Shown in pieces: positions 1 to 64,000 of a stretch of DNA of 64,000 bases. The translations under genes and the position numbers were made by a program. This stretch comes from Providencia stuartii (GTDB lineage: Bacteria; Pseudomonadota; Gammaproteobacteria; Enterobacterales; Enterobacteriaceae). The number at the start of each line of letters is the position of its first letter. The stretch's first letter is position 1. Below the pieces are notes generated by a model that had not been told where the DNA came from, did not search any database, and worked only from the letters and a program-made list of their open reading frames with translations. The stretch covers positions 3,782,001 through 3,846,000 of the forward strand of contig NZ_CP119546.1 in assembly GCF_029277985.1 (NCBI RefSeq), written 5' to 3'.

Positions 1-632
1 ACAGTCATAGTAATCAGCAAAATAACGATAAAGTGGTGGCAACCTTTTCTGAGTGGGTGCTATTTGTTTGCTATAGCTCAATCTCTTTTTTTATGATTGG
101 TTTAATACTCAGGAATCTCGCCTTTCACTTTGAAGCGAATCATAACGAGACTATTCGCTATGTCTCCGTTTCTTCACTATTTGCATTAAACGCGATACTC
201 ATCATATTGTTACAAGTGAAATCAACCTCTTTACTGTCAAAGCAAAGTACTAAAAGACAGATTATTACTTATAAGTTAAGCCTAGTATTCGTGTCTATCT
301 TGCTATTGCTATTTGATTTCCAGTCAGCTTTAAGCCTGTATTTATTAATCATACTATTTACGCTAAGTGAGTTAATTTGGAGCCCCTACAACAACAGCCT
401 ATCTATAGAAAAATGCCCTTTTAAAAATAAAAAATTATCACTCTCTCTATGCATCTTTTTCTGGGGATTAGCCGAGTCTGGTGGTGCCTATATGGGAATT
501 ATGGCAGATCGCTATCAGTTGCACGTCCTTATTCCATTTAGCTCATGCCTAATGCTGATTTCTTTATTCTCTATCGAAGGTTTACTCACTAAAAGGAAAA
601 GTCATGAAAGCGATTATATTTCTAGAGTGTAA
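1..632 (+). CDS. MFS transporter, C-terminal part (gene runs off the left edge)
   Basis: The reading frame is open from base 3 with no start before the edge, so this is the 3' end of a longer gene; the GTG at 33 is only an internal codon. The visible part is about 210 residues with roughly six hydrophobic segments, a basic cytoplasmic loop (LSKQSTKRQ) and the pattern GLAESGGAYMGIMADRY, which fits the second half of a major facilitator superfamily permease. Its end overlaps the start of the ATP-grasp ligase by 29 bases, so the two are translated together. That pairing suggests an exporter for the ligase product (inference). The substrate cannot be told from this fragment. Confidence 0.7.
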   Translation, partial: SHSNQQNNDKVVATFSEWVLFVCYSSISFFMIGLILRNLAFHFEANHNETIRYVSVSSLFALNAILIILLQVKSTSLLSKQSTKRQIITYKLSLVFVSILLLLFDFQSALSLYLLIILFTLSELIWSPYNNSLSIEKCPFKNKKLSLSLCIFFWGLAESGGAYMGIMADRYQLHVLIPFSSCLMLISLFSIEGLLTKRKSHESDYISRV

Positions 633-1812
633 TCTCTCAGGAACTGGCGTAAGGGCGATTCAGATAGCAAAAAATGCAGGTTACCAGACAATATTATTGA
701 CCAAACAGCGCTCGTTCTATGAGCATATTGCAGACAATCCATTAAACGTTGTCGATCATGTCGCTGAGGTAAATACAGATAGCCTTACAGCGGTCATTAA
801 TCATGCCATGAATTATCCAACTTATGGTATTGTCGCGTTCGATGACTATCGATTAATTACTGCCGCAGCGGCTTCCCATGCATTAGGTTTACCTTCACCG
901 CCAATTAAACCTTTAGTGTTATGCCGATATAAGCAAAAGACTCGTGAACGATTGAGCCAATACCATCAAGGTTTTCAATATCATGTTATCAATATTAAGG
1001 ACACTATCGATACCTCAAATCTATCATTTCCATTGGTCGTAAAACCTTGCGACGATAGTGGTAGCAGTAAAGTCACGATTTGTCATACGCCTATAGAACT
1101 GACCAACGCAATCCAAGAGATCTGTCACTTTAGGGTTAATCAACGTGGCTACGAATTATCTTCAGATTATCTTATTGAAGAATTTATTCATGGTGATGAA
1201 TATAGTGCCGAGGCCTACTGGGATACCTCCTCAAATCAATGGGAAATACTGGGAATAACCAAAAAATATACAACGACAGGGCAATATTCCGTCGAGGTAG
1301 GTCATGACTTCCCTTGTGAATTACCCTCCTACCCTGAGATTAAAACCACCTTAATTAATTGGCTTAAACACATTGGGTTATCTCATACCGTCGTACACGT
1401 CGAGTTTAAATTACAGAATGATTCCATCACACTGATTGAAATCAATCCACGGGTTGCAGGAGGAATGATCGATAAACTGTGTCAAATCGCGACAGGGTTC
1501 GACCTTGTACATTGCTATTTATCCCAGTTCGTAAAAGATATGGAATATACCCCTCAGTTAACGCCAGAAAAATGTTATGCTTCGATTCGATTTTTAACAG
1601 CGGATAAAGCCGGAATAATTAACCGTATTAAACCCACATTTCTATCATCCCAGCCATTATTATCTAATTTTGTTCCTACGCCTTTAAAAGTTGGTTCGCT
1701 GAAAGATAGTTATAGTCGTTTAGGTTACGTTATTACACATGCAACAACCCAAGAAAAAGCCATTGCCGATGCCGAAACTTATATAAAACAGATCAAAATA
1801 ACTTACGCATAA
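604..1812 (+). CDS. ATP-grasp carboxylate-amine ligase
   Basis: 402-residue ATP-grasp enzyme. The N-terminal third is a Rossmann-like pre-ATP-grasp domain (MKAIIFLECNLSGTGVRAIQ). The ATP-binding part carries FPLVVKPCDDSGSS near residues 142-155 (lysine plus glycine/serine loop) and DYLIEEFIHGDEYSAE near 192-207. The metal site is VVHVEFKL followed by LIEINPRVAGGM (glutamate and asparagine) near 260-293. The family joins a carboxylate to an amine through an acyl-phosphate. It starts inside the end of an MFS gene, with AAAAGG just ahead of its ATG. Such pairs are common in small peptide or amino-acid-derived metabolite clusters, so a role in making a small exported compound is inferred. The rest of any cluster lies left of the window. 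Confidence 0.75.
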   Translation: MKAIIFLECNLSGTGVRAIQIAKNAGYQTILLTKQRSFYEHIADNPLNVVDHVAEVNTDSLTAVINHAMNYPTYGIVAFDDYRLITAAAASHALGLPSPPIKPLVLCRYKQKTRERLSQYHQGFQYHVINIKDTIDTSNLSFPLVVKPCDDSGSSKVTICHTPIELTNAIQEICHFRVNQRGYELSSDYLIEEFIHGDEYSAEAYWDTSSNQWEILGITKKYTTTGQYSVEVGHDFPCELPSYPEIKTTLINWLKHIGLSHTVVHVEFKLQNDSITLIEINPRVAGGMIDKLCQIATGFDLVHCYLSQFVKDMEYTPQLTPEKCYASIRFLTADKAGIINRIKPTFLSSQPLLSNFVPTPLKVGSLKDSYSRLGYVITHATTQEKAIADAETYIKQIKITYA

Positions 1813-1825
1813 CCTGGTGACTTTG

Positions 1826-1870
1826 TTCCAAGAAAGCTAAGTCATGGTCATAATACGCAGCCTTCTTGGA
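1826..1870. terminator. Inverted repeat between convergent genes
   Basis: TTCCAAGAA at 1826-1834 pairs with TTCTTGGAA at 1862-1870, with further partial pairing inside. It lies between the ends of the ATP-grasp gene (+) and the chemoreceptor gene (-), a place for a shared transcription terminator. There is no long T-run, so the call is moderate. Confidence 0.4.
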
Positions 1871-1885
1871 ATAAAAGAATGATGA

Positions 1886-3472
1886 CTATAGGGGTATCGA
1901 GAGATTCGCCGCTGACTGTATAGTCTCTTTTGTTAAGTGAAATTTTTTCACCGATTGCTGTAGGTCTTCTGTCTGTTGTTCCAGTAAACTTGCAGCCGTT
2001 GCGACTTGCTCAACTAAAGCTGAATTCTGTTGGGTTACACCATCCATTTGATGGATCGCCACACTCACCTGAGAGATACCTTTACTTTGTTCATCAGAAG
2101 CGTCAGCTATTTGCTTCATCAGGGTTGTGACTTGATTAATACTTTCCAGAACATTTTCCATTGTTCTTCCCATTTCATTCACTAGCTGTGTGCCTTTTAC
2201 AACACAAGAAGTTGAGTTATCAATCAAACGTTCAATTTCTTTAGCGGCATCGGCACTGTCGCTCGCTAATTTACGAACTTCATCGGCAACCACCATAAAG
2301 CCCCGTCCGTGCACTCCCGCACGAGCTGCTTCGATGGACGCATTGAGTGCCAGTATATTAGTTTGAAAGCTTATGTTATTAATAATACTAATAATATCAG
2401 CAATTCTTTTTGAGCTATCATCAATTTCATCCATCGTGGAAACAACCGATTTGATCATGGAATCGCCTTGATTTGCCATTGTTGATGCAACATCTGCTAA
2501 TTCACTCGCTTGATGGGCATTTTCCATATTAAGTTTTACCGCAGCGGTTATTTGTTCCATGCTCGCTGCCGTTTCTTCCAATGCTGCGGCCTGCTCTTCA
2601 GTGCGTGATGAAAGGTCATGATTTTCTTTAGAGATATCAGCAGCACTACGATAAATATTATCACTCCCCGCACGGATTGTTGTTACCGCCTCACGTAAGC
2701 TATTTTGCATCTCATCAAGTAAAGGAAACAGTTTACCAACACAATTTCGCCCAAATGGCTTAATAGGCTCACTTAAATTACCCTTTGCTATTTGTGCAAA
2801 ATATTGGCGAAGTAAATCGAGTGGTTTTTGGAGCATGTTGACAAGATAGCGATCGGTAAAAATAACAATCAATATTCCCAATAATGCCGCTGTAATAATG
2901 ACGATTAACGTGGTTTGCATTAATTCATCCACCACATCACGCGTATGCTCAATCATTTGTTCTGCCGTTTGATTAAACAGAGTAATCGCTTCACCAAATG
3001 AACGACTCAAAGCAGGAGTGATATCATGGGAATGTTGAGTATATGCAGCCATATCATTTGAGATTGCTAGCGCTAATTGTGGCGTCACCCCCTCATTTAA
3101 TAACGCTTGCCATGTTTTAATCACTTGATCAGAAATTTGCTTATCCATTGGGCCTGGCGAAATGGATTTCATTTCATTCAGATAGTGTTCCATATTGTCC
3201 ATCGCTTCTTTCACCGATGAATAATCAGACTTCTCTCCTGATTTTTTGGTTTCCATAACTCGACTCAGCCGAGTGACAACGCGAAAATATTGGTCGTTCC
3301 CCTGACTCAACACCGTCATTTGTTTAACTAATTGTCTATCAAGTGTATTTCCATCTGACATTCGAGATAATGACCATACACTATATAAGCTTACACTGAC
3401 TAATATCATGCCTAGAATACCTAACAATATTAGCATCACAGCACGAATAGAATAATTTCGAAGTTTCTGCAT
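1886..3472 (-). CDS. Methyl-accepting chemotaxis protein
   Basis: 528-residue transmembrane chemoreceptor. A first membrane segment (about residues 11-33) is followed by a helical periplasmic domain of about 150 residues, like the four-helix bundle of Tar/Tsr. A second membrane segment (about 188-206) leads to a HAMP linker and a long signalling coiled coil. The highly conserved hairpin tip reads [20 protein letters not shown] followed by [15 protein letters not shown]. It lacks the C-terminal NWETF-type pentapeptide that tethers CheR/CheB in major receptors, and ends in a short hydrophobic tail. The ligand cannot be predicted. It is a single gene with its own sigma-28 promoter at 3514-3540. 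Confidence 0.95.
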
Positions 3473-3513
3473 ATTATTTCTCTTTTGGTAAGATAAAATG
3501 ACAATATTTCACT

Positions 3514-3540
3514 TTATCGGCACCATCAGAGAAAATTTTA
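3514..3540 (-). promoter_or_regulatory. Sigma-28 (FliA) promoter of the chemoreceptor gene
   Basis: Read on the minus strand, the -35 element TAAA (3540-3537) is followed by exactly 15 bases and the -10 element GCCGATAA (3521-3514), a perfect match to the FliA consensus TAAA-N15-GCCGATAA. It lies about 40 bases upstream of the chemoreceptor start, so the gene is expected to be expressed with the late flagellar class. Confidence 0.85.
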
Positions 3541-3654
3541 GTTCTTTACAAAAATACCCACATTATATTTAAGCCTTTCCACATTCCTGTATTTATTTAT
3601 TAATCAAACGTTTTACATCGATATGTTATTTTTAATTTATCGCCTCCATCCCAT

Positions 3655-3686
3655 AAAAAAGGCACAGAAAAACTTGCCGTGCCTTT
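3655..3686 (-). terminator. Rho-independent terminator of the tna operon
   Basis: Read on the minus strand, AAAGGCAC and GTGCCTTT form a hairpin followed by a run of T. It lies about 30 bases after the tnaB stop codon. Confidence 0.8.
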
Positions 3687-3714
3687 GACAGTGAGTGAAA
3701 AGTATAATTAAAAA

Positions 3715-4962
3715 TTAGCGGTATATTGGTAATAAATTAAATTGTGCGAGTAATTGACAAATAATGCCCACAATTCCAAAAGTAATCACTGCATATATTA
3801 ATCCTTTACCTCCCCATACTTTAAATCTTGAATTCGGGAAACGTTCTCGCGCTTTCAAAGCCATTACCGCAGGACAAATAATGGCCCAAATACAGGCTGC
3901 CATTCCGGCATAAGCAATAGCAATTAAGAACCCATTAGGGAATAACATGCAGAGTATCAATGGGGGTAAAAAGCATAATAATGCCGATTTCATACGCCCT
4001 GAACTATTATCTTGGAAATTTAAAGAGGCCAATATATAGTCAAATAAACCTATCGCAACACCTAAGAATGAACAGAATACAGCACTAATCGAAAACCATA
4101 ATAAGAAAGTGGCAATATGTTGGCTGTTAAGTACGGAGTACAGCGATTCAATAAAGGCATCAAGATTACCGCCTTTATTGATAATGGTTAAAAACTCCGG
4201 TCTTGGCAGATTCCCCATCGTACCCAATACCCATAAAAAATACAGGACCAATGCCAGCAAACACCCAATAATACAGCTCTTGACCACCTTACGTTCATTT
4301 TCATGATACAGCTTATATAGGCTACATACATTACCATGATAACCAAATGAAGTGATTGCATAGGGAATAATGATAAAAATAAAGGGAAGTAATGTTAACT
4401 GACTTTCTTTAGAGGGAATGGTTAATAATAAATCAGTTTTAACAATTAAAAAGAGCCCTGAGAATGCTAATATAAATAATATGATTTTAATTAATAAAAA
4501 TATTGATGTTAAACGGCTAGCACCAATACCACTCCACCAAATACTTGCACCTAATATAAAAGTAAAGATAACAAATATTAGCCTTAAATTAACATCAAAT
4601 CCATATATCGATGCAGCCTCTTTAATGACTGATCCCGCGGCAGAGATATAAGCATAAATTAAAATATATAATACAAATATTAAGGCTGCATTGGCAATAT
4701 AACAAGCCCATTTAGGTAACAGCTCTTTGGAGATATAAAAATAATTAGTCCCTGAACCATATTTTGATATACATTCAAGAATATAGATTCCCGAATGAAA
4801 CATAAAAAAACAAACAACTAATAGAATAACAACTGAATTAATAAACCATGCTCCTGCCATAATCGTGGGCAAACTAAACATACCTGCCCCTATCATAGCG
4901 CCACCGAGCACAAAGCCCCCTACCAATATGGAGGGTTCTTTCTTCGCTGTAGAATTATTCAT
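3715..4962 (-). CDS. tnaB: Tryptophan permease TnaB (aromatic amino acid transporter family)
   Basis: About 415 residues and 11 hydrophobic segments, in the hydroxy/aromatic amino acid permease family (TnaB/Mtr/TyrP). The N-terminal signature GGFVLGGAMIGAGMFSLPTIMAGAWF is the family substrate/ion-binding region. The start is placed at the ATG at 4962, because TAAGGT lies at proper spacing before it; an upstream in-frame ATG at 5019 would overlap that leader. It follows tnaA by 68 bases with no terminator, so the two form an operon: the permease imports tryptophan and TnaA breaks it down. TyrP-like specificity cannot be excluded by reading alone, but the operon settles it in practice. Confidence 0.88.
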   Translation of the reverse strand: MNNSTAKKEPSILVGGFVLGGAMIGAGMFSLPTIMAGAWFINSVVILLVVCFFMFHSGIYILECISKYGSGTNYFYISKELLPKWACYIANAALIFVLYILIYAYISAAGSVIKEAASIYGFDVNLRLIFVIFTFILGASIWWSGIGASRLTSIFLLIKIILFILAFSGLFLIVKTDLLLTIPSKESQLTLLPFIFIIIPYAITSFGYHGNVCSLYKLYHENERKVVKSCIIGCLLALVLYFLWVLGTMGNLPRPEFLTIINKGGNLDAFIESLYSVLNSQHIATFLLWFSISAVFCSFLGVAIGLFDYILASLNFQDNSSGRMKSALLCFLPPLILCMLFPNGFLIAIAYAGMAACIWAIICPAVMALKARERFPNSRFKVWGGKGLIYAVITFGIVGIICQLLAQFNLLPIYR

Positions 4963-5030
4963 GGTATTTACCTTAGAGAAATAAGGGGGGAGACTCCCGC
5001 GTTGCACGGGAATCTCCAAATTATTACCTA

Positions 5031-6434
5031 TTATTTGATTGGTTTTAATCTCGCTGTAAAATGCCTTAATACTGGAGGTTCATATTCAAAATCCAGTCCT
5101 TTTAATGTTGGAAACTTATCTTTAAGACCAATTAATGCATCCGCAATATAATCCATATGATCATTGGTATAGACGCGCCTTGCTATTGTTAAACGCATAA
5201 ACTCCATATCCGCATGTTTTTGTTTACCTGTTTCAGGATCTCGACCTAATAAAAATGAGCCAATTTCAACGGCACGAACCCCCGATTCAAGATACAGTGC
5301 ATTGATAACTGCTTGTGCAGGGAATTGATCCCCTGGGATTTGCGGAACCAATTTTTTACAGTCAACAAATACTGCATGTCCACCTGTAGGATATTGAATC
5401 GGGATCCCTCCTTCACGCAGCCGATCCCCTAGGTATTTGACTTGACCGATACGATAATGAAGATATTCTTCGTTAGCACCTTCTTCAAGCCCTTGTACCA
5501 TGGCAGCCATATCACGGCCCGCTAAGCCACCATAAGTGACAAACCCTTCCATTGGTACGCAACGTTGCCTTGCTAAAGTAAATATATTTTCATCATTCTT
5601 AATCGCCACTAAACCACCGATATTTAATAGCGGGTCTTTCTTCGCTGACATTGTTAACGCATCAGCGTATTTGTACATATCAAATATAATTTCTTTTATC
5701 GTTGCATTTTTATATTTTGGGTCACGCTCTTTAATAAAATAGGCATTTTCACAGAAACGTGCCGAATCCATCACGACAAAAATATTGTGTTGTTTTGCAA
5801 TCTCATACACTTCTTTAAGATTTGACATTGCAACCGGTTGACCACCCGCACTATTACAGGTTACGGTTGAAACAATAGCAACTACGTTTTCAGCCCCATA
5901 CTGAGCTATATTATCTTTCAACTTCTGAATATCAAAATTGCCTTTCCAGTCATCATAGGTTTCAGAGTCATAGGCTTTTTCCGTAACAATATTAATCGCT
6001 TTACAACCGTTTAACTCCACATGCGCTGCGGTTGTATCAAAATGGAAGTTCGAAATAAATACAGGCTTTTTGGCTCCTCCTTGTTGCCTTTTAACATTCA
6101 ACAATACAGGAAATAACATATTTTCAGCGCCACGTCCTTGGTGTGCAGGAATGGCATAATCATAGCCAAACATCTCTTTAACTTTATTTTTTAAATCGTA
6201 ATAGTTACGCGATCCTGCATATGCTTCATCACCCGTGATCATTGCTGCCCACTGGTGGTCACTCATTGCGTTAGTGCCTGAGTCAGTTAATAAATCGATA
6301 TAAACAGCGCTACTGGGTAATAAGAACGGGTTGTAACCTGCCTCTTTTAATGCAGCTTCCCGCTCTTCTCGAGATGGAATACGAATATTTTCAACCATTT
6401 TAATACGGAACGGTTCTACGATTCTTTTAGCCAT
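5031..6434 (-). CDS. tnaA: Tryptophanase (tryptophan indole-lyase)
   Basis: 467-residue PLP enzyme that splits tryptophan into indole, pyruvate and ammonia. It has the length and, as I recall it, nearly the exact N-terminus of the Proteus vulgaris enzyme. The PLP lysine is K266 in TMSAKKDP; other signatures are [21 protein letters not shown] (99-104), [11 protein letters not shown] (191-201) and [13 protein letters not shown]. Tyrosine phenol-lyase is a close paralogue, but the C-terminus ([22 protein letters not shown]) and the TnaC leader upstream mark it as tryptophanase. It is first in the tnaA-tnaB operon and 92 bases downstream of tnaC. It predicts an indole-positive organism. Confidence 0.95.
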
Positions 6435-6526
6435 GATAATACCTTTAATTTTTCATTAAATAACAAAATAGCGGTTCGTGCCTATTATGAATAAGCTAAC
6501 GATAATTGAGAGAAAAGAAGAAAGGA

Positions 6527-6628
6527 CTATTTATGAGGAAAAAAGAAAGCTAAAGAAACATCCATATTGAACCATTTCTTCATATAGAAGAAACACCTTG
6601 ATATTAGCAGTTCATTTAACAAAGACAT
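6527..6628 (-). CDS. tnaC: Tryptophanase operon leader peptide TnaC
   Basis: 33-codon ORF too short for routine gene calling. A strong Shine-Dalgarno (AAAGGAG) precedes the ATG at 6628, and the stop is TAG at 6527-6529. The peptide holds KKWFNMD followed by LAFFFP near its end: W19, D23 and P31. The Trp-to-Pro distance is 12 residues, the same as between the essential W12 and P24 of E. coli TnaC. In E. coli the nascent peptide stalls the ribosome when free tryptophan is bound, blocking Rho and letting transcription reach tnaA. Unlike in E. coli, proline is not the last residue: two codons (His, Lys) follow, as in Proteus. Confidence 0.92.
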   Translation of the reverse strand: MSLLNELLISRCFFYMKKWFNMDVSLAFFFPHK

Positions 6629-6660
6629 ACTATTCTCCTTTAATTAAGGATTAGTACAAC

Positions 6661-6774
6661 ATTTGACATTATATATATAACAACCGAGCTGATATTTTAA
6701 TCACAAGTGTCATGATATTGTACATACATCACACTCTTTTTCATTTACCCAACAACATTATGAACTATATCACA
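6661..6774 (-). promoter_or_regulatory. tna promoter with CRP-like sites
   Basis: On the minus strand a TATAAT -10 box lies at 6673-6668, about 40 bases before tnaC. CRP-like sequences lie upstream. TATGA-N6-TCACA at 6759-6774 is the best. TGATA-N6-TCACA is at 6690-6705. A TCACA half site at 6729-6733 belongs to a weak site centred near 6725, about 62 bases before the expected start. tna operons are catabolite-repressed through CRP; which of the three is used cannot be read off. Confidence 0.55.
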
Positions 6775-7325
6775 ATCCTATTGAGATTATTGAAACTTAC
6801 TCAATAAAAATAAAAAAATATTTAACCGATTGTTTTATAATGAAAATAAAATAAAAACCACAGATTAATAACAGCTTTTTAAATATAAAAATTTAGATGA
6901 AAGACTATTTCATATAAAAAATACAACTTAAGTTAAATAAAAATAGCCATTATACTAAGTGAGATTTTTAACTATATTCATTAACTCAAAAACCCTGCTA
7001 GATTTTTATTAGTGGCTTAATTTACGGGTAAATTATATTTAAACAAAACATCTACATTAATAACTTATTCGTTACGTTTGCTGGAATGAGTCGTATTAAC
7101 GCAACATAAATACTGATAAGAAATAACGAAACAATCGCTTTACATCCCTAAACACTTCGGTCACCAGTAGAGAATTTTGTTGCTCATAGCTTACAATTCA
7201 TTAGAAGCCATATTTGAGGGATCCCATGAGCCACTTCGTATACGATAGCATGCTGTGGCTTATTCCGTCTTAAAAAGACAATCAGTTTATTGGTGGTTTT
7301 ATTTTCTACATTCATTTGATAAGTC
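6775..7325. other. Intergenic region without a recognised gene
   Basis: About 550 very AT-rich bases between the tna promoter and the next gene. I see no ORF with a ribosome-binding site, no tRNA and no convincing repeat. Confidence 0.6.
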
Positions 7326-7350
7326 AAAACGGGCTAGATTGCCCGTTTTT
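7326..7350. terminator. Bidirectional terminator
   Basis: AAAACGGGC (7326-7334) and GCCCGTTTT (7341-7349) form a 9-bp stem with A/T tracts on both sides. It lies directly after the stop of the minus-strand gene at 7356. Confidence 0.8.
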
Positions 7351-7355
7351 ATTGG

Positions 7356-8480
7356 CTATCTGGCCACACTGTATTTCACTAATCCGCCATTGTTTATTTC
7401 AATATCATTAGAATAACTATTCGCTAATTTAATAAAAGTATTATCGACATTATTGAAGAGTCTATTGAAATCACTAAGCTCAGCTCGATGAGTTATATTA
7501 CCGTCTGTTACGTTCATCAGTAAATATCCCCATTGACCTCGCCAATCTTCATTTAACAACACCGTTTGATTACTCACATGTAAACTATGCAAATGGTTGT
7601 ATCCATTTTCAGTGATCACGGAAAATTCACCATTATCATTAAATTGTAACAATGAAAATAGCTTACGTGATGGCTCTTGTGCAATCGCATAAATATTGCC
7701 ATTTGGTGATTGTTCAACTTCATTGATCCGTAACGGCAACCATTTATGTCCAACGACCTTTCCTTTATCAGTATCAAGGGTAATCTCAAGTGACCCCATG
7801 TCGTTACCATAGCTATACCAGATAATAAGTTCATTGTTTTGGGTTGCAAATGAGAAGTTAGAATTATCCGCAATTTCTTCTGGATAATAAGACTTAACTA
7901 AGTCACGTACATTAGCCAAATATTGCCATGTGCTACCTTTATCAAGCGTTTTAAAAATAGCTTCATTACTCACGGATAAATAGGTTTGATCATTTTGTGT
8001 ATGCAGTATTTTCCCCATAATTAACGTAGAAAATTGTTCTCCATATTTATCCTGCCAAGGCTGCATCTTCGTGATGGAATAATCAGATAAATTTAAAACT
8101 CGACGACCATCGTCAAAAAACAGTACACATTCCGTTTTATCACAGGCCGCATTATAAAAACTGTTATCCCCTTTATCTATATAATGTATTCCTGTCTCAT
8201 CAGCAAAAAGCACCTGATAATTATAGTCATGGTAAGGTAGATTATAGGAAGAGTAATAGGCTGTATTGCGGCTACTTTGCGCAATAATCAACATTCCTGT
8301 TTCTGTAGGGTACGATTTTAACCAATCAAAGTCTGCAATTTCCATCGCATTCGCTTGGGGGTTATCCTGCCATGTCCACCCTTGTGCATTACCTCGGAAA
8401 TGAAAAGCGATGGTTAAAATTACACAGATAATGAATGCTAACGTAATAATAATAAAATTCTTACTGAGAAATGGGTTCAT
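7356..8480 (-). CDS. Membrane-anchored protein of unknown function
   Basis: 374 residues, family not recognised. One N-terminal hydrophobic segment (about residues 8-28) is followed by a soluble domain rich in beta-strand-like repeats and aromatic residues (for example STWQYLANV, QSPNGNIYAIAQEP, LNEDWRGQWGYLLMN). The spacing of these repeats resembles a beta-propeller, and two nearby cysteines (CDKTEC) could form a disulfide. It is probably a periplasmic domain held by an N-terminal anchor (inference). It overlaps the upstream gene by the ATGA motif at 8477-8480, so the two are translationally coupled and probably work together. Confidence 0.6.
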   Translation of the reverse strand: MNPFLSKNFIIITLAFIICVILTIAFHFRGNAQGWTWQDNPQANAMEIADFDWLKSYPTETGMLIIAQSSRNTAYYSSYNLPYHDYNYQVLFADETGIHYIDKGDNSFYNAACDKTECVLFFDDGRRVLNLSDYSITKMQPWQDKYGEQFSTLIMGKILHTQNDQTYLSVSNEAIFKTLDKGSTWQYLANVRDLVKSYYPEEIADNSNFSFATQNNELIIWYSYGNDMGSLEITLDTDKGKVVGHKWLPLRINEVEQSPNGNIYAIAQEPSRKLFSLLQFNDNGEFSVITENGYNHLHSLHVSNQTVLLNEDWRGQWGYLLMNVTDGNITHRAELSDFNRLFNNVDNTFIKLANSYSNDIEINNGGLVKYSVAR

Positions 8481-9739
8481 ACACGTACCTCAGTAACATA
8501 ACCTGACTTTCCACGTTTTAAGCGTAAATAACGTAAATAGTATTGAGTTTGAAAATGTATTCGGCCACGTTGCGACACCGAAAAATAAATTGTTATGCAT
8601 AAAGCGCTCAAAAAGCCAATGCCTAATGAGATAGAGGATGCCATGCCAATAAACTCAATGCCATTATCCATCATATATTGCCAATCCCAACGATCCCAGT
8701 ATCCCCCTCTTTCCAAGATATCAGCGATATTCATCGACAAAACCATAAGGGTAAAAAATGCGATCATTCCCACCATGAATATCCACAATAAATAATAAAA
8801 ACTACGTTCTGGTGGCCAGCCCCCTCTACTTATTGAGTAAGCAAGCTGATCTTGCCGATTAAAAATACCAAAAACGATTTCTTCATTCTCAGCCTGACGT
8901 AATTTTTTATGGTAGACTTCAATGTCATCGCCTTGAGCCATAAATAAGCTATGGTTATTAAATACAGGTTCATTTACTGGTGTTATTACCGTAAATTGTT
9001 TTCTATCAATCTGTATTATTGTTATATTGCAAATTTCCTGAGGGCCTCGATATCTCATAATCGCACTCTGAAATGATTCCACTAAATTAACTTTGCCGCG
9101 AGTCAAATTAAGCTCATCCTCCTGTGACATTTTAGGTTCACGGACAGCCTTAACTTTCATTGGTTTTATCTTAGGATTACGTGTACCTAATATATTAATT
9201 TGTGGTGTGTTTTCAGGTGTAATTTGATATTGCCCAGCAATAACCTTATCTAACGCTTTTAATATCCATTTTCTACGTGGGCTAATAATATAGCAGATCT
9301 CTTTTATAACCAGAGCCACCATAACCACACCGCTAAATACGGCAAGACATGCCAATGACCCCAACAGAATGAGCCAAAAACTCTCTTCACCATAAGCAAA
9401 GCAAAAATAAGCTAATATTGAGAATGAGGATAATCCAAGCGCCCATAAAAGTGATTTTAACATTCCTCGATGAAAGCCAACCTCTCTATCAGGCTCCAAC
9501 CGCCCCTTTGTTTGATGAAACACCCAATTAATCCAATAACTCCCATCATTTAATCTTTCAGCACAGATCACCAGTTCATCACCTTGTTCGAGTTTTTTTA
9601 AAAAAACCTCACCGTGTTTAAAATCTGCAAGATTAAAAAAGAAGACGAGGTCAGACGCTATCAATCGAACCATTCCTGTCGGAATAACTTTTTGATAATC
9701 ACACTGAGATAAAGTGACATTAAAATATTGAACACCCAT
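8477..9739 (-). CDS. Membrane protein of unknown function with an internal duplication
   Basis: 420 residues, family not recognised. Four hydrophobic segments fall in two pairs (about residues 94-114 and 121-146; 313-335 and 364-388). Each pair follows a soluble beta-rich stretch that looks like a diverged copy of the other. Compare EVFLKKLEQGDELVICAERLNDG with EVYHKKLRQAENEEIVFGIFNRQDQ; each then runs through an R-rich turn into the first helix of a pair. The plan therefore looks like a tandem duplication of soluble domain plus hairpin. It is coupled to the gene at 7356-8480 by a 4-base overlap. No function is offered. Confidence 0.6.
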   Translation of the reverse strand: MGVQYFNVTLSQCDYQKVIPTGMVRLIASDLVFFFNLADFKHGEVFLKKLEQGDELVICAERLNDGSYWINWVFHQTKGRLEPDREVGFHRGMLKSLLWALGLSSFSILAYFCFAYGEESFWLILLGSLACLAVFSGVVMVALVIKEICYIISPRRKWILKALDKVIAGQYQITPENTPQINILGTRNPKIKPMKVKAVREPKMSQEDELNLTRGKVNLVESFQSAIMRYRGPQEICNITIIQIDRKQFTVITPVNEPVFNNHSLFMAQGDDIEVYHKKLRQAENEEIVFGIFNRQDQLAYSISRGGWPPERSFYYLLWIFMVGMIAFFTLMVLSMNIADILERGGYWDRWDWQYMMDNGIEFIGMASSISLGIGFLSALCITIYFSVSQRGRIHFQTQYYLRYLRLKRGKSGYVTEVRV

Positions 9740-10019
9740 TTGCTGTGCCTATCTTGTTTATTAGAATTTAACTATCTTAGTCAAAAAAGATTATGCTCCC
9801 AATAAGAATTAGGCTTTAATATTAGAATTCAGATAATTACAGGCTAACATCCGTAACACGCCAAAAAATCACAATCAATGATATTTTTCGACATAACCGG
9901 CAAGGGTGGCTAGCAAAGAAAGTTTTTACTGTTAAACTTGAACAAACCGTCGATTTGGTGCGGTAAAACGGAAAATGAGCGGACTCTCCCAAAACTCTAT
10001 GATCGATTAAATAATCACG

Positions 10020-10736
10020 ATGACTTCACAACCAGCATACAAGCAAATTCAATCTTATATTCTGCGTAGTATTGATTTAGGTATTTTTAAGCCTGAAACA
10101 CAGATACCCACAGAACTAGAACTGTGCGCACAATTTAATGTGAGCCGCATGACAGTGAATAAGGCCATTTCGGAACTGAGCCAAAAAGGCATACTGAATC
10201 GCATTGCTGGTAAGGGAACCTTTGTCGCCTCGCAGAAACACGAGCTGCCTGTCACAAAAGCATTTGATATTTTCGATGAAATTTCATTAAGCGGTAATAA
10301 ATATAGTGGTCATCAATTGCAACTCAAAGTCATTGCCGCTTCGGCTGAAATTGCTTTACAGCTCGGCGTGATGGAAGGCAGTGATATAAGCTATTGTAAG
10401 GTATTACATTTTGAAAATGATATTCCACTGATGCTTGAAGAACGCTATGTAAATCATGCCCTCGCACCTGATTTTGTGAAACAACACTTTGGTGATACTG
10501 AAACGCCGAGCGGCTACTTACAACGAAATTTTCCTGTCAGTGAGATGGAACATACCATTGAGGCCGCATTAGCGACTAAAGCGATTGCACAATCTTTATC
10601 AATTAAAGAAGGCTCACCGTGCTTACAGCTTAGCCGCCGTACGTGGACGGGTTCCACATTAATCAGCTATGTCCATATGATAACTGCCGGCTCGCGTTAT
10701 AAATTAAAGCTGCATTCACGTATTGATACACCTTAA
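10020..10736 (+). CDS. hutC: GntR/HutC-family transcriptional regulator
   Basis: 238 residues: an N-terminal winged helix (PTELELCAQFNVSRMTVNKAISELSQKGILNRIAGKGTFVA, about 29-70) and a C-terminal UTRA effector domain ending RTWTGSTLISYVHMITAGSRYKL. That ending matches HutC, the histidine-utilisation repressor that releases DNA on binding urocanate. It is convergent with the minus-strand cluster ending at 10846, which begins with urocanate hydratase, so it is the likely local regulator. TGTATATACA-like sequences upstream of hutU (20332-20461) fit a HutC operator. The assignment rests on sequence feel plus context; another UTRA-family ligand is possible. Confidence 0.75.
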   Translation: MTSQPAYKQIQSYILRSIDLGIFKPETQIPTELELCAQFNVSRMTVNKAISELSQKGILNRIAGKGTFVASQKHELPVTKAFDIFDEISLSGNKYSGHQLQLKVIAASAEIALQLGVMEGSDISYCKVLHFENDIPLMLEERYVNHALAPDFVKQHFGDTETPSGYLQRNFPVSEMEHTIEAALATKAIAQSLSIKEGSPCLQLSRRTWTGSTLISYVHMITAGSRYKLKLHSRIDTP

Positions 10737-10744
10737 TTTGATCA

Positions 10745-10774
10745 AAAAAAATGGGGCAAATCTATATGCCCCAA
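10745..10774 (-). terminator. Terminator of the ETF/ETF-QO transcript
   Basis: TGGGGCA (10753-10759) pairs with TGCCCCA (10768-10774). Read on the minus strand the stem is followed by eight T. It lies about 70 bases after the ETF-QO stop and just after the end of the convergent hutC gene. Confidence 0.75.
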
Positions 10775-10845
10775 AGCGACTGATAAAACAAGCACAACTA
10801 ACACCTGTTACTTATTGAACAGGAATACATCACAACAAATTTAAA

Positions 10846-12528
10846 TTACATACCTTGGTAAATTGGCCCTTCTCCCCCTTGTGGAGCTGTCCAACAAATA
10901 TTTTGTGTTGGGTCTTTAATGTCGCAAGCCTTACAATGTAGGCAGTTCTGCGCATTAATCTGCAACTTAGGCTGGTCTTCAATACTCACAATTTCATACA
11001 CTCCAGCGGGACAATAACGCGTCTCAGGAGCTGCATATTTAGGTAAATTCATCTTTGTCGGTACATGATTATCTTTTAATTTCAGATGACAAGGCTGGTC
11101 TTCCTCATGATTTGTATTCGACAAAAAGACCGACGATGGCTTATCAAAGGTCAGCACACCATCCGGCTTTGGATAATCTATTGGCTGAAAATTATGAGCT
11201 TCCTGTAAACATTCATGGTCGGCCTGTTTTAATTTAAGAGTCCAAGGGGTTCGCCCCTTTAGTAAAAGCTGTTCAGCACCAAATAATAAGGAGCCTAAAT
11301 ACAAGCCTTTTTTCATATAAGGTTTGAAATTACGTGTTTGATGTAATTCTCGATACAGCCAGCTACGCTCGAATTTTTGACGATACTCTGTTTTAAACCT
11401 TGCATAATCAATCACATCATCATTCATTGATTCAAACAATGCTTCCGCAGCAAGCGCACCGCTTTTCACTGCACAATGGCTTCCCTTGATCCGTGCTGCA
11501 TTTAAAAAACCGGCATCATCCCCTATTAATGCTCCACCTGGAAAACTCAATTCTGGTAATGCTGCCAATCCTCCAGCCACTAACGTGCGCGCACCGTAGC
11601 TAATGCGTTTACCACCTTTTAAAAAAGCACTGAGTGATGGATGCGTTTTGAGTCGTTGAAATTCATCAAAAGGTGATAAATAAGGATTTTCATAATTAAG
11701 GCCTACAACTAAGCCAATAGCAACGAGGTTTTCACCATAATGGTAAGCAAAGCCACCACCGTACGTACTGTTATCTAAAGGCCAACCAATTGAGTGAACA
11801 ACCAAGCCTGCTTGATGTTGTGGTTTAGGAATTTGCCAAATTTCTTTTAATCCTAACCCATAAGTTTGCTTTCCACGTCCACTGTCTAAATCAAAACGTT
11901 CTATAAGTTGCTTACCTAATTGGCCTCGACAACCTTCGGCAAAAAAGGTCATTTTAGCCAATAAGTTCATACCGGGCTGATACAGTGAAGTGGGGTTGCC
12001 TGATTTATCAAGCCCCATATCCCCGGTTGTTATACCAATAACGGTGCCTTCATCATCGTAGAGTATTTCCGTTGCCGCAAAGCCTGCAAATACGTCGACG
12101 CCAAGCTGCTCTGCTTGTGAGGCTAATGCCGCACACACTTGCCCAAGGCTACCAATTAAATTCCCACTATTTTTTAAGCTAGCGGGCAATAAAGCCAGTG
12201 GTAACCGGCTCGCTTTCTGTTCTTTTAATAACAAAAAGCGGTCTTCTGTTACGGTTGTCAGCTCACTTGGCAGCATCTGCTGCCAATTCGGTAATAATTC
12301 ATTCAAAGCTCGTGGATCAATAACCGCACCTGATAAGATATGAGCCCCTATTTCAGCACCTTTATCAATTAAACAAACAGATAACTCTTTGTTTTTCTCT
12401 GCCGCAAGTTGCTTTAGACGAATTGCAGCGGATAATCCTGCTGGCCCACCACCGACAATCAGGACATCAAACTCCATCGATTCCCGCTCGGGAGCCTCAC
12501 TTACATTGACACTATTGTCGATAGCCAT
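10846..12528 (-). CDS. Electron transfer flavoprotein:ubiquinone oxidoreductase
   Basis: About 560 residues, the length of classical bacterial/mitochondrial ETF-QO and longer than FixC (about 428). It has an N-terminal FAD fold (FDVLIVGGGPAGLSAAIRLK), the conserved IDKGAEIGAHILSGAVIDPRAL, and SYGARTLVAGGLAALPELSFPGGALIGDDAGFLN. A C-terminal [4Fe-4S] ferredoxin-like domain reads RYCPAGVYE then CLHCKACDIKDPTQNICW. It takes electrons from reduced ETF to the quinone pool at the inner membrane. The start is set at the ATG at 12528, preceded by AGGGGGG, 10 bases after etfA; an in-frame ATG at 12606 lies inside etfA and is unlikely. Enterobacteria usually have only the Fix-type system, so this enzyme points to a dedicated oxidative pathway. 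Confidence 0.9.
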   Translation of the reverse strand: MAIDNSVNVSEAPERESMEFDVLIVGGGPAGLSAAIRLKQLAAEKNKELSVCLIDKGAEIGAHILSGAVIDPRALNELLPNWQQMLPSELTTVTEDRFLLLKEQKASRLPLALLPASLKNSGNLIGSLGQVCAALASQAEQLGVDVFAGFAATEILYDDEGTVIGITTGDMGLDKSGNPTSLYQPGMNLLAKMTFFAEGCRGQLGKQLIERFDLDSGRGKQTYGLGLKEIWQIPKPQHQAGLVVHSIGWPLDNSTYGGGFAYHYGENLVAIGLVVGLNYENPYLSPFDEFQRLKTHPSLSAFLKGGKRISYGARTLVAGGLAALPELSFPGGALIGDDAGFLNAARIKGSHCAVKSGALAAEALFESMNDDVIDYARFKTEYRQKFERSWLYRELHQTRNFKPYMKKGLYLGSLLFGAEQLLLKGRTPWTLKLKQADHECLQEAHNFQPIDYPKPDGVLTFDKPSSVFLSNTNHEEDQPCHLKLKDNHVPTKMNLPKYAAPETRYCPAGVYEIVSIEDQPKLQINAQNCLHCKACDIKDPTQNICWTAPQGGEGPIYQGM

Positions 12529-12538
12529 GATCCCCCCT

Positions 12539-13489
12539 TTAAGCCAACGCTTTATCAAATTCAGGTAAGATCTCGAATAGATCACCCACAATGCCATAAT
12601 CAGCAACTTGGAAAATCGGTGCTTCTGGATCGCGATTTATCGCCACGATCACTTTGCTCTCTTTCATACCTGCTATGTGCTGGATCGCACCTGATATTCC
12701 TACCGCAATATAGAGATCGGGCGCAACGATCTTACCTGTTTGCCCAACTTGATAATCATTCGGTACATAACCTGCATCAACGGCAGCTCTCGATGCACCA
12801 ACCGCGGCCCCAAGCTTATCAGCGATAGTTTCAAGCAGCGCAAAGTTTTCACTCGAATTTAAGCCTCTACCGCCTGATATCACGACCTTAGCTGAGCTCA
12901 ATTCAGCGCGGCTCATTTGCGTTAATGATTGGCTTTTTAATTGAGATAACGGACTAAAATGATTAACAGTGCATTCTTCAATGGCAGCTGGACTTTGCGT
13001 TTCAGTCGTACCAGAAAAAGCGGAACTACGGATTGTTAATACAACTTGCTGACCATTATTTTGTACCGTTGCTAATGCGTTACCTGCATAAATAGGACGC
13101 ACAAAAGTCTGTGCATTAATCACTTCAGTAATGTCAGAGATTTGTGCAACGCCTAACGTTGCTGCAACACGTGGAGCGATATTTTTACCGTAGGTTGTGG
13201 CAGGAAATACTAAATGGCTATAATTTTCAGCAACCGCAATCACGGCATCAGTCACAGTTTCAGCAAGCGGGTGAGCGAGCTCACTGTTATCTATGAGGAT
13301 CACGTTTTCAACACCCGCGATCGTTGCCGCTTGCTCTGCCACCTGCTTACATTGATGTCCTGCAACAAGCAGATGCAGCTGTCCTTGCCCTGATAACATC
13401 TGTTTTGCGGCAGTCACACTATGGTACGTTGAAGATTTAATTGTTTGGTTATCGTGTTCAACCATAACTAATATGGATAATTGGCTCAT
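12539..13489 (-). CDS. etfA: Electron transfer flavoprotein alpha subunit
   Basis: 316 residues. The N-terminal domain (SILVMVEHDNQTIKSSTYHSVTAAKQM) is followed by the C-terminal FAD-binding domain: GRGLNSSENFALLETIADKLG, VGASRAAVDAGYVPNDYQVGQTGK and PDLYIAVGISGAIQHIAGM, the standard ETF-alpha signature. With EtfB it forms the soluble FAD carrier that is reduced by acyl-CoA dehydrogenases and oxidised by ETF-QO. It sits 14 bases after etfB and 10 before the ETF-QO gene in one transcript. The sequence style is of the classical beta-oxidation ETF group rather than FixB. Confidence 0.93.
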   Translation of the reverse strand: MSQLSILVMVEHDNQTIKSSTYHSVTAAKQMLSGQGQLHLLVAGHQCKQVAEQAATIAGVENVILIDNSELAHPLAETVTDAVIAVAENYSHLVFPATTYGKNIAPRVAATLGVAQISDITEVINAQTFVRPIYAGNALATVQNNGQQVVLTIRSSAFSGTTETQSPAAIEECTVNHFSPLSQLKSQSLTQMSRAELSSAKVVISGGRGLNSSENFALLETIADKLGAAVGASRAAVDAGYVPNDYQVGQTGKIVAPDLYIAVGISGAIQHIAGMKESKVIVAINRDPEAPIFQVADYGIVGDLFEILPEFDKALA

Positions 13490-13503
13490 GATGATTCCCC
13501 CGA

Positions 13504-14259
13504 TTAAATGACTTCTTTTGCTTGTAATTCACTGACTAATGCATTGACATCATTAAACAATGTGCACTGGCCTGATCGCTTTTTCGGTTCAGTCACGGTC
13601 AATATTTTTACCTGCCCTAATGGGGTAAAATTCATTTCAGAGATGTCTTGTATTTCAAGCGGCTTTTTCTTCGCTTTCATAATATTAGGCAGTGTTGCAT
13701 AGCGAGGTTCATTCAAACGTAAATCGGTTGTTACGACCGCAGGTAGCGGTAAAGACAGCGTCTCTAAACCACCATCAATTTCACGTGTGACCTGTAATGA
13801 TGAGCCTTCAACTTCAATGGAAGACGCAAAGGTTGCTTGCGCGCATTTAAGTAATGCCGCTAGCATTTGCCCTGTTTGATTACAATCATTATCAATCGCC
13901 TGTTTACCGAGCAGAATTAAATCAGGCTGTTCAGCGATGACCACTTGCTGCAATAAACGAGCAATATCGAGAGGTTCTAGCACTAAATCATGAGGTCTTT
14001 GCATTAAAATTGCGCGATCAGCTCCGATTGCCATCGCACTACGCAACGTTTCTTGGGCGCTGTTATCCCCTATTGATACCACAACAATTTCATTCACTTT
14101 ACCAGCTTCTTTCAGGCGGACAGCTTCTTCAACTGCAATTTCATCGAAAGGATTAATCGCCATTTTGACATTCGCTAATTCCACACCGGAGCCATCCGCT
14201 TTCACACGAACTTTAACGTTGTGATCAATAACTCTTTTAACAGCCACTACAATTTTCAT
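13504..14259 (-). CDS. etfB: Electron transfer flavoprotein beta subunit
   Basis: 251 residues, classical ETF-beta. It opens MKIVVAVKRVIDHNVKVRVK, then NPFDEIAVEEAVRLKE, the AMP/FAD-contact region LGKQAIDNDCNQTGQMLAALL and VTREIDGGLETLSLPLPAVVTTDLRLNEPRYATLPNIMKAKKKPLE. The last stretch includes the recognition-loop region that docks on acyl-CoA dehydrogenases. E. coli FixA looks quite different (from memory, MKIITCYKCVPDEQDI), so this is an oxidative ETF. It heads the etfB-etfA-ETF-QO set, 135 bases after the NCS1 permease gene. Confidence 0.93.
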   Translation of the reverse strand: MKIVVAVKRVIDHNVKVRVKADGSGVELANVKMAINPFDEIAVEEAVRLKEAGKVNEIVVVSIGDNSAQETLRSAMAIGADRAILMQRPHDLVLEPLDIARLLQQVVIAEQPDLILLGKQAIDNDCNQTGQMLAALLKCAQATFASSIEVEGSSLQVTREIDGGLETLSLPLPAVVTTDLRLNEPRYATLPNIMKAKKKPLEIQDISEMNFTPLGQVKILTVTEPKKRSGQCTLFNDVNALVSELQAKEVI

Positions 14260-14394
14260 AAAGACTCCTAATTACTCTCTGCCAGAAGATGTTTTTCAGG
14301 CTGAGCGGATCCTTAGCAGTGATTATTTCACTGCTAATATTCCCGCTTATTTTTGTTTTAACGTTATTTGTTACTTATATTTATTTGCTATGGG

Positions 14395-15837
14395 TTATGC
14401 ATTTGATGATGGCAGTATCAATCTGTCCGCTACTGACATTGGCCATATTTTAATTGCTGCATAGTAAATAATACTGGTAGCCACTAAGCCAACAATCCAT
14501 GAGATATCAACGCCCCCCAGTTGCTCAACCAAAGGCCCTGTATAGAAACCGGTTGCAATAAAAGGCAGTTGAATGAGGACGCCAATCACATAGGTAATAA
14601 TGCCCACTTTATTCCAACGCCCATAACGACCATTAGGATTTGATAATTCAGGGACGTCATAACGTCCTTTCGTTACCCAGTAGTAATCCACAAGATTGAT
14701 TGCACTCCATGGTGTAAAGAATGCGAGTAAAAACAGTAAGAAGGCTGAAAATAGTTTTAAGAACGAGTGTTGTCCAGCAAGACCGAGAACCGTCGAAAAA
14801 CTCACCATCAAGATGATGAAAAACAACCTTTGACCACGAGAAATTTGCTGCTTACCACGGAAGCCACAGAAAATAGCCGCCATTGACATAAAACTGCCAT
14901 ATGCATTAAGTGCAGTGATCGTCACCTTACCAAAGAAAATACTGATATAGAGTAATGCTGCGATCAGTCCAGTACTACCAAGACCAACAATATAGGCAAC
15001 TTCATGACCCGCAAATGCATTACCTGCTAGGGCCGCCGCAAAGACCCCTAAGATCATTGATGCTTGAGTTCCAATAACCGTTCCCGAACCTACCGCTAAA
15101 AATGCTTTAATGGTTGGTGTTTTTGTCGGTAGATAACGTGAGTAGTCCGCAACATAAGGACCAAATGCAATTTGCCATGATGCCGACAAAGACATCGCGA
15201 GTAAGAAGTTAGTCCAACTGAAATGGCGATTTTCCAATAAAACCGACACATCATTCATATAGAATAAGCGGAAGAATAGGTAGAAGAAGGCGATCACACC
15301 AATCACACTCGCCGCTTTACCTAACATGTGAATGATTCGATAACCACAGATCGTGATTGCGATGATCACGGCACCAAAGATCAAAATTCCTACCCAATCA
15401 CTGACATTCAGTAATTGCCCAACAGCTTGCCCTGCCAATACGGTACCACTAGCAGAGAAACCGACGTACATCATGCACACTAACAGTATTGGGATCACCG
15501 CACCATATACACCAAACTGAACACGACTTGAGATCATTTGTGGCAGTCCGAGTTTTGGCCCTTGCACGGCATGCAATGCCATAACAGCTCCCCCCAACAA
15601 TTGGCCAATAAATAAACCAATTAATGACCAAAATACATCACCTCCTAACACGACAGCCAATGCCCCTGTCACGATAGCCGTAATTTGTAAGTTGGCACCG
15701 AACCAAAGGGTAAATTGGCTCGATAATGTCCCGTGGCGTTCCGACTCAGGAATATAGTCTATTGATCGTGCTTCGATTAAAGGAACATTATCCTGCCGAT
15801 GTTTTTTGTCTGCGGTTATGTCGTTTGAAACTGTCAT
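14395..15837 (-). CDS. NCS1-family permease (cytosine/purine/hydantoin type)
   Basis: 480 residues with about 12 hydrophobic segments. NCS1 signatures are the N-terminal IPESERHGTLSSQFTLWFGANLQ and the helix-6 region SWQIAFGPYVADYSRYLP. It closes with NLVDYYWVTKGRYDVPEL. NCS1 carriers move small nitrogen heterocycles with Na+ or H+. As I recall, the Pseudomonas urocanate permease of the hut locus belongs to this kind of family. Its place between the hutU-CoA-transferase-dehydrogenase genes and the ETF genes therefore suggests that it imports an imidazole acid such as urocanate or imidazolepropionate (inference). Cytosine, allantoin or another heterocycle remains possible. Confidence 0.82.
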   Translation of the reverse strand: MTVSNDITADKKHRQDNVPLIEARSIDYIPESERHGTLSSQFTLWFGANLQITAIVTGALAVVLGGDVFWSLIGLFIGQLLGGAVMALHAVQGPKLGLPQMISSRVQFGVYGAVIPILLVCMMYVGFSASGTVLAGQAVGQLLNVSDWVGILIFGAVIIAITICGYRIIHMLGKAASVIGVIAFFYLFFRLFYMNDVSVLLENRHFSWTNFLLAMSLSASWQIAFGPYVADYSRYLPTKTPTIKAFLAVGSGTVIGTQASMILGVFAAALAGNAFAGHEVAYIVGLGSTGLIAALLYISIFFGKVTITALNAYGSFMSMAAIFCGFRGKQQISRGQRLFFIILMVSFSTVLGLAGQHSFLKLFSAFLLFLLAFFTPWSAINLVDYYWVTKGRYDVPELSNPNGRYGRWNKVGIITYVIGVLIQLPFIATGFYTGPLVEQLGGVDISWIVGLVATSIIYYAAIKIWPMSVADRLILPSSNA

Positions 15838-16102
15838 GGTAACTCCTCTTTAAGCAAGGCTGGCTTAAAGAATGAACCAATTTGTCATAATGGTTGTTGT
15901 AGGGTACAGCCATTAGACTCTAAGTCGGACGTTATTATGTTTTTATAAACAGCCCGCCATTAAAAATTGAAATACATTCTTAAACCTGGTTGTTGTTGTG
16001 TTTTTAATTCCATGATCCTGTTATCAGGTCGTTCATCCTATTGCAGTTTTTACTCATTACTGGTGGATCCTGTCCATCCACCAGCGTATTCATCTTTCAC
16101 GA
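15838..16102 (-). promoter_or_regulatory. Gap between the dehydrogenase and permease genes
   Basis: 265 bases. CTGGTGGAT (16060-16068) and ATCCACCAG (16076-16084) make a 9-bp stem just after the dehydrogenase stop. It has no T-run, so it may attenuate or protect the mRNA rather than stop it. TGTAGGGTACA at 15898-15908 resembles a HutC half-site pair with a 3-base instead of 2-base spacer. The permease-etf genes may thus have their own regulated promoter; this is tentative. Confidence 0.35.
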
Positions 16103-17242
16103 TTAAACCGAATCTAAAACCGCTCGCGAAATAATGATCTTTTGAATTTCTGAAGTGCCTTCAAAAATTCGTAAAATGCGTGCATCACGTACATAACGTT
16201 CTAAAGGTAAATCACGAATATAACCGTAGCCACCATGCAGCTGTAATGCCGCATCGGTCACAAAGCCAGCGCACTCCGCGGCAAATAATTTTGCTGTTGC
16301 GGATTGCAAACTAAAACGCTCTCCTGAGTCACGGCACTCTGCCGCATGCCAAGTCAGCATACGCGCTGCTTCTAACTGTGTGTGCATATCTGCAAGACGC
16401 CACTGGGTGCCTTGATAAGCCGCTAATGGCTTTTTACCGATTTGACGTTCTTTAACCCAATTTAAAGCACATTCCATCGCTGCACGAGCGATCCCTAATG
16501 ACGTGGCTGCCACTTCAACACGCCCTTTATCTAAGACTTCCATGGCAGTATGGAAGCCTTTATTTTCTTCGCCTAATAGGGCCGACTCAGGCAACCAGCA
16601 GTTCAATGCAAGCTCATAGATTGTACTTCCACGTAGCCCCATGGTTTTTTCTGGGGAAGAAAACTCAACACCCTCAGTACCTTTAGGGATCATAAATGCA
16701 CTGATACCACGGGCACCGGCTTCTGGGTTTGTTTTGGCATATAAGACAATAAAATCAGCTTCTTTAGCATTGGTAATATAATGTTTATTTCCGCGAATTC
16801 GCCAGCCTCCATTTTCTCGGGTAGCGACAGTGCGCATATCTGCTGGATTTGATCCTGCTGCGGGTTCTGTCAGACCAAAAGCGCCTAACATCTCACCACT
16901 TGCCGCTTTAGGTAACCAATACTGCTTTTGCTCCTCGGTACCCCCTATTAGGATCGAATCTGTTGCAAGGAAATGAGCCGTTAACGCGGATGAAGTTGAT
17001 GCGCAAGCGGCCGCTACGGCTTCGACGATCATACTCATCGCAATACTACCAATGCCGAACCCGCCATATTGCTCAGGTAAATTGATCCCCCAACATCCCA
17101 TCTCCCCTAGAGCAGCCAAACTTTCCGCACAAAAAGTTTCTGTCTCATCATAACGTTGTGCATTCACTTGCAGAATGTCACGACAAACCTTTTCAACAGC
17201 ATCGACAATTGCTTGTTCTGTCTCATCTATTTGAAAGCTCAT
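16103..17242 (-). CDS. Acyl-CoA dehydrogenase
   Basis: 379 residues, the normal length for a short/medium-chain FAD-dependent acyl-CoA dehydrogenase. Family signature 1 is GAFGLTEPAAGSNPADMRT, signature 2 is QLHGGYGYIRDLPLERYVRDAR, and the catalytic base is E361 in RIFEGTSEIQ. It makes an alpha,beta-double bond in an acyl-CoA and hands the electrons to ETF. It overlaps the CoA-transferase gene by 4 bases (ATGA), so the two are translated together, and etfBA and ETF-QO follow in the cluster. With urocanate hydratase in the same operon, imidazolepropionyl-CoA, which would give urocanyl-CoA, is a chemically sensible substrate (inference). Butyryl-, glutaryl- or carnitine-type acyl-CoAs are alternatives. 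Confidence 0.9.
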   Translation of the reverse strand: MSFQIDETEQAIVDAVEKVCRDILQVNAQRYDETETFCAESLAALGEMGCWGINLPEQYGGFGIGSIAMSMIVEAVAAACASTSSALTAHFLATDSILIGGTEEQKQYWLPKAASGEMLGAFGLTEPAAGSNPADMRTVATRENGGWRIRGNKHYITNAKEADFIVLYAKTNPEAGARGISAFMIPKGTEGVEFSSPEKTMGLRGSTIYELALNCWLPESALLGEENKGFHTAMEVLDKGRVEVAATSLGIARAAMECALNWVKERQIGKKPLAAYQGTQWRLADMHTQLEAARMLTWHAAECRDSGERFSLQSATAKLFAAECAGFVTDAALQLHGGYGYIRDLPLERYVRDARILRIFEGTSEIQKIIISRAVLDSV

Positions 17243-18423
17243 TGTATTGCCTCCGCATTTTTAATTGTTATATTGGCTGATTTATAAGCATGATTGGCTT
17301 CGCCCAAGCGAGGTGCTCTTTGCATGGCTCGCGGTTTGCTACCATTAAAGAAAACAGGTTGAGATACTAACGGGGTTCCACCATCATCAAGGTAAGTGAG
17401 AACTTGACGAGCCTTTGCATGTTCGCTTTGTGTCGCTTGCTGCAAATTTTGGATCGGTGAAGCAGGCACCCCTGCGTTTAGCAGTTGCTCACACACTTCT
17501 TCAACCGTTTTTTGTGATGTCCAATGTTCGATTTCTTTTCTAAGATCCGCGTGGTAAAGGGTTCGCGTTGGATCATCTTTATAGCGAAGATCATTGCGTA
17601 GTTCAGGCCGCCCCATACACTCACAGAAACGTTGGAAAAGCTTTTCACTGGCAATAGCAATAACAACTTGCCCATCTCGTGCTTGATAGGTATCAAAAGG
17701 TGTTGAAACAGGATGACGATTTCCCACTAAGCCCGGCGCTTGACCGTGTGCAAATAGATTTGATAGTCCTGTCAGCTGCATACTCAACAGCACATCGACC
17801 ATCGCAACATCAATATATTGAGCATGTTCTTGGTGAGCTTCTCGCGCAAACAAGGCGCTGCTGATCGCCCAAGCAGCAAAAATGCCAGCACAGACATCCC
17901 CTATCGACTCCCCACTACGTGTTGGGCCTGTTTCAGGAAACCCCGTTACACTCATTAATCCTGACATTGCTTGTGCAACAATGTCATAAGCAGGATAGTT
18001 GGCAAGTGGACTATCTTGCCCAAAGCCAGATATGCTAGCATAGATAAGTCTAGGGTTATGCTGTTTCAAACTGTCAAAATCAATTCCCAATCTTGCCGTA
18101 ACACCCGGTCGAAAATTTTCGACGACCACATCACTCTCTTTCACGAGTTGATATAAGATCTCTAGGTCGTTTTCGGATTTAAGATCAAGCTCAATACTGC
18201 GCTTTCCTCGATTGATCAGCCCGTAATAAACACTTTCACCCTCAATAAAGGGACCTAAATGACGACTGTCATCACCATGGTCAGGCACTTCTATTTTGAT
18301 CACTTCAGCACCTAGGTCAGCCATCATGCCTGTACAATAAGGCCCTGCAAGCACACGACTGAGATCGATCACTTTGATCCCTGATAATGGCCCTGCTCTT
18401 TTTTGTGTTGACACCATTTTCAT
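17239..18423 (-). CDS. Type III (CaiB/BaiF) CoA-transferase
   Basis: 394 residues, family III CoA-transferase. Signatures are GIKVIDLSRVLAGPYCTGMMADLGAEVIKIE (15-45), DVVVENFRPGVTARLGID (98-115), YASISGFGQ, and GESIGDVCAG with the catalytic aspartate D176. These enzymes pass CoA between two carboxylic acids without ATP. The start ATG at 18423 is preceded by AAGGA. It lies between hutU (52 bases upstream) and an acyl-CoA dehydrogenase that it overlaps by 4 bases. That layout suggests that its acid and its CoA donor are the saturated and unsaturated forms of one compound, as CaiB works between carnitine and crotonobetaine (inference). Confidence 0.88.
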   Translation of the reverse strand: MKMVSTQKRAGPLSGIKVIDLSRVLAGPYCTGMMADLGAEVIKIEVPDHGDDSRHLGPFIEGESVYYGLINRGKRSIELDLKSENDLEILYQLVKESDVVVENFRPGVTARLGIDFDSLKQHNPRLIYASISGFGQDSPLANYPAYDIVAQAMSGLMSVTGFPETGPTRSGESIGDVCAGIFAAWAISSALFAREAHQEHAQYIDVAMVDVLLSMQLTGLSNLFAHGQAPGLVGNRHPVSTPFDTYQARDGQVVIAIASEKLFQRFCECMGRPELRNDLRYKDDPTRTLYHADLRKEIEHWTSQKTVEEVCEQLLNAGVPASPIQNLQQATQSEHAKARQVLTYLDDGGTPLVSQPVFFNGSKPRAMQRAPRLGEANHAYKSANITIKNAEAIQ

Positions 18424-18474
18424 ACTGATATCCTTATAAAACGAGCCAGCCTCAAATAAGGCTGGCCAAAAGCG

Positions 18475-20142
18475 CTACTTGACCATCGGTAAGTTCAGCC
18501 CTTGCTGTTTTGCGCAGTTAATGGCAATGTCATAACCCGCATCAGCATGACGCATCACCCCAGTCGCAGGGTCGTTATGTAAAACACGAGCCAGACGTTT
18601 GTCTGCGGCATCTGTCCCATCACAAACAATGACCACACCAGCATGTTGGGAAAAGCCCATTCCTACACCACCACCATGATGCAGGCTGACCCATGTTGCG
18701 CCTCCCGCGGTATTCAATAACGCATTTAATAGAGGCCAATCAGAGACCGCATCCGAGCCATCTTTCATTGATTCTGTTTCGCGGTGTGGACTTGCCACAG
18801 AGCCTGAATCCAAGTGATCACGGCCAATGACAATAGGCCCTTTCAACTCACCATTTTTTACCATTTCATTAAACGCACGACCGAGTCTTTCACGATCTTT
18901 TAAACCAACCCAACAAATACGTGCTGGCAAACCTTGAAATGCAATGCGTTCACGAGCCATATCCAGCCAATTATGCAGATGCTTATCGTCAGGAATTAAC
19001 TCTTTTACTTTTTGATCTGTTTTATAGATATCTTCAGGATCGCCAGATAAAGCAACCCAGCGGAATGGCCCGATGCCTTCACAGAATAGAGGGCGAATAT
19101 AAGCCGGAACAAAGCCCGGAAAATCAAAGGCATTACTGATACCTTCATCTTTAGCCATTTGACGAATGTTATTCCCATAGTCAAATGCCGCTGAGCCGCG
19201 TTTTTGCATGGTTAACATCGCATCAACCTGTACCGCCATACTTTTCTTAGCCGCTTTCGTGACTTCAGCCGGTGCTGTTTTTTGCTTCTCACGCCACTGT
19301 GTTAATGTCCAGCCTTGAGGTAAATAACCATGAACAGGGTCATGTGCACTCGTTTGGTCGGTAACAGAGTCAGGAATAATGTTACGTTTAACTAATTCGC
19401 TATAGACATCGGCTGCATTTCCTAATAAACCGACAGAAACAGGCTTGCCGTCATTTTTGGCTTGTTCAATATATTGCAATGCCTCATCCAGGGATGTGGC
19501 TTTTTTATCGACATATCGAGTTCTTAGGCGAAAATCGATACGACTTTCATCACATTCAACGGCAATCATGCTAAAACCTGCCATTGTCGCTGCTAAAGGT
19601 TGAGCGCCCCCCATTCCCCCGAGACCACCGGTCAGGATCCAACGACCCGCAGGGTTACCCTTAAAATGCTGTTTAGCTAAAGAAACAAAGGTTTCATAGG
19701 TACCTTGAACAATGCCTTGTGAACCTATATAGATCCAAGAACCCGCGGTCATTTGACCGTACATCATCAAACCTTTTTTATCTAGCTCATTGAAATATTC
19801 CCAATTTGCCCAATGAGGGACAATATTTGAGTTAGCAATTAATACACGAGGTGCATCCGGATGAGTTGGAAAAACACCAACAGGTTTGCCGGATTGCACA
19901 AGTAAAGTTTGATCATCTTCGAGTGTTTTTAATACCTCTAAAATTTTGTCATAACATTCCCAATCACGAGCTGCGCGACCAATTCCACCGTACACGACTA
20001 AGCTTTGTGGATGTTCAGCCACATCAGGATCTAAGTTGTTTTGGATCATGCGGTACACGGCTTCAGTGAGCCAGCTTTTACAAGTTTTCTCGCTGCCACG
20101 TGGAGCGCGGATAACACGTGTAGAGTCAGTACGGTTTAGCAT
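18475..20142 (-). CDS. hutU: Urocanate hydratase (urocanase)
   Basis: 555 residues, full length. It converts urocanate plus water to 4-imidazolone-5-propionate with a tightly bound NAD+ as electrophile. The NAD-binding stretch is [19 protein letters not shown] (171-189), other conserved parts are [15 protein letters not shown] and GHDHLDSG-like [14 protein letters not shown]410 in [12 protein letters not shown] lines up with the essential cysteine of Pseudomonas urocanase. It is the first gene of the minus-strand cluster. No histidine ammonia-lyase (hutH), imidazolonepropionase (hutI) or hutG is present in the window, so here urocanase is tied to a CoA-transferase and acyl-CoA dehydrogenase instead of to hutH. 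Confidence 0.96.
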
Positions 20143-20331
20143 TGCTGTATCCTCTATTTCTTTATTTTACTTAACATTTTTACAACAATAAATGATATTT
20201 ATAATGAGTCATTACTTATCACGTAAAAATCCCTTTTGGATAAAAAACGCATACAATCAAATTGTTAGTGGTATTTTCAGTGCTGGTTTTTATCCACTCC
20301 GGAGGATTCGTCTTCGACTTGCCTTTAAATA

Positions 20332-20366
20332 TATATACATTTAATTCACAAAGTATATACATTTAA
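20332..20366 (-). promoter_or_regulatory. Paired HutC-like direct repeats
   Basis: TATATACATTTAA occurs twice, at 20332-20344 and 20354-20366, exactly 22 bases (two helical turns) apart. Toward hutU each reads TTAAATGTATATA, containing most of the TGTATATACA-type core that I recall for HutC operators. The helical phasing suggests two dimers bound to one face of the DNA. Confidence 0.5.
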
Positions 20367-20451
20367 ATTTGAATTTTTGTATAAAGATTAGATAGAAAGA
20401 GGATGAACAACTATACAACAAAGGTTAACTCGCTATTTATTCACAACAAAA

Positions 20452-20461
20452 TGTATAGACA
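20452..20461 (-). promoter_or_regulatory. HutC-like operator core
   Basis: TGTATAGACA at 20452-20461 differs from the palindrome TGTATATACA at one base. It lies about 50 bases downstream (toward hutU) of the CRP-like site at 20499-20514, a layout that would suit an activator-plus-repressor promoter. Confidence 0.45.
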
Positions 20462-20498
20462 ATTGAACACTTCTCTAGACATAAACAAATAGCTGAAA

Positions 20499-20514
20499 TG
20501 CGAAGTGCTTCACA
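20499..20514 (-). promoter_or_regulatory. CRP-like site
   Basis: Read on the minus strand it is TGTGA-AGCACT-TCGCA, one mismatch from TGTGA-N6-TCACA. It is 364 bases before hutU, so it needs a long leader if it serves hutU; it could also serve the divergent gene at 20782. Confidence 0.5.
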
Positions 20515-20781
20515 TTACTGGCTCACAACAAGCTGTCACTAGCATGGCAACTCTATTTCTAAACACGACCATTCTCTCAATCAATGGAAAATTGATTGAG
20601 TTTCATTATTTTTTGCAATATCAGTTTATTCAAAAAGATTACAATTATTTCTAATTTAATAAATAGTAAATAATATAAAACCTAAACTCTGAAAAATAAA
20701 TTAAGGCCATTAATCATTCAATAAAAAGTCATCAATAACACCTTTTAATAAAATAGCATTAATCATAAAGGAATAGCCTCA

Positions 20782-21780
20782 GTGAGAGTTTCAAATAAAG
20801 CAGTCATGGATATTACAACGTTAAACAATAGAGCTGTTGAGCCTAGAAAAATATCTAAGATCACTGCACAAAATTTATTTAGCTTCCCTTTTTTTAAAAA
20901 GAAGCCACAACAACATATCCCCCATCTCAATGAAATATTTTATCCACCAGCAAGCTATTTTAGCCATATCACTCAGGCGGTAGAAACACAACAACACCGA
21001 ACCCTCTCTAGCCAATCTATTTCTGCATTGTGTCGGTCTGAAAACTATCGATACACCATAAAACCAGAAAACTACTCATTTAAAATAATATCTTTTAAAA
21101 TCAATGAAAAACCACCCATTTCATTCGTAAGCGATATTCAGCGATTTCGCTTAAATTATATTACTGATAAAAATCAAACAATTAGACTCACAACATCACA
21201 AGATGTTGCCAATCGTTTTTCCAGCAACACATTACCTATTATGAAATTTATTGAGCAAACTTATCAAGACGATCTGCGAAAGACACTGGATAAACTCATT
21301 ATTGATAAATCTCAATATAAACTACTCTGCCTAGATGGAGTGAATAATCATGAGATAAACATAGGGAAAGTCGCCTCATCTAACGCTATCGATAGTGAGT
21401 TTGGTTTTCAAGGATTAAGAAATCTCTCTTCAATATTAGACATGGATGTAGAGAATATTATCCAAACATACCGAGTGCTTGAAGACCAAAATAAATTACA
21501 AGAAATGCCCGTTAAGGTGCTAGTCGATCATCTCTTATTAAGGGATCTTAATAATGGTTCTGTTTTATTACTCAAACAAAAGTTAGCGGATATTTATGAA
21601 ACGACCTATCAAGTGACCAGTAATAAATGCTTTGAACTCATCAATATTAAAAATAAGCAATCGTATTCAAATATCAAAATAAAAACGTCAACAGCGAGTG
21701 TTATTACTCTGTATAAAAAGAAAAATCAATTTATCATGAAGTATGTTAATGCCCCATTAACGGTCAACATTAAACGTTAA
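20782..21780 (+). CDS. Protein of unknown function
   Basis: 332 residues, family not recognised. The GTG start at 20782 has AAGGAA about 9 bases before it; an in-frame ATG follows at 20806. There is no signal peptide and no membrane segment. The N-terminal 60 residues are polar and rich in Ser, Asn, Gln and Pro, with a basic patch (FPFFKKKPQQH). The rest is mixed alpha/beta and rich in Asn, Lys and Ile. It is more AT-rich than the flanking metabolic genes and stands alone between divergent and convergent neighbours. This look would suit a horizontally acquired or secreted-effector gene, but I have no motif to support that. Confidence 0.55.
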   Translation: MRVSNKAVMDITTLNNRAVEPRKISKITAQNLFSFPFFKKKPQQHIPHLNEIFYPPASYFSHITQAVETQQHRTLSSQSISALCRSENYRYTIKPENYSFKIISFKINEKPPISFVSDIQRFRLNYITDKNQTIRLTTSQDVANRFSSNTLPIMKFIEQTYQDDLRKTLDKLIIDKSQYKLLCLDGVNNHEINIGKVASSNAIDSEFGFQGLRNLSSILDMDVENIIQTYRVLEDQNKLQEMPVKVLVDHLLLRDLNNGSVLLLKQKLADIYETTYQVTSNKCFELINIKNKQSYSNIKIKTSTASVITLYKKKNQFIMKYVNAPLTVNIKR

Positions 21781-21835
21781 TTAAAAATAAGACTCATCAA
21801 CCGTATCTTATCAATTATTGTGCCTCGCTGGGGAA

Positions 21836-21865
21836 GACGTCGGTTATCTCAATCACACCGACGTC
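21836..21865. terminator. Hairpin after livF
   Basis: GACGTCGGT (21836-21844) and ACCGACGTC (21857-21865) form a perfect 9-bp stem ten bases after the livF stop, between convergent genes. No strong T-run follows. Confidence 0.5.
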
Positions 21866-21874
21866 TCATTGTCG

Positions 21875-22576
21875 TTATCCGCCTAAATAGGCATTACGTA
21901 CGGCTTCATTAGCAAGTAAAGCTTTGCCGCTATCTTCCAGCACAATACGTCCATTCTCAAGCACATACCCGCGATCTGCTAGCTTTAGTGCCTGATTTGC
22001 ATTTTGCTCGACAAGAAAGATAGTCATGCCCTCTTCACGTAACTGCAAAATAGTATCAAAAATTTGCATAATAATAATTGGGGCTAAGCCAAGGGAAGGC
22101 TCATCAAGAAGCAATAATTCCGGTTGGCTCATCAAAGCACGACCGATGGCTAACATTTGCTGTTCACCACCAGACATTGTGCCAGAACGTTGACTACGCC
22201 GCTCATGCAAGCGAGGAAACAACGTATAAACACGTTCAATACGCTCTTGGTATTGCTGCCTATTCGCAAAAAAGCCGCCCATAGCCAAATTTTCTTCGAC
22301 AGTCATTCGTGAAAATACACGACGCCCTTCAGGCACTAATGCGATATCCTCGCGCATAATTTTAGCGGTTGGTAGTTGAGTAATATCCACGTCTCGGTAA
22401 AGAATTTTCCCTTCAGAAGCCCGCGGATCACCACATAACGTACTTAACAATGTGGTTTTACCAGCCCCATTTGCTCCAATGAGTGTGACAATTTCCCCTT
22501 TTTGAATATTCAAGCTGACTTGATGTAATGCTTGTATTTTTCCATAGTGGGCAGAAACTTGTTTAAATTCTAACAT
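21875..22576 (-). CDS. livF: Branched-chain amino acid ABC transporter ATPase LivF
   Basis: 233 residues, full length and intact. Walker A is GANGAGKTT, the signature is MSGGEQQML, Walker B is LLLLDEPSLGL, and VEQN follows at the switch region. It is one of the two ATPases of the high-affinity leucine/isoleucine/valine importer. Its ATG shares bases with the livG stop (TAATG at 22576). Its partner subunits LivG and LivH are damaged in this genome, so this gene may be present but idle. Confidence 0.95.
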   Translation of the reverse strand: MLEFKQVSAHYGKIQALHQVSLNIQKGEIVTLIGANGAGKTTLLSTLCGDPRASEGKILYRDVDITQLPTAKIMREDIALVPEGRRVFSRMTVEENLAMGGFFANRQQYQERIERVYTLFPRLHERRSQRSGTMSGGEQQMLAIGRALMSQPELLLLDEPSLGLAPIIIMQIFDTILQLREEGMTIFLVEQNANQALKLADRGYVLENGRIVLEDSGKALLANEAVRNAYLGG

Positions 22577-23259
22577 TAGTAAGCCTCCCCCAGATAAGCT
22601 TTAATCACATCAGGGTGCTGACGAATTTGATCAGGCGTGCCGTCGGCCAAAGGTGTACCTTGATTGACAACATAAATGCGATCTGAAATCCCCATCACTA
22701 ACTTCATATCATGTTCAATCAACAAAATAGACACTTGATAATGAGAACGTAATTCAGCGATCAGCTCATCAAGATCATTCGTTTCTTTTGGGTTTAAGCC
22801 CGCGGCAGGCTCATCCAACATTAAAATTTCAGGTCGCGTCACCATACAACGTGCTATTTCTAACCGGCGTTGCTGCCCATAAGCTAAGTTCCCCGCTTGA
22901 CGATTTGCAAATGGCAATAGGTCGACTCGTTCCAACCATTTGACTGCATTATCAATCGCTTCTGATTCAGCTCGGCGAAATGCAGGGGTTTTCAGCAAGC
23001 CAGAAAAAATACCGCTTTTTAAATGTTGATGTTGAGCCACCAAAAGGTTCTCAATCACCGTCATCTCTTTAAATAAACGCACATGTTGGAACGTTCGAAT
23101 GACGCCTAGACGCGCAATAGCCTGACCCGATAAGCCTTCTAAATGCTTTTCACGATATAAAATTGCCCCACTGGTCGGTTTATAAAAACCCGTTAAACAA
23201 TTAAAAATCGTTGTTTTACCCGCCCCATTAGGACCAATTAAAGAGACTATTTCGCCTTG
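22576..23259 (-). pseudogene. livG: livG, 5' end deleted (ATPase subunit without start codon)
   Basis: The LivG frame can be followed from the stop at 22576 up to about 23259. It contains Walker A ([16 protein letters not shown]), RTFQHVRLFKEMTVIENLLVA, the signature NLAYGQQRRLEIARC and Walker B (ILMLDEPAAGLNP). Upstream, the sequence abruptly becomes the end of livM in another frame. The LivG frame then meets a TGA inside livM with no ATG, GTG or TTG before Walker A. About the first 30 residues of LivG are missing with their ribosome-binding site. The first usable start (GTG 23082) lies after Walker A, so a working ATPase is not expected. Confidence 0.85.
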
Positions 23260-24449
23260 GTTATTAGCACCATTAATGCCCCCAACAGCAGCATGCTGTA
23301 AGCATTCAAATCTCGCATCATCTCACGAGAAACAACCAGTATAATTGCTGCTAATATCACCGATGTTTGCGATCCCATGCCACCAAGTACGACAATCGCT
23401 AATACGAAGGCTGACTCCACAAAGGTAAAGGACTCCGGACTAATAAAGCCTTGTCGTGCAGCAAATAATGTTCCCGCAAATCCCGCAAAAGCCGCACTAA
23501 TTGTAAATGCAGTTAACTTAATTTTCGTTGGTGATAAACCGAGAGAACGACAAGCAATTTCATCTTCTCTTAAAGCTTCCCAAGCGCGTCCTAATGGCAT
23601 ACGTAATAATCGATTAATGACAAATAACGTCAATACCACTAAAAGTAACGCAACAAAATAGAGGAAAATAATCCTATCGCCGGCGCTATAGTCAATACCA
23701 AAGAAGTTATGGAAGGTATCCCAACCTTCTTTTGCTGAACGGCTAAACTCTAGACCAAAAAAGGTGGGTTTCGGTAGCTGGCTAATACCATTTGGCCCCC
23801 CTGTAATTTCCGTGTTATTGAGCAATAAAATACGCACAATTTCACCAAACCCTAAGGTCACAATCGCTAAATAGTCTCCTCGTAACCTTAATACAGGAAA
23901 ACCCAATAAAAAACCGGCTAAAGCCGCCGTAAGACCAGCAATTGGCAAACTTTCCCAAAAACCAAAACCATAGTAATGATTAAGCAATGCAAAAGTATAA
24001 GCTCCAATAGCATAGAAGCCTGCATAGCCTAAAACCAATAGCCCAGATAGCCCTACAACGACGTTCAAACCCAGCCCTAACATCACATAAATTAATGTCA
24101 GTGTGGCGATGTCCACGCTCCCCCGAGACACAATAAAAGGCCAAATAATTGCGGCAATAATAATCACCACCGCAAGGATTTTTTGCCTCGTTGTTGAACC
24201 ATCAAAGTCAGGAATTGACCACGATTTTTTAGGAACGCCCTGCCACACTCTCGTTAATGATGGGCGTATTAGTTGAAAAACAAAGATCACCGCTATTCCC
24301 GCAAAGATCCAATTCCAACGAACAGAATCCCCACTGGATACGACTAATTTTGTACCATCAAGGGTTAATTGTAGCCCCATCATAAAGACGGCCAGAATAA
24401 AGAACATCACCGAAGCAACAATGGCGTTAATCCAATTTTCTTTTCTCAT
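23247..24449 (-). CDS. livM: Branched-chain amino acid permease LivM, C-terminally truncated
   Basis: 400 residues, family LivM with about ten hydrophobic segments ([47 protein letters not shown], the EAA-like [20 protein letters not shown]). E. coli LivM is about 425 residues. Here the normal text stops after [11 protein letters not shown] and ends TKAK-stop, because a deletion has joined it out of frame to the inside of livG. The missing tail is only the last cytoplasmic segment (usually starting with a RPQGLL-type motif). It may still fold, but it has lost its partner. It overlaps livH by 4 bases. Confidence 0.85.
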
Positions 24450-25372
24450 ACTTTTTCGACCTCCGGGCGTCCCAGAATGCCGGTTGGCATGATCAACAAC
24501 ACACCAATCAATAAACCAAATGACACAACATCTTTATATTCGGTGCTTAAATAAGCCGAGGTCATTGCTTCAGCAACACCTAAAATTAACCCACCAAGCA
24601 TAGCGCCAGGAATACTACCAATCCCACCTAATACTGCGGCAGTAAAGGCTTTCATTCCCGCCATAAAACCAATATAAGGATTAATAACCCCATAAAATTG
24701 ACCGAGTAATACGCCTGCCACCGCGGCCATCGTGGCACCAATGACAAAGGTTAATGAGATAACACGATCTGTGTTAATACCTAACAAACTGGCCATTTTT
24801 AAATCTTCAGCGCAAGCACGACAAGCTCTTCCCATACGTGAATAGCGAATAAATAAAGTCAGTGCCAACATCGCTAATAGCGTCACCACCCAAATGGTCA
24901 GTTGCATTTTTGTAATGGTGGCTTCAAAGCCATCACTTTCACCTAAAACCCACTGTCCCGTAATCAGACTCGGTAGTGCCAGATCACGTGAGCCTTGTGA
25001 TAGGCTGACATAGTTTTGGAGAAAAATTGACATACCGATCGCAGAGATCAGTGCAATCAATCGTTTAGAATGGCGAACAGGTCGGTATGCAACGCGCTCA
25101 ATACTCCAACCATAGGAACTTGACACCACAATGGCGGCGACAAAAGCAGCGGCAATCAGGATCCAACCGACATCAATACCTAACATCATCAAGCCCGCGA
25201 TCACAATGAAAGACACGTAGCTGCCAATCATATAGACTTCACCATGTGCAAAGTTGATCATACCGATGATGCCATACACCATCGTGTAGCCAATCGCGAT
25301 CAAGGCATAAGTGCTGCCTAACGTTAAGCCATTCAGGAACTGTTGGATAAAATAAAGAATTTGATCTTACAT
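24446..25372 (-). pseudogene. livH: livH with a stop at codon 2
   Basis: LivH permease text is intact from the ILYFIQQFLNGLTLGSTYAL region through GYTMVYGIIGMINFAHGE to the end. At the expected start, AAGGA is followed 8 bases later by ATG (25372-25370) and then immediately TAA (25369-25367), then Asp-Gln-Ile-Leu. E. coli LivH begins Met-Ser-Glu-Gln-Phe-Leu, so a TCA to TAA change at codon 2 explains it. No ATG, GTG or TTG lies in frame before the TTG at 25303, which would cut about 23 residues including half of the first membrane helix. Start at ATT or CTG, or a sequencing error, are the alternatives. Confidence 0.75.
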
Positions 25373-25461
25373 AGGACTATCCTTTCATACTACCTTCCCT
25401 AAACAGAATAGAATCCGGAAGTGAGTAAACTAACCTCCGGTTCATAGTCTGAATAGTGGAA
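25373..25461 (-). other. livK-livH gap with a hairpin
   Basis: 89 bases. CCGGA and TCCGG arms near 25412-25440 can pair in a short stem. Such structures between a binding-protein gene and the permease genes usually keep the binding protein in excess. No gene is present. Confidence 0.35.
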
Positions 25462-26571
25462 CTACTTCACTGCAGTGGATGTACCATCCGCATGCCACTC
25501 AAATACACCGAATTCAAAGCCTTTCAGGTCCCCATTTGGCTGCCAAGTTAATGACCCCATAACAGTATCGACTGGATTGGCTTTTAGATCTTTCACGAGA
25601 TCTTCGGGTTCACGGCTTCCCGTACGTTCCATTGCTGTGGTTAGGCCTTGAATGGCGGCATAAGTTGTCCAAACAAAGGGACCGGTAGGATCTTCTTTTT
25701 TCGCTTTAATAGCATCAACAATAGGCTGGTTAGTCGGCACTTGGTCATAACGTTTAGGCAGTGTAACTAACATGCCTTCGGAAGCCTCTCCTGCAATGTT
25801 TGACAGTGATGAGTTACCGACGCCTTCTGGCCCCATAAAGCGGATATTTAAACCTGACTGTTTCGCTTGACGCAAAATTTGTCCCATTTCAGGGTAATAG
25901 CCACCAAAGTAGACAAAATCGACATTCTCTTTTTTCAGTTTTGCCACAAGTGCGGAGAAATCTTTATCACCTGCGGTGATACCTTCAAACATAACCTCTT
26001 TAACACCGGCTTTGTTCAGGTTTTCACGCACAGAACGTGCTAAACCTTCCCCGTACTGCTGCTTATCATGAACAACCGCAATACGTTTTGGTTTGATATC
26101 ATCGATAATATATTTTGCAGCTGTTGGTCCTTGGTCTGAATCAAGGCCAGTGGTACGCATAATCATTTGATAACCGCGTGTGGTTAAATCCGCATTGGTT
26201 GCTGCTGGGGTGATCATGATAACGCCTTCATCTTCATAAATATCAGAAGCAGGCTGTGTTGAAGAAGAGCAAAGGTGACCAATCACATAACGGATACCGT
26301 CATTAATCACTTTGTTCGCAACCGCAACAGCTTGTTTTGGGTCACATGCATCATCATATTCAACGGCAACTAAGGTGTCGCCATTGATGCCGCCTTTTGC
26401 ATTAATATCTGCAACAGCTTGACGTGCGCCCGTAAATTCCATATCGCCATATTGAGCAACAGGACCAGACATAGCACCAACGACGGCAATTTTCACTTCT
26501 TTAGCCCATACTGATTGGCTAAATGCCATCGCAATAGATCCTGCCAGTAATACTTTATTAATATTTTTCAT
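25462..26571 (-). CDS. livK: Leucine/branched-chain amino acid binding protein
   Basis: 369-residue precursor. The start is set at the ATG at 26571 because a clear signal peptide follows ([20 protein letters not shown], cleavage after VWA); an in-frame ATG-like start at 26643 would add a non-signal-like stretch. The mature protein opens [20 protein letters not shown] and has the paired cysteines of the family (about DDACDPK and GHLCSSS), plus [10 protein letters not shown]. It is a periplasmic type I binding protein for LIV amino acids. It is intact, unlike the permease and one ATPase gene downstream. LivJ-like specificity is equally possible. Confidence 0.9.
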
Positions 26572-26953
26572 TCTGTCGTCCCCATCTCTATGGTTCTGAG
26601 TGTTTGTGTTTGATTTATAGTAGATTATTATAGTCAGCACCATCGAGTGCTATGAATTTTAATAACATAGCCAATAAGGCTATATATTTCATGATATTAA
26701 ACAAGATAAATATGCTAAATAGCAAATGGATATGGTAGGTAATTACGTTATAAGCAGAATAAAAATCTATCGTTAATGAGTGGGTTTTAGATAAATGCCA
26801 GTGTTATATTCTAGTTAAATTTAAATTAATCCGAGCTAAACTCGGAAGATCTACAAAGACGAAATCTTTATCCCTAAAATCAAAAAATCGGCTACAGATC
26901 ACTCTGTCTGTAGGAGTGACTGAAAAATAAGCAAGGAAATAGATAGAAGTATT
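26572..26953. other. Intergenic region between livK and panM
   Basis: 382 AT-rich bases with promoters for both divergent genes presumably inside. Small hairpins are visible: ATAGCC/GGCTAT near 26669-26685, TCCGAG/CTCGGA at 26830-26846, and CTACAG/CTGTAG near 26894-26913. I recognise no RNA gene. Confidence 0.4.
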
Positions 26954-27358
26954 ATGAAACTAACAATTATTCCCGTGGTTGATCCTACTGACCAACAATA
27001 TCTTGACCTGTACAAAATCTGGCCAGACCAGAATCAACATCAGATCCAGACTTTACTTCAATCTGGCGAAAAAATTTATGCCGCGCGTTTTAATGAGCGC
27101 TTATTAGCCGCCGCAAAAATGAAAGTCGATCATCAACAAGGCACCATTTATCATTTCCTCGTGCGTGAGGTGACTCGCCGACGTGGCGTTGGGCTTTATT
27201 TACTTAATGAAATTTGTCGTCAAGAGGCTCAGGTGACGCATTGGGGATTTAGTTTAAAAGAGATAGATGAAGAACAGAAAGCAGTCATGGCGTCCTTTTT
27301 ATTCGCCTGTGGTTTTACACCGACACCAGAAAATGACCTATGGGAAAAACGGATGTAA
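26954..27358 (+). CDS. panM: PanD maturation factor PanM (PanZ), GNAT fold
   Basis: 134 residues, a small GNAT-fold protein next to the liv genes as in E. coli (yhhK). The acetyl-CoA loop reads VREVTRRRGVGLYLLNEI (about 73-90). In E. coli PanM binds acetyl-CoA and triggers self-cleavage of aspartate decarboxylase PanD, linking CoA level to beta-alanine and pantothenate synthesis. The ATG at 26954 follows AGGAA with normal spacing. It is followed after 4 bases by a VOC-family gene. Confidence 0.8.
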   Translation: MKLTIIPVVDPTDQQYLDLYKIWPDQNQHQIQTLLQSGEKIYAARFNERLLAAAKMKVDHQQGTIYHFLVREVTRRRGVGLYLLNEICRQEAQVTHWGFSLKEIDEEQKAVMASFLFACGFTPTPENDLWEKRM

Positions 27359-27362
27359 TACA

Positions 27363-27749
27363 ATGAAATTAAAACGGCTCCACCACGTTGCGATCATCGC
27401 TTCTAATTACTCTGTCAGTAAGCATTTTTACTGCCAAATTCTTGGCTTAACCTTATTAGAAGAACATTATCGGTCAGACTCGAATTCATGGAAGGCCGAT
27501 TTAGCGTTAAATGATCAATACCAAATTGAGTTATTTAGCTTTCCTAACCCACCAGCCAGACTGAGCTATCCTGAGGCGTGTGGTTTAAGGCATTTAGCTT
27601 TTAGCGTAGACGATCTTGATAAATGGATAGACTATTTGAAACAACATGATGTGATTTGTGAAGCGCCAAGACGAGATCCTTACACACAAAAAAGATTCAC
27701 TTTTTTTGCTGATCCTGATGGGCTTCCTCTTGAATTGTATAGCGAATGA
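27363..27749 (+). CDS. VOC-family (glyoxalase-like) metalloprotein
   Basis: 128 residues. It opens MKLKRLHHVAIIASNYSVSKHFYCQILGLTLLEEHYR and closes with FFADPDGLPLELYSE, with GLRHLAFSVDDLD in the middle. The metal ligands expected in the family are H8, the glutamate in QIELF, H in LRHLAF and the final glutamate in LELY. It resembles E. coli YaeR (GloA2), whose substrate is not firmly known. The start at 27363 gives the standard N-terminus; an in-frame start at 27267 would lie inside panM. Confidence 0.85.
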   Translation: MKLKRLHHVAIIASNYSVSKHFYCQILGLTLLEEHYRSDSNSWKADLALNDQYQIELFSFPNPPARLSYPEACGLRHLAFSVDDLDKWIDYLKQHDVICEAPRRDPYTQKRFTFFADPDGLPLELYSE

Positions 27750-27760
27750 TATTGTATTTT

Positions 27761-27801
27761 CTGCATTTATTGCGTCATCATCATGACGGCAATAAATGCA
27801 G
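27761..27801. terminator. Strong inverted repeat between convergent genes
   Basis: CTGCATTTATTGC (27761-27773) and GCAATAAATGCAG (27789-27801) form a perfect 13-bp stem, with further TCAT/ATGA pairing inside. It separates the VOC gene (+) from rpoH (-), and A/T tracts lie on both sides. Confidence 0.7.
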
Positions 27802-27826
27802 TAACAAGAAAAAAGGAAGGTAAAAT

Positions 27827-28702
27827 CTAATCGCTTTCTTCGTCGTCTTCCATTGCAGCGCGCAACTTTTTCATTGCATTTTTTTCAAGCTGACGTACTC
27901 GTTCGGCAGAAACACCATACTTATCAGCCAACTCTTGCAATGTGGTTTTATTGTCGTCATCAAGCCAACGCGCACGAATAATATCTTGGCTACGTTCATC
28001 TAACGATTCTAATGCTTCCGTTAAACGATCGGTTGCATGACTTTCCCAGTTATCTTCTTCGATAGAACCAGCAAAATCCGATGATTTATCTTGTAAGAAT
28101 AAGACAGGTGCAACCGGTTGACCTAAGTCACCACTGTCATCGTCGTCAGACATATCAAAAGCCATATCCTGTGCAGCCATACGTGATTCCATTTCACGTA
28201 CATCTTTGGTGCTAACCCCTAACTCTTTAGCAACCATATCAACTTCATCTTGGTTAAACCAACCAAGGCGTTTTTTATTTTTTCTCAAATTAAAAAATAA
28301 CTTACGCTGAGATTTAGTTGTGGCAATCTTAACAATACGCCAATTGCGCAACACATATTCATGAATTTCAGCTTTGATCCAATGGACTGCAAAGGAGACT
28401 AGGCGAACACCGATTTCAGGGTTAAAACGACGAACGGCTTTCATTAAGCCGATATTCCCTTCCTGAATTAAATCTGCTTGCGGTAGGCCATAACCTGCGT
28501 AGCTACGAGCAACATGGATCACAAAACGTAAGTGCGATAAGATCAGCTGCTTTGCCGCATCCAGATCACCATGGTAATGCAGCCGTTCAGCAAGTTCCTT
28601 TTCTTCCTCAGCGGTTAGCATAGGATAAGCATTGGCAGCCCGCATATAAGCTTCAATACTCCCTTGCGGAACAAGTGCTAATGATTGCATGTCTTTGGTC
28701 AT
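27827..28702 (-). CDS. rpoH: Heat-shock sigma factor RpoH (sigma-32)
   Basis: 291 residues. Region 2 reads [41 protein letters not shown]. The RpoH box QRKLFFNLR follows at about 135-143, and region 4 is [29 protein letters not shown]. It directs RNA polymerase to heat-shock promoters and is controlled in E. coli by DnaK/FtsH and by an mRNA thermosensor. A C-terminal acidic tail (EDDEESD) and an acidic insert ([10 protein letters not shown]) are slightly longer than in E. coli (284 residues). It lies downstream of ftsYEX in the same orientation, as in other enterobacteria. Confidence 0.97.
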
Positions 28703-28915
28703 TCAGATCCTCTTTGAAAAATAATAAAAAAAGGGATTACTTCGATGCGAAATACAAGATTAAGTAAACCGTAGTCTACCAGTTTTATTGAGTTAAATAA
28801 ATTACACTTACGTGATTACTACAGTCTATGTCAGACACGTTAGGAAGAGAAAAGTTCCCTGCAATATTGGTTTTTTATCGGCACAGTGGGAAACCATGCC
28901 GATAGGATAGACAGA

Positions 28916-29893
28916 TTATTCAGGTGTGAAATGGCGCAAATGCTGTACCGTTGCTAACCACGCTGCGACCCACCCAATCATGGCTGACATCAATATCACC
29001 AGCAATGATTCTTCCCATAGCAATCCTTCGATATGAAATTGCGTACCAAAAACACTGGCTACTTGAGTGACGACGGCCGACAATTTCCAAACGAGCAGTG
29101 CTGACATAATCAATGAGATTACCGCGCCTAATGCCCCCATCAATAGACCGCCATGTAAAAACGGTCGCATGATAAAGCCATCAGTTGCACCAATAAGTTT
29201 CATCACATTGATAGTATCTCGACGGGCAAAAATATTGAGTCGAACGCTATTACCAATGACTAGGAATAGTGAAACAATCATTAAAATACCAATGACTGAA
29301 GCAACTTGCCCTACCAGCTGAGTCAAGGCTGCAAGGCGAGAAAACCAACTATCGTCCATGCGAACTTCTTCAATACCATGGACTTGGCTGACGCGGTCAC
29401 GCAATGTGGTCAACACATCCGACCCCTGAAAATCAATTTTTGGGGTAATGATCGCAACAGCTGGTAATGGATTTTCCTCAAGCATATCAAGCGCAGTACT
29501 AAATCCAGACCAGCTACGGAATTCACTCATTGCTTGGTCACGTGATAAATAGTTTACATGGTCTACACCATCAAGCGCTTGTAATTGTGTTACCACGTTT
29601 TGACCGCCTTGTTCATCTAATGACTTATCTAGATAAACCGTCAACTGAGGCGTTGGATACCATTGTTCAGCGGCTTGAGACACATTCTTCCAGACGATGT
29701 AACACAGGCTTGGCAAAGTGAGCGAAATTGCAATAACCATCACGGTGAGAAACGTTGCCAAAGGTTGCCTTAACATGTCTGCCAAGGTATTCAACCAAGC
29801 GTAACGCCACTGCTCTCGCCATCCCCCTTTTAGTGCTTTACTCTTTGACTGCATAGGACGTTCAGACTTAGCTTTACGAACGTTTTTAGCCAT
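28916..29893 (-). CDS. ftsX: Cell division protein FtsX
   Basis: 325 residues. The basic cytoplasmic N-terminus leads to a first membrane helix (about 44-68) and a periplasmic domain ([16 protein letters not shown] to MDDSWFSRL). Three more helices follow, with the conserved [20 protein letters not shown] after the second. FtsX with FtsE forms an ABC-type complex at the divisome that activates the EnvC-AmiA/B peptidoglycan hydrolases. It overlaps ftsE by 8 bases in the ftsY-ftsE-ftsX operon. Confidence 0.96.
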
Positions 29894-30551
29894 GTTGACC
29901 TCCTATCATTCTTCCTTCACTTAGGGTAAGCACACGGTAGTTACGACGCTCAATCAAAGCAATATCATGAGTGGCCATTAACACCGTTACGCCAACTCGG
30001 TTAAACTCTTCGAATAAGCGCATAATGCCTTCAGATAGTTCACCGTCGAGATTTCCCGTCGGCTCATCCGCAAGTAACATCGTCGGTTTATTCACAACCG
30101 CTCGCGCGATACCTACACGTTGTTGTTCACCGCCTGATAGCTGAATAGGAAAATTTTTCGCTTTATCGAGTAGACCCACTTTGTCCAATGCAGCTGATAC
30201 TCGTCTACGAATATCTTCTGAGCTCGCACCTGAAATAATCAGTGGCATCGCAACATTGTCATAAACGGTTCTATCAAATAGCAGGTGATGATCTTGAAAA
30301 ATCATTCCAATTTGCCTACGCAAAAATGGGATCTCCCGATTTTTTAGACGGCTGATATCGTGACCATTAAACAATATATGCCCTGCACTTGGGCGCTCAA
30401 TACCACAAATGAGTTTCAGTAAGGTACTTTTACCTGCACCTGAGTGACCAGTTAAAAACGCCATTTCCCCAGGTTGTAAATGAAAATCTACCCCTTGGAG
30501 AGCCTGTCGGCCACCGCGATAAGCTTTACTGACATGTTCAAAGCGAATCAT
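29886..30551 (-). CDS. ftsE: Cell division ATP-binding protein FtsE
   Basis: 221 residues, full length. Walker A is GHSGAGKST, the Q-loop region [18 protein letters not shown], the signature [14 protein letters not shown], Walker B LLADEPTG and the switch histidine MATHD. It is the cytoplasmic ATPase partner of FtsX. It lies 6 bases after ftsY and overlaps ftsX. Confidence 0.97.
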
Positions 30552-30557
30552 CGAAAA

Positions 30558-32477
30558 TTATTCCTCTCGGGCAAATAGAGCCTCGATAAAGTCATCGGCT
30601 TTAAATGGACGTAAGTCCTCAATACCCTCACCAATACCGATATAACGAATAGGAATACCGAATTGATCAGCAATAGAGAAGATCACCCCACCTTTTGCTG
30701 TGCCATCGAGCTTAGTCAATGTGATACCTGTCAGACCTACAGCATCATTAAAAAGTTTTGTCTGACTGACAGCATTTTGTCCAGTACTGGCATCCAGTGT
30801 TAACATAATTTCATGTGGCGCTTCCTCATCCAATTTTTTCATCACTCGGACGATTTTTTTCAGCTCTTCCATTAGATGCGCTTTATTTTGTAAGCGACCA
30901 GCGGTATCGGCGATGAGAACATCAACACCTTTCGCTTTAGCGGATTGAATCGCATCGAAAATAACCGATGCAGGATCCGCTCCGGTATGTTGTGCAACCA
31001 CAGAGATATGGTTTCTTTCTCCCCAAACTTGTAATTGCTCAACCGCAGCAGCACGGAAAGTGTCTCCAGCCGCTAACATGACTGTTTTACCTTCAGATTG
31101 ATACTGGCGGGCCAATTTACCAATCGTCGTTGTTTTACCAACACCATTGACCCCAACCATAAGAATAACATAGGGTTTCTTGTCTTCAATGACTAGCGGT
31201 TTATCTACACCAACTAAAATATCAGACATTTCTTCACGTAATCTACTGTATAACGCATCAGCGTCTTTTAGTTCTTTACGGCTAGCATGTGTCGTTAAGT
31301 TATCAATGATTTTGCGTGTTGTTTCAACCCCAACATCAGCGATCAGTAACTGTTCTTCTAACTCATCAAAAAGATCATCATCAATTTTCTTACCTGTAAA
31401 CAGTCCAAGAAAACCAGAACCTAAATTTTGACGGGTTTTTAATAAGCCTTTCTTTAAACGGCTAAAGAAACCTTCTTTCTTCGGTTTTTCTTGTTCCGTT
31501 GGCTCAGGCTCACTCTCTTGCGAATTAAGCACTTCATCACGTAACGCAACAATATCTTGAGCCTCTAGATTCGCCTGTTCTTCCCTTTGGCGTTGTTGCT
31601 CCGCTTCTTCCTCTGCTAGGCGCGCTGCCTCTTGGCGCTGACGCTCTGCTTCCTCTTCCGCTGCTTTAATCGCCGCCAGCTCAGCTTGACGTTGGCGTTC
31701 CGCCTCTTCCTCCGCTAAGCGCACAGCCTCTTGGCGCTGACGCTCTGCTTCCTCTTCCGCTGCTTTGATCGCCGCTAGCTCAGCTTGACGTTGGCGCTCC
31801 GCTTCTTCCTCTGCTAGGCGCGCTGCCTCTTGGCGCTGACGCTCTGCTTCCTCTTCCGCTGCTTTAATCGCCGCCAGCTCAGTTTGACGTTGGCGCTCCG
31901 CTTCTTCCTCTGCTAAGCGCGCTGCCTCTTGGCGCTGACGCTCCGCTTCCTCTTCCGCTGCTTTAATCGCCGCCAGCTCAGCTTGACGTTGGCGCTCCGC
32001 CTCTTCCTCCGCTAAGCGCGCTGCCTCTTGGCGCTGACGCTCTGCTTCCTCTTCCGCTGCTTTAATCGCCGCCAGCTCAGCTTGACGTTGGCGTTCCGCC
32101 TCTTCCTCCGCTAAGCGCACAGCCTCTTGGCGCTGACGCTCCGCTTCCTCTTCCGCTGCTTTAATTGCCGCTAGCTCAGCTTGACGTTGGCGTTCCGCCT
32201 CTTCCTCCGCTAAGTGCACAGCCTCTTGGCGCTGACGCTCTGCTTCCTCTTCCGCTGCTTTAATTGCCGCTAGCTCTTCTGCTTTCTTAGCCTGATACTG
32301 ACGTTCAGCCTCTTTTTCTGCTGCTTGAACAGCAGCATCATCTGCATGTTTTGGTTGCTCACTCTCTTTCGCAGCATCTACTTTTTGTTGTTCTGCTTCT
32401 TGTTGTTGAGTTTCTTTTTCATCTTTACGACCAAAACCCAACCATGAGAAAAAGCCTTTTTTCTTGTCTTTAGCCAT
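30558..32477 (-). CDS. ftsY: Signal recognition particle receptor FtsY with a repeat-expanded A-domain
   Basis: 639 residues; E. coli FtsY is about 497. The C-terminal NG GTPase (about 340-639) is standard: LMVGVNGVGKTTTIGKLA, DTFRAAAVEQL, DTAGRLQNKAHLM, LTKLDGTAKGG. It receives SRP-ribosome complexes at the membrane. The N-terminal 66 residues hold the membrane-binding start (KKKGFFSWLGFGRK). Residues 67-297 are seven copies of a 33-residue Glu/Ala/Arg/Gln repeat predicted to form one long charged helix. A second amphipathic stretch (EGFFSRLKKGLLKTRQ) precedes the N domain. The extra length is all in the repeats. Confidence 0.97.
   Translation of the reverse strand: MAKDKKKGFFSWLGFGRKDEKETQQQEAEQQKVDAAKESEQPKHADDAAVQAAEKEAERQYQAKKAEELAAIKAAEEEAERQRQEAVHLAEEEAERQRQAELAAIKAAEEEAERQRQEAVRLAEEEAERQRQAELAAIKAAEEEAERQRQEAARLAEEEAERQRQAELAAIKAAEEEAERQRQEAARLAEEEAERQRQTELAAIKAAEEEAERQRQEAARLAEEEAERQRQAELAAIKAAEEEAERQRQEAVRLAEEEAERQRQAELAAIKAAEEEAERQRQEAARLAEEEAEQQRQREEQANLEAQDIVALRDEVLNSQESEPEPTEQEKPKKEGFFSRLKKGLLKTRQNLGSGFLGLFTGKKIDDDLFDELEEQLLIADVGVETTRKIIDNLTTHASRKELKDADALYSRLREEMSDILVGVDKPLVIEDKKPYVILMVGVNGVGKTTTIGKLARQYQSEGKTVMLAAGDTFRAAAVEQLQVWGERNHISVVAQHTGADPASVIFDAIQSAKAKGVDVLIADTAGRLQNKAHLMEELKKIVRVMKKLDEEAPHEIMLTLDASTGQNAVSQTKLFNDAVGLTGITLTKLDGTAKGGVIFSIADQFGIPIRYIGIGEGIEDLRPFKADDFIEALFAREE
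31587..32279 (-). repeat. Seven tandem 99-bp repeats inside ftsY
   Basis: Seven in-frame copies of a 99-base unit, encoding AELAAIKAAEEEAERQ then RQEA(V/A)RLAEEEAERQRQ. Differences are few: first residue E, A or T; V or A at position 21; H for R in copy 1; Q for R near the end of copy 7. The codons are almost identical between copies, pointing to recent unequal exchange or slippage rather than old duplication. Confidence 0.95.
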
Positions 32478-32686
32478 CAGCCACTACACTCCTCGCGGTA
32501 AAAACATGGCGCTTAATAATTAAATCGCAATAAAATTACATGCAGTCTATCATTTCATCACGCCACAACACATATCTGAAAGAAAAATCATGACAATTTA
32601 ATCTGATTTTTTAAGTTAAAACTGTGAAAATGGCGCGCTACAATAGAGACAACTCGTTTTTCAAAGCTCAACCAAACTGAGCAGCA

Positions 32687-33298
32687 ATGGATATTATGGC
32701 AAAAAAACCACAAAGCGCCTCTTTAGGTCAGATACGCATCATTGGTGGCAAATGGCGAGGGAGAAAGCTCCCCGTTCGTGATAGTGAAGGCTTACGTCCT
32801 ACAACAGATCGTATTAAAGAAACTTTATTTAACTGGCTAATGCCTATCGTACGCGAAGCCCGCTGTCTTGATTGTTTTGCTGGCAGTGGTGCATTAGGAT
32901 TCGAAGCATTATCGCGGTTCGCCGATAGCGTTACATTTATCGAACTAGATAAAAAAAACGTACAATTACTGTCTGAAAATAAAGTTCGTTTACAAGCCAA
33001 TAACGCAAACATTATCAATGGTAATAGCCTTGAAGTACTCAATAAACTAGGCACTCCCTTTGATGTTGTGTTTATTGACCCGCCTTTTCGTAAAGGCCTA
33101 CTAAACGAAACGATTCGATTATTAGAAAAAAACCAATGGCTAGCAAATGAAAGCTGGATATATGTTGAATCAGAAGCGGAGTCACCACTCACTGACATTC
33201 CTGCTAACTGGCAACTTCATCGAGAAAAAATTGCGGGTCAAGTGGCATACCGTTTATTTATTCGTCATTCAATTGAGGAAACAAGCCATGCTAATTAA
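32687..33298 (+). CDS. rsmD: 16S rRNA m2G966 methyltransferase RsmD
   Basis: 203 residues (200 if the ATG at 32696 is used, which gives MAKKPQSASLGQ and looks the more natural N-terminus). The AdoMet site is CLDCFAGSGALGFEALSR, followed by VTFIELDK. The catalytic motif is FIDPPF. RsmD methylates N2 of G966 in 16S rRNA. It is divergent from ftsY as in E. coli, and its end overlaps the next small gene by 11 bases. Confidence 0.94.
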   Translation: MDIMAKKPQSASLGQIRIIGGKWRGRKLPVRDSEGLRPTTDRIKETLFNWLMPIVREARCLDCFAGSGALGFEALSRFADSVTFIELDKKNVQLLSENKVRLQANNANIINGNSLEVLNKLGTPFDVVFIDPPFRKGLLNETIRLLEKNQWLANESWIYVESEAESPLTDIPANWQLHREKIAGQVAYRLFIRHSIEETSHAN

Positions 33299-33575
33299 TG
33301 CAGGCCGAGTGCTAATGATTTGTGTTTGGGGTTTTATGGTATTTAATTTAATTCATCCATTTCCCAAACCTTTGAAATATTTTATGGATATCGCCATGGT
33401 GTTTATGATTTTTATGCATGCACTGCAAACGATCTTCTTAAAAGCAACCATCGCCAAAGGCGAAAAACTCTCAGGATGGCTGCAAACACGCATTTTTTTC
33501 TTTGGTGTCTTTGAGATGCTGGCAATGCAGAAAAAACAAAAACATGCCTTAGAAAAAGCAAAGAAAAAACAGTAA
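33288..33575 (+). CDS. yhhL: DUF1145 membrane protein YhhL
   Basis: 95 residues with two or three hydrophobic segments (RVLMICVWGFMVFNLIHPFP; YFMDIAMVFMIFMHALQTIFL) and a lysine-rich tail. It matches the DUF1145 protein that follows rsmD in enterobacteria. The ATG at 33288 lies inside the end of rsmD, so translation is coupled. A longer in-frame start at 33147 would run through rsmD and is rejected. Function unknown. Confidence 0.85.
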   Translation: MLINAGRVLMICVWGFMVFNLIHPFPKPLKYFMDIAMVFMIFMHALQTIFLKATIAKGEKLSGWLQTRIFFFGVFEMLAMQKKQKHALEKAKKKQ

Positions 33576-33577
33576 TC

Positions 33578-33931
33578 CTATTCGTCGGGGTCAAAACTGA
33601 GAAAGCGAGTTCCTTTCAAGCGCAAAGTGCCCCGACGACCTTTCTCAATGCTTTGATACTGGGCCTCATTCACAATAACTTTAATTACTTCTGTATTATT
33701 TAGTGGCTTAAAATACACTTCATAGCGAAACGTTTCTGGTGATACCACATCCCTTTCTCGAGAACGCATATTTGGGTAAGGGTAATCTTTTTTGCTATCA
33801 ACAATGACCAAATAACTGACAGGCAAGGCGTTATCATTGATCTCATTTTGCTTTCGTTGGTCGAAAAAACGCTTTGTTGCTAAGACAGCAATAATTGCTA
33901 ATACAATAAATAACAGAATAGGTTTATTCAT
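33578..33931 (-). CDS. yhhM: DUF2500 membrane protein YhhM
   Basis: 117 residues: an N-terminal membrane helix (ILLFIVLAIIAVLATKRFF), then a small domain with NALPVSYLVIVDSKKD, ETFRYEVYFKP and KGRRGTLRLKGTRFLSFDPDE, as in DUF2500. The start is taken as the ATG at 33931 next to the helix; a GTG at 33982 would add 17 polar residues. It is convergent with yhhL with a 2-base gap. Function unknown. Confidence 0.82.
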   Translation of the reverse strand: MNKPILLFIVLAIIAVLATKRFFDQRKQNEINDNALPVSYLVIVDSKKDYPYPNMRSRERDVVSPETFRYEVYFKPLNNTEVIKVIVNEAQYQSIEKGRRGTLRLKGTRFLSFDPDE

Positions 33932-34038
33932 AAATTTAACATTGTGCTTAAAGTGTTCGTCAGTATAGTTTATCTTAATCACACAGAAGGAACACCACCA
34001 TAGTTACTTCACTAATTTGAATTTATAAGGATGTGTTT

Positions 34039-34668
34039 ATGATTAGTTGGCCATTCCTTGCCGTACTTTTTTCTGGTTGGCTGTACGTGGATGCAGCATA
34101 TCGAGGCCCTGAGTGGCAACGTTGGTTATTTCGCCCTATCACCCTGATATTATTGTTACTTTGGGGTTGGAATGCTGATTTTCTTACGACTCAAGGGTAC
34201 TTAATCCTCGCTGCACTCGCTGTCTCATTACTTGCGGATATCATGCGAATGGTATCAAGTGAGCGCTTACTAATTTCAGTAGCACTACTGTTTATTAGCT
34301 ATCTTCTTTACACGGTAAGCTTTGGTATGCAGCTAGATTTTAGCCTTTATCTTCCTTGGCTACCCGTACCGCTTATCATTGCTGCTATTACGCTAATATT
34401 GATTTGGTCAAAATTAGCAGAATTACAAGCGCTGGTCTTTGCATTATTAATCATGAGTATGATTATGGCTTGGGTTGCTGGTGACCAATTCTTTGGGCTT
34501 GGCCGCGACTATAATTTCTCGATTATGGTTGGTGCGTTTTTACTGTTTATTTCTAACTGTATCTGGCTCATTGCACGTTTCCGTTTCCCGTTTAAAGCCT
34601 CCAAAGCCATTGTTGCAGCGCTTTATTTCCTTGGCCAATTCTTCATTATCCGTGCAATTTATCTATAG
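34039..34668 (+). CDS. yhhN: YhhN-family membrane protein
   Basis: 209 residues and about eight hydrophobic segments, with VSLLADIMRM and the family pattern GDQFF-GRDYNFSIMVGAFLLFISN. YhhN belongs to a family that includes animal lysoplasmalogenase TMEM86; the bacterial role is unclear. AAGG lies 8 bases before the ATG at 34039. It stands between yhhM and zntA as in E. coli. Confidence 0.85.
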   Translation: MISWPFLAVLFSGWLYVDAAYRGPEWQRWLFRPITLILLLLWGWNADFLTTQGYLILAALAVSLLADIMRMVSSERLLISVALLFISYLLYTVSFGMQLDFSLYLPWLPVPLIIAAITLILIWSKLAELQALVFALLIMSMIMAWVAGDQFFGLGRDYNFSIMVGAFLLFISNCIWLIARFRFPFKASKAIVAALYFLGQFFIIRAIYL

Positions 34669-34680
34669 CCCGTCACGTTT

Positions 34681-34723
34681 GCCAATTGATAAAATTCTCA
34701 AATAGCACTTTTTATCAATTGGC
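34681..34723. terminator. 14-bp inverted repeat after yhhN
   Basis: GCCAATTGATAAAA (34681-34694) and TTTTATCAATTGGC (34710-34723) are perfectly complementary around a 15-base loop, 12 bases after the yhhN stop. It probably ends the yhhN transcript ahead of the zntA promoter. Confidence 0.65.
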
Positions 34724-34737
34724 CCCCTCTTATTTGT

Positions 34738-34769
34738 TTGACTCTGGAGTAGACTCCAAAGTATAGACT
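34738..34769 (+). promoter_or_regulatory. ZntR-type promoter of zntA
   Basis: TTGACT (-35, 34738-34743) and TAGACT (-10, 34764-34769) are 20 bases apart. This is the overlong spacer typical of MerR-family promoters. Between them lies the near-perfect palindrome with arms ACTCTGGAGT and ACTCCAAAGT at 34741-34762. It lines up with the E. coli zntA promoter, which ZntR twists open when it binds Zn(II), Cd(II) or Pb(II). Confidence 0.88.
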
Positions 34770-34812
34770 TATCAATATTGATTAAGTGTCATTATTTGAT
34801 AAGGGGGCGTAT

Positions 34813-37245
34813 ATGCACTCACATAACCATAAAGAAACACATCAACACACGAGTTCTTGCTGTTCAAGCAGCAGTACTTGCACTTCAACCGCAGTACAGA
34901 ACAGCCAAGATGTAAGTAAAGACTCACATACACATGAACAGAGCCGTGTAGAGAAACACCCTGACGACGACGAAGAGGATCACCAGCACCAACATTGTAG
35001 CTCGTCCTCTCATCAGACACATGACCACAAAAAACATGATCACCTGCATACCGACCATGATCATAAAGAACATGATCACTCGCACGCTTCATGTTGTCAT
35101 TCTTCTGCTGAATCGCAGAATGATGTCGCCCCCGCACAAGCCGCTGGACAACGTTTTAACTGGATAATCCGTGGAATGGACTGCCCAAGCTGTGCGCAAA
35201 AAATTGAAAATGCCGTAAAGCAAATCACTGAAGTTAAGCAAGCTAAAGTGCTGTTTGCCACCGAAAAGCTCGTCGTTGATGCGGATAAAGATATCAGTGC
35301 CTCTGTTCGTTCCACAGTAGAGGCCGCTGGCTATGAATTGCTGGAAGTGGGTAACAACAATGCGGCCACTATTACGCCACCACCCAGCTTACTGAGCGAA
35401 TCCAAGCCTGTCATTATATTGGCGATTTTGATGGCTATCAGTTGGGGAATAGAACGGTTTAACCCTCAAATCGGTATCATTGCTTTTACCTTAACTACGC
35501 TATTTGGGCTCTATCCTATCGCACGTAAGTCATTACGTTTGATCCGCACAGGCACCCCTTTTGCCATTGAAACACTCATGACAGTTGCAGCTATCGGTGC
35601 CATCTTTATTCAAGCAACAGAAGAAGCAGCAATGGTTATCTTGTTGTTTATGTTGGGTGAAATGTTGGAATCATATTCCGCGGGTCGAGCACGACGCGGA
35701 GTGAGTGCCCTCATGGCGCTTGTTCCAGAAGAAGCGATACTCGTTAAAGATGGCAAAAAAACCACCGTTCCTGTCTCTCAATTGCGTCCTGGCGATATTA
35801 TTGAGATTGCACCTGGTGGTCGGTTACCAACCGACGCTGAACTGGTCTCTGGTTTTGCTAGTTTCGATGAAAGTTCATTAACCGGAGAATCAGTTCCTGT
35901 CGAACGCAATGTGGGCGAAAAAGTTGCGGCAGGCTGCCTATCCGTCGACCGTACAGTGCAAATGAAAGTCGTTTCAGAACAGGGGCAAAATGCTATCGAC
36001 CGCATTTTACAACTTATTGAAGAAGCTGAAGAGCGTCGAGCTCCCATTGAACGTTTTATTGACCGCTTCAGCCGTATTTATACACCGTTGATCATGCTGT
36101 TCTCTGCATTAGTGGTTGTTATTCCCCCGATGTTCTTTGGTGCACCTTGGGAAACTTGGATCTACCGTGGCTTAACCCTACTGCTTATTGGTTGTCCATG
36201 TGCCTTGGTTATCTCTACACCCGCAGCAATTACTTCCGCCTTAGCCACCGCAACTCGTCGTGGAGCGCTAATTAAAGGAGGAGCTGCTCTTGAACAGCTA
36301 GGTTCAGTAACCACTATCGCGCTGGATAAAACGGGCACTTTAACTGAAGGTAAACCTCATGTTACTGATTTAGTGCCTGTTGATGGCGTGTCTGAAAATG
36401 ATTTGATACAAATGACTGCTGCTGTAGAAGCGGGTTCACACCATCCTCTTGCAAAAGCCGTACTCAATAAAGCTGAAGCTCTGTCCCTCACAATCGTTGA
36501 AGCCGATAATCGTAAAGCTTTAGCAGGAAAAGGAGTTGAAGGTTATCTGAATGGTAGACATATTTTAGTTAGTGCACCGAGTCGATTAGATACTCCGCTT
36601 GAGCCTTTTTGGCAAAACAAGGTGGAGTCACTGGAAGCCCAAGGTAAAACCGTTGTCGTTACAGTAGAAGATAATCGAGTCATTGGCTTAACCGCCTTAC
36701 AAGATACACTGCGTCGTGATGCAATTGATGCGATGAGTATGTTGAAAACCTTGAACGTCAATGCAGTAATGTTGACCGGTGATAACCCTCGAGCCGCTGC
36801 GGCTATCGCTGGGCAACTCGGTATGGAATATCGTGCTGGCTTGCTTCCAGAAGATAAAGTAACTGCGGTTATGGCGCTAAATCGTAACCATAGCACCATG
36901 ATGGTCGGTGATGGGATCAATGATGCCCCAGCCATGAAAGCGTCTAGTATTGGTGTTGCCATGGGAAGTGGAACCGATGTGGCTCTGGAAACCGCTGATG
37001 CGGCACTCACCCACAACCGTTTAACGGGTTTACCTGAAATCATTGCGTTATCACAGGCCACCCGTAAGATTATTCGCGAAAATATCACCATTGCTTTAGG
37101 GTTAAAGGCCGTATTCTTAGTCACAAGTTTACTCGGTATCACCGGATTATGGGTTGCAGTTCTTGCCGATTCAGGAGCAACAGCCTTAGTCACAGCTAAT
37201 GCGGTGCGCTTACTGAAAGTAAAACTACCACAACTTAAAAAATAA
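34813..37245 (+). CDS. zntA: Zn(II)/Cd(II)/Pb(II)-exporting P1B-type ATPase ZntA
   Basis: 810 residues from the ATG at 34813, which has AAGGGGG before it; E. coli ZntA is 732. The extra length is an N-terminal arm of about 110 residues packed with His, Cys and Asp (HSHNHKETHQHTSSCC, DHDHKEHDHSH). After it comes the metal-binding domain with GMDCPSC (121-127). The pump core has ESSLTGES (actuator), GCPCALVIST (membrane metal site), DKTGTLTEGK (phosphorylated Asp), HHPLA and MVGDGINDAPAM. It expels divalent soft metals from the cytoplasm using ATP. Control is by the ZntR-type promoter upstream. Confidence 0.95.
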   Translation: MHSHNHKETHQHTSSCCSSSSTCTSTAVQNSQDVSKDSHTHEQSRVEKHPDDDEEDHQHQHCSSSSHQTHDHKKHDHLHTDHDHKEHDHSHASCCHSSAESQNDVAPAQAAGQRFNWIIRGMDCPSCAQKIENAVKQITEVKQAKVLFATEKLVVDADKDISASVRSTVEAAGYELLEVGNNNAATITPPPSLLSESKPVIILAILMAISWGIERFNPQIGIIAFTLTTLFGLYPIARKSLRLIRTGTPFAIETLMTVAAIGAIFIQATEEAAMVILLFMLGEMLESYSAGRARRGVSALMALVPEEAILVKDGKKTTVPVSQLRPGDIIEIAPGGRLPTDAELVSGFASFDESSLTGESVPVERNVGEKVAAGCLSVDRTVQMKVVSEQGQNAIDRILQLIEEAEERRAPIERFIDRFSRIYTPLIMLFSALVVVIPPMFFGAPWETWIYRGLTLLLIGCPCALVISTPAAITSALATATRRGALIKGGAALEQLGSVTTIALDKTGTLTEGKPHVTDLVPVDGVSENDLIQMTAAVEAGSHHPLAKAVLNKAEALSLTIVEADNRKALAGKGVEGYLNGRHILVSAPSRLDTPLEPFWQNKVESLEAQGKTVVVTVEDNRVIGLTALQDTLRRDAIDAMSMLKTLNVNAVMLTGDNPRAAAAIAGQLGMEYRAGLLPEDKVTAVMALNRNHSTMMVGDGINDAPAMKASSIGVAMGSGTDVALETADAALTHNRLTGLPEIIALSQATRKIIRENITIALGLKAVFLVTSLLGITGLWVAVLADSGATALVTANAVRLLKVKLPQLKK

Positions 37246-37262
37246 TATTGACTAAATCGCTC

Positions 37263-37287
37263 AAGAAGCGCCGTCATGGCGCTTCTT
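37263..37287 (+). terminator. zntA terminator
   Basis: AAGAAGCGCC (37263-37272) and GGCGCTTCTT (37278-37287) form a perfect 10-bp stem with a 5-base loop, 17 bases after the zntA stop. Confidence 0.8.
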
Positions 37288-37516
37288 TGCTATAAAGAGA
37301 GACCTCATTCATTAAACATTAATTAGCCATCATTTTTTTCATTTTAATTTTTATTAGATAGATAAAAATAATTTTAAATATAACAGGTAATGATATGTAA
37401 CTTATAAAAAAACAAATTATTTTTTCACACTAAATTAGGAGTAACTTTTTTCTATTTTGTCTCTATATTCGCTACTATCTTCATCACAATAAGGACATGG
37501 ATGGGAGGTCGCGAGT

Positions 37517-38449
37517 ATGATTCAAAAAAATCCTACAACGCCACATGATGCCGCCTTTAAAGGTTTTTTAACCCAAATAGATAATGCCCGCGATTTTTTC
37601 GATATTCATTTGCCTAAACATATTCGCTCGTTATGTGACTTTAATACGTTAGCACTAACTAACTCCTCTTTTATCGATAAAAAACTACGCTCTCGCTTAT
37701 CTGATGTCCTTTATACCGTACAAACAGAACTGGGTGATGGTTATCTTTATCTCCTCATAGAGCATCAATCAACGCCTGATAAATTAATGAGTTGGCGGTT
37801 AATGCATTATGCATTTTTGGCAATGAATCAACACCTTCAGCAAGGTCATAAAAGTTTACCGCTCGTCGTACCCATTTTATTTTATCATGGGAATAACTCC
37901 CCCTATCCTTATTTGAAAACATGGACTCACTGTTTTTCTTGGCCCGAACTCGCTGATGAGCTGTACTTTAATCCATTTCCATTGGTGGATATCACTGTTA
38001 TTGATGATAATGAATTAGTTAATCATCGAAAAATTGCCGTAATGGAACTCGCACTGAAGCATAAAAATCTACGTGACGAATATCAGCAAGTGACGAGCCT
38101 ACTCGCTCAAGCACTAAATAAGCACTATAATAGTGAGCAAGATATCAGCATCATTATTAACTATCTGTTCACTACGTTAGATTCATCTCAGTATTTTGAA
38201 CAAATAATTCAACAGCTAATTGAACAAATTGAAAATCATCAAGGTGTTACTATGAATATCGCTCAACGTTTAAAAGATAAAGCCAAGCTAGAAGGTGAGA
38301 TTGCAGGTATGCAAAAAGCGAGACACGAAAATGCGCTTTCATTACTAAAAAATGGTGCCAGCTTCGAACTCGTCATGAAGAGCTTAAATTTTAGCCATGA
38401 AGAATTACAGCTTATAATTCAAGAGAATAAGGATACTCGCCAGTCATAA
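37517..38449 (+). CDS. Rpn-family recombination-promoting nuclease / YhgA-like
   Basis: 310 residues. It opens TPHDAAFKGFL, the family signature, and has a PD-(D/E)XK-type core: LSDVLYTVQTELGDGYLYLLIEHQSTPD with the Asp, Glu and Gln-containing strand, then MSWRLMHYAFLAMNQH and VPILFYHG. The Rpn (YhgA-like, transposase_31) proteins of E. coli are DNA endonucleases that raise RecA-independent recombination. The C-terminus (LKDKAKLEGEIAGMQKARHENALSLLKNG) is the typical charged tail. GGGAGGT precedes the ATG. It stands alone, as these often multi-copy genes do. Confidence 0.85.
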   Translation: MIQKNPTTPHDAAFKGFLTQIDNARDFFDIHLPKHIRSLCDFNTLALTNSSFIDKKLRSRLSDVLYTVQTELGDGYLYLLIEHQSTPDKLMSWRLMHYAFLAMNQHLQQGHKSLPLVVPILFYHGNNSPYPYLKTWTHCFSWPELADELYFNPFPLVDITVIDDNELVNHRKIAVMELALKHKNLRDEYQQVTSLLAQALNKHYNSEQDISIIINYLFTTLDSSQYFEQIIQQLIEQIENHQGVTMNIAQRLKDKAKLEGEIAGMQKARHENALSLLKNGASFELVMKSLNFSHEELQLIIQENKDTRQS

Positions 38450-38514
38450 TATCCAGTTCGTGCGATAGCCTTTAAGCTCACCGCACGCAAGTATCCTATA
38501 TCACGCAAAAGGTC

Positions 38515-38769
38515 TCACAGACCTTCCGGCTTTTTACGTAATAAATAGCGGTATGGCGTTTGTTCAGTTTCAACAGCCAATAATTCATGCTCCATAAAAC
38601 GGCAGAAACCCGGGATATCACGTGTAGTTGCAGGATCATCTGCAATGATGAGTAAAGTATCACCGGCATTCATACCACGAACCGTTTTACGAACTAACAT
38701 CACTGGCTCAGGACAACGCAAACCTAGTGTATCAAGAGTTTTAGTCGCATTTAAAAATAAATCAGGCAT
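38515..38769 (-). CDS. tusA: Sulfur carrier protein TusA
   Basis: 84 residues. [20 protein letters not shown] holds the CPxP motif with sulfur-carrying C19, and [21 protein letters not shown] follows. TusA receives persulfide sulfur from IscS and passes it to TusBCD for 2-thiouridine formation on tRNA, and to molybdenum cofactor synthesis. It is divergent from yhhQ, as in E. coli. Confidence 0.95.
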
Positions 38770-38900
38770 AACAAGGCTTCTATAAATAATAAAAGATTCT
38801 TTGATTATATAATAAAAAATAGCGCGGCGGGCCTAACAGTTTTGCTTTTGTTGCGCAACAAGCGTATTATGCGCACTTCCCAATGTCGGGAGAATTTTTT

Positions 38901-38934
38901 ATGGGTTCCCTCACCCCATTGCTACTTAAAAAGG
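38901..38934 (+). ncRNA. preQ1-I-like riboswitch upstream of yhhQ
   Basis: 34 bases directly before the yhhQ ribosome-binding site. Stem P1 is ATGGG (38901-38905) with CCCAT (38915-38919), around a pyrimidine-rich loop. An A-rich tail then ends AAAAAGG (38928-38934). The GG, which is the Shine-Dalgarno, can pair with CC in the loop to make the H-type pseudoknot. Length and layout match the Thermoanaerobacter tengcongensis preQ1 aptamer, as I recall it, position for position. The downstream gene is a queuosine-precursor transporter, which fits. Binding of preQ1 would hide the ribosome site. Confidence 0.7.
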
Positions 38935-38940
38935 TACAAT

Positions 38941-39609
38941 ATGTTTTCATTCACAGCACAGCAAAAAGCCAGTGCATTAATTTGGCTATCTTTGTTTCAT
39001 ATCTTAATTATTACTTCAAGTAATTACCTTGTGCAGTTACCGATTAATATATTCGGTTTTCATACCACATGGGGAGCTTTTACCTTTCCATTTATTTTTT
39101 TAGCAACCGACCTCACCGTGCGAATTTATGGTGCTCCCTTAGCTCGTCGGATCATTACTGCCGTAATGTTGCCTGCACTGCTCATTTCCTATGTCATTTC
39201 TGCGCTGTTTTTCCAAGGCGAATGGCAAGGGTTTACGACATTAACAACATTTAATTTATTTGTCGCCCGCATTGCCGCAGCGAGCTTTATGGCTTATGTT
39301 CTAGGCCAGATAATGGATGTCAGCGTATTCAATAAATTACGTCAAAATAAACGTTGGTACGTTGCACCAGCATGTGCGATGTTTTTTGGCAACTTAATCG
39401 ATACTATTGCCTTCTTCTTTATTGCATTCTATCGCAGTAGCGACCCTTTTATGGCGGCGAATTGGGTAGAAATCGCTTTAGTAGATTATGCCTTTAAGCT
39501 TTTCATTTGCATGCTATTTTTCCTTCCCGCTTATGGCGTGTTACTTAACTTTATTTTGAAAACCTTTTTTGCTCAAACAGCCGAGCAAAAACTTGCGAAT
39601 CAGCATTAG
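38941..39609 (+). CDS. yhhQ: Queuosine precursor transporter YhhQ
   Basis: 222 residues with six hydrophobic segments, family COG1738/VUT_1. Signatures are NIFGFHTTWGAFTFPFIFLATDLTVRIYG and MFFGNLIDTIAFFFIAF. In E. coli it imports preQ0 and preQ1 for queuosine in tRNA. AAGG sits 6 bases before the ATG at 38941. Longer in-frame starts back to 38842 would run through the riboswitch and are rejected. Confidence 0.92.
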   Translation: MFSFTAQQKASALIWLSLFHILIITSSNYLVQLPINIFGFHTTWGAFTFPFIFLATDLTVRIYGAPLARRIITAVMLPALLISYVISALFFQGEWQGFTTLTTFNLFVARIAAASFMAYVLGQIMDVSVFNKLRQNKRWYVAPACAMFFGNLIDTIAFFFIAFYRSSDPFMAANWVEIALVDYAFKLFICMLFFLPAYGVLLNFILKTFFAQTAEQKLANQH

Positions 39610-39827
39610 AGTGAGAGAGAAGGGGAATGTCCTCCCCCCTTCTCTCCCCCCGAAAAATTACTGATCCAACTCTCATTTTATTGGTTTGATTCATCAATAA
39701 TTTCACAGCCATGATAATCTGACGACATAATCGAAACGATTCGCGCCATTTCCATTTCGATTCCCACAAAAAAAGAACACAAACGAACAGAAATAACCAT
39801 CGACCTCTATCTTTTGGAGTCTGTAAG

Positions 39828-40898
39828 ATGAAAAAACTGATTAACCGTGTTGAAGATATTATCAGTGAAGTCAATCAAGGATTGACCTCAGCCCATCCTG
39901 AATTAATTCTGAATGTTGACCCAACTTATCTTGTCCATAAAAATGCCCCGATTAAAGGTAAAGTGGGACTCCTGTCCGGTGGCGGCAGCGGTCATGAGCC
40001 CATGCATAGCGGCTATATCGGTTTAGGTATGCTAGATGGCGCATGTCCTGGAGAAATGTTTACCTCGCCAACACCCGACCAGATGATGGAATGCGCAATG
40101 GCTATTGATAGCGGGGAAGGCGTATTGATGATCATTAAAAACTATACTGGAGATGTGCTGAACTTTGAAACCGCTGCCGAGCTATTACACGATGCAGGAA
40201 CGAAAATTGCCACAGTACTAGTCGATGATGATGTCGCTGTAAAAGATAGTTTATATACGGCAGGACGTAGAGGAGTGGCAAATACCGTTTTAATGGAAAA
40301 AATACTTGGTGCCGCGGCAAGCAAAGGCTATACACTCGATCAATTGGTAGAGTTGGGTCATAGAATCAATAATAACGGCTATAGTTTAGGTGTTGCCTTA
40401 CAGGCATGTACAGTTCCTGCTGCCGGCAAACCTTCTTTTGCACTCCCTGATAATGAAATGGAATTTGGTGTTGGTATCCATGGAGAGCCAGGGATTGAGA
40501 GAAGAAGCTTTACGAATTTGAATGAGACTATCGATCAAATGTTTGAAACCCTGATCGAAAATGGTCACTATGAACGCATCATTCGTCAGTGGGATCGTGA
40601 AAACGGCAGCTGGCAAGAACACAAACACATCAAACAGCCTTTGCAAAAAGGTGATCGAGTCATTGCTCTCGTCAATAACCTTGGAGCAACACCATTATCA
40701 GAACTTTATGCCGCCTATCACCGTTTACAGACCTGCTGTGACAGCTTTGGTTTAACCATCGAACGCAGCCTTGTAGGCGCCTATTGTACCGCACTTGATA
40801 TGCAAGGGATCTCAATCACACTACTCAAAGTAGACGACGAAGCTTTAATGTTATGGGATGAACCTGTCAATACCCCAGCTTTACGTTGGAAATGCTGA
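39828..40898 (+). CDS. dhaK: Dihydroxyacetone kinase subunit DhaK
   Basis: 356 residues. GLLSGGGSGHEPMHSGYIG (48-66) contacts the substrate, and H218 in VGIHGEPGIE is the histidine that binds dihydroxyacetone covalently, at the same number as in E. coli. DhaK holds the substrate while ADP bound to DhaL receives phosphate from DhaM of the PTS. GGAG precedes the ATG. dhaL follows after 60 bases. No dhaM and no dhaR are adjacent. Confidence 0.95.
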   Translation: MKKLINRVEDIISEVNQGLTSAHPELILNVDPTYLVHKNAPIKGKVGLLSGGGSGHEPMHSGYIGLGMLDGACPGEMFTSPTPDQMMECAMAIDSGEGVLMIIKNYTGDVLNFETAAELLHDAGTKIATVLVDDDVAVKDSLYTAGRRGVANTVLMEKILGAAASKGYTLDQLVELGHRINNNGYSLGVALQACTVPAAGKPSFALPDNEMEFGVGIHGEPGIERRSFTNLNETIDQMFETLIENGHYERIIRQWDRENGSWQEHKHIKQPLQKGDRVIALVNNLGATPLSELYAAYHRLQTCCDSFGLTIERSLVGAYCTALDMQGISITLLKVDDEALMLWDEPVNTPALRWKC

Positions 40899-40958
40899 TA
40901 ACCCGATAACCTTTACGCTGAAGACAGTATAAATAGCGGTAAAATGGAGCAAAACACG

Positions 40959-41579
40959 ATGAGTTTAACACAACAGCAGATCTATCATTGGTTAATTCAG
41001 TGCTCACAGACCTTTGCCCATGAGCAAAATAATCTTACTGAGCTTGATACCGCGATTGGTGATGGCGACCATGGCCTCAATATGAATCGAGGCTTTCAAA
41101 AAGTGGCAGAGAAGCTTCCCTCGGTTCAAGACAAGGATATCGCAACACTCCTCAAAACAACGGGAATGACACTATTATCCAGCGTTGGGGGAGCTAGCGG
41201 TCCACTATTCGGCACATTTTTTATTAAAGCATCACAAAGTGTAGTAGGTAAAGAAAGCTTAAATGTGGCGGATTTATCTGAACTCATCAAAGCAGGAACC
41301 GCAGGCATTGTTTCTCGTGGTAAAGCTGAGCCTAATGACAAAACGATGTGTGACGTTTGGTGGCCAGTTTGTGAATCGCTAGAAAAATCAGTATCACTCC
41401 CCTTAAACACAGCCATAGATGCCGCTGTCGAGGCTGCAAAACAAGGAGTTGCATCGACAATACCAATGCAGGCACGTAAAGGGCGAGCGAGCTATTTAGG
41501 CGAGCGAAGCATAGGGCATGCTGATCCGGGTGGTATGTCAGTATTACTCATGTTAGACACTCTCAAAAAATCAATTTGA
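40959..41579 (+). CDS. dhaL: Dihydroxyacetone kinase subunit DhaL
   Basis: 206 residues. The ADP/Mg site is DTAIGDGDHGLNMNRGF, and the rest matches E. coli DhaL: GMTLLSSVGGASGPLFGTFF, RGKAEPNDKTMCDVWWP, QARKGRASYLGERSIGHADPG. The ATG at 40959 gives the standard MSL start, with GGAG 9 bases before; an in-frame ATG at 40944 is less likely. It needs DhaM to be rephosphorylated, but the next gene is an unrelated acetyltransferase on the other strand. Confidence 0.93.
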   Translation: MSLTQQQIYHWLIQCSQTFAHEQNNLTELDTAIGDGDHGLNMNRGFQKVAEKLPSVQDKDIATLLKTTGMTLLSSVGGASGPLFGTFFIKASQSVVGKESLNVADLSELIKAGTAGIVSRGKAEPNDKTMCDVWWPVCESLEKSVSLPLNTAIDAAVEAAKQGVASTIPMQARKGRASYLGERSIGHADPGGMSVLLMLDTLKKSI

Positions 41580-41622
41580 TGATATCTCACGTTGGTGAAG
41601 CTCCCATCACCAACGTGTCATT

Positions 41623-42141
41623 TTATCGATTTAATGCATAACAGATATCATCATAAATAACTCCATTAATTTCATAATTTTCTGTAATGACTTTCTGTTT
41701 GAAAAAACCATTCTTCAGCAACACTTTTTCTGAAGCCACGTTTCCTTCAGTCACTATCGCTATAAATGAACGGATCTGTGCATATTCTGGTGATGCCAAC
41801 AGCATTTTCAGTGCTTGTGTAGCGATTCCTTTCCCCGCAAAAGTAGGATCAATCAAATAGCCAATTTCACCAACATATTGCTGCTGTTCTAATGACAAGC
41901 AAATACCGATCAACCCCATTGCTTGATAGGTCTGAGTATCTTCAATAACCAAGCATAACCAATGCTCTGAAGATAAGTTCCATTCAGGTAAACGGCTTTC
42001 AAAAGCGGCCAGAATGTCTTTTTCGGTTTTTGGATTAGAAACAAAACGTAGAACATCAAGGTTAGTATAGAGTTGGAAAAAGAACTCTTTATCTTCTAGG
42101 GTCAGTTTTCTAAGTTTGAAAGTAATACTCGTATCGAACAT
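41623..42141 (-). CDS. GNAT-family N-acetyltransferase
   Basis: 172 residues from the ATG at 42141. It has the ribosomal-protein-acetyltransferase-like layout: FKLRKLTLEDKEFFFQLYTN, then AMGLIGICLSLEQQQYVGEIGYLIDPTFAGKGIATQALKMLL with the acetyl-CoA loop, then VTEGNVASEKVLLKNGFFKQ. Family members acetylate the N-terminus of ribosomal proteins, antibiotics or other amines; the substrate here is unknown. A start at 42207 is possible but adds an unlikely stretch. It is an isolated gene between dhaL and glpC. Confidence 0.82.
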   Translation of the reverse strand: MFDTSITFKLRKLTLEDKEFFFQLYTNLDVLRFVSNPKTEKDILAAFESRLPEWNLSSEHWLCLVIEDTQTYQAMGLIGICLSLEQQQYVGEIGYLIDPTFAGKGIATQALKMLLASPEYAQIRSFIAIVTEGNVASEKVLLKNGFFKQKVITENYEINGVIYDDICYALNR

Positions 42142-42271
42142 GTAATATCCATCGTCATCAAGCCACAGCGTAACTATAAACGACCATTGGCAGAGAACAA
42201 AAGACATAAAAAAGGGAGACAGACGGTCATCTCTCTCCCAAACGGGTTAACTAAGTCATTTATAATATTGG

Positions 42272-43465
42272 CTATAATGCTTTGGCTAATAAACTAATCG
42301 GGTGCTCACATTTTTTACTGGTTGACATCTCTATCTGCCACTTACAGGTTTCACAATCCGTGATCACCATATCCGCCCCACTTTCTTCAATTTGACGGAA
42401 TAGTCCCGCACCAATCCCTTGAGAAACCTCATAATTTTCTTTTTTAAAGCCATATGTGCCTGCGATACCACAGCATTGTGAATCAAGCACAATTAATTCA
42501 ACACCGGGGACACGTTTAATCAATTCCAATGTATAAGATGTCCACCCCATTTTTTCCATGTGACAAGGTGTGTGATACGCCACTTTTAATGGTGTCTGTT
42601 TAAGCTTCAATTCACGTCCTTGCTCCAATAAGCGATAAATATAACGAGTAGCTAGCTCAATGTTATCGCGCATTTGAGAGGTATCGACATCTAAAACATG
42701 TGTATATTCATCACGAAGTGTGAAAGTGCAAGTCGATGACGTTGCAACAACAGGGATATGATTCTCAAGGATCGTTTCTTGTAATGACTCTAAGTTAACG
42801 TTCGCTTGACGCTTAGCTTGTTTCATAAACCCATTGGCAATTAACGCCACACCACAGCATTTTTCACGTTTGAGTAATTGAACCCCAATTCCCATGGCAT
42901 TAAACACGTTGATTAAATCTTTACCTAACTGTGGATGGTTATAGTTGACATAACAACCATGAAAAAAGGCGACCTGCTCTGGGAATTTCTGTTGTTCAGC
43001 CGCTTGTTTTGCATACCAACGACGGAATGTACCGAACGAATATTTTGGTAATTCACGGCGATGATCGATTTTTAACGCTTTATCTAGAATTTGGCGAACA
43101 GGCTTCAAACCTGTAATGGTATTGACTACCGGTGCAAAAGGTGTCGATAAAGAGCCCATTAAATCGGTATGGCTGAGAATAGCATCACGCAATTTTGGTT
43201 TTTGCTGGCTGTAAGTGTTACGCGCACGCGCAATAATATCACCGATTTTAACATCGGATGGGCATGCAACTTCACAACGCTTACAGTTCGTGCAGTATTT
43301 TAATGCCTCATCATACAGCATGGGGTCTTTTAAGCGTAAACGCTCTCCATCTGGACCTGCCTGTTTTGGACCGGGATACAGAGGATTAACCTTAGCAACA
43401 GGACAATAGGTTGTGCAAACAGTACATTTAATACAACTTTCAAAACTCGCATCCTGAATACTCAT
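42272..43465 (-). CDS. glpC: Anaerobic glycerol-3-phosphate dehydrogenase subunit C
   Basis: 397 residues. Two [4Fe-4S] motifs open the protein (CIKCTVCTTYCPVAKVNP and CTNCKRCEVACPSDV). Two CCG-type domains follow (REKCCGVALIANG and DSQCCGIAGTYGF with VTDCETCKWQIEMST). GlpC anchors the GlpAB flavoprotein to the inner membrane and passes electrons to menaquinone during anaerobic growth on glycerol. It overlaps glpB by 4 bases. Confidence 0.96.
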   Translation of the reverse strand: MSIQDASFESCIKCTVCTTYCPVAKVNPLYPGPKQAGPDGERLRLKDPMLYDEALKYCTNCKRCEVACPSDVKIGDIIARARNTYSQQKPKLRDAILSHTDLMGSLSTPFAPVVNTITGLKPVRQILDKALKIDHRRELPKYSFGTFRRWYAKQAAEQQKFPEQVAFFHGCYVNYNHPQLGKDLINVFNAMGIGVQLLKREKCCGVALIANGFMKQAKRQANVNLESLQETILENHIPVVATSSTCTFTLRDEYTHVLDVDTSQMRDNIELATRYIYRLLEQGRELKLKQTPLKVAYHTPCHMEKMGWTSYTLELIKRVPGVELIVLDSQCCGIAGTYGFKKENYEVSQGIGAGLFRQIEESGADMVITDCETCKWQIEMSTSKKCEHPISLLAKAL

Positions 43466-44757
43466 TGCGCCACCTCCGCCTGCATGGCTCTTTGTCTTTC
43501 AAAATAACGCATAATTTCACCCGCAGCATGTAACCCACTAATGAGTGAAACCCCTGCTCCACAACCTTCTGTTAATGGGTCAAAACCACCTAAGACTGCA
43601 CCAGCGACATACAAGTTTTCGATCGTTTGGCCATCTTTTTTCGCTCGTAATTGTTCATCTGTCTGAACACCAAATGTCATATAAGGCTGCGAAGCAAAAA
43701 ACGCTTTATTGGTCCATTGAGCACGTTCAGGTATATGACACAAATCAAGATGCATTAATGGCTCATAGACGCGATCAAACTCAGCAACAAGCCCGTTATT
43801 AAAAAAGCTCCCTGTCGCTAACACAAATTGTGAGGCTTTCAGTGAAATATCGCCATGATTACGTGTCGTTACTGATTCAATTCGTGATCCAATACAATTC
43901 ACTGACGTCACTTTATCTCCAGGCATCACGATCCCACCTTGGCGGCGAAACTGACGTAATAGCGTTTCATGTAATCGAATACCAAGTAATGACGGAGGTA
44001 ATGTAGGTAATAAATAGATCGGCTTGCCTAGCTGTTTTTGTAGCTCCAATAAGGGCTGCTCGGTGTCTAACCCTATACAAGCAGGCATAAAAATAGTCTC
44101 TGCATCGGTAATTAATGGCTTAATTTCGGCTACTATCTCTGCCATATTTTCAGGCCTATCTAACCAACGCGCCACGTTGATCGCCCTAAATTCGCTGGGG
44201 TTTTCTCTGAGCCTATCAAGCAATGGCAAATGCACATAGTAAGGGCTCGCATTGAAACCTTCCCGTTGTAATTCATCCGAGACCATCTGAGGTTGAAAAT
44301 CTAAAAAACCCTCTATACCGACCACTGCGATGTTACCCATATTCATTTTGCTATGCAGCGCCGCTGTCGGAACAGATTCAGGGCTTAACCAAGTGAGGCG
44401 CTTATGCCCTAATGGTGTTATACGATAATGATTTTCATCACTGGATCCTCGTAGCTTCATGCCACTTTGCTGCAATAATGCTTCAGCAAGATGCGTTAGC
44501 TTAATCACAGACAATTTACCAAGGCGGCTATATGGGTGCTCTGGTGACTGTTCACTGAGTTTATCTAGCGCATCCAACGGCTTTTCGACAACTTGTCCAT
44601 CTGGAAGGTGGGTTAATAAATCCAAAGAGCCTGAAGAAAAATGTAATGCATTTTGTCCTGCACTGACGATGGCGCAAGATAAACCCGATTGTGTTAAACG
44701 GATACCACACATCAAGCCAGCAAGGCCTCCGCCCATTACGACTGCATCATATTTCAT
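43462..44757 (-). CDS. glpB: Anaerobic glycerol-3-phosphate dehydrogenase subunit B
   Basis: 431 residues. It opens MKYDAVVMGGGLAGLMCGIRLTQSG, an FAD/FMN-binding Rossmann motif, and closes with the family pattern FDPLTEGCGAGVSLISGLHAAGEI. The start is set at the ATG at 44757, which overlaps the glpA end by 11 bases; an in-frame ATG at 44799 lies further into glpA. It is part of the glpABC operon. Confidence 0.95.
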   Translation of the reverse strand: MKYDAVVMGGGLAGLMCGIRLTQSGLSCAIVSAGQNALHFSSGSLDLLTHLPDGQVVEKPLDALDKLSEQSPEHPYSRLGKLSVIKLTHLAEALLQQSGMKLRGSSDENHYRITPLGHKRLTWLSPESVPTAALHSKMNMGNIAVVGIEGFLDFQPQMVSDELQREGFNASPYYVHLPLLDRLRENPSEFRAINVARWLDRPENMAEIVAEIKPLITDAETIFMPACIGLDTEQPLLELQKQLGKPIYLLPTLPPSLLGIRLHETLLRQFRRQGGIVMPGDKVTSVNCIGSRIESVTTRNHGDISLKASQFVLATGSFFNNGLVAEFDRVYEPLMHLDLCHIPERAQWTNKAFFASQPYMTFGVQTDEQLRAKKDGQTIENLYVAGAVLGGFDPLTEGCGAGVSLISGLHAAGEIMRYFERQRAMQAEVAQ

Positions 44758-46402
44758 TATCAGCCTCCTTCTCAGGTGTGTTACCCAAGGTTTTTTCATT
44801 CATGCCACAGAGTCCATGGTAAACCCAGCTCGTAAATTCGCTCTCTCGCAGAGCATCGCCCCAAGCAATAGGCCTCACCCCTTTCCAACGTTCATTCAGG
44901 AAGTGTCCTAATTGCTGCTCGGTTTCATGCGGAGTCGTCACATTAAAACGATTTAAAAGACCCGCGGCTCGGCAAGCACATAGCTCACCTTGACAAGTTC
45001 CCATCCCAACACGAGTACGCCGTCTTAAATCAAGTAGGTTATTGACTGTTAATGAGTTTACGGCGTAACGAACCTCTCCAGCAGTGACGGCTTCACATTC
45101 GCACACGAGGCTTTTATCCAACCGATTGGTGCTCAGTATCGCAGATGCGCGATCCCCATGGCGGTATACTGCCGAGCCGCGAATCGGCGCTGGAATGGAA
45201 ACAACATTACGCAACGCTTCTTCTGCACTATGCTGTGACCCTGGTAAAGGGGCATCCGCGGTTGTACATTTCGCCGTATGACCTAATTTCTCACAAACTT
45301 TATCTGTCGCCCACTCAGCCATTAACCGGTAAGTCATTAATTTACCACCAGTAATTGTGATAAAGTTTTCAAGGCCATCACGTTTCGCATGGTCCAACAA
45401 CACAATACCGCGACTCACATTACGACCAGAAGGATCATCATCGCTGGCAACTAATGGCCTAACCCCCGCATAAGCGCGCAATATGCGTGTTTTCGCTAAT
45501 GCCGGTGAGAGCATTGAACCTTCGCGGATCAAAATATCGACCTCTTCCGGTGTCACATACATATTATCAATTTGATCATATTCAATATGCGTTGAGGTAG
45601 TACCAATCAATGAAATGGTGTCACCCGGTACCAAAATATCCGCATCCGCAGGCTTACGACAGCGATTAATAACCATGTTATTTAATCGATGGCCAAGAAT
45701 GAGCAAAGCCCCTTTTGCAGGGAACATTTTAACTCTCAAATCTGCATATTCAGCGATTCTTTGTCCCCAGATCCCCCCTGCATTGACGACTATTTCGGCA
45801 TAAATATCATATTGTTGTTTAGCTTGGTGATCATAAACTGTCACACCGCGTACTTTATCGCCATCACGAATCAAACCAATAACTTCATGATAGGTAAGCA
45901 CTTTAGCACCATGTTCCCGTGCGTCTAACATATTTGCAGCCGTTAACCGAAAAGGGTCTACAGTGCCATCGGGTACACGTACCGCACCTATTAATTGTGG
46001 GTTCACTGAAGGCTCTAGACGAATTGCTTCTGCGGGATCAATCGCATTAGCATCAATGCCCGCCGCTTGGCAGGCTTGAATAAATTGTTGTTGATATTCA
46101 AGTGAATCTTCAGGCAAGGTAATGAATAAACCATCGGTTTTTTCAATACAATGATGAGCAATACGTTTTAGTATCTTATTTTCTTCAATACACTCTCGTG
46201 CCGATTCTCCGTCCGTGACGGCATAGCGAGCACCGCTATGTAACAAACCGTGGTTGCGTCCTGTTGCGCCTGTTGCAATATCATGCCTTTCGAGTAAAAC
46301 CGCTTTTAAGCCTCGGCGGGCGCAGTCACGAGCAACACCTGCACCTGTTGCGCCACCACCAATAATGATGACATCCGTTTCAGTCACAGATGAGCCATTC
46401 AT
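44747..46402 (-). CDS. glpA: Anaerobic glycerol-3-phosphate dehydrogenase subunit A
   Basis: 551 residues. The N-terminal FAD domain has TDVIIIGGGATGAGVARDCARRG and LLHSGARYAV. The middle is the DAO domain (GGIWGQRIAEYADL). The C-terminus has the BFD-like [2Fe-2S] motif: LVCECEAVTAGEVRYAV then GTCQGELCACRAAGLL. It is the catalytic subunit oxidising sn-glycerol-3-phosphate to dihydroxyacetone phosphate. It heads glpABC and is divergent from glpT. Confidence 0.97.
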   Translation of the reverse strand: MNGSSVTETDVIIIGGGATGAGVARDCARRGLKAVLLERHDIATGATGRNHGLLHSGARYAVTDGESARECIEENKILKRIAHHCIEKTDGLFITLPEDSLEYQQQFIQACQAAGIDANAIDPAEAIRLEPSVNPQLIGAVRVPDGTVDPFRLTAANMLDAREHGAKVLTYHEVIGLIRDGDKVRGVTVYDHQAKQQYDIYAEIVVNAGGIWGQRIAEYADLRVKMFPAKGALLILGHRLNNMVINRCRKPADADILVPGDTISLIGTTSTHIEYDQIDNMYVTPEEVDILIREGSMLSPALAKTRILRAYAGVRPLVASDDDPSGRNVSRGIVLLDHAKRDGLENFITITGGKLMTYRLMAEWATDKVCEKLGHTAKCTTADAPLPGSQHSAEEALRNVVSIPAPIRGSAVYRHGDRASAILSTNRLDKSLVCECEAVTAGEVRYAVNSLTVNNLLDLRRRTRVGMGTCQGELCACRAAGLLNRFNVTTPHETEQQLGHFLNERWKGVRPIAWGDALRESEFTSWVYHGLCGMNEKTLGNTPEKEADNEI

Positions 46403-46838
46403 GTCGTATTCCTCACATTAATCAACATTACTTTTAGTATGGTCTATTTTTATAATCTATAACTAAATATAGACAAGAAACGTGCTCGATGTTTGATAAG
46501 GAACAAAAACGAAAACAATTAAGTCAAAATAGGTAATAAAAAGCCAAAATTCGTGACGCAAATCACAATAAATCATCTAAAGATGGTTTCTTTTCGTTCG
46601 TAAATAACATTAACTATGCCACCCATAAATAAAACAAATATTTGTGCAGTAGATTACAGATAAAATGTTTTTTTATGACTATCATAAGAGCACTTATGAA
46701 AGAAATTGCTCGATATGAAACTCGAATACTTTCGTTTTTGTCATTCTATCCATAAAAAATACTCAATACCCTTTATCTCGCTCGCATGAGATATAGAAGG
46801 TGAGAGGTAATAACTATTAGCATGCCATCGGAGGCTAT
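46403..46838. promoter_or_regulatory. glpA-glpT divergent control region
   Basis: 436 bases. Two CRP-like sites can be read: CGTGA-N6-TCACA at 46552-46567 (one mismatch) and TGTGC-N6-TTACA at 46643-46658. The E. coli counterpart is controlled by CRP, GlpR and FNR. Sequences such as GCTCGATGTTTGAT near 46482-46495 and GAAACTCGAATA near 46718-46729 have the TCGA-centred look of GlpR operators, but I cannot place them firmly. Confidence 0.5.
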
Positions 46839-48188
46839 ATGTTAAGCATTTTTAAACCAGCACCTCATGCCCCGAGGTTGCCAGCAGAGAAGGTAGATCC
46901 AGTCTATCGTCGACTGCGCTGGCAAATCTTCATGGGAATTTTCTTTGGTTATGCAGCGTATTACTTGGTAAGAAAAAACTTCGCATTAGCGATGCCTTAC
47001 CTTGTTGAGCAAGGCTTTTCCAAAGGGGATCTGGGTTTTGCATTGTCAGGGATCTCTATCGCGTACGGTTTCTCTAAATTTATTATGGGGTCAGTATCAG
47101 ACCGCTCTAACCCGCGAGTATTCTTACCCGCCGGTCTGATCCTTGCCGCAGCCGTAATGCTTATCATGGGCTTTGTGCCATGGGCAACGTCTAGCATCAT
47201 GATTATGTTCGTGTTGCTATTCTTATGTGGTTGGTTCCAAGGGATGGGTTGGCCTCCTTGTGGTCGGACTATGGTGCACTGGTGGTCACAAAAAGAACGT
47301 GGTGGGATCGTTTCGGTTTGGAACTGTGCTCATAACGTAGGTGGCGGTATCCCTCCTCTCCTATTCATGCTCGGTATGGCATGGTTTAACGATTGGAAAG
47401 CGGCGCTGTATATGCCTGCATTCGCGGCGATTCTGGTTGCGATTATTGCTTTCGCTTTAATGCGTGATACACCACAATCATGTGGTTTACCACCAATCGA
47501 GGAATACAAAAACGACTACCCACCTGACTACAAAGAGTCAGATGAGCAAGAGTTAACAGCAAAAGAAATCTTCATGAAGTATGTGTTCCCGAACAAACTT
47601 TTATGGATGATCGCGATTGCTAACGTCTTCGTTTACTTACTACGTTACGGTGTACTTGATTGGTCACCTACCTATCTACGTGAAGTAAAACACTTCGCTA
47701 TGGATAAATCCTCTTGGGCTTATTTCCTATACGAATATGCAGGTATTCCAGGTACATTGCTCTGTGGTTGGATGTCGGACAAAGTGTTCCGCGGTAATCG
47801 TGGGGCAACGGGTGTGTTCTTCATGATTCTCGTGACGATTGCCACCATTGTCTTCTGGATGAACCCTGCTGGTAACCCAAATGTTGATATGGCTTGTATG
47901 CTCATCATCGGCTTCTTAATTTACGGTCCTGTAATGTTGATTGGTCTACATGCTCTTGAGCTTGCACCGAAAAAAGCGGCAGGTACTGCGGCTGGCTTTA
48001 CTGGGCTATTTGGTTACCTTGGTGGTTCTGTTGCCGCGAGTGCTATCGTTGGTTATACCGTCGACTACTTCGGTTGGGATGGTGGCTTTGCTGTCATGAT
48101 TGGTGGTTCTGCACTTGCTGTCGTACTACTGTTTATTGTGATGGTTAGCGAATCTAAACACAAACGTGAATTAGCGAAAATGAACTAA
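46839..48188 (+). CDS. glpT: Glycerol-3-phosphate/phosphate antiporter GlpT
   Basis: 449 residues and 12 hydrophobic segments, organophosphate:phosphate antiporter family of the MFS. Signatures: [38 protein letters not shown] (including the substrate-binding R45 region) and [19 protein letters not shown] (around the second binding arginine). It imports glycerol-3-phosphate, and also fosfomycin, so its intactness predicts fosfomycin uptake. GGAGG-like sequence precedes the ATG. glpQ lies downstream behind a hairpin. Confidence 0.97.
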
Positions 48189-48225
48189 CACTTCATTAAA
48201 GATTCACGTTAGTGCACTAAGCTCT

Positions 48226-48259
48226 GGGCTATATCAAAAAACGATATAGCCCTTTTTTT
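48226..48259 (+). terminator. Hairpin with T-run between glpT and glpQ
   Basis: GGGCTATATC (48226-48235) and GATATAGCCC (48243-48252) followed by seven T. It is a strong terminator 37 bases after glpT, so glpQ is either expressed by read-through at a lower level or from its own promoter. Confidence 0.88.
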
Positions 48260-48287
48260 ACCAAAAAAGTGACAAGGAGATACAATC

Positions 48288-49364
48288 ATGCACTTCCCAT
48301 TAAAAACGTTGGTGGCAAGTATGGTTTTAGTGATGTCAGTTTCAGCAGTGGCACAAGCAACTGAAAAGGTCGTTATCGCGCACCGTGGCGCAAGTGGCTA
48401 CTTACCCGAACACACGTTACCAGCAAAAGCGATGGCTTATGCACAGGGTGCTGACTTTCTTGAGCAAGATTTGGTGATGACCAAAGACAATGAGTTAGTG
48501 GTACTTCATGACCATTACCTTGACCGCGTCACGGACGTCGCTGAGCGTTTTCCCAACCGCGCTCGCAAAGATGGCCGCTATTACGCCATTGACTTTACGC
48601 TCGATGAAATCAAATCATTAAAATTCACTGAAGGTTTTGATATTGTTGATGGTAAACAGGTTCAGAGCTACCCAAACCGCTTCCCTATGGGAAAATCAGA
48701 TTTTCGAGTTCATACTTTCCAAGAAGAAATTGAATTTATTCAGGGATTGAATAAATCAACAGGAAAAAACATTGGTATCTATCCTGAAATCAAAGCCCCT
48801 TGGTTCCACCAACAAGAGGGCAAAGATATTACGAAAAAAACACTCGAAGTCTTGAAACAGTATGGCTATACCGATAAAAACTCAAATGTTTACCTTCAGT
48901 GCTTTGATGCTAACGAACTAAAACGCATCAAAAATACCTTAATGCCAGAAATGGGTATGGATTTAAAGCTTGTCCAGTTAATTGCCTATACGGATTGGAA
49001 CGAAACGCAAGAACAAAAACCAGATGGTACTTGGGTTAATTATAGCTACGATTGGATGTTTAAACCCGGCTCAATGAAAGAAGTCGCTCAATATGCCGAT
49101 GGGATTGGCCCTGACTACCATATGTTAGTCAGTGAAGATTCAACCCCTGACAATATTAAGCTAACGGGTATGGTAAAAGATGCCCATGCCAACAATATGG
49201 CGGTACACCCTTACACTATTCGAGTCGATAAGCTTCCGAAATACGCTAAAGATGGTCAACAACTCTTTGATATTATCTACAATCAAGCTGATGTAGATGG
49301 TGTATTTACCGATTTCCCTGACCTAGGTGTGCAGTTTCTCCAAAAACAGAAACAGCATCCATAA
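48288..49364 (+). CDS. glpQ: Periplasmic glycerophosphodiester phosphodiesterase GlpQ
   Basis: 358-residue precursor with a signal peptide (MHFPLKTLVASMVLVMSVSA, cleavage near VAQA). The GDPD catalytic core is IAHRGASGYLPEHT with DFLEQDLVMTKDNELVVLHD (metal and general acid-base residues His, Glu, Asp, His). It cleaves glycerophosphodiesters to alcohol plus glycerol-3-phosphate, which GlpT then imports. AAGGAG lies before the ATG. Confidence 0.96.
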   Translation: MHFPLKTLVASMVLVMSVSAVAQATEKVVIAHRGASGYLPEHTLPAKAMAYAQGADFLEQDLVMTKDNELVVLHDHYLDRVTDVAERFPNRARKDGRYYAIDFTLDEIKSLKFTEGFDIVDGKQVQSYPNRFPMGKSDFRVHTFQEEIEFIQGLNKSTGKNIGIYPEIKAPWFHQQEGKDITKKTLEVLKQYGYTDKNSNVYLQCFDANELKRIKNTLMPEMGMDLKLVQLIAYTDWNETQEQKPDGTWVNYSYDWMFKPGSMKEVAQYADGIGPDYHMLVSEDSTPDNIKLTGMVKDAHANNMAVHPYTIRVDKLPKYAKDGQQLFDIIYNQADVDGVFTDFPDLGVQFLQKQKQHP

Positions 49365-49377
49365 TCCCTAGAAAGCC

Positions 49378-49401
49378 GATTGCAGCCAAACGGCTGCAAT
49401 C
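49378..49401. terminator. Convergent terminator between glpQ and epmA
   Basis: GATTGCAGCC (49378-49387) and GGCTGCAATC (49392-49401) form a perfect 10-bp stem with a 4-base loop between the two gene ends. Confidence 0.75.
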
Positions 49402-49409
49402 TATCATCA

Positions 49410-50387
49410 TTAAGCGATAGTCACAGGAAAAGCAATCACATCACTGATTCTTTCTGCATCTAATGCAATCATAATTAGGCGATCAACCCCTAATGCCACC
49501 CCCGAACATTCCGGTAATCCATGAGTTAACGCCGCTAATAAACGTTCATCAATAGGATGCACGGGTAGCCCCATAGCAGCACGCCGACGATTATCTTGTT
49601 CAAAACGCTGGCGTTGCTCATTCGCATCCGTTAATTCACGAAAGCCGTTTGCTAACTCCATCCCTTTAAAGTAAACCTCAAAGCGTTCTGCAACACGATG
49701 ATCTTCAGTGCTGATTTCAGCTAAAGAAGCCTGAGTAGCTGGGAAGTGATAAACCACAACGGGTTTTTCTTTACCAATATGAGGTTCAACCCCCATCGTA
49801 AACAGTAATTGCAATAGGGTATCTTTATCTTCTTCTTGTTCGGCGACATTGCTCAGATCCAAACGAGCAGCAACTTCCCTCAATTCACTTTTTTCTGCTG
49901 AAAGGGGATCAATGTCGAGATGACGCAAAAATGCTTGCTGATAAGACAATAATTCCGCACTGTCACAATCCAGTATTTGCTGTAGCAGATCATCAACTTC
50001 ATTGATAAGGCGATACATATCATAATGTGGACGATACCATTCAAGCATCGTGAATTCAGGATTATGATGCCTGCCAGCTTCTTCATTACGGAAACTACGG
50101 CAGAGCTGATAGATAGGTCCACTCCCCGCAGCCAATAAGCGCTTCATATGGTATTCAGGGCTGGTCATCAAATAGAGATCTAACCCTTGTGCAGCACCGG
50201 GTCCCACAAAACGGGTATTAAAAGGGACAAGGTGAATATCCGTGATGGTCGCCTGACTCATCGCCGGAGTTTCAACCTCAAGTACACAGCGCTCCGTAAA
50301 AAAACGTCTAATCTCAGAGACGATTTTTGCTCGCTTTAACAGATTCGCGACAGGTGCACTTGGCTGCCAGTCCACTACTTCACTCAT
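49410..50387 (-). CDS. epmA: EF-P--(R)-beta-lysine ligase EpmA
   Basis: 325 residues from the ATG at 50387 ([12 protein letters not shown]), a class II lysyl-tRNA synthetase-like protein without the tRNA-binding domain. Motif 2 is [21 protein letters not shown] and motif 3 is [17 protein letters not shown]. It attaches (R)-beta-lysine to a conserved lysine of elongation factor P, whose gene lies at the right edge of this window. It is divergent from frdABCD, as in E. coli. A start at 50471 would add 28 residues not usual in the family. Confidence 0.95.
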
Positions 50388-51186
50388 TAACATCACTCCA
50401 AAATAAACATAGTCGTGCAGTTTACTCACCTCTTGCGCGACAAACAATGCATTAACACGAATCAAATGCAATTGAGGTATCCGCTGCTATCATAATCATC
50501 CACGAACAGACTGAAATGTAACAAAGTGAGCAAAATAGCGTCGCTTATTCTTCAGCCAACACGATTGAGTAACGATCGTTTTATACCGCATCTAACCAGC
50601 TGCACAAAAAAGAAAAATCATGATTATTTCTAATGTAATGTTAAGGCCATGTTATCAATACTCTTCGTTAAACTTAATCAAATAAATGAGTATTTCAGAC
50701 AATAAAAATGCGCAAATAGCACTTCAGATATTACCGATTTTATTTGCTATCGAATATTCGGGATGAATAAGTTGATTCAATAAAAATTTTGTTATTATTC
50801 GCTTTACGACAGGAAATACGCGATCTTTAAAGTAGATTTAAATCCTGAAACTGACGTTAAAAATAATGGTAATCATTTGAATTGTCGTTTTTTTAGGACT
50901 CATCAAACTTAAAATGCCGCTCATGAAAAAACAATTAATAAAAACTTGGCACAGATCACATTTTATAGTGGAAATCGCCTAAAACCCCCCTCTATATCAA
51001 ATTTATCCTGAGGACTATTCGCTATAATTCACAGCATGATAAGTCATTATTAGCTATTATATTATTTACTATTAAAAAAGAGAGTTTGTGCGGTATCACT
51101 CAACGTGATGCAAACAAGCAGATAGCTAAGCATCAAAAGTATTTAAAAGAATTTATTAATTTACACTTGAACAATGGAGAAGCGCA
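50388..51186. other. Intergenic region between epmA and frdA
   Basis: About 800 bases, mostly AT-rich. Apart from the frd promoter described separately I see no ORF with a start signal and no RNA that I recognise. Confidence 0.5.
50987..51028 (+). promoter_or_regulatory. Likely FNR-dependent frd promoter
   Basis: TATAAT at 51023-51028 gives an expected start near 51035. An FNR half site ATCAA at 50996-51000 puts the site centre (about 50993.5) at -41.5, the class II FNR position. The other half is degenerate, as I recall it also being at E. coli frdA. The run TATCAAATTT then TTATCC resembles the E. coli promoter. Confidence 0.5.
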
Positions 51187-52983
51187 GTGCAAACCTTCAA
51201 TGCCGATCTAGCGATTATCGGGGCCGGGGGCGCAGGCTTACGTGCAGCGATAGCTGCCGCAGAAGCAAATCCCAATATCAAGATTGCTCTGATCTCAAAA
51301 GTTTACCCAATGCGTAGTCACACTGTGGCCGCAGAGGGGGGATCAGCCGCAGTGACTCAGGCCCATGACTCCTATGACTATCATTTTAATGATACGGTTG
51401 CCGGCGGTGACTGGCTGTGTGAGCAGGATGTCGTCGAATACTTTGTCGAACACTGTCCGACAGAAATGACTCAGTTGGAACTATGGGGATGCCCATGGAG
51501 CCGTAAACCAGATGGTTCAGTTAACGTTCGTCGTTTTGGCGGTATGAAAATTGAGCGCACTTGGTTCGCTGCCGATAAAACTGGCTTCCATATGCTTCAT
51601 ACCCTGTTCCAGACATCGCTTAAATACCCTCAAATCCAACGCTTTGATGAACATTTTGTTCTCGACATCATTGTTGACGAAGGCCAAGTCCGTGGTCTTG
51701 TTGCCCTCAATATGATGGAAGGTACAAAAGTTCAAATCCGAGCTAACTCTATCATCATGGCTACAGGCGGTGCTGGGCGAGTTTATCGCTACAACACTAA
51801 CGGTGGTATCGTAACGGGTGATGGTATGGGTATGGCATTCCGCCATGGCGTCCCTCTACGGGATATGGAGTTTGTTCAATATCACCCAACGGGTCTTCCT
51901 GGATCGGGTATCCTAATGACTGAAGGCTGCCGTGGTGAAGGTGGTATCCTTGTTAATAAAGATGGCTACCGTTATCTACAAGATTACGGCATGGGACCAG
52001 AAACACCACTCGGTAAACCTGAAAACAAATATATGGAACTCGGTCCTCGTGACAAAGTTTCGCAAGCTTTCTGGCACGAATGGCGTGCAGGACGCACCAT
52101 TAGCACCCATCGTGGTGACGTTGTGTATCTAGACTTACGTCACCTTGGCGCTGAAAAGCTGCATGAGCGTCTACCGTTTATTTGTGAGCTAGCAAAAGCG
52201 TATGTGGGTGTGGACCCCGTTACTGACCCCATTCCTGTTCGCCCTACTGCTCACTACACAATGGGGGGTATCGAAACAGATCAAAACTGTGAAACACGCA
52301 TCAAAGGCTTGTTCGCTGTTGGTGAGTGTTCATCTGTAGGTCTGCACGGAGCCAACCGTTTAGGTTCTAACTCATTAGCTGAGCTTGTTGTCTTCGGCCG
52401 CCTAGCGGGTGAACAAGCGGCTAAACATGCAGCAGAAGCCACGCCTGCTAACGCAAATGCGATTGAAGCACGCACTCGCGATATCGAAGATAATCTGAAC
52501 AAGCTTCTCAACCAAAAAGGTAAAGAAAGCTGGTCGAAAATCCGCGATGAGATGGGAATCTCAATGGAAGAAGGTTGTGGTATTTACCGTACACCTGAAC
52601 TCATGCAGAAAACCGTTGATAAAATTGCGGAATTGAAAGAACGCTTTAAACATGTCGAAATTACCGACCATAGCAGCGTGTTCAACACCGATCTACTTTA
52701 CACTATTGAACTTGGGTTTGGTTTAGATGTTGCCGAATGTATGGCACACTCCGCCTTTAATCGTAAAGAATCGCGTGGTGCACACCAACGTCTTGATGAA
52801 GGCTGTACAGAGCGTGATGATGTGAATTTCCTAAAACACACATTGGCATTCTATAACCCAGAAGGCGCACCTCGCCTCGAATACAGTGATGTGAAGATTA
52901 CTAAATCTCAGCCAGCAAAACGTGTTTATGGTGCAGAAGCTGAAGCTCAAGATAAGGCAAAGAAGGAGCAAGCTAATGGATGA
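51187..52983 (+). CDS. frdA: Fumarate reductase flavoprotein subunit
   Basis: 598 residues with a GTG start, as in E. coli, and GGAG before it. FAD-binding opening: [21 protein letters not shown]45 in [14 protein letters not shown] is the histidine that carries covalent FAD. Further conserved parts are [25 protein letters not shown], the active-site HTMGG-like [10 protein letters not shown] and [17 protein letters not shown]. It is the catalytic subunit that reduces fumarate to succinate in anaerobic respiration. It overlaps frdB by 8 bases. Confidence 0.98.
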
Positions 52984-53710
52984 TATGAAACACTTAAAAA
53001 TGGAGATCATGCGCTACAATCCTGAAACGGATAATGAGCCCCATTTAGTGGCATATGATGTCCCTTATGATGAGCAAACCTCATTGCTGGACGCTTTAGG
53101 TTATATCAAAGATAACCTTGCACCTGACCTCTCTTATCGTTGGTCTTGCCGTATGGCAATTTGTGGTTCTTGCGGGATGATGGTTGATAAAGTGCCAAAA
53201 CTGGCCTGTAAAACCTTCCTACGTGACTACCCCAATGGTCTAAAAGTTGAGCCATTAGGCAACTTCCCGATCGAACGTGATTTGGTGGTTGATATGACTC
53301 ACTTTATTGAGCGCTTAGAAGCGATCAAACCTTATATTATTGGGAATGATCGCAAACCTTCTGAAGGGCCAAATAAGCAAACTCCAGCTCAAATGGCGAA
53401 ATATCATCAATTTTCAGGCTGTATCAACTGTGGTCTCTGCTATGCCGCATGCCCACAGTTTGGTTTGAATCCTGAGTTTGTTGGTCCTGCTGCAATTACC
53501 TTGGCTGAGCGCTACAACTTAGATAACCGTGACCACGGAGCAAAAGAACGCATGCCATTATTGAATGGTGATGATGGTGTCTGGAGCTGTACATTTGTAG
53601 GCTACTGCTCTGAAGTCTGTCCTAAGCATGTTGACCCAGCAGCTGCAATCCAGCAAGCGAAAGCAGCCAGCGCGCAAGACTTTATTATCGCCATGCTGAA
53701 GCCACGATAA
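52976..53710 (+). CDS. frdB: Fumarate reductase iron-sulfur subunit
   Basis: 244 residues from the ATG at 52976, which overlaps the frdA stop. The [2Fe-2S] ligands are in [22 protein letters not shown]. The [4Fe-4S] and [3Fe-4S] ligands are in [12 protein letters not shown] and [17 protein letters not shown]. It carries electrons from menaquinol (at FrdCD) to FrdA. Confidence 0.98.
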
Positions 53711-53724
53711 GGAGAATTGAAGTC

Positions 53725-54120
53725 ATGACTACAAAACGTAAACCCTATGTAAGGGAAATGAAGGGCGACTGGTGGCAAAAGTTAGGTTTCTACCGCTTTT
53801 ACATCGTACGTGAAAGTACCTCCGTTCTTCAGCTATGGTTTAGCCTTTTAGTGTTATTCGGCGTATTCGCCTTAAAAGGTGGTCCAGAATCTTGGGCAAG
53901 CTTTGTTGGATTTTTAAGTAATCCAATCGTCATTATTATCAACATTATTACACTGGCTGCGACACTACTTCATACCACAACATGGTTTAATCTAGCGCCA
54001 AAAGCCGTCAGTATTATCGTTGGTGATAAGAAAATGTCACAAGAACCGATTGTTAAAGGTTTTTGGGCATTAACGATCTTAGTGACGGCAGCGATTTTAG
54101 CAATCGCACTGCTATTTTAA
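53725..54120 (+). CDS. frdC: Fumarate reductase membrane subunit C
   Basis: 131 residues and three hydrophobic helices. It opens [33 protein letters not shown], the FrdC signature, and [15 protein letters not shown] is part of the quinone region. AAGGAG precedes the ATG, 14 bases after frdB. Confidence 0.97.
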
Positions 54121-54135
54121 TCAACGGAGGATCTG

Positions 54136-54489
54136 ATGAATCTAACGCCTAAACGTTCCGATGAACCAGTTTTCTGGGGATTATTTGGTGCCGGTGGTAT
54201 GTGGAGTGCCATTGTTGGACCTGCTATCATCATTCTCTTGGGAATATTAATCCCATTAGGTGTTGCACCTGAAATGCTAAGCTATGAGCGTATTGTCGCA
54301 TTCTGCCAAAGTTTTATCGGGCGTATTTTCTTACTGCTCATGATAATTCTACCAGTATGGTGTGCTATGCACCGTATTCACCACACACTGCACGACTTTA
54401 AAGTGCATGTCCCAGCATCAAAATGGGTATTTTATGGTGGTGCGGCGATTATTAGCGTGATCGCTATTATTGGTGTCATTGCTCTGTAA
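54136..54489 (+). CDS. frdD: Fumarate reductase membrane subunit D
   Basis: 117 residues and three hydrophobic helices. It opens [21 protein letters not shown] and has [16 protein letters not shown] after the second helix, the FrdD signature. With FrdC it anchors the enzyme and holds menaquinol. GGAGG lies before the ATG. Confidence 0.97.
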
Positions 54490-54500
54490 CCGCGTTACTG

Positions 54501-54535
54501 ATCCCTCATATGCCTCACCGCTATGAGGGATTTTT
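54501..54535 (+). terminator. frd operon terminator
   Basis: ATCCCTCATA (54501-54510) and TATGAGGGAT (54522-54531) followed by T, twelve bases after the frdD stop. Confidence 0.88.
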
Positions 54536-54995
54536 CATGATATTGCCTCTCATCTCCCTTACTATTTCCACGTTATTAAACAGCTCTAAGACGACTGTCA
54601 TGGCAGCCTCTTGATCAAGGCTACGATTTCATTTCCTATCAATCCATCTGCGGTTATGACATGGCGATGACGCTAATGACGTCATCCGGGCTAGATTTGG
54701 TAGTGCCTATATTACACATTAATCAATTAGATAGCGCATTTCCCTTGCGTTAATGGCAGCTTCTATGACTGAGGAGATGACTAAACTCTATTCGCTTTTT
54801 AGCGTTTATGCTTACCGTTTTATATTTGGTTTATTGTCTTTAATCCGTAACAATCAATACCGAAGAAAAATAAGGATGCGGTATCTGGGATATCACGCAA
54901 GTGTCTTTTCCTTAATGATAAAATAGCTTTGATTATGACGGATTGCCTTGTTTATTATGCCATTCATTGCTCAGTTTTATTTATTGAAAAATAAA
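54536..54995. other. Gene-free stretch with a possible gene relic
   Basis: About 460 bases with no intact gene. On the plus strand 54580-54753 is open for 57 codons, with text such as YDMAMTLMTSSGLDLVVPILHINQL. That faintly resembles the C-terminal effector domain of a LysR-type regulator, but there is no start and no ribosome-binding site. In many enterobacteria ampR/ampC, blc and ecn genes lie between frdD and sugE. Here they are absent, so a decayed leftover is conceivable. Confidence 0.25.
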
Positions 54996-55028
54996 AGGGG
55001 ATCTCAATTTTAGACATCGAGATCCCCT
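54996..55028 (-). terminator. Terminator of the sugar-acid operon
   Basis: AGGGGATCTC (54996-55005) and GAGATCCCCT (55019-55028) form a perfect 10-bp stem. On the minus strand it is followed by TTTT. It lies 41 bases after the cupin stop. Confidence 0.85.
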
Positions 55029-55068
55029 CTATTTTATCAATAGATTTTTAATCATTTAGCAAAATGAT

Positions 55069-55395
55069 TTAATTATCTAAAAAGTCTTTTCTCATTGGCA
55101 CGAATATATCTAAAATTTCGCCATGAGATAAACATTCACAGCGATGTTTCTCATTGGAAGGAATATAGACAACATCACCTTCTCCAACTTCTTTAGAAAC
55201 ATCCCCGACTTGATATCTAAATTTACCTTTGAGTATATAACTCATTTGTTCATGTGGATGAGAGTGTAAGTCACCTAATGTACCCGCGGTGAAAGATAAT
55301 CTTGCTATCATCATATTTTCACTACCGGGAAATAACTTACGTCGCGTACCTAGGGCAATATTTTTTGCCTCTGTTTCCTTATCGAAAATAAACAT
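55069..55395 (-). CDS. Small cupin protein, KdgF-like
   Basis: 108 residues, single cupin domain. Motif 1 is GDLHSHPHEQMSYILKGKFRY (two His, Glu-type metal ligands with the following H) and motif 2 is EGDVVYIPSNEKHRCECL. It resembles KdgF-type cupins that help open or isomerise unsaturated uronates (inference from size and context). It lies 30 bases after the MFS gene and ends the operon enolase-superfamily dehydratase - MFS - cupin. Its exact reaction is unknown. Confidence 0.7.
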   Translation of the reverse strand: MFIFDKETEAKNIALGTRRKLFPGSENMMIARLSFTAGTLGDLHSHPHEQMSYILKGKFRYQVGDVSKEVGEGDVVYIPSNEKHRCECLSHGEILDIFVPMRKDFLDN

Positions 55396-55424
55396 TACGA
55401 CCTTAGTGTTAATATTATGGCTAT

Positions 55425-56723
55425 TTAATTTGATTTTACTAATGGTTCATCATCCGGTGTAATTGGCTTAATATTTCTTAACATTACTAAATAAACCAAT
55501 GCCCCAATTGCACAAGCAATACCAGATACAATTAATGCCCAAATAAATGAACCCGTTGCCGCAATAATATAGCCAGTTACAATAGGACCTAAAATACCGC
55601 CACAGTTAGAAACTGCACTTTGCATTCCACCTAAGACTGACGTCATATTACGTGGCGCAACATCCCCAGGTAATGACCATATTGCTGAGGCTGCAAAGGC
55701 AAGTGCTGCATAAGATAAACACAGTAAAAACATCATTAAGGTCACAGATTCAACTAACCCCGAAAATGCGATACTGGTTGCAATCAGCATACCGCCCACA
55801 ATCGGTAATTTACGAGCAAGGTTGATATTATTATATTTAATATACAAATAATCCGTCGTCCAACCGCCAAGCCATTGACCTGCGATCCCACATAGTGGTG
55901 GCAACATGGCAGCAAATCCCATTTCTTCCAAACTCATACCTCGTTCCATCATTAAATAAGCAGGGAACCAAGTAATAAAGAAATAAATGGCGTAGTCCAA
56001 CATAAAGAAACCGATACACATAGCTTGTACATTGCGGTAACGGATCAACTGATACCACTTCATCGGCTGAATATTATCAATACCATCTTTTTTAATTTGC
56101 CCATCACGAATATAAGCAAGCTCTTCAGCACTGATTTTTGGGTGTTGTTCAGGATCGTGATATACCTTTAACCATGCAAAAACCCAGAGAACCCCTAATG
56201 CACCGCAAATAATAAATGCCGATTCCCAGCCCCATTTCGCAATGATCCACACCACTAATGGCATGGCGAACGCGGTTCCAAATTTAGAGCCACTATCAAA
56301 TAATGCCGTTATTCTGCCTCGTTCACGGTCTGGAAACCATTTTGCAGCGATACCACTATTACATGGATATGCCCCAGCTTCCCCCATGCCCATTAGAATT
56401 CGAGTGGAAATAAAACTCAGTGGCGTTTTGGCTAATGCGGTGGCAGCTGTTGCTAATGACCACCACAATACCGATCCTGCCAACGTTTTTCTTTGCCCAT
56501 ATTTATCTGCAATAAAACCCGCGGGTATTTGGCATAATGCATAGCTTAAGAAAAACGCTGACATTATCCATCCCATCATCTCTGGTGAAATTTGCAGTTC
56601 CTCTGAGATAGTCGGTGCCGCCGCAGACATAACAGTTCTATCTAAGTAATTAATAACAATCGCAAGCGTCATTAATATCGCTATCGAGAACCTTATTTTT
56701 GTACCTTTGTTCTTATTTTTCAT
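55425..56723 (-). CDS. MFS transporter, anion:cation symporter (sugar-acid) type
   Basis: 432 residues and 12 hydrophobic segments. The opening RFSIAILMTLAIVINYLDRTVMSAAAPTISEEL and GFIADKYGQRKTLAGSVLWW place it in the ACS family, which takes up hexonates, hexuronates and aldarates (GudP, GarP, DgoT, ExuT). The ATG at 56723 has AAAAGG ahead of it; an in-frame start at 56771 is less likely. It lies between an acid-sugar dehydratase and a cupin, so it probably imports their substrate. Confidence 0.85.
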   Translation of the reverse strand: MKNKNKGTKIRFSIAILMTLAIVINYLDRTVMSAAAPTISEELQISPEMMGWIMSAFFLSYALCQIPAGFIADKYGQRKTLAGSVLWWSLATAATALAKTPLSFISTRILMGMGEAGAYPCNSGIAAKWFPDRERGRITALFDSGSKFGTAFAMPLVVWIIAKWGWESAFIICGALGVLWVFAWLKVYHDPEQHPKISAEELAYIRDGQIKKDGIDNIQPMKWYQLIRYRNVQAMCIGFFMLDYAIYFFITWFPAYLMMERGMSLEEMGFAAMLPPLCGIAGQWLGGWTTDYLYIKYNNINLARKLPIVGGMLIATSIAFSGLVESVTLMMFLLCLSYAALAFAASAIWSLPGDVAPRNMTSVLGGMQSAVSNCGGILGPIVTGYIIAATGSFIWALIVSGIACAIGALVYLVMLRNIKPITPDDEPLVKSN

Positions 56724-56793
56724 CGTAACCATACCTTTTAATAAGGAGAGGAAACCAGATAGTGTGATCACTATCTGGCTTATGTAAATGAAG

Positions 56794-57954
56794 TTACTTA
56801 AACAAACGCTCTGGATTTACTGTGAATTTTGCTAACTTATCGATATCTAGTTCGATACCAAGTCCCGGTAATTTTGGAATCGTTAAATAACCCTGCTCAT
56901 CCACTTTGAATGGTGTTTTAACAATGCCATCGATATATTGGCTACCACCAATAAACTCGACAAAGTCCACTTGTGGGAAAGCGGCCGCCATTTGTAAGTC
57001 AGCCGCCAGCCCCATTGCGGTATTCCAACCGTGTCCAACATACTTAACCCCAAACTCATCAGCGAGCCATGCGATTCGACGTTGCTCTGAGATGCCTCCC
57101 ACTTTCGTCACATCAGGCTGAACGATATCGAATGCCCCTTGTGAGAGCCATGGTAAGAAAGATTGACGACGGGTTAATACTTCACCACCGGCAATAGGTA
57201 CTGGGCTTTCTTTACGCAGCACTTTAAAGTCTTCAAGGTCATCAGGACGTAACGCTTCTTCAAACCAACCAACTTGATATTCCGCTAACATATGCGATGT
57301 TTGGATTGCCCATTTCAAACCGTTTGGCCAATATGCATCACTTGCTCCCGCATCAACTAACAAGTGTGATTCGTACCCTGCCGCATCTCTTGCCGCTTCC
57401 ACAATTGCTCTATCTAATTTGGCATCGTTGTTACGTCCAAATGGTCCCCAACCAATTTTAAATGCTTTAAAACCAAGCTTTTTATAATCAGAGATCACGT
57501 TGAACATTGTCTCTGGTTCTTCCATAAGTAAAGAGCAATACGGCTGTACCTTGGAACGATAATTACCGCCAAGTAACGTACTGACAGGTAGCCCTGTTGC
57601 TTTACCTAAAATATCCCACAAAGCAATATCAATACCGCTAATCGTATGTGTTAACGTTCCCCCACGCCCCATCCAGAATGTATTTTGTCTAAGTTTTTCA
57701 GACACTCTTTCTGGCTGCAATGCACTTTCACCAATACATAAAGATGCCAGTACAGGAATAGCGGCTTCAACTAAGCGACCATCGGTAAAGACGCTGCCGT
57801 ACCCCGTGATGCCAGCATCGGTATGCACCGCAATAATGGCGTGGATCGAATCTTCTGGCTTGATTTCATTAGACCATCCCCCTTTTGGGCTCTCCCCAAA
57901 TAAAGGCACGGCAACAATTTCAGTAATTTTTATGTCTTCAAGCATGTTGTTCAT
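56794..57954 (-). CDS. Acid-sugar dehydratase of the mandelate racemase subgroup (enolase superfamily)
   Basis: 386 residues. The capping domain opens ITEIVAVPLFGESPKGGW. The barrel holds the expected residues: the acid/base lysine region GFKAFKIGWG, metal ligands in LLVDAGAS (Asp), WFEEAL (Glu) and IAGGE (Glu), then IVQPDVTKVGG and the catalytic histidine in VGHGWNTAMG. Members of this subgroup dehydrate aldonic or aldaric acids to 2-keto-3-deoxy acids. The exact sugar (for example galactarate, talarate or an aldonate) cannot be read from the motifs. It is the first gene of a three-gene operon, divergent from a FadR-type regulator. Confidence 0.85.
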   Translation of the reverse strand: MNNMLEDIKITEIVAVPLFGESPKGGWSNEIKPEDSIHAIIAVHTDAGITGYGSVFTDGRLVEAAIPVLASLCIGESALQPERVSEKLRQNTFWMGRGGTLTHTISGIDIALWDILGKATGLPVSTLLGGNYRSKVQPYCSLLMEEPETMFNVISDYKKLGFKAFKIGWGPFGRNNDAKLDRAIVEAARDAAGYESHLLVDAGASDAYWPNGLKWAIQTSHMLAEYQVGWFEEALRPDDLEDFKVLRKESPVPIAGGEVLTRRQSFLPWLSQGAFDIVQPDVTKVGGISEQRRIAWLADEFGVKYVGHGWNTAMGLAADLQMAAAFPQVDFVEFIGGSQYIDGIVKTPFKVDEQGYLTIPKLPGLGIELDIDKLAKFTVNPERLFK

Positions 57955-58007
57955 GTTTTTTCCTTCTCTTACTTAACTGTATTTGAGGCATTTAACAACA
58001 TTGTAAG

Positions 58008-58035
58008 ATTGTATACAATATTCAATTGTTGAATA
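58008..58035. promoter_or_regulatory. Paired palindromes, likely FadR/FCD-type operators
   Basis: ATTGTATACAAT (58008-58019) is a perfect 12-bp palindrome. Sharing its last base, TATTCAA-TTG-TTGAATA (58019-58035) is a second inverted repeat. They lie in the gap between the divergent dehydratase and GntR genes. The GTATAC-centred form is common for GntR regulators of the FCD type, so they are probably the regulator's binding sites. Confidence 0.65.
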
Positions 58036-58194
58036 TGTGATCCATTCTGGGTTTATCCCCTCTCGAAAAAATATCGCGATAGTGGGTTTTTTATTGGTTT
58101 ATTGCTAGCCAATGTGATAATTTTGATGCATTAAAGGCGCAATCAACTACCAATTAATTCTTTGATTAGTAACAAATTTAATAGGCTAAACATC

Positions 58195-58926
58195 ATGACC
58201 GTTGGAAAAGGGAAACAATCGCAGAAAATCACCTCGCAAGAAGACTATTGGAAGCCAATCAAAGCAAGGACACTCACTGATGATGTGGTAGATAAAATTG
58301 TCGAGGCAGCAACGCGTGGATTTATCCTGCCTGGGGATCGTATTGTTGAAAAAGAAATTGCGGAAAAAATGAATGTCAGCCGTGTTCCTGTTAGAGAAGC
58401 CTTAAGAGTATTAGAAAGCCAAGGGATCGTGATTAATGAGCCATTTAAAGGCATACGAATGGCCCCCGTTTCAGAAGAGAGGCTGGATGAACTGATCGAA
58501 GTCAGAATTCTATTAGAACGACAAGCGATTAAAACCTTTATCGCTAAACATAAGCATTTAGACCCACAATCTATCGAACAGCTAAACCAGTGTATTGTGC
58601 AAATGGCGCGAGCAGCAAAATTAGCGGATAGCTATGAGTTCTCGCTTTGTGACGTGAATTTCCATCGGACATTATGCCAATTAAGCGGGAACAATACCCT
58701 AACCGCATTATGGGAAAACGTCTCTAAACAGTTGACAATTATTATTGGGATATCCACCTTTACCAAGCCTATGGAAGAAATTATTGATGAGCACAAAGTG
58801 CTATTAGATAAAATACGCTCAGGGGATCTCAATATGCTAGAAACAGAAATCAAAGAGCATATTCGCAATCAAAATAAAGAAATAAACTTTAATCAAGCTA
58901 TTGATAAAAAAAGAGAGCCCAAATAA
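58195..58926 (+). CDS. GntR-family regulator, FadR/FCD type
   Basis: 243 residues. Winged helix: ILPGDRIVEKEIAEKMNVSRVPVREALRVLESQGIV (about 52-88). An all-helical FCD ligand domain follows, with ELIEVRILLERQAIK and metal-binding pattern residues in DVNFHRTLCQLSGN and DEHKVLLDKI. Such regulators commonly control sugar-acid operons (UxuR, ExuR, DgoR, GudR types) and bind the acid itself. It is divergent from the dehydratase operon with paired palindromes between. The ATG at 58195 is preferred over an in-frame TTG at 58162. Confidence 0.85.
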   Translation: MTVGKGKQSQKITSQEDYWKPIKARTLTDDVVDKIVEAATRGFILPGDRIVEKEIAEKMNVSRVPVREALRVLESQGIVINEPFKGIRMAPVSEERLDELIEVRILLERQAIKTFIAKHKHLDPQSIEQLNQCIVQMARAAKLADSYEFSLCDVNFHRTLCQLSGNNTLTALWENVSKQLTIIIGISTFTKPMEEIIDEHKVLLDKIRSGDLNMLETEIKEHIRNQNKEINFNQAIDKKREPK

Positions 58927-59165
58927 ATAAACCTAACGTAGCCCTCGATAAAAAGGCCGTGTTAATGAACACGCAAGCGAAAACACTTAGCGCCTAACCT
59001 GCAAAGGAGCATTTTGGCTAATCATTACCTATCTCAGGGAAGTTTTTTCGATAGGATTTGCATATATCACGACGAATTTGAGCTTTCCAGCGTACTAAAG
59101 AACCCAAATATCGAGTCTCTATTTTCGGCGCATTTGCGTGGATTGAAACTTTATCATTATCCATC

Positions 59166-59192
59166 AATACGGGCGCCTATTGCGCCCGTATT
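59166..59192. terminator. Convergent terminator before sugE
   Basis: AATACGGGCGC (59166-59176) and GCGCCCGTATT (59182-59192) form a perfect 11-bp stem with a 5-base loop. It lies 16 bases beyond the sugE stop on the minus strand. Confidence 0.8.
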
Positions 59193-59208
59193 AACGAGTA
59201 TATTTATG

Positions 59209-59523
59209 TTAGCTTGAAACTTTTAGACCGATTAAACCGGTAATAATTAATGCCAAACTTAATAAACGAAATATATTGGCAGACTCACCAAGAAATATAA
59301 TCCCAACTATCGCGGTTCCCACAGCGCCTATTCCAGTCCAAATCGCATAGGCTGTCCCTGCGGGCAGATCACGCATTGCATAGGCAAGCAGCCCCATACT
59401 GGCAATAATCGCGACAATTGTAACAATACTGGGGGTAAGACGAGTGAAACCATGGGTGTATTTTAAACCAACCGCCCAAACAATTTCTAAAAGGCCTGCA
59501 AACAATAGGATTACCCAAGCCAT
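59209..59523 (-). CDS. sugE: Guanidinium exporter of the SMR family (SugE/Gdx)
   Basis: 104 residues and four membrane helices. The first helix has the essential glutamate in [21 protein letters not shown], the pattern that separates Gdx/SugE from Emr[17 protein letters not shown] and [24 protein letters not shown] complete the family signature. Dual-topology dimers exchange guanidinium for protons. A guanidine-II riboswitch lies directly upstream, so the gene responds to its own substrate. Confidence 0.95.
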
Positions 59524-59546
59524 TGCTGTAACTCCATAAACAATGC

Positions 59547-59591
59547 GGGGTCGTCCCCAAATTTTATGACGATCACTTAGGTCGTCCTAAG
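59547..59591 (-). ncRNA. Guanidine-II (mini-ykkC) riboswitch
   Basis: Two short hairpins in a row on the minus strand. CTTAGG-ACGA-CCTAAG lies at 59591-59576, and GGGG-ACGA-CCCC at 59558-59547. Both have the ACGR tetraloop that defines mini-ykkC. The second stem is 23 bases before the sugE start. In known examples two hairpins dock loop to loop around two guanidinium ions and free the ribosome-binding site. Confidence 0.92.
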
Positions 59592-59791
59592 CGCGTATGA
59601 TATGAGAGGGTATTATAAACATTCAATTTAAAGGTCTCAAGTAAGAAAATATAACAATTAAATCCAAATAAGTGATTTAAATTAACTTAATTGTACTGTA
59701 ATGGCTTACAAGAGCATCTTTATTATCGCATATGAATATGTTCAAGAGTAAAGTGTTTTACTCTAAATAAAAAATCAACTGAGAAAATAAC

Positions 59792-60700
59792 ATGAAGTTC
59801 AAAGATGTATTGCTCGCTCTTTGTGTCGTCATCATTTGGGGTGTTAATTTTGTCATTATCAAATTAGGCGTTACCGCTCTACCGCCTTTGCTCTTAGGGG
59901 CTTTACGCTTTGTTTTTGTTGCGTTTCCAGCTATTTTCTTTTTCAGGCGTCCCCGTATCCCATTTAGACTACTTCTACTTTATGGATTAACCATCAGCTT
60001 TGGGCAATTTGCATTTCTATTTTGTGCAATTCGAGTGGGTATGCCAGCGGGGATCACTTCGGTTATTTTGCAATCACAAGCTTTTTTCACCTTGCTACTC
60101 GGCGCTGTCATTTTAAAAGAAAAATTACAATTAACTCATTATATCGGTATGTTTATTGCCGTGATTGGTTTAACCATATTAGCGAATGGCGGAACCAACA
60201 GTGGCCTTGATGATATTCCGTTACTTGGTTTAACTTTTACTTTGATCGCAGGACTTTCATGGGCTTGTGGCAATATTACGAACCGAATCATTATGCAGCA
60301 TGAAGGCGAAGAAAAATGCAGCGCTCTCTCCTTAGTCAGTTGGAGTGCCCTTATCCCAATCATACCTTTCTTTGTCAGCTCATGGATTTTTGAAGGTGAA
60401 GAAGCGATTTTACACGGGTTAGCTGGCTTTGATTGGTCAGTATTCGGTACGATTATTTACCTTGCATATTTATCAACTTTTGTCGGTTATGGATTATGGG
60501 GTGTTTTACTCGGGCGTTATGAAGCGTGGCGTGTTGCACCATTTTCGCTGTTAGTTCCCTTGTTCGGGTTAAGTAGTAGTGCCGTATTCCTTGGTGAACA
60601 AATTAATAGGGTACAAATTGCTGGCCTGACTTTTATTATGTTTGGCTTAATTATCACCTTATTTGGTCGGAAACTCATTCAACGCGTTAGACAGATTTAA
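59792..60700 (+). CDS. eamA: O-acetylserine/cysteine exporter EamA (DMT superfamily)
   Basis: 302 residues and ten hydrophobic segments, two EamA domains. The text follows E. coli EamA (YdeD) closely: VIIWGVNFVIIKLG, GLTISFGQFAFLFCAI, GMPAGITSVILQSQAFFT, LSWACGNI, SALIPIIPFF, VGYGLWGVLLGRYEAWRVAPFSLLVPLFGL. E. coli EamA exports O-acetylserine, cysteine and related metabolites. It is a single gene. Confidence 0.88.
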   Translation: MKFKDVLLALCVVIIWGVNFVIIKLGVTALPPLLLGALRFVFVAFPAIFFFRRPRIPFRLLLLYGLTISFGQFAFLFCAIRVGMPAGITSVILQSQAFFTLLLGAVILKEKLQLTHYIGMFIAVIGLTILANGGTNSGLDDIPLLGLTFTLIAGLSWACGNITNRIIMQHEGEEKCSALSLVSWSALIPIIPFFVSSWIFEGEEAILHGLAGFDWSVFGTIIYLAYLSTFVGYGLWGVLLGRYEAWRVAPFSLLVPLFGLSSSAVFLGEQINRVQIAGLTFIMFGLIITLFGRKLIQRVRQI

Positions 60701-61045
60701 TCACCATCATAAGTTACGCTGGAGAGGCTCTCTCTCCAGTTGCCTCCCCTTAATAAGTGAGTCACCTCCCCCCTAGATAAATAACCATATGGAATATAAT
60801 CCCAAAAGCCTACAATTTAATAGCATTAACACATCATCCTGATAATGTCCTTTAGCTTAAATCAAAATAAAATCCAGCCAGTCATCACAATTTAGTGATG
60901 TAAATTGCAGTTATGAAATTTATTTTCACCTCAGCATTGGTTTCACGTTTTAGCTATTTTGTCTTTTCGTCAACAGCGGCTATATGTGTCAGTAATCTAC
61001 AAAGATAATTAATAACAGTTTGATAATAAGACGGATGGAAAGGCT
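60701..61045 (+). other. Gap between eamA and cstA
   Basis: 345 bases. CTGGAGAG (60719-60726) and CTCTCCAG (60732-60739) form a hairpin that probably ends eamA. Further on, CATCAC/GTGATG arms (60883-60900) overlap a weak CRP-like sequence AGTGA-N6-TTGCA at 60894-60909, possibly for cstA, which is CRP-dependent in E. coli. Confidence 0.4.
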
Positions 61046-63139
61046 ATGGGTAAACAATTAATTTGGATTGTACTAGCAATACTCGGTGCTTTTGCTCTTG
61101 GTTATGTTGCATTAAACCGCGGAGAGCAGATCAATGCGCTATGGATCGTCATTGCCGCTGTTTGTATCTATTTAGTCGCCTATCGTTACTATGGGCTATT
61201 TATCGCCAAAAAAGTACTGCAAGTTGATGAAACACGCATGACACCATCAATTCGCCATAATGATGGTTTAGACTATGTTCCAACAGATAAAAAAATTCTA
61301 TTCGGTCACCATTTTGCCGCTATTGCTGGTGCCGGCCCACTAGTTGGTCCTGTTCTTGCTGCACAAATGGGCTACTTACCCGGTATGTTATGGATCCTGG
61401 CGGGGGTTGTTCTAGCCGGCGCGGTTCAAGACTTTATGGTGCTATTTGTTTCAACTCGCCGAGATGGTCGTTCATTAGGAGAGCTCGTCAAAGAAGAGAT
61501 GGGGAATACGGCGGGTATTATTGCTCTGATAGCCTGTTTTATGATTATGGTGATTATTCTTGCCGTACTCGCGATGATTGTCGTCAAAGCACTGACTCAC
61601 AGCCCCTGGGGAACCTATACTGTTGCCTTCACTATCCCCCTCGCTATCTTTATGGGGATATATACTCGTTATATCCGTCCGGGGCGTATCGGAGAAGTTT
61701 CAATTATTGGTTTAGTATTCCTTATATTCGCTATTATTTCAGGGGGTTGGGTTGCTGAAAGTGAAACATGGGCACCTTACTTTGATTATACTGGAGTACA
61801 ATTGACTTGGATGCTAGTCGGCTATGGCTTCGTCGCGGCAGTACTACCCGTTTGGTTATTACTCGCTCCTCGTGACTATCTTTCTACCTTCTTAAAAATT
61901 GGAACCATTATCGGTTTAGCCATTGGGATTTTAATTTTAAATCCTAACTTGCAAATGCCATCATTGACAAAGTTTGTTGATGGTACAGGCCCTGTGTGGG
62001 CAGGTGATCTGTTTCCATTCCTGTTTATTACCATTGCGTGTGGAGCCGTTTCAGGTTTCCATGCATTGATCTCTTCAGGCACCACACCCAAAATGCTGGC
62101 GAATGAAAACCAAGCCTGTTTTATTGGTTATGGCGGCATGCTGATGGAATCTTTCGTTGCTATCATGGCGCTGGTTGCAGCTTGTGTCATTGACCCTGGT
62201 GTCTATTTTGCAATGAACAGCCCTATCGCCATGCTGGCTCCAGCTGGTACAGAAGATGTTGTCGCGTCAGCTGCACAAGTGGTGAGCAGCTGGGGTTTCC
62301 AAATCACGCCTGATCAGTTAACAAATATCGCAAATGAAGTTGGTGAAAACAGTATTATTTCCCGTGCGGGGGGAGCTCCGACACTCGCCGTTGGTATGGC
62401 TTATATTCTGCATGGTGCTCTCGGCGGCTTAATGAATGTCTCCTTCTGGTATCATTTCGCCATCCTGTTTGAAGCCTTGTTTATTTTAACCGCTGTCGAT
62501 GCAGGAACCCGTGCTGCGCGCTTTATGCTACAAGATTTGCTAGGTGTTATTTCACCGTCATTAAAACGGACCGATTCGCTACCTGCAAACTTAGTGGCAA
62601 CTGCATTATGTGTGCTTGCTTGGGGGTATTTCCTTCATCAAGGCGTTGTTGATCCTCTTGGTGGTATCAACACCTTATGGCCACTATTTGGTATTGCGAA
62701 CCAAATGCTAGCCGGTATGGCATTGATGCTATGTGCCGTTGTCTTGTTCAAAATGAAGCGCCAAAAATACGCATGGGTGGCTTTAGTACCGACAGCATGG
62801 CTGTTAGTCTGTACTATGGTGGCTGGATGGGAAAAAACCTTCAGTGAGGATGCTCGTGTAGGCTTCTTAGCGGTTGCGAATAAATTCCAAGCAATGATTG
62901 ATAGCGGAAACATTCCATCGCAATACACTGAATCTCAGTTGGTCCAATTGATTTTTAATAACCGCTTAGATGCGGGACTGACCATTTTCTTTATGATTGT
63001 CGTCGTCGTATTGGCCCTATTCTCAATTCGTACCGCAATGAAAGCGTTGAAATCTTCTGAACCAACGGCAAACGAAGTGCCATACCAACCGATGCCAGCT
63101 AACTATCAGGAGATCGTCGCCAATACCCGTCATCATTAA
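61046..63139 (+). CDS. cstA: Carbon-starvation protein CstA, pyruvate/peptide transporter
   Basis: 697 residues with about 17 hydrophobic segments. The text follows E. coli CstA closely (LNRGEQINALWIV, RHNDGLDYVPTDKK, FGHHFAAIAGAGPLVGPVLA, LFVSTRRDGRSLGELVKEEM) and lacks the insert found in the paralogue BtsT. CstA takes up pyruvate and has been linked to peptide use in starvation. GGAAAGG precedes the ATG. It is followed by ybdD. Confidence 0.95.
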   Translation: MGKQLIWIVLAILGAFALGYVALNRGEQINALWIVIAAVCIYLVAYRYYGLFIAKKVLQVDETRMTPSIRHNDGLDYVPTDKKILFGHHFAAIAGAGPLVGPVLAAQMGYLPGMLWILAGVVLAGAVQDFMVLFVSTRRDGRSLGELVKEEMGNTAGIIALIACFMIMVIILAVLAMIVVKALTHSPWGTYTVAFTIPLAIFMGIYTRYIRPGRIGEVSIIGLVFLIFAIISGGWVAESETWAPYFDYTGVQLTWMLVGYGFVAAVLPVWLLLAPRDYLSTFLKIGTIIGLAIGILILNPNLQMPSLTKFVDGTGPVWAGDLFPFLFITIACGAVSGFHALISSGTTPKMLANENQACFIGYGGMLMESFVAIMALVAACVIDPGVYFAMNSPIAMLAPAGTEDVVASAAQVVSSWGFQITPDQLTNIANEVGENSIISRAGGAPTLAVGMAYILHGALGGLMNVSFWYHFAILFEALFILTAVDAGTRAARFMLQDLLGVISPSLKRTDSLPANLVATALCVLAWGYFLHQGVVDPLGGINTLWPLFGIANQMLAGMALMLCAVVLFKMKRQKYAWVALVPTAWLLVCTMVAGWEKTFSEDARVGFLAVANKFQAMIDSGNIPSQYTESQLVQLIFNNRLDAGLTIFFMIVVVVLALFSIRTAMKALKSSEPTANEVPYQPMPANYQEIVANTRHH

Positions 63140-63189
63140 CCAGATAAAGGTGACACGATGACGGCAAGTATGCCGCAGCTCTAACGCTA

Positions 63190-63209
63190 AGCCCCTTGTA
63201 TAAGGGGCT
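63190..63209 (+). other. Hairpin between cstA and ybdD
   Basis: AGCCCCTT (63190-63197) and AAGGGGCT (63202-63209) form a perfect 8-bp stem without a T-run. It may lower or stabilise expression between the two genes. Confidence 0.5.
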
Positions 63210-63295
63210 AACCCTCTAAAGGTCGCTCGTTAAAATGGTAAGCAACACGCATAAAACGGTTAAACGATAATATAACGTTAAGTGAGGGAATAACC

Positions 63296-63493
63296 ATGTT
63301 TGGTTCACTAGGTAATGCCGCAAAATATCTCGGGCAAGCAGCAAAAATGATGATTGGTGTGCCTGACTATGATAATTACGTTGCACATATGCAGCTGAAT
63401 CATCCAGATCAAACACCCATGACGTATGAAGAGTTCTTTAAAGAACGTCAAGATGCTCGCTATGGTGGGAAAGGCGGCTTTAAGTGCTGCTAA
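63296..63493 (+). CDS. ybdD: YbdD/YjiX-family small protein
   Basis: 65 residues. [20 protein letters not shown] and [24 protein letters not shown] match E. coli YbdD, the conserved partner encoded after cstA (and YjiX after btsT). It ends in two cysteines. It is thought to be needed with the CstA-type transporters, but its mechanism is unknown. Confidence 0.93.
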
Positions 63494-63519
63494 GCTGCAC
63501 TCTCAATTTTAAAAGATAA

Positions 63520-63556
63520 AAAAAACCGTAATGCCATACAAACATTACGGTTTTTT
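63520..63556. terminator. Bidirectional terminator between ybdD and efp
   Basis: AAAAAACCGTAATG and CATTACGGTTTTTT form a 14-bp stem around a 9-base loop. A- and T-tracts on the two sides serve both convergent genes. Confidence 0.9.
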
Positions 63557-63575
63557 AGTTTCATCCAAACAGGTA

Positions 63576-64000
63576 TTATTTTACGCGTGAAACGTATTCG
63601 CCTGAACGAGTATCCACTTTGATCACTTCACCAATCTGAACGAATAGAGGTACTTTAACTACTGCACCTGTGCTCAGCGTAGCTGGCTTACCACCAGTAC
63701 CCGCTGTGTCACCTTTCAGACCTGGGTCAGTATCGGTAATTTCTAACTCGACAAAGTTTGGCGGAGTCACTGCGATTGGGCGACCATTCCACAGAGTCAG
63801 AATACAATCGGCTTGGTCGATCAGCCACTTAGCGTTATCACCAACCGCTTTTTCGTCAGCTGCAAGCTGTTCGAAAGTTTCGTTGTTCATGAAATGCCAG
63901 AACTCACCATCGTTATAAAGGTAAGTTAAGTTCATATCCATGACATCTGCACCTTCGACAGAATCAGTAGACTTAAATGTTTTTTCCAACAGTTTGTTAG
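63576..64000 (-). CDS. efp: Elongation factor P, C-terminal part (gene runs off the right edge)
   Basis: The frame is open to the right edge, so the true start is outside. The visible 140 or so residues match domains II and III of [37 protein letters not shown], then [39 protein letters not shown] and the invariant end [16 protein letters not shown] rescues ribosomes stalled at polyproline. The lysine modified by EpmA (K34 in E. coli) lies beyond the window. It is convergent with ybdD. Confidence 0.97.

Follow-up and report, generated by a model that had tools for sequence, protein, structure and literature searches.

A 64,000-nucleotide stretch of the Providencia stuartii genome (hereafter the window) contains what is, very probably, a self-contained catabolic operon that oxidises imidazolepropionate (ImP) to urocanate, a substrate and direction that we infer from sequence. 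Eight neighbouring genes occupy positions 10020-20142: hutC2 and, divergent from it, hutU2-caiB-acd-ncs1-etfB-etfA-etfQO. Every gene that the earlier note had named in this cluster was recovered as an open reading frame supported by domain or family models. On the plus strand, hutC2 (10020..10736) encodes a GntR/UTRA regulator of the HutC family (Pfam GntR and UTRA). The other seven genes lie on the minus strand: hutU2, a second urocanate hydratase (18475..20142); caiB, a family III CoA-transferase (17239..18423); acd, an acyl-CoA dehydrogenase (ACAD; 16103..17242; ACAD N, M and C domains), whose 4-base overlap with caiB was confirmed; ncs1, an NCS1-family permease (14395..15837; PF02133); etfB and etfA, the beta and alpha subunits of a human/Paracoccus-type ETF (13504..14259, PF01012, and 12539..13489, PF01012 and PF00766); and etfQO, a full-length ETF:ubiquinone oxidoreductase with its 4Fe-4S domain (10846..12528; PF05187 and PF21162; 631 bits against 2gmh). 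The etfQO reading frame spans 10846-12606 from a TTG at 12606, and the likelier start is at 12528 (residue 27). Past etfQO, a minus-strand hairpin with a GGGGCA stem and a T run (10743..10773; -16.5 kcal/mol, z -3.9) is likely the intrinsic terminator that ends the operon, and a second one between hutU2 and caiB (18444..18467, minus strand; 10-pair stem, -17.8 kcal/mol, z -2.5) is possibly a partial terminator or an mRNA-stability element.

In the pathway that we propose, ImP would be taken up, probably via the NCS1 permease, which likely imports ImP and/or urocanate. CaiB, as a urocanyl-CoA:imidazolepropionate CoA-transferase, would move CoA from urocanyl-CoA onto ImP, yielding imidazolepropionyl-CoA and free urocanate. 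ACAD, as an imidazolepropionyl-CoA dehydrogenase with Glu361 as its base, would then strip the alpha and beta hydrogens. Since this step would regenerate urocanyl-CoA, CoA would cycle and a trace of another CoA ester would suffice as a starter. Electrons would pass from ACAD through EtfAB and ETF-QO to the quinone pool; urocanate would be hydrated by HutU2, with housekeeping HutI and HutG completing the route to glutamate. Until urocanate or ImP appears, HutC2 would keep the operon repressed via twin boxes that lie upstream of hutU2.

Such a route depends on hut genes outside the cluster. The absence of hutH, hutI and hutG that the earlier note had reported holds for the cluster and presumably not for the genome, since relatives encode these genes elsewhere: tblastn detected neither hutH nor hutI in the 64-kb window and the cluster's own eight genes include no hutG, but the nearest relative (G001) carries hutI-hutC1-hutU1-hutH-permease at a separate locus and a hutG, above its cut-off, at yet another place. 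HutU2 is 76% identical to the housekeeping HutU1 of this relative, and the second hutU copy stands at 74-76% identity throughout Providencia. This distance leaves room for another imidazole acid with a urocanate-like product, such as an N-methyl or thio derivative of ImP, particularly as HutU has paralogues that hydrate thiourocanate and S-methyl-thiourocanate and as Bacilli loci hold a second, more diverged HutU. However, HutU2 scores 979.5 bits as a urocanate hydratase (TIGR01228, cut-off 375) and remains under both thiourocanate hydratase cut-offs (NF058530, 699.9 versus 930; NF058531, 718.7 versus 880), scores too low for a thiourocanate hydratase. Moreover, in two Paracoccus stretches the single annotated hutU stands together with hutH, hutI, hutG and the caiB-acd pair. 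We therefore regard a substrate other than ImP as unlikely.

The two CoA enzymes have the features expected of their families. PF02515 covers CaiB over its full length (residues 13-376; 408 bits), placing it in family III (CaiB/BaiF), and the column of Asp176, which we take to be the catalytic residue that carries the acyl group in these transferases, is Asp in all 88 aligned rows, including E. coli Frc, YfdE and CaiB. The column of ACAD Glu361, presumably the catalytic residue of acyl-CoA dehydrogenases, is Glu in 79 of the 80 rows having a residue there (81 rows in total). The ACAD pocket motif TAH[FY]L is shorter by one residue than its counterpart in the four solved relatives compared. It is found in the gammaproteobacterial rows shown, in 13 actinobacterial rows, in 4/5 Bacilli rows and in 4/4 alphaproteobacterial rows, and it counts as a lead because two of the four alphaproteobacterial loci (L122 and L127) have no hut gene nearby.

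The electron-transfer genes bear on the likely direction of the reaction. EtfA scores 312 bits against 1t9g and 1efv, 308 against 1efp and 170 against 5ol2, and EtfB 285 bits against 1efp and 98 against CarD (6fah), so that by sequence similarity the cluster ETF is much nearer to the human/Paracoccus type than to 5ol2, 6fah or 4kpu. EtfA also fails the FixB model PRK03363 (127 bits, cut-off 549) and ETF-QO the FixC model PRK10157 (71 bits, cut-off 610). These similarities point to a non-bifurcating EtfAB that works with a 4Fe-4S ETF-QO, and they bear out the earlier description of this ETF as oxidative rather than Fix-like. The only ETF-QO gene lies at the cluster in 22/22 intact Providencia carriers (the one copy found in G001 is the cluster's; the gene is split in G010), and none was found in G020, a Providencia genome without the cluster caiB, or in seven searched genomes of other genera in the same family. 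ETF-QO is encoded outside the cluster in all eight Pseudomonas/Acinetobacter genomes, and since some Pseudomonas clusters nonetheless include etfB or etfA, the match between host need and cluster content is imperfect.

It is conceivable that the pathway runs in reverse, with CaiB loading CoA onto urocanate and ACAD reducing urocanyl-CoA to imidazolepropionyl-CoA, urocanate serving as an electron acceptor as crotonobetaine does in Cai/Fix. The cluster is similar in its gene logic to caiA-caiB and fixABCX, ACAD scores highest against the model of acryloyl-CoA reductase, a reductive enzyme (386 bits, under the cut-off of 640), and Providencia is able to live without oxygen. Against this stand the human/Paracoccus-type ETF with a full ETF-QO, the urocanate-consuming hutU within the operon, the hutI, hutG and hutF genes that adjoin the pair in Paracoccus, and the presence of the pair in some genera that are presumably obligate aerobes. 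We thus give very little credence to a Cai-like reduction, which is disfavoured by ETF type, ETF-QO and aerobic carriers; these same features, together with the putative HutC operators, favour oxidation.

HutC2 is 37% identical to the housekeeping HutC1 of the nearest relative; it passes TIGR02018 (244.3 bits, cut-off 220) and fails a second HutC model, NF011575 (178 versus 424). It is likely a repressor responsive to urocanate or ImP. The operator consensus for HutC, TGTA-N2-TACA, comes from Pseudomonas (excerpt of PMC12977541). A relaxed scan combined with conservation revealed two HutC-like boxes upstream of hutU2, each with one mismatch to this consensus: box 1 (TGTATATACT; 20352..20361, minus strand) and, 22 bp from it, box 2 (TGTATATATA; 20330..20339, minus strand). 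Both are unchanged in 21/21 Providencia hutU2 upstream stretches. There is no exact box at the cluster, nor was any HutC-like box found in the 300 nt that precede hutC2; the sole exact box in the window (6719-6728) lies away from the cluster, is at chance level (1.10 expected) and was discarded. In other bacteria, exact putative HutC operators precede 19 of 33 testable non-Providencia loci (0.14 expected), eight of them immediately before caiB, and the other 14 loci have none.

The earlier note itself held that a transferase-dehydrogenase pair normally far from hut genes would speak against its proposal, and our survey does not refute it. Loci where the pair adjoins hut genes come from Gammaproteobacteria, Alphaproteobacteria, Actinomycetota and Bacilli. 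Outside Providencia, all 37 loci with at least 60% identity have an ACAD gene within 3 kb of caiB and 34 of them an NCS1 gene within 10 kb; in each of the 18 with full flanks, a hut gene lies no more than 10 kb away (hutU in 13, a HutC-like regulator alone in five). At 45-55% identity, 7 of 25 full-flank loci have no hut gene nearby. Among 198 Pseudomonadaceae genomes, 15 carry caiB and hutU is adjacent in every one (two hutU are incomplete); a 16th caiB, the second in G429, sits at a contig end without an adjacent hutU. As a control, 24 chosen carrier genomes with 165 CaiB-family matches were inspected; among the matches listed, those lying within 10 kb of a hutU are exclusively cluster caiB genes, located there in at least 19 of the 24 genomes. 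Paracoccus plasmids carry the order hutF-hutI-hutH-hutG-CoA transferase-ACAD-hutU. Actinobacterial ACADs adjoining hut genes are merely 39-44% identical to the cluster ACAD, and hut-linked loci form no single exclusive clade in the CaiB tree. When 369 genomes were drawn from the class, caiB was found solely in the nearest one, probably because few genomes were taken per family; this marks the gene as uncommon in the class but does not show it to be restricted to Providencia.

Within Providencia, caiB is present in 23 of 24 genomes (22 intact, partial in G010, missing from G020), and a full second hutU occurs in the same 22, in pieces in G010 and not at all in G020. Gene order is conserved in all 16 other loci examined and also in G010 (P. 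stuartii NCTC11800), where the genes are broken. Joint decay of the cluster in G010 is not claimed, since hutH is broken too and completeness is 94%, making sequencing error equally likely. One could still argue that the CoA pair belongs to general short-chain acyl-CoA metabolism and is a mere neighbour of hutU2, as its source names are generic or point elsewhere (3-sulfinopropanoyl-CoA desulfinase, CoA:oxalate CoA-transferase). Yet linkage conserved across phyla, HutC boxes upstream of more than half of the testable loci, and the joint absence of caiB, the second hutU and ETF-QO from G020 make such a coincidence hardly credible. ImP oxidation is the reading that hut linkage, ETF type, ETF-QO, HutC boxes and aerobic carriers support, even if its chemistry is deduced.

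A wider scenario is suggested by Rhizobium, Agrobacterium and Sodalis, in which a CaiB relative (50-53% identical) occurs with a histidine-ammonia-lyase-like enzyme, an enoyl-CoA hydratase and a 3-hydroxyacyl-CoA dehydrogenase, the Rhizobium locus also encoding a regulator above the HutC cut-off. Tentatively, and with somewhat more doubt than belief, we raise the idea of an undescribed branch of histidine metabolism through urocanyl-CoA, in which the CaiB group, with ACAD and beside hut genes, oxidises ImP to urocanate and these relatives beta-oxidise the urocanate side chain, bypassing HutU.

ImP, which has been linked to diabetes, is described, in the excerpts found, as a gut-microbial product associated with insulin resistance and heart failure, and the literature found on it concerns its formation. 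Among the matches listed in the open-licence literature, with most subscription journals outside, there were no genes for ImP breakdown, which is weak evidence of absence, and the open-licence literature yielded no mention of names for the proposed CoA esters. Old accounts of ImP use by Pseudomonas, mentioned in the earlier note, do have a counterpart: Coote and Hassall reportedly described imidazolylpropionate degradation by Pseudomonas testosteroni in 1973. That work, which predates genome sequences, shares with the proposed role of the cluster the bacterial breakdown of the compound, and the cluster would supply genes for it. For Aerobacter, the title of a 1965 paper by Schlesinger and Magasanik reportedly calls ImP a "nonmetabolizable inducer" of the enzymes that degrade histidine, which we count in favour of the ImP reading. 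Genes for a bacterial sink would make it possible to ask which bacteria remove ImP, caiB-acd would serve as a metagenome marker, and the two names quoted above, which databases give to cluster-type genes, would be corrected.

Among known systems, E. coli caiTABCDE-fixABCX likewise combines a family III CoA-transferase, an ACAD-family enzyme and an ETF, and its CoA-transferase passes CoA back and forth between the acid consumed and the acid formed. However, Cai/Fix is reductive, uses a Fix-type ETF with FixC and FixX and is not accompanied by hut genes, whereas the Providencia cluster has a human/Paracoccus-like ETF and a true ETF-QO. With the canonical hut operon (hutH, hutU, hutI, hutG, hutC) the cluster shares HutU, HutC, a putative operator of the same type and the urocanate node; it differs in that hutH and hutI are missing from the window and hutG from the cluster, and in having the CoA pair and the ETF chain as additions. 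The urocanate reductase UrdA connects the same two compounds, urocanate and imidazole propionate (excerpt of PMC10882135). UrdA is a single flavin enzyme that reduces free urocanate, whereas the cluster would employ CoA esters, an ACAD and quinone, and would run in the opposite direction.

The gene cluster at window positions 10020-20142 is real, conserved and linked to HutC, the GntR/UTRA regulator of hut genes, and on the best reading it very probably oxidises imidazolepropionate (ImP) to urocanate. The earlier note had named eight genes here, and all were found where it placed them, including a 4-base overlap between caiB and acd. Seven run head-to-tail on the minus strand: hutU2 (18475-20142; urocanate hydratase), caiB (17239-18423; family III CoA-transferase), acd (16103-17242; acyl-CoA dehydrogenase, ACAD), ncs1 (14395-15837; permease), etfB (13504-14259), etfA (12539-13489) and etfQO (likely 10846-12528; ETF:quinone oxidoreductase, ETF-QO). 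The run ends after etfQO in a hairpin and T run (10773-10743), beyond which hutC2 (10020-10736) lies on the opposite strand, and we infer a single transcript for all seven minus-strand genes. The gap between hutU2 and caiB holds a strong 10-pair hairpin with a weak T tail (18444-18467), which could control how much HutU2 is made relative to the CoA enzymes. The window has a GC content of 41% and 89% of its sampled words in common with the nearest genome (G001); the closest named proteins and loci, among the matches listed, belong to Providencia. Between hutU2 and the liv genes sits a 332-aa ORF (20782-21780) with no NCBIfam match, present in G001 and absent from the other 16 Providencia loci examined. 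Elsewhere in the window, a tryptophanase-family gene (5031-6434) adjoins an ORF (3715-5019) that is amino-acid-permease-like by eye, and is followed by two ORFs without a Pfam match (7356-9739).

An ACAD needs a more acidic alpha hydrogen than a free acid offers, and a CoA ester provides one. In the proposed route, CaiB would exchange CoA between urocanyl-CoA and ImP, and the cycle would then need neither ligase nor thioesterase; the eight cluster genes include neither. The aligned catalytic residue of CaiB, Asp176, is present in 88/88 rows and that of the ACAD, Glu361, in 79/80 rows with a residue there (one row is gapped), while E. coli CaiA has Gly at this column.

Within the genus, caiB was matched (E <= 1e-80) in 23 of 24 Providencia genomes, full-length in 22 (81-100% identity) and partial with a stop in one, P. 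stuartii NCTC11800 (G010). The 22 genomes with intact caiB have two full hutU copies, the cluster copy at 93-100% and the housekeeping copy at 74-76%; the Providencia genome lacking the cluster (G020) has the housekeeping copy only. Gene order was compared at 17 of the 23 carrier loci, and hutC / etfQO-etfA-etfB-ncs1-acd-caiB-hutU holds in all 16 besides G010, which keeps the order with broken genes, its cluster hutU being in two pieces. In this G010 assembly (locus L130) the cluster hutU, caiB and etfQO and the main hutH are all broken, possibly through sequencing error. hutH occurs in 24/24 genomes (broken in G010), hutG scores above cut-off in 10/10 examined, and the main hut locus of G001 holds hutI, hutC1, hutU1, hutH and a permease. 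Free urocanate from the cluster can thus be completed to glutamate.

Relatives were collected by scanning genome contigs with the CaiB alignment (best 80 of 282 kept), and neighbours were called by tblastn around each caiB. acd and hutU accompany caiB in 11/11 Providencia loci of this set, one being the broken G010 locus. At the 37 non-Providencia loci of at least 60% identity (Pragia, Citrobacter, Pseudomonas, Acinetobacter, Wohlfahrtiimonas and Ignatzschineria), acd always lies within 3 kb of caiB, and 27 of them have hutU, hutH, hutI or a HutC-like regulator no further than 10 kb away (hutU in 20). With at least 9 kb on each side, a hut gene is found in 18/18: hutU in 13, and a HutC-like regulator alone in five (L068, L090, L091, L097, L100). 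In every one of the ten hut-less loci at this identity caiB starts less than 650 bases from a contig end, and we infer contig breaks within near-identical hutU copies, which would explain them. At 45-55% identity (n=32; Nocardiaceae, Gordonia, Bacilli, Bosea, Pseudorhodobacter and others), acd lies within 3 kb in 28 loci and a hut gene is present in 23. Full-flank loci of this group have a hut gene in 18/25 cases and none in seven (four Streptomyces, Planosporangium, Mycolicibacterium and one Rhodospirillales MAG), and ACADs of actinobacterial loci share just 39-44% identity with that of the window. Such hut-less members count against ImP oxidation, as does the best curated model for the ACAD, a reductase scored below its cut-off.

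Six plasmid places were opened. Two, from Paracoccus, combine the pair with hut enzymes, their public annotation listing formimidoylglutamate deiminase (hutF), hutI, hutH, hutG, CoA transferase, acyl-CoA dehydrogenase, hutU and an amino-acid ABC transporter; one, from Mesorhizobium, has the pair and an annotated hutC; in the other three (Rhizobium, Agrobacterium, Sodalis) no ACAD accompanies the transferase. These last CaiB relatives (50-53%; L140:7407-11869, L142:7407-11872, L145:7457-11857) neighbour an enoyl-CoA hydratase, a 3-hydroxyacyl-CoA dehydrogenase and a histidine-ammonia-lyase-like enzyme whose scores fall slightly below the HutH cut-offs, with a UTRA regulator above the HutC cut-off in Rhizobium; it is possible that the urocanate side chain is beta-oxidised there. 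The Bacillus norwichensis locus (L131:9959-19205) reads caiB-acd-hutU-second diverged hutU-regulator-etfB-etfA, its second HutU-like protein scoring above the urocanate hydratase cut-off yet sharing 49% identity with the window HutU. Salmonella enterica subsp. diarizonae is the source label of an ACAD (P0094) with 81% identity to that of the window, possibly from a sporadic carrier or a misassigned contig.

In a maximum-likelihood CaiB tree, the loci of at least 60% identity and the window form one 49-row clade (100/100) adjoining actinobacterial rows (98/91); E. coli Frc and CaiB sit on very long branches and their placement is unsure. Hut-linked rows from Bacilli and Alphaproteobacteria lie further out, mixed with hut-less rows, so hut linkage is not confined to an exclusive clade. 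A draw of 198 Pseudomonadaceae genomes centred on G429, a Pseudomonas carrier, gave a caiB ortholog (E <= 1e-130) in 15, of which 11 are new and four (G428, G429, G431, G432) were known from the relatives scan. In 15/15 the gap between the hutU and caiB matches is 28-50 bp, hutU being incomplete in two (G534, G621); G429 also has a second caiB, located at a contig end and with no hutU beside it. As a control, 24 carriers chosen from the relatives scan gave 165 CaiB-family matches, and among the matches listed none but the cluster caiB genes comes within 10 kb of a hutU, which they do in 19/24 genomes.

Cluster EtfA scores 312 bits against 1t9g/1efv, which we take to be the human type, and EtfB 285 bits against 1efp, presumably the Paracoccus type; both score far weaker against 5ol2, 6fah and 4kpu, which we take to be bifurcating ETFs. 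The ETF-QO scores 631 bits against 2gmh, and the Fix models scanned (FixB for EtfA, FixC for ETF-QO) stay below their cut-offs. ETF-QO genes were counted in 44 genomes, a set that excludes five family members with very small genomes. All 22 intact Providencia carriers have exactly one, at the cluster; that of G010 is split, also at the cluster; none was found in G020 or in the 7/7 genomes counted from other genera of the family. In Pragia, two Citrobacter, Wohlfahrtiimonas and Ignatzschineria the single ETF-QO gene shares a contig with caiB and is no more than about 8 kb away from it. In six Pseudomonas and two Acinetobacter genomes the gene lies outside the cluster; G429 has two copies, one of them sharing the caiB contig at a distance of about 18 kb. 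Where a host lacks any further ETF-QO gene, the cluster thus supplies one. The fit to host need is imperfect, however, since etfB or etfA also occurs in some Pseudomonas clusters (L083, L089, L091, L092); the Bacillus norwichensis cluster contains an etfB-etfA pair. ETF type and ETF-QO pattern, judged from sequence, fit oxidation into the quinone pool.

Passages of PMC12977541 give the HutC operator consensus as TGTA-N2-TACA. Of the 37 loci, 33 could be tested, and 19 of these have an exact box no more than 250 nt upstream of hutU or caiB, where first-order random sequences would give 0.14. Eight of the 19 have it directly before caiB; the rest have it before hutU, where it is expected anyway. 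The window scan found no exact box at the Providencia cluster. In the main hut locus of G001, the promoters of hutU1 and hutI carry the exact box. Two one-mismatch HutC-like boxes, 22 bp apart, are identical in 21/21 Providencia hutU2 upstream stretches and fall within the longest invariant block of that alignment.

The cargo of the NCS1 permease can only be guessed; HutTu (PA5099) of P. aeruginosa is presumably an NCS1 protein as well. HutTu is described as the urocanate transporter of that species in passages of PMC12977541. Among the matches listed from open-licence literature, no report of genes for ImP breakdown was found, and the CoA-ester names did not occur in that literature. The control of ImP is the subject of a 2026 preprint (PMC13320830), passages of which treat ImP formation and competing routes from histidine and name no ImP consumer. 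Degradation itself has a precedent in Pseudomonas testosteroni, where imidazolylpropionate degradation is the subject, by its title, of a 1973 paper.
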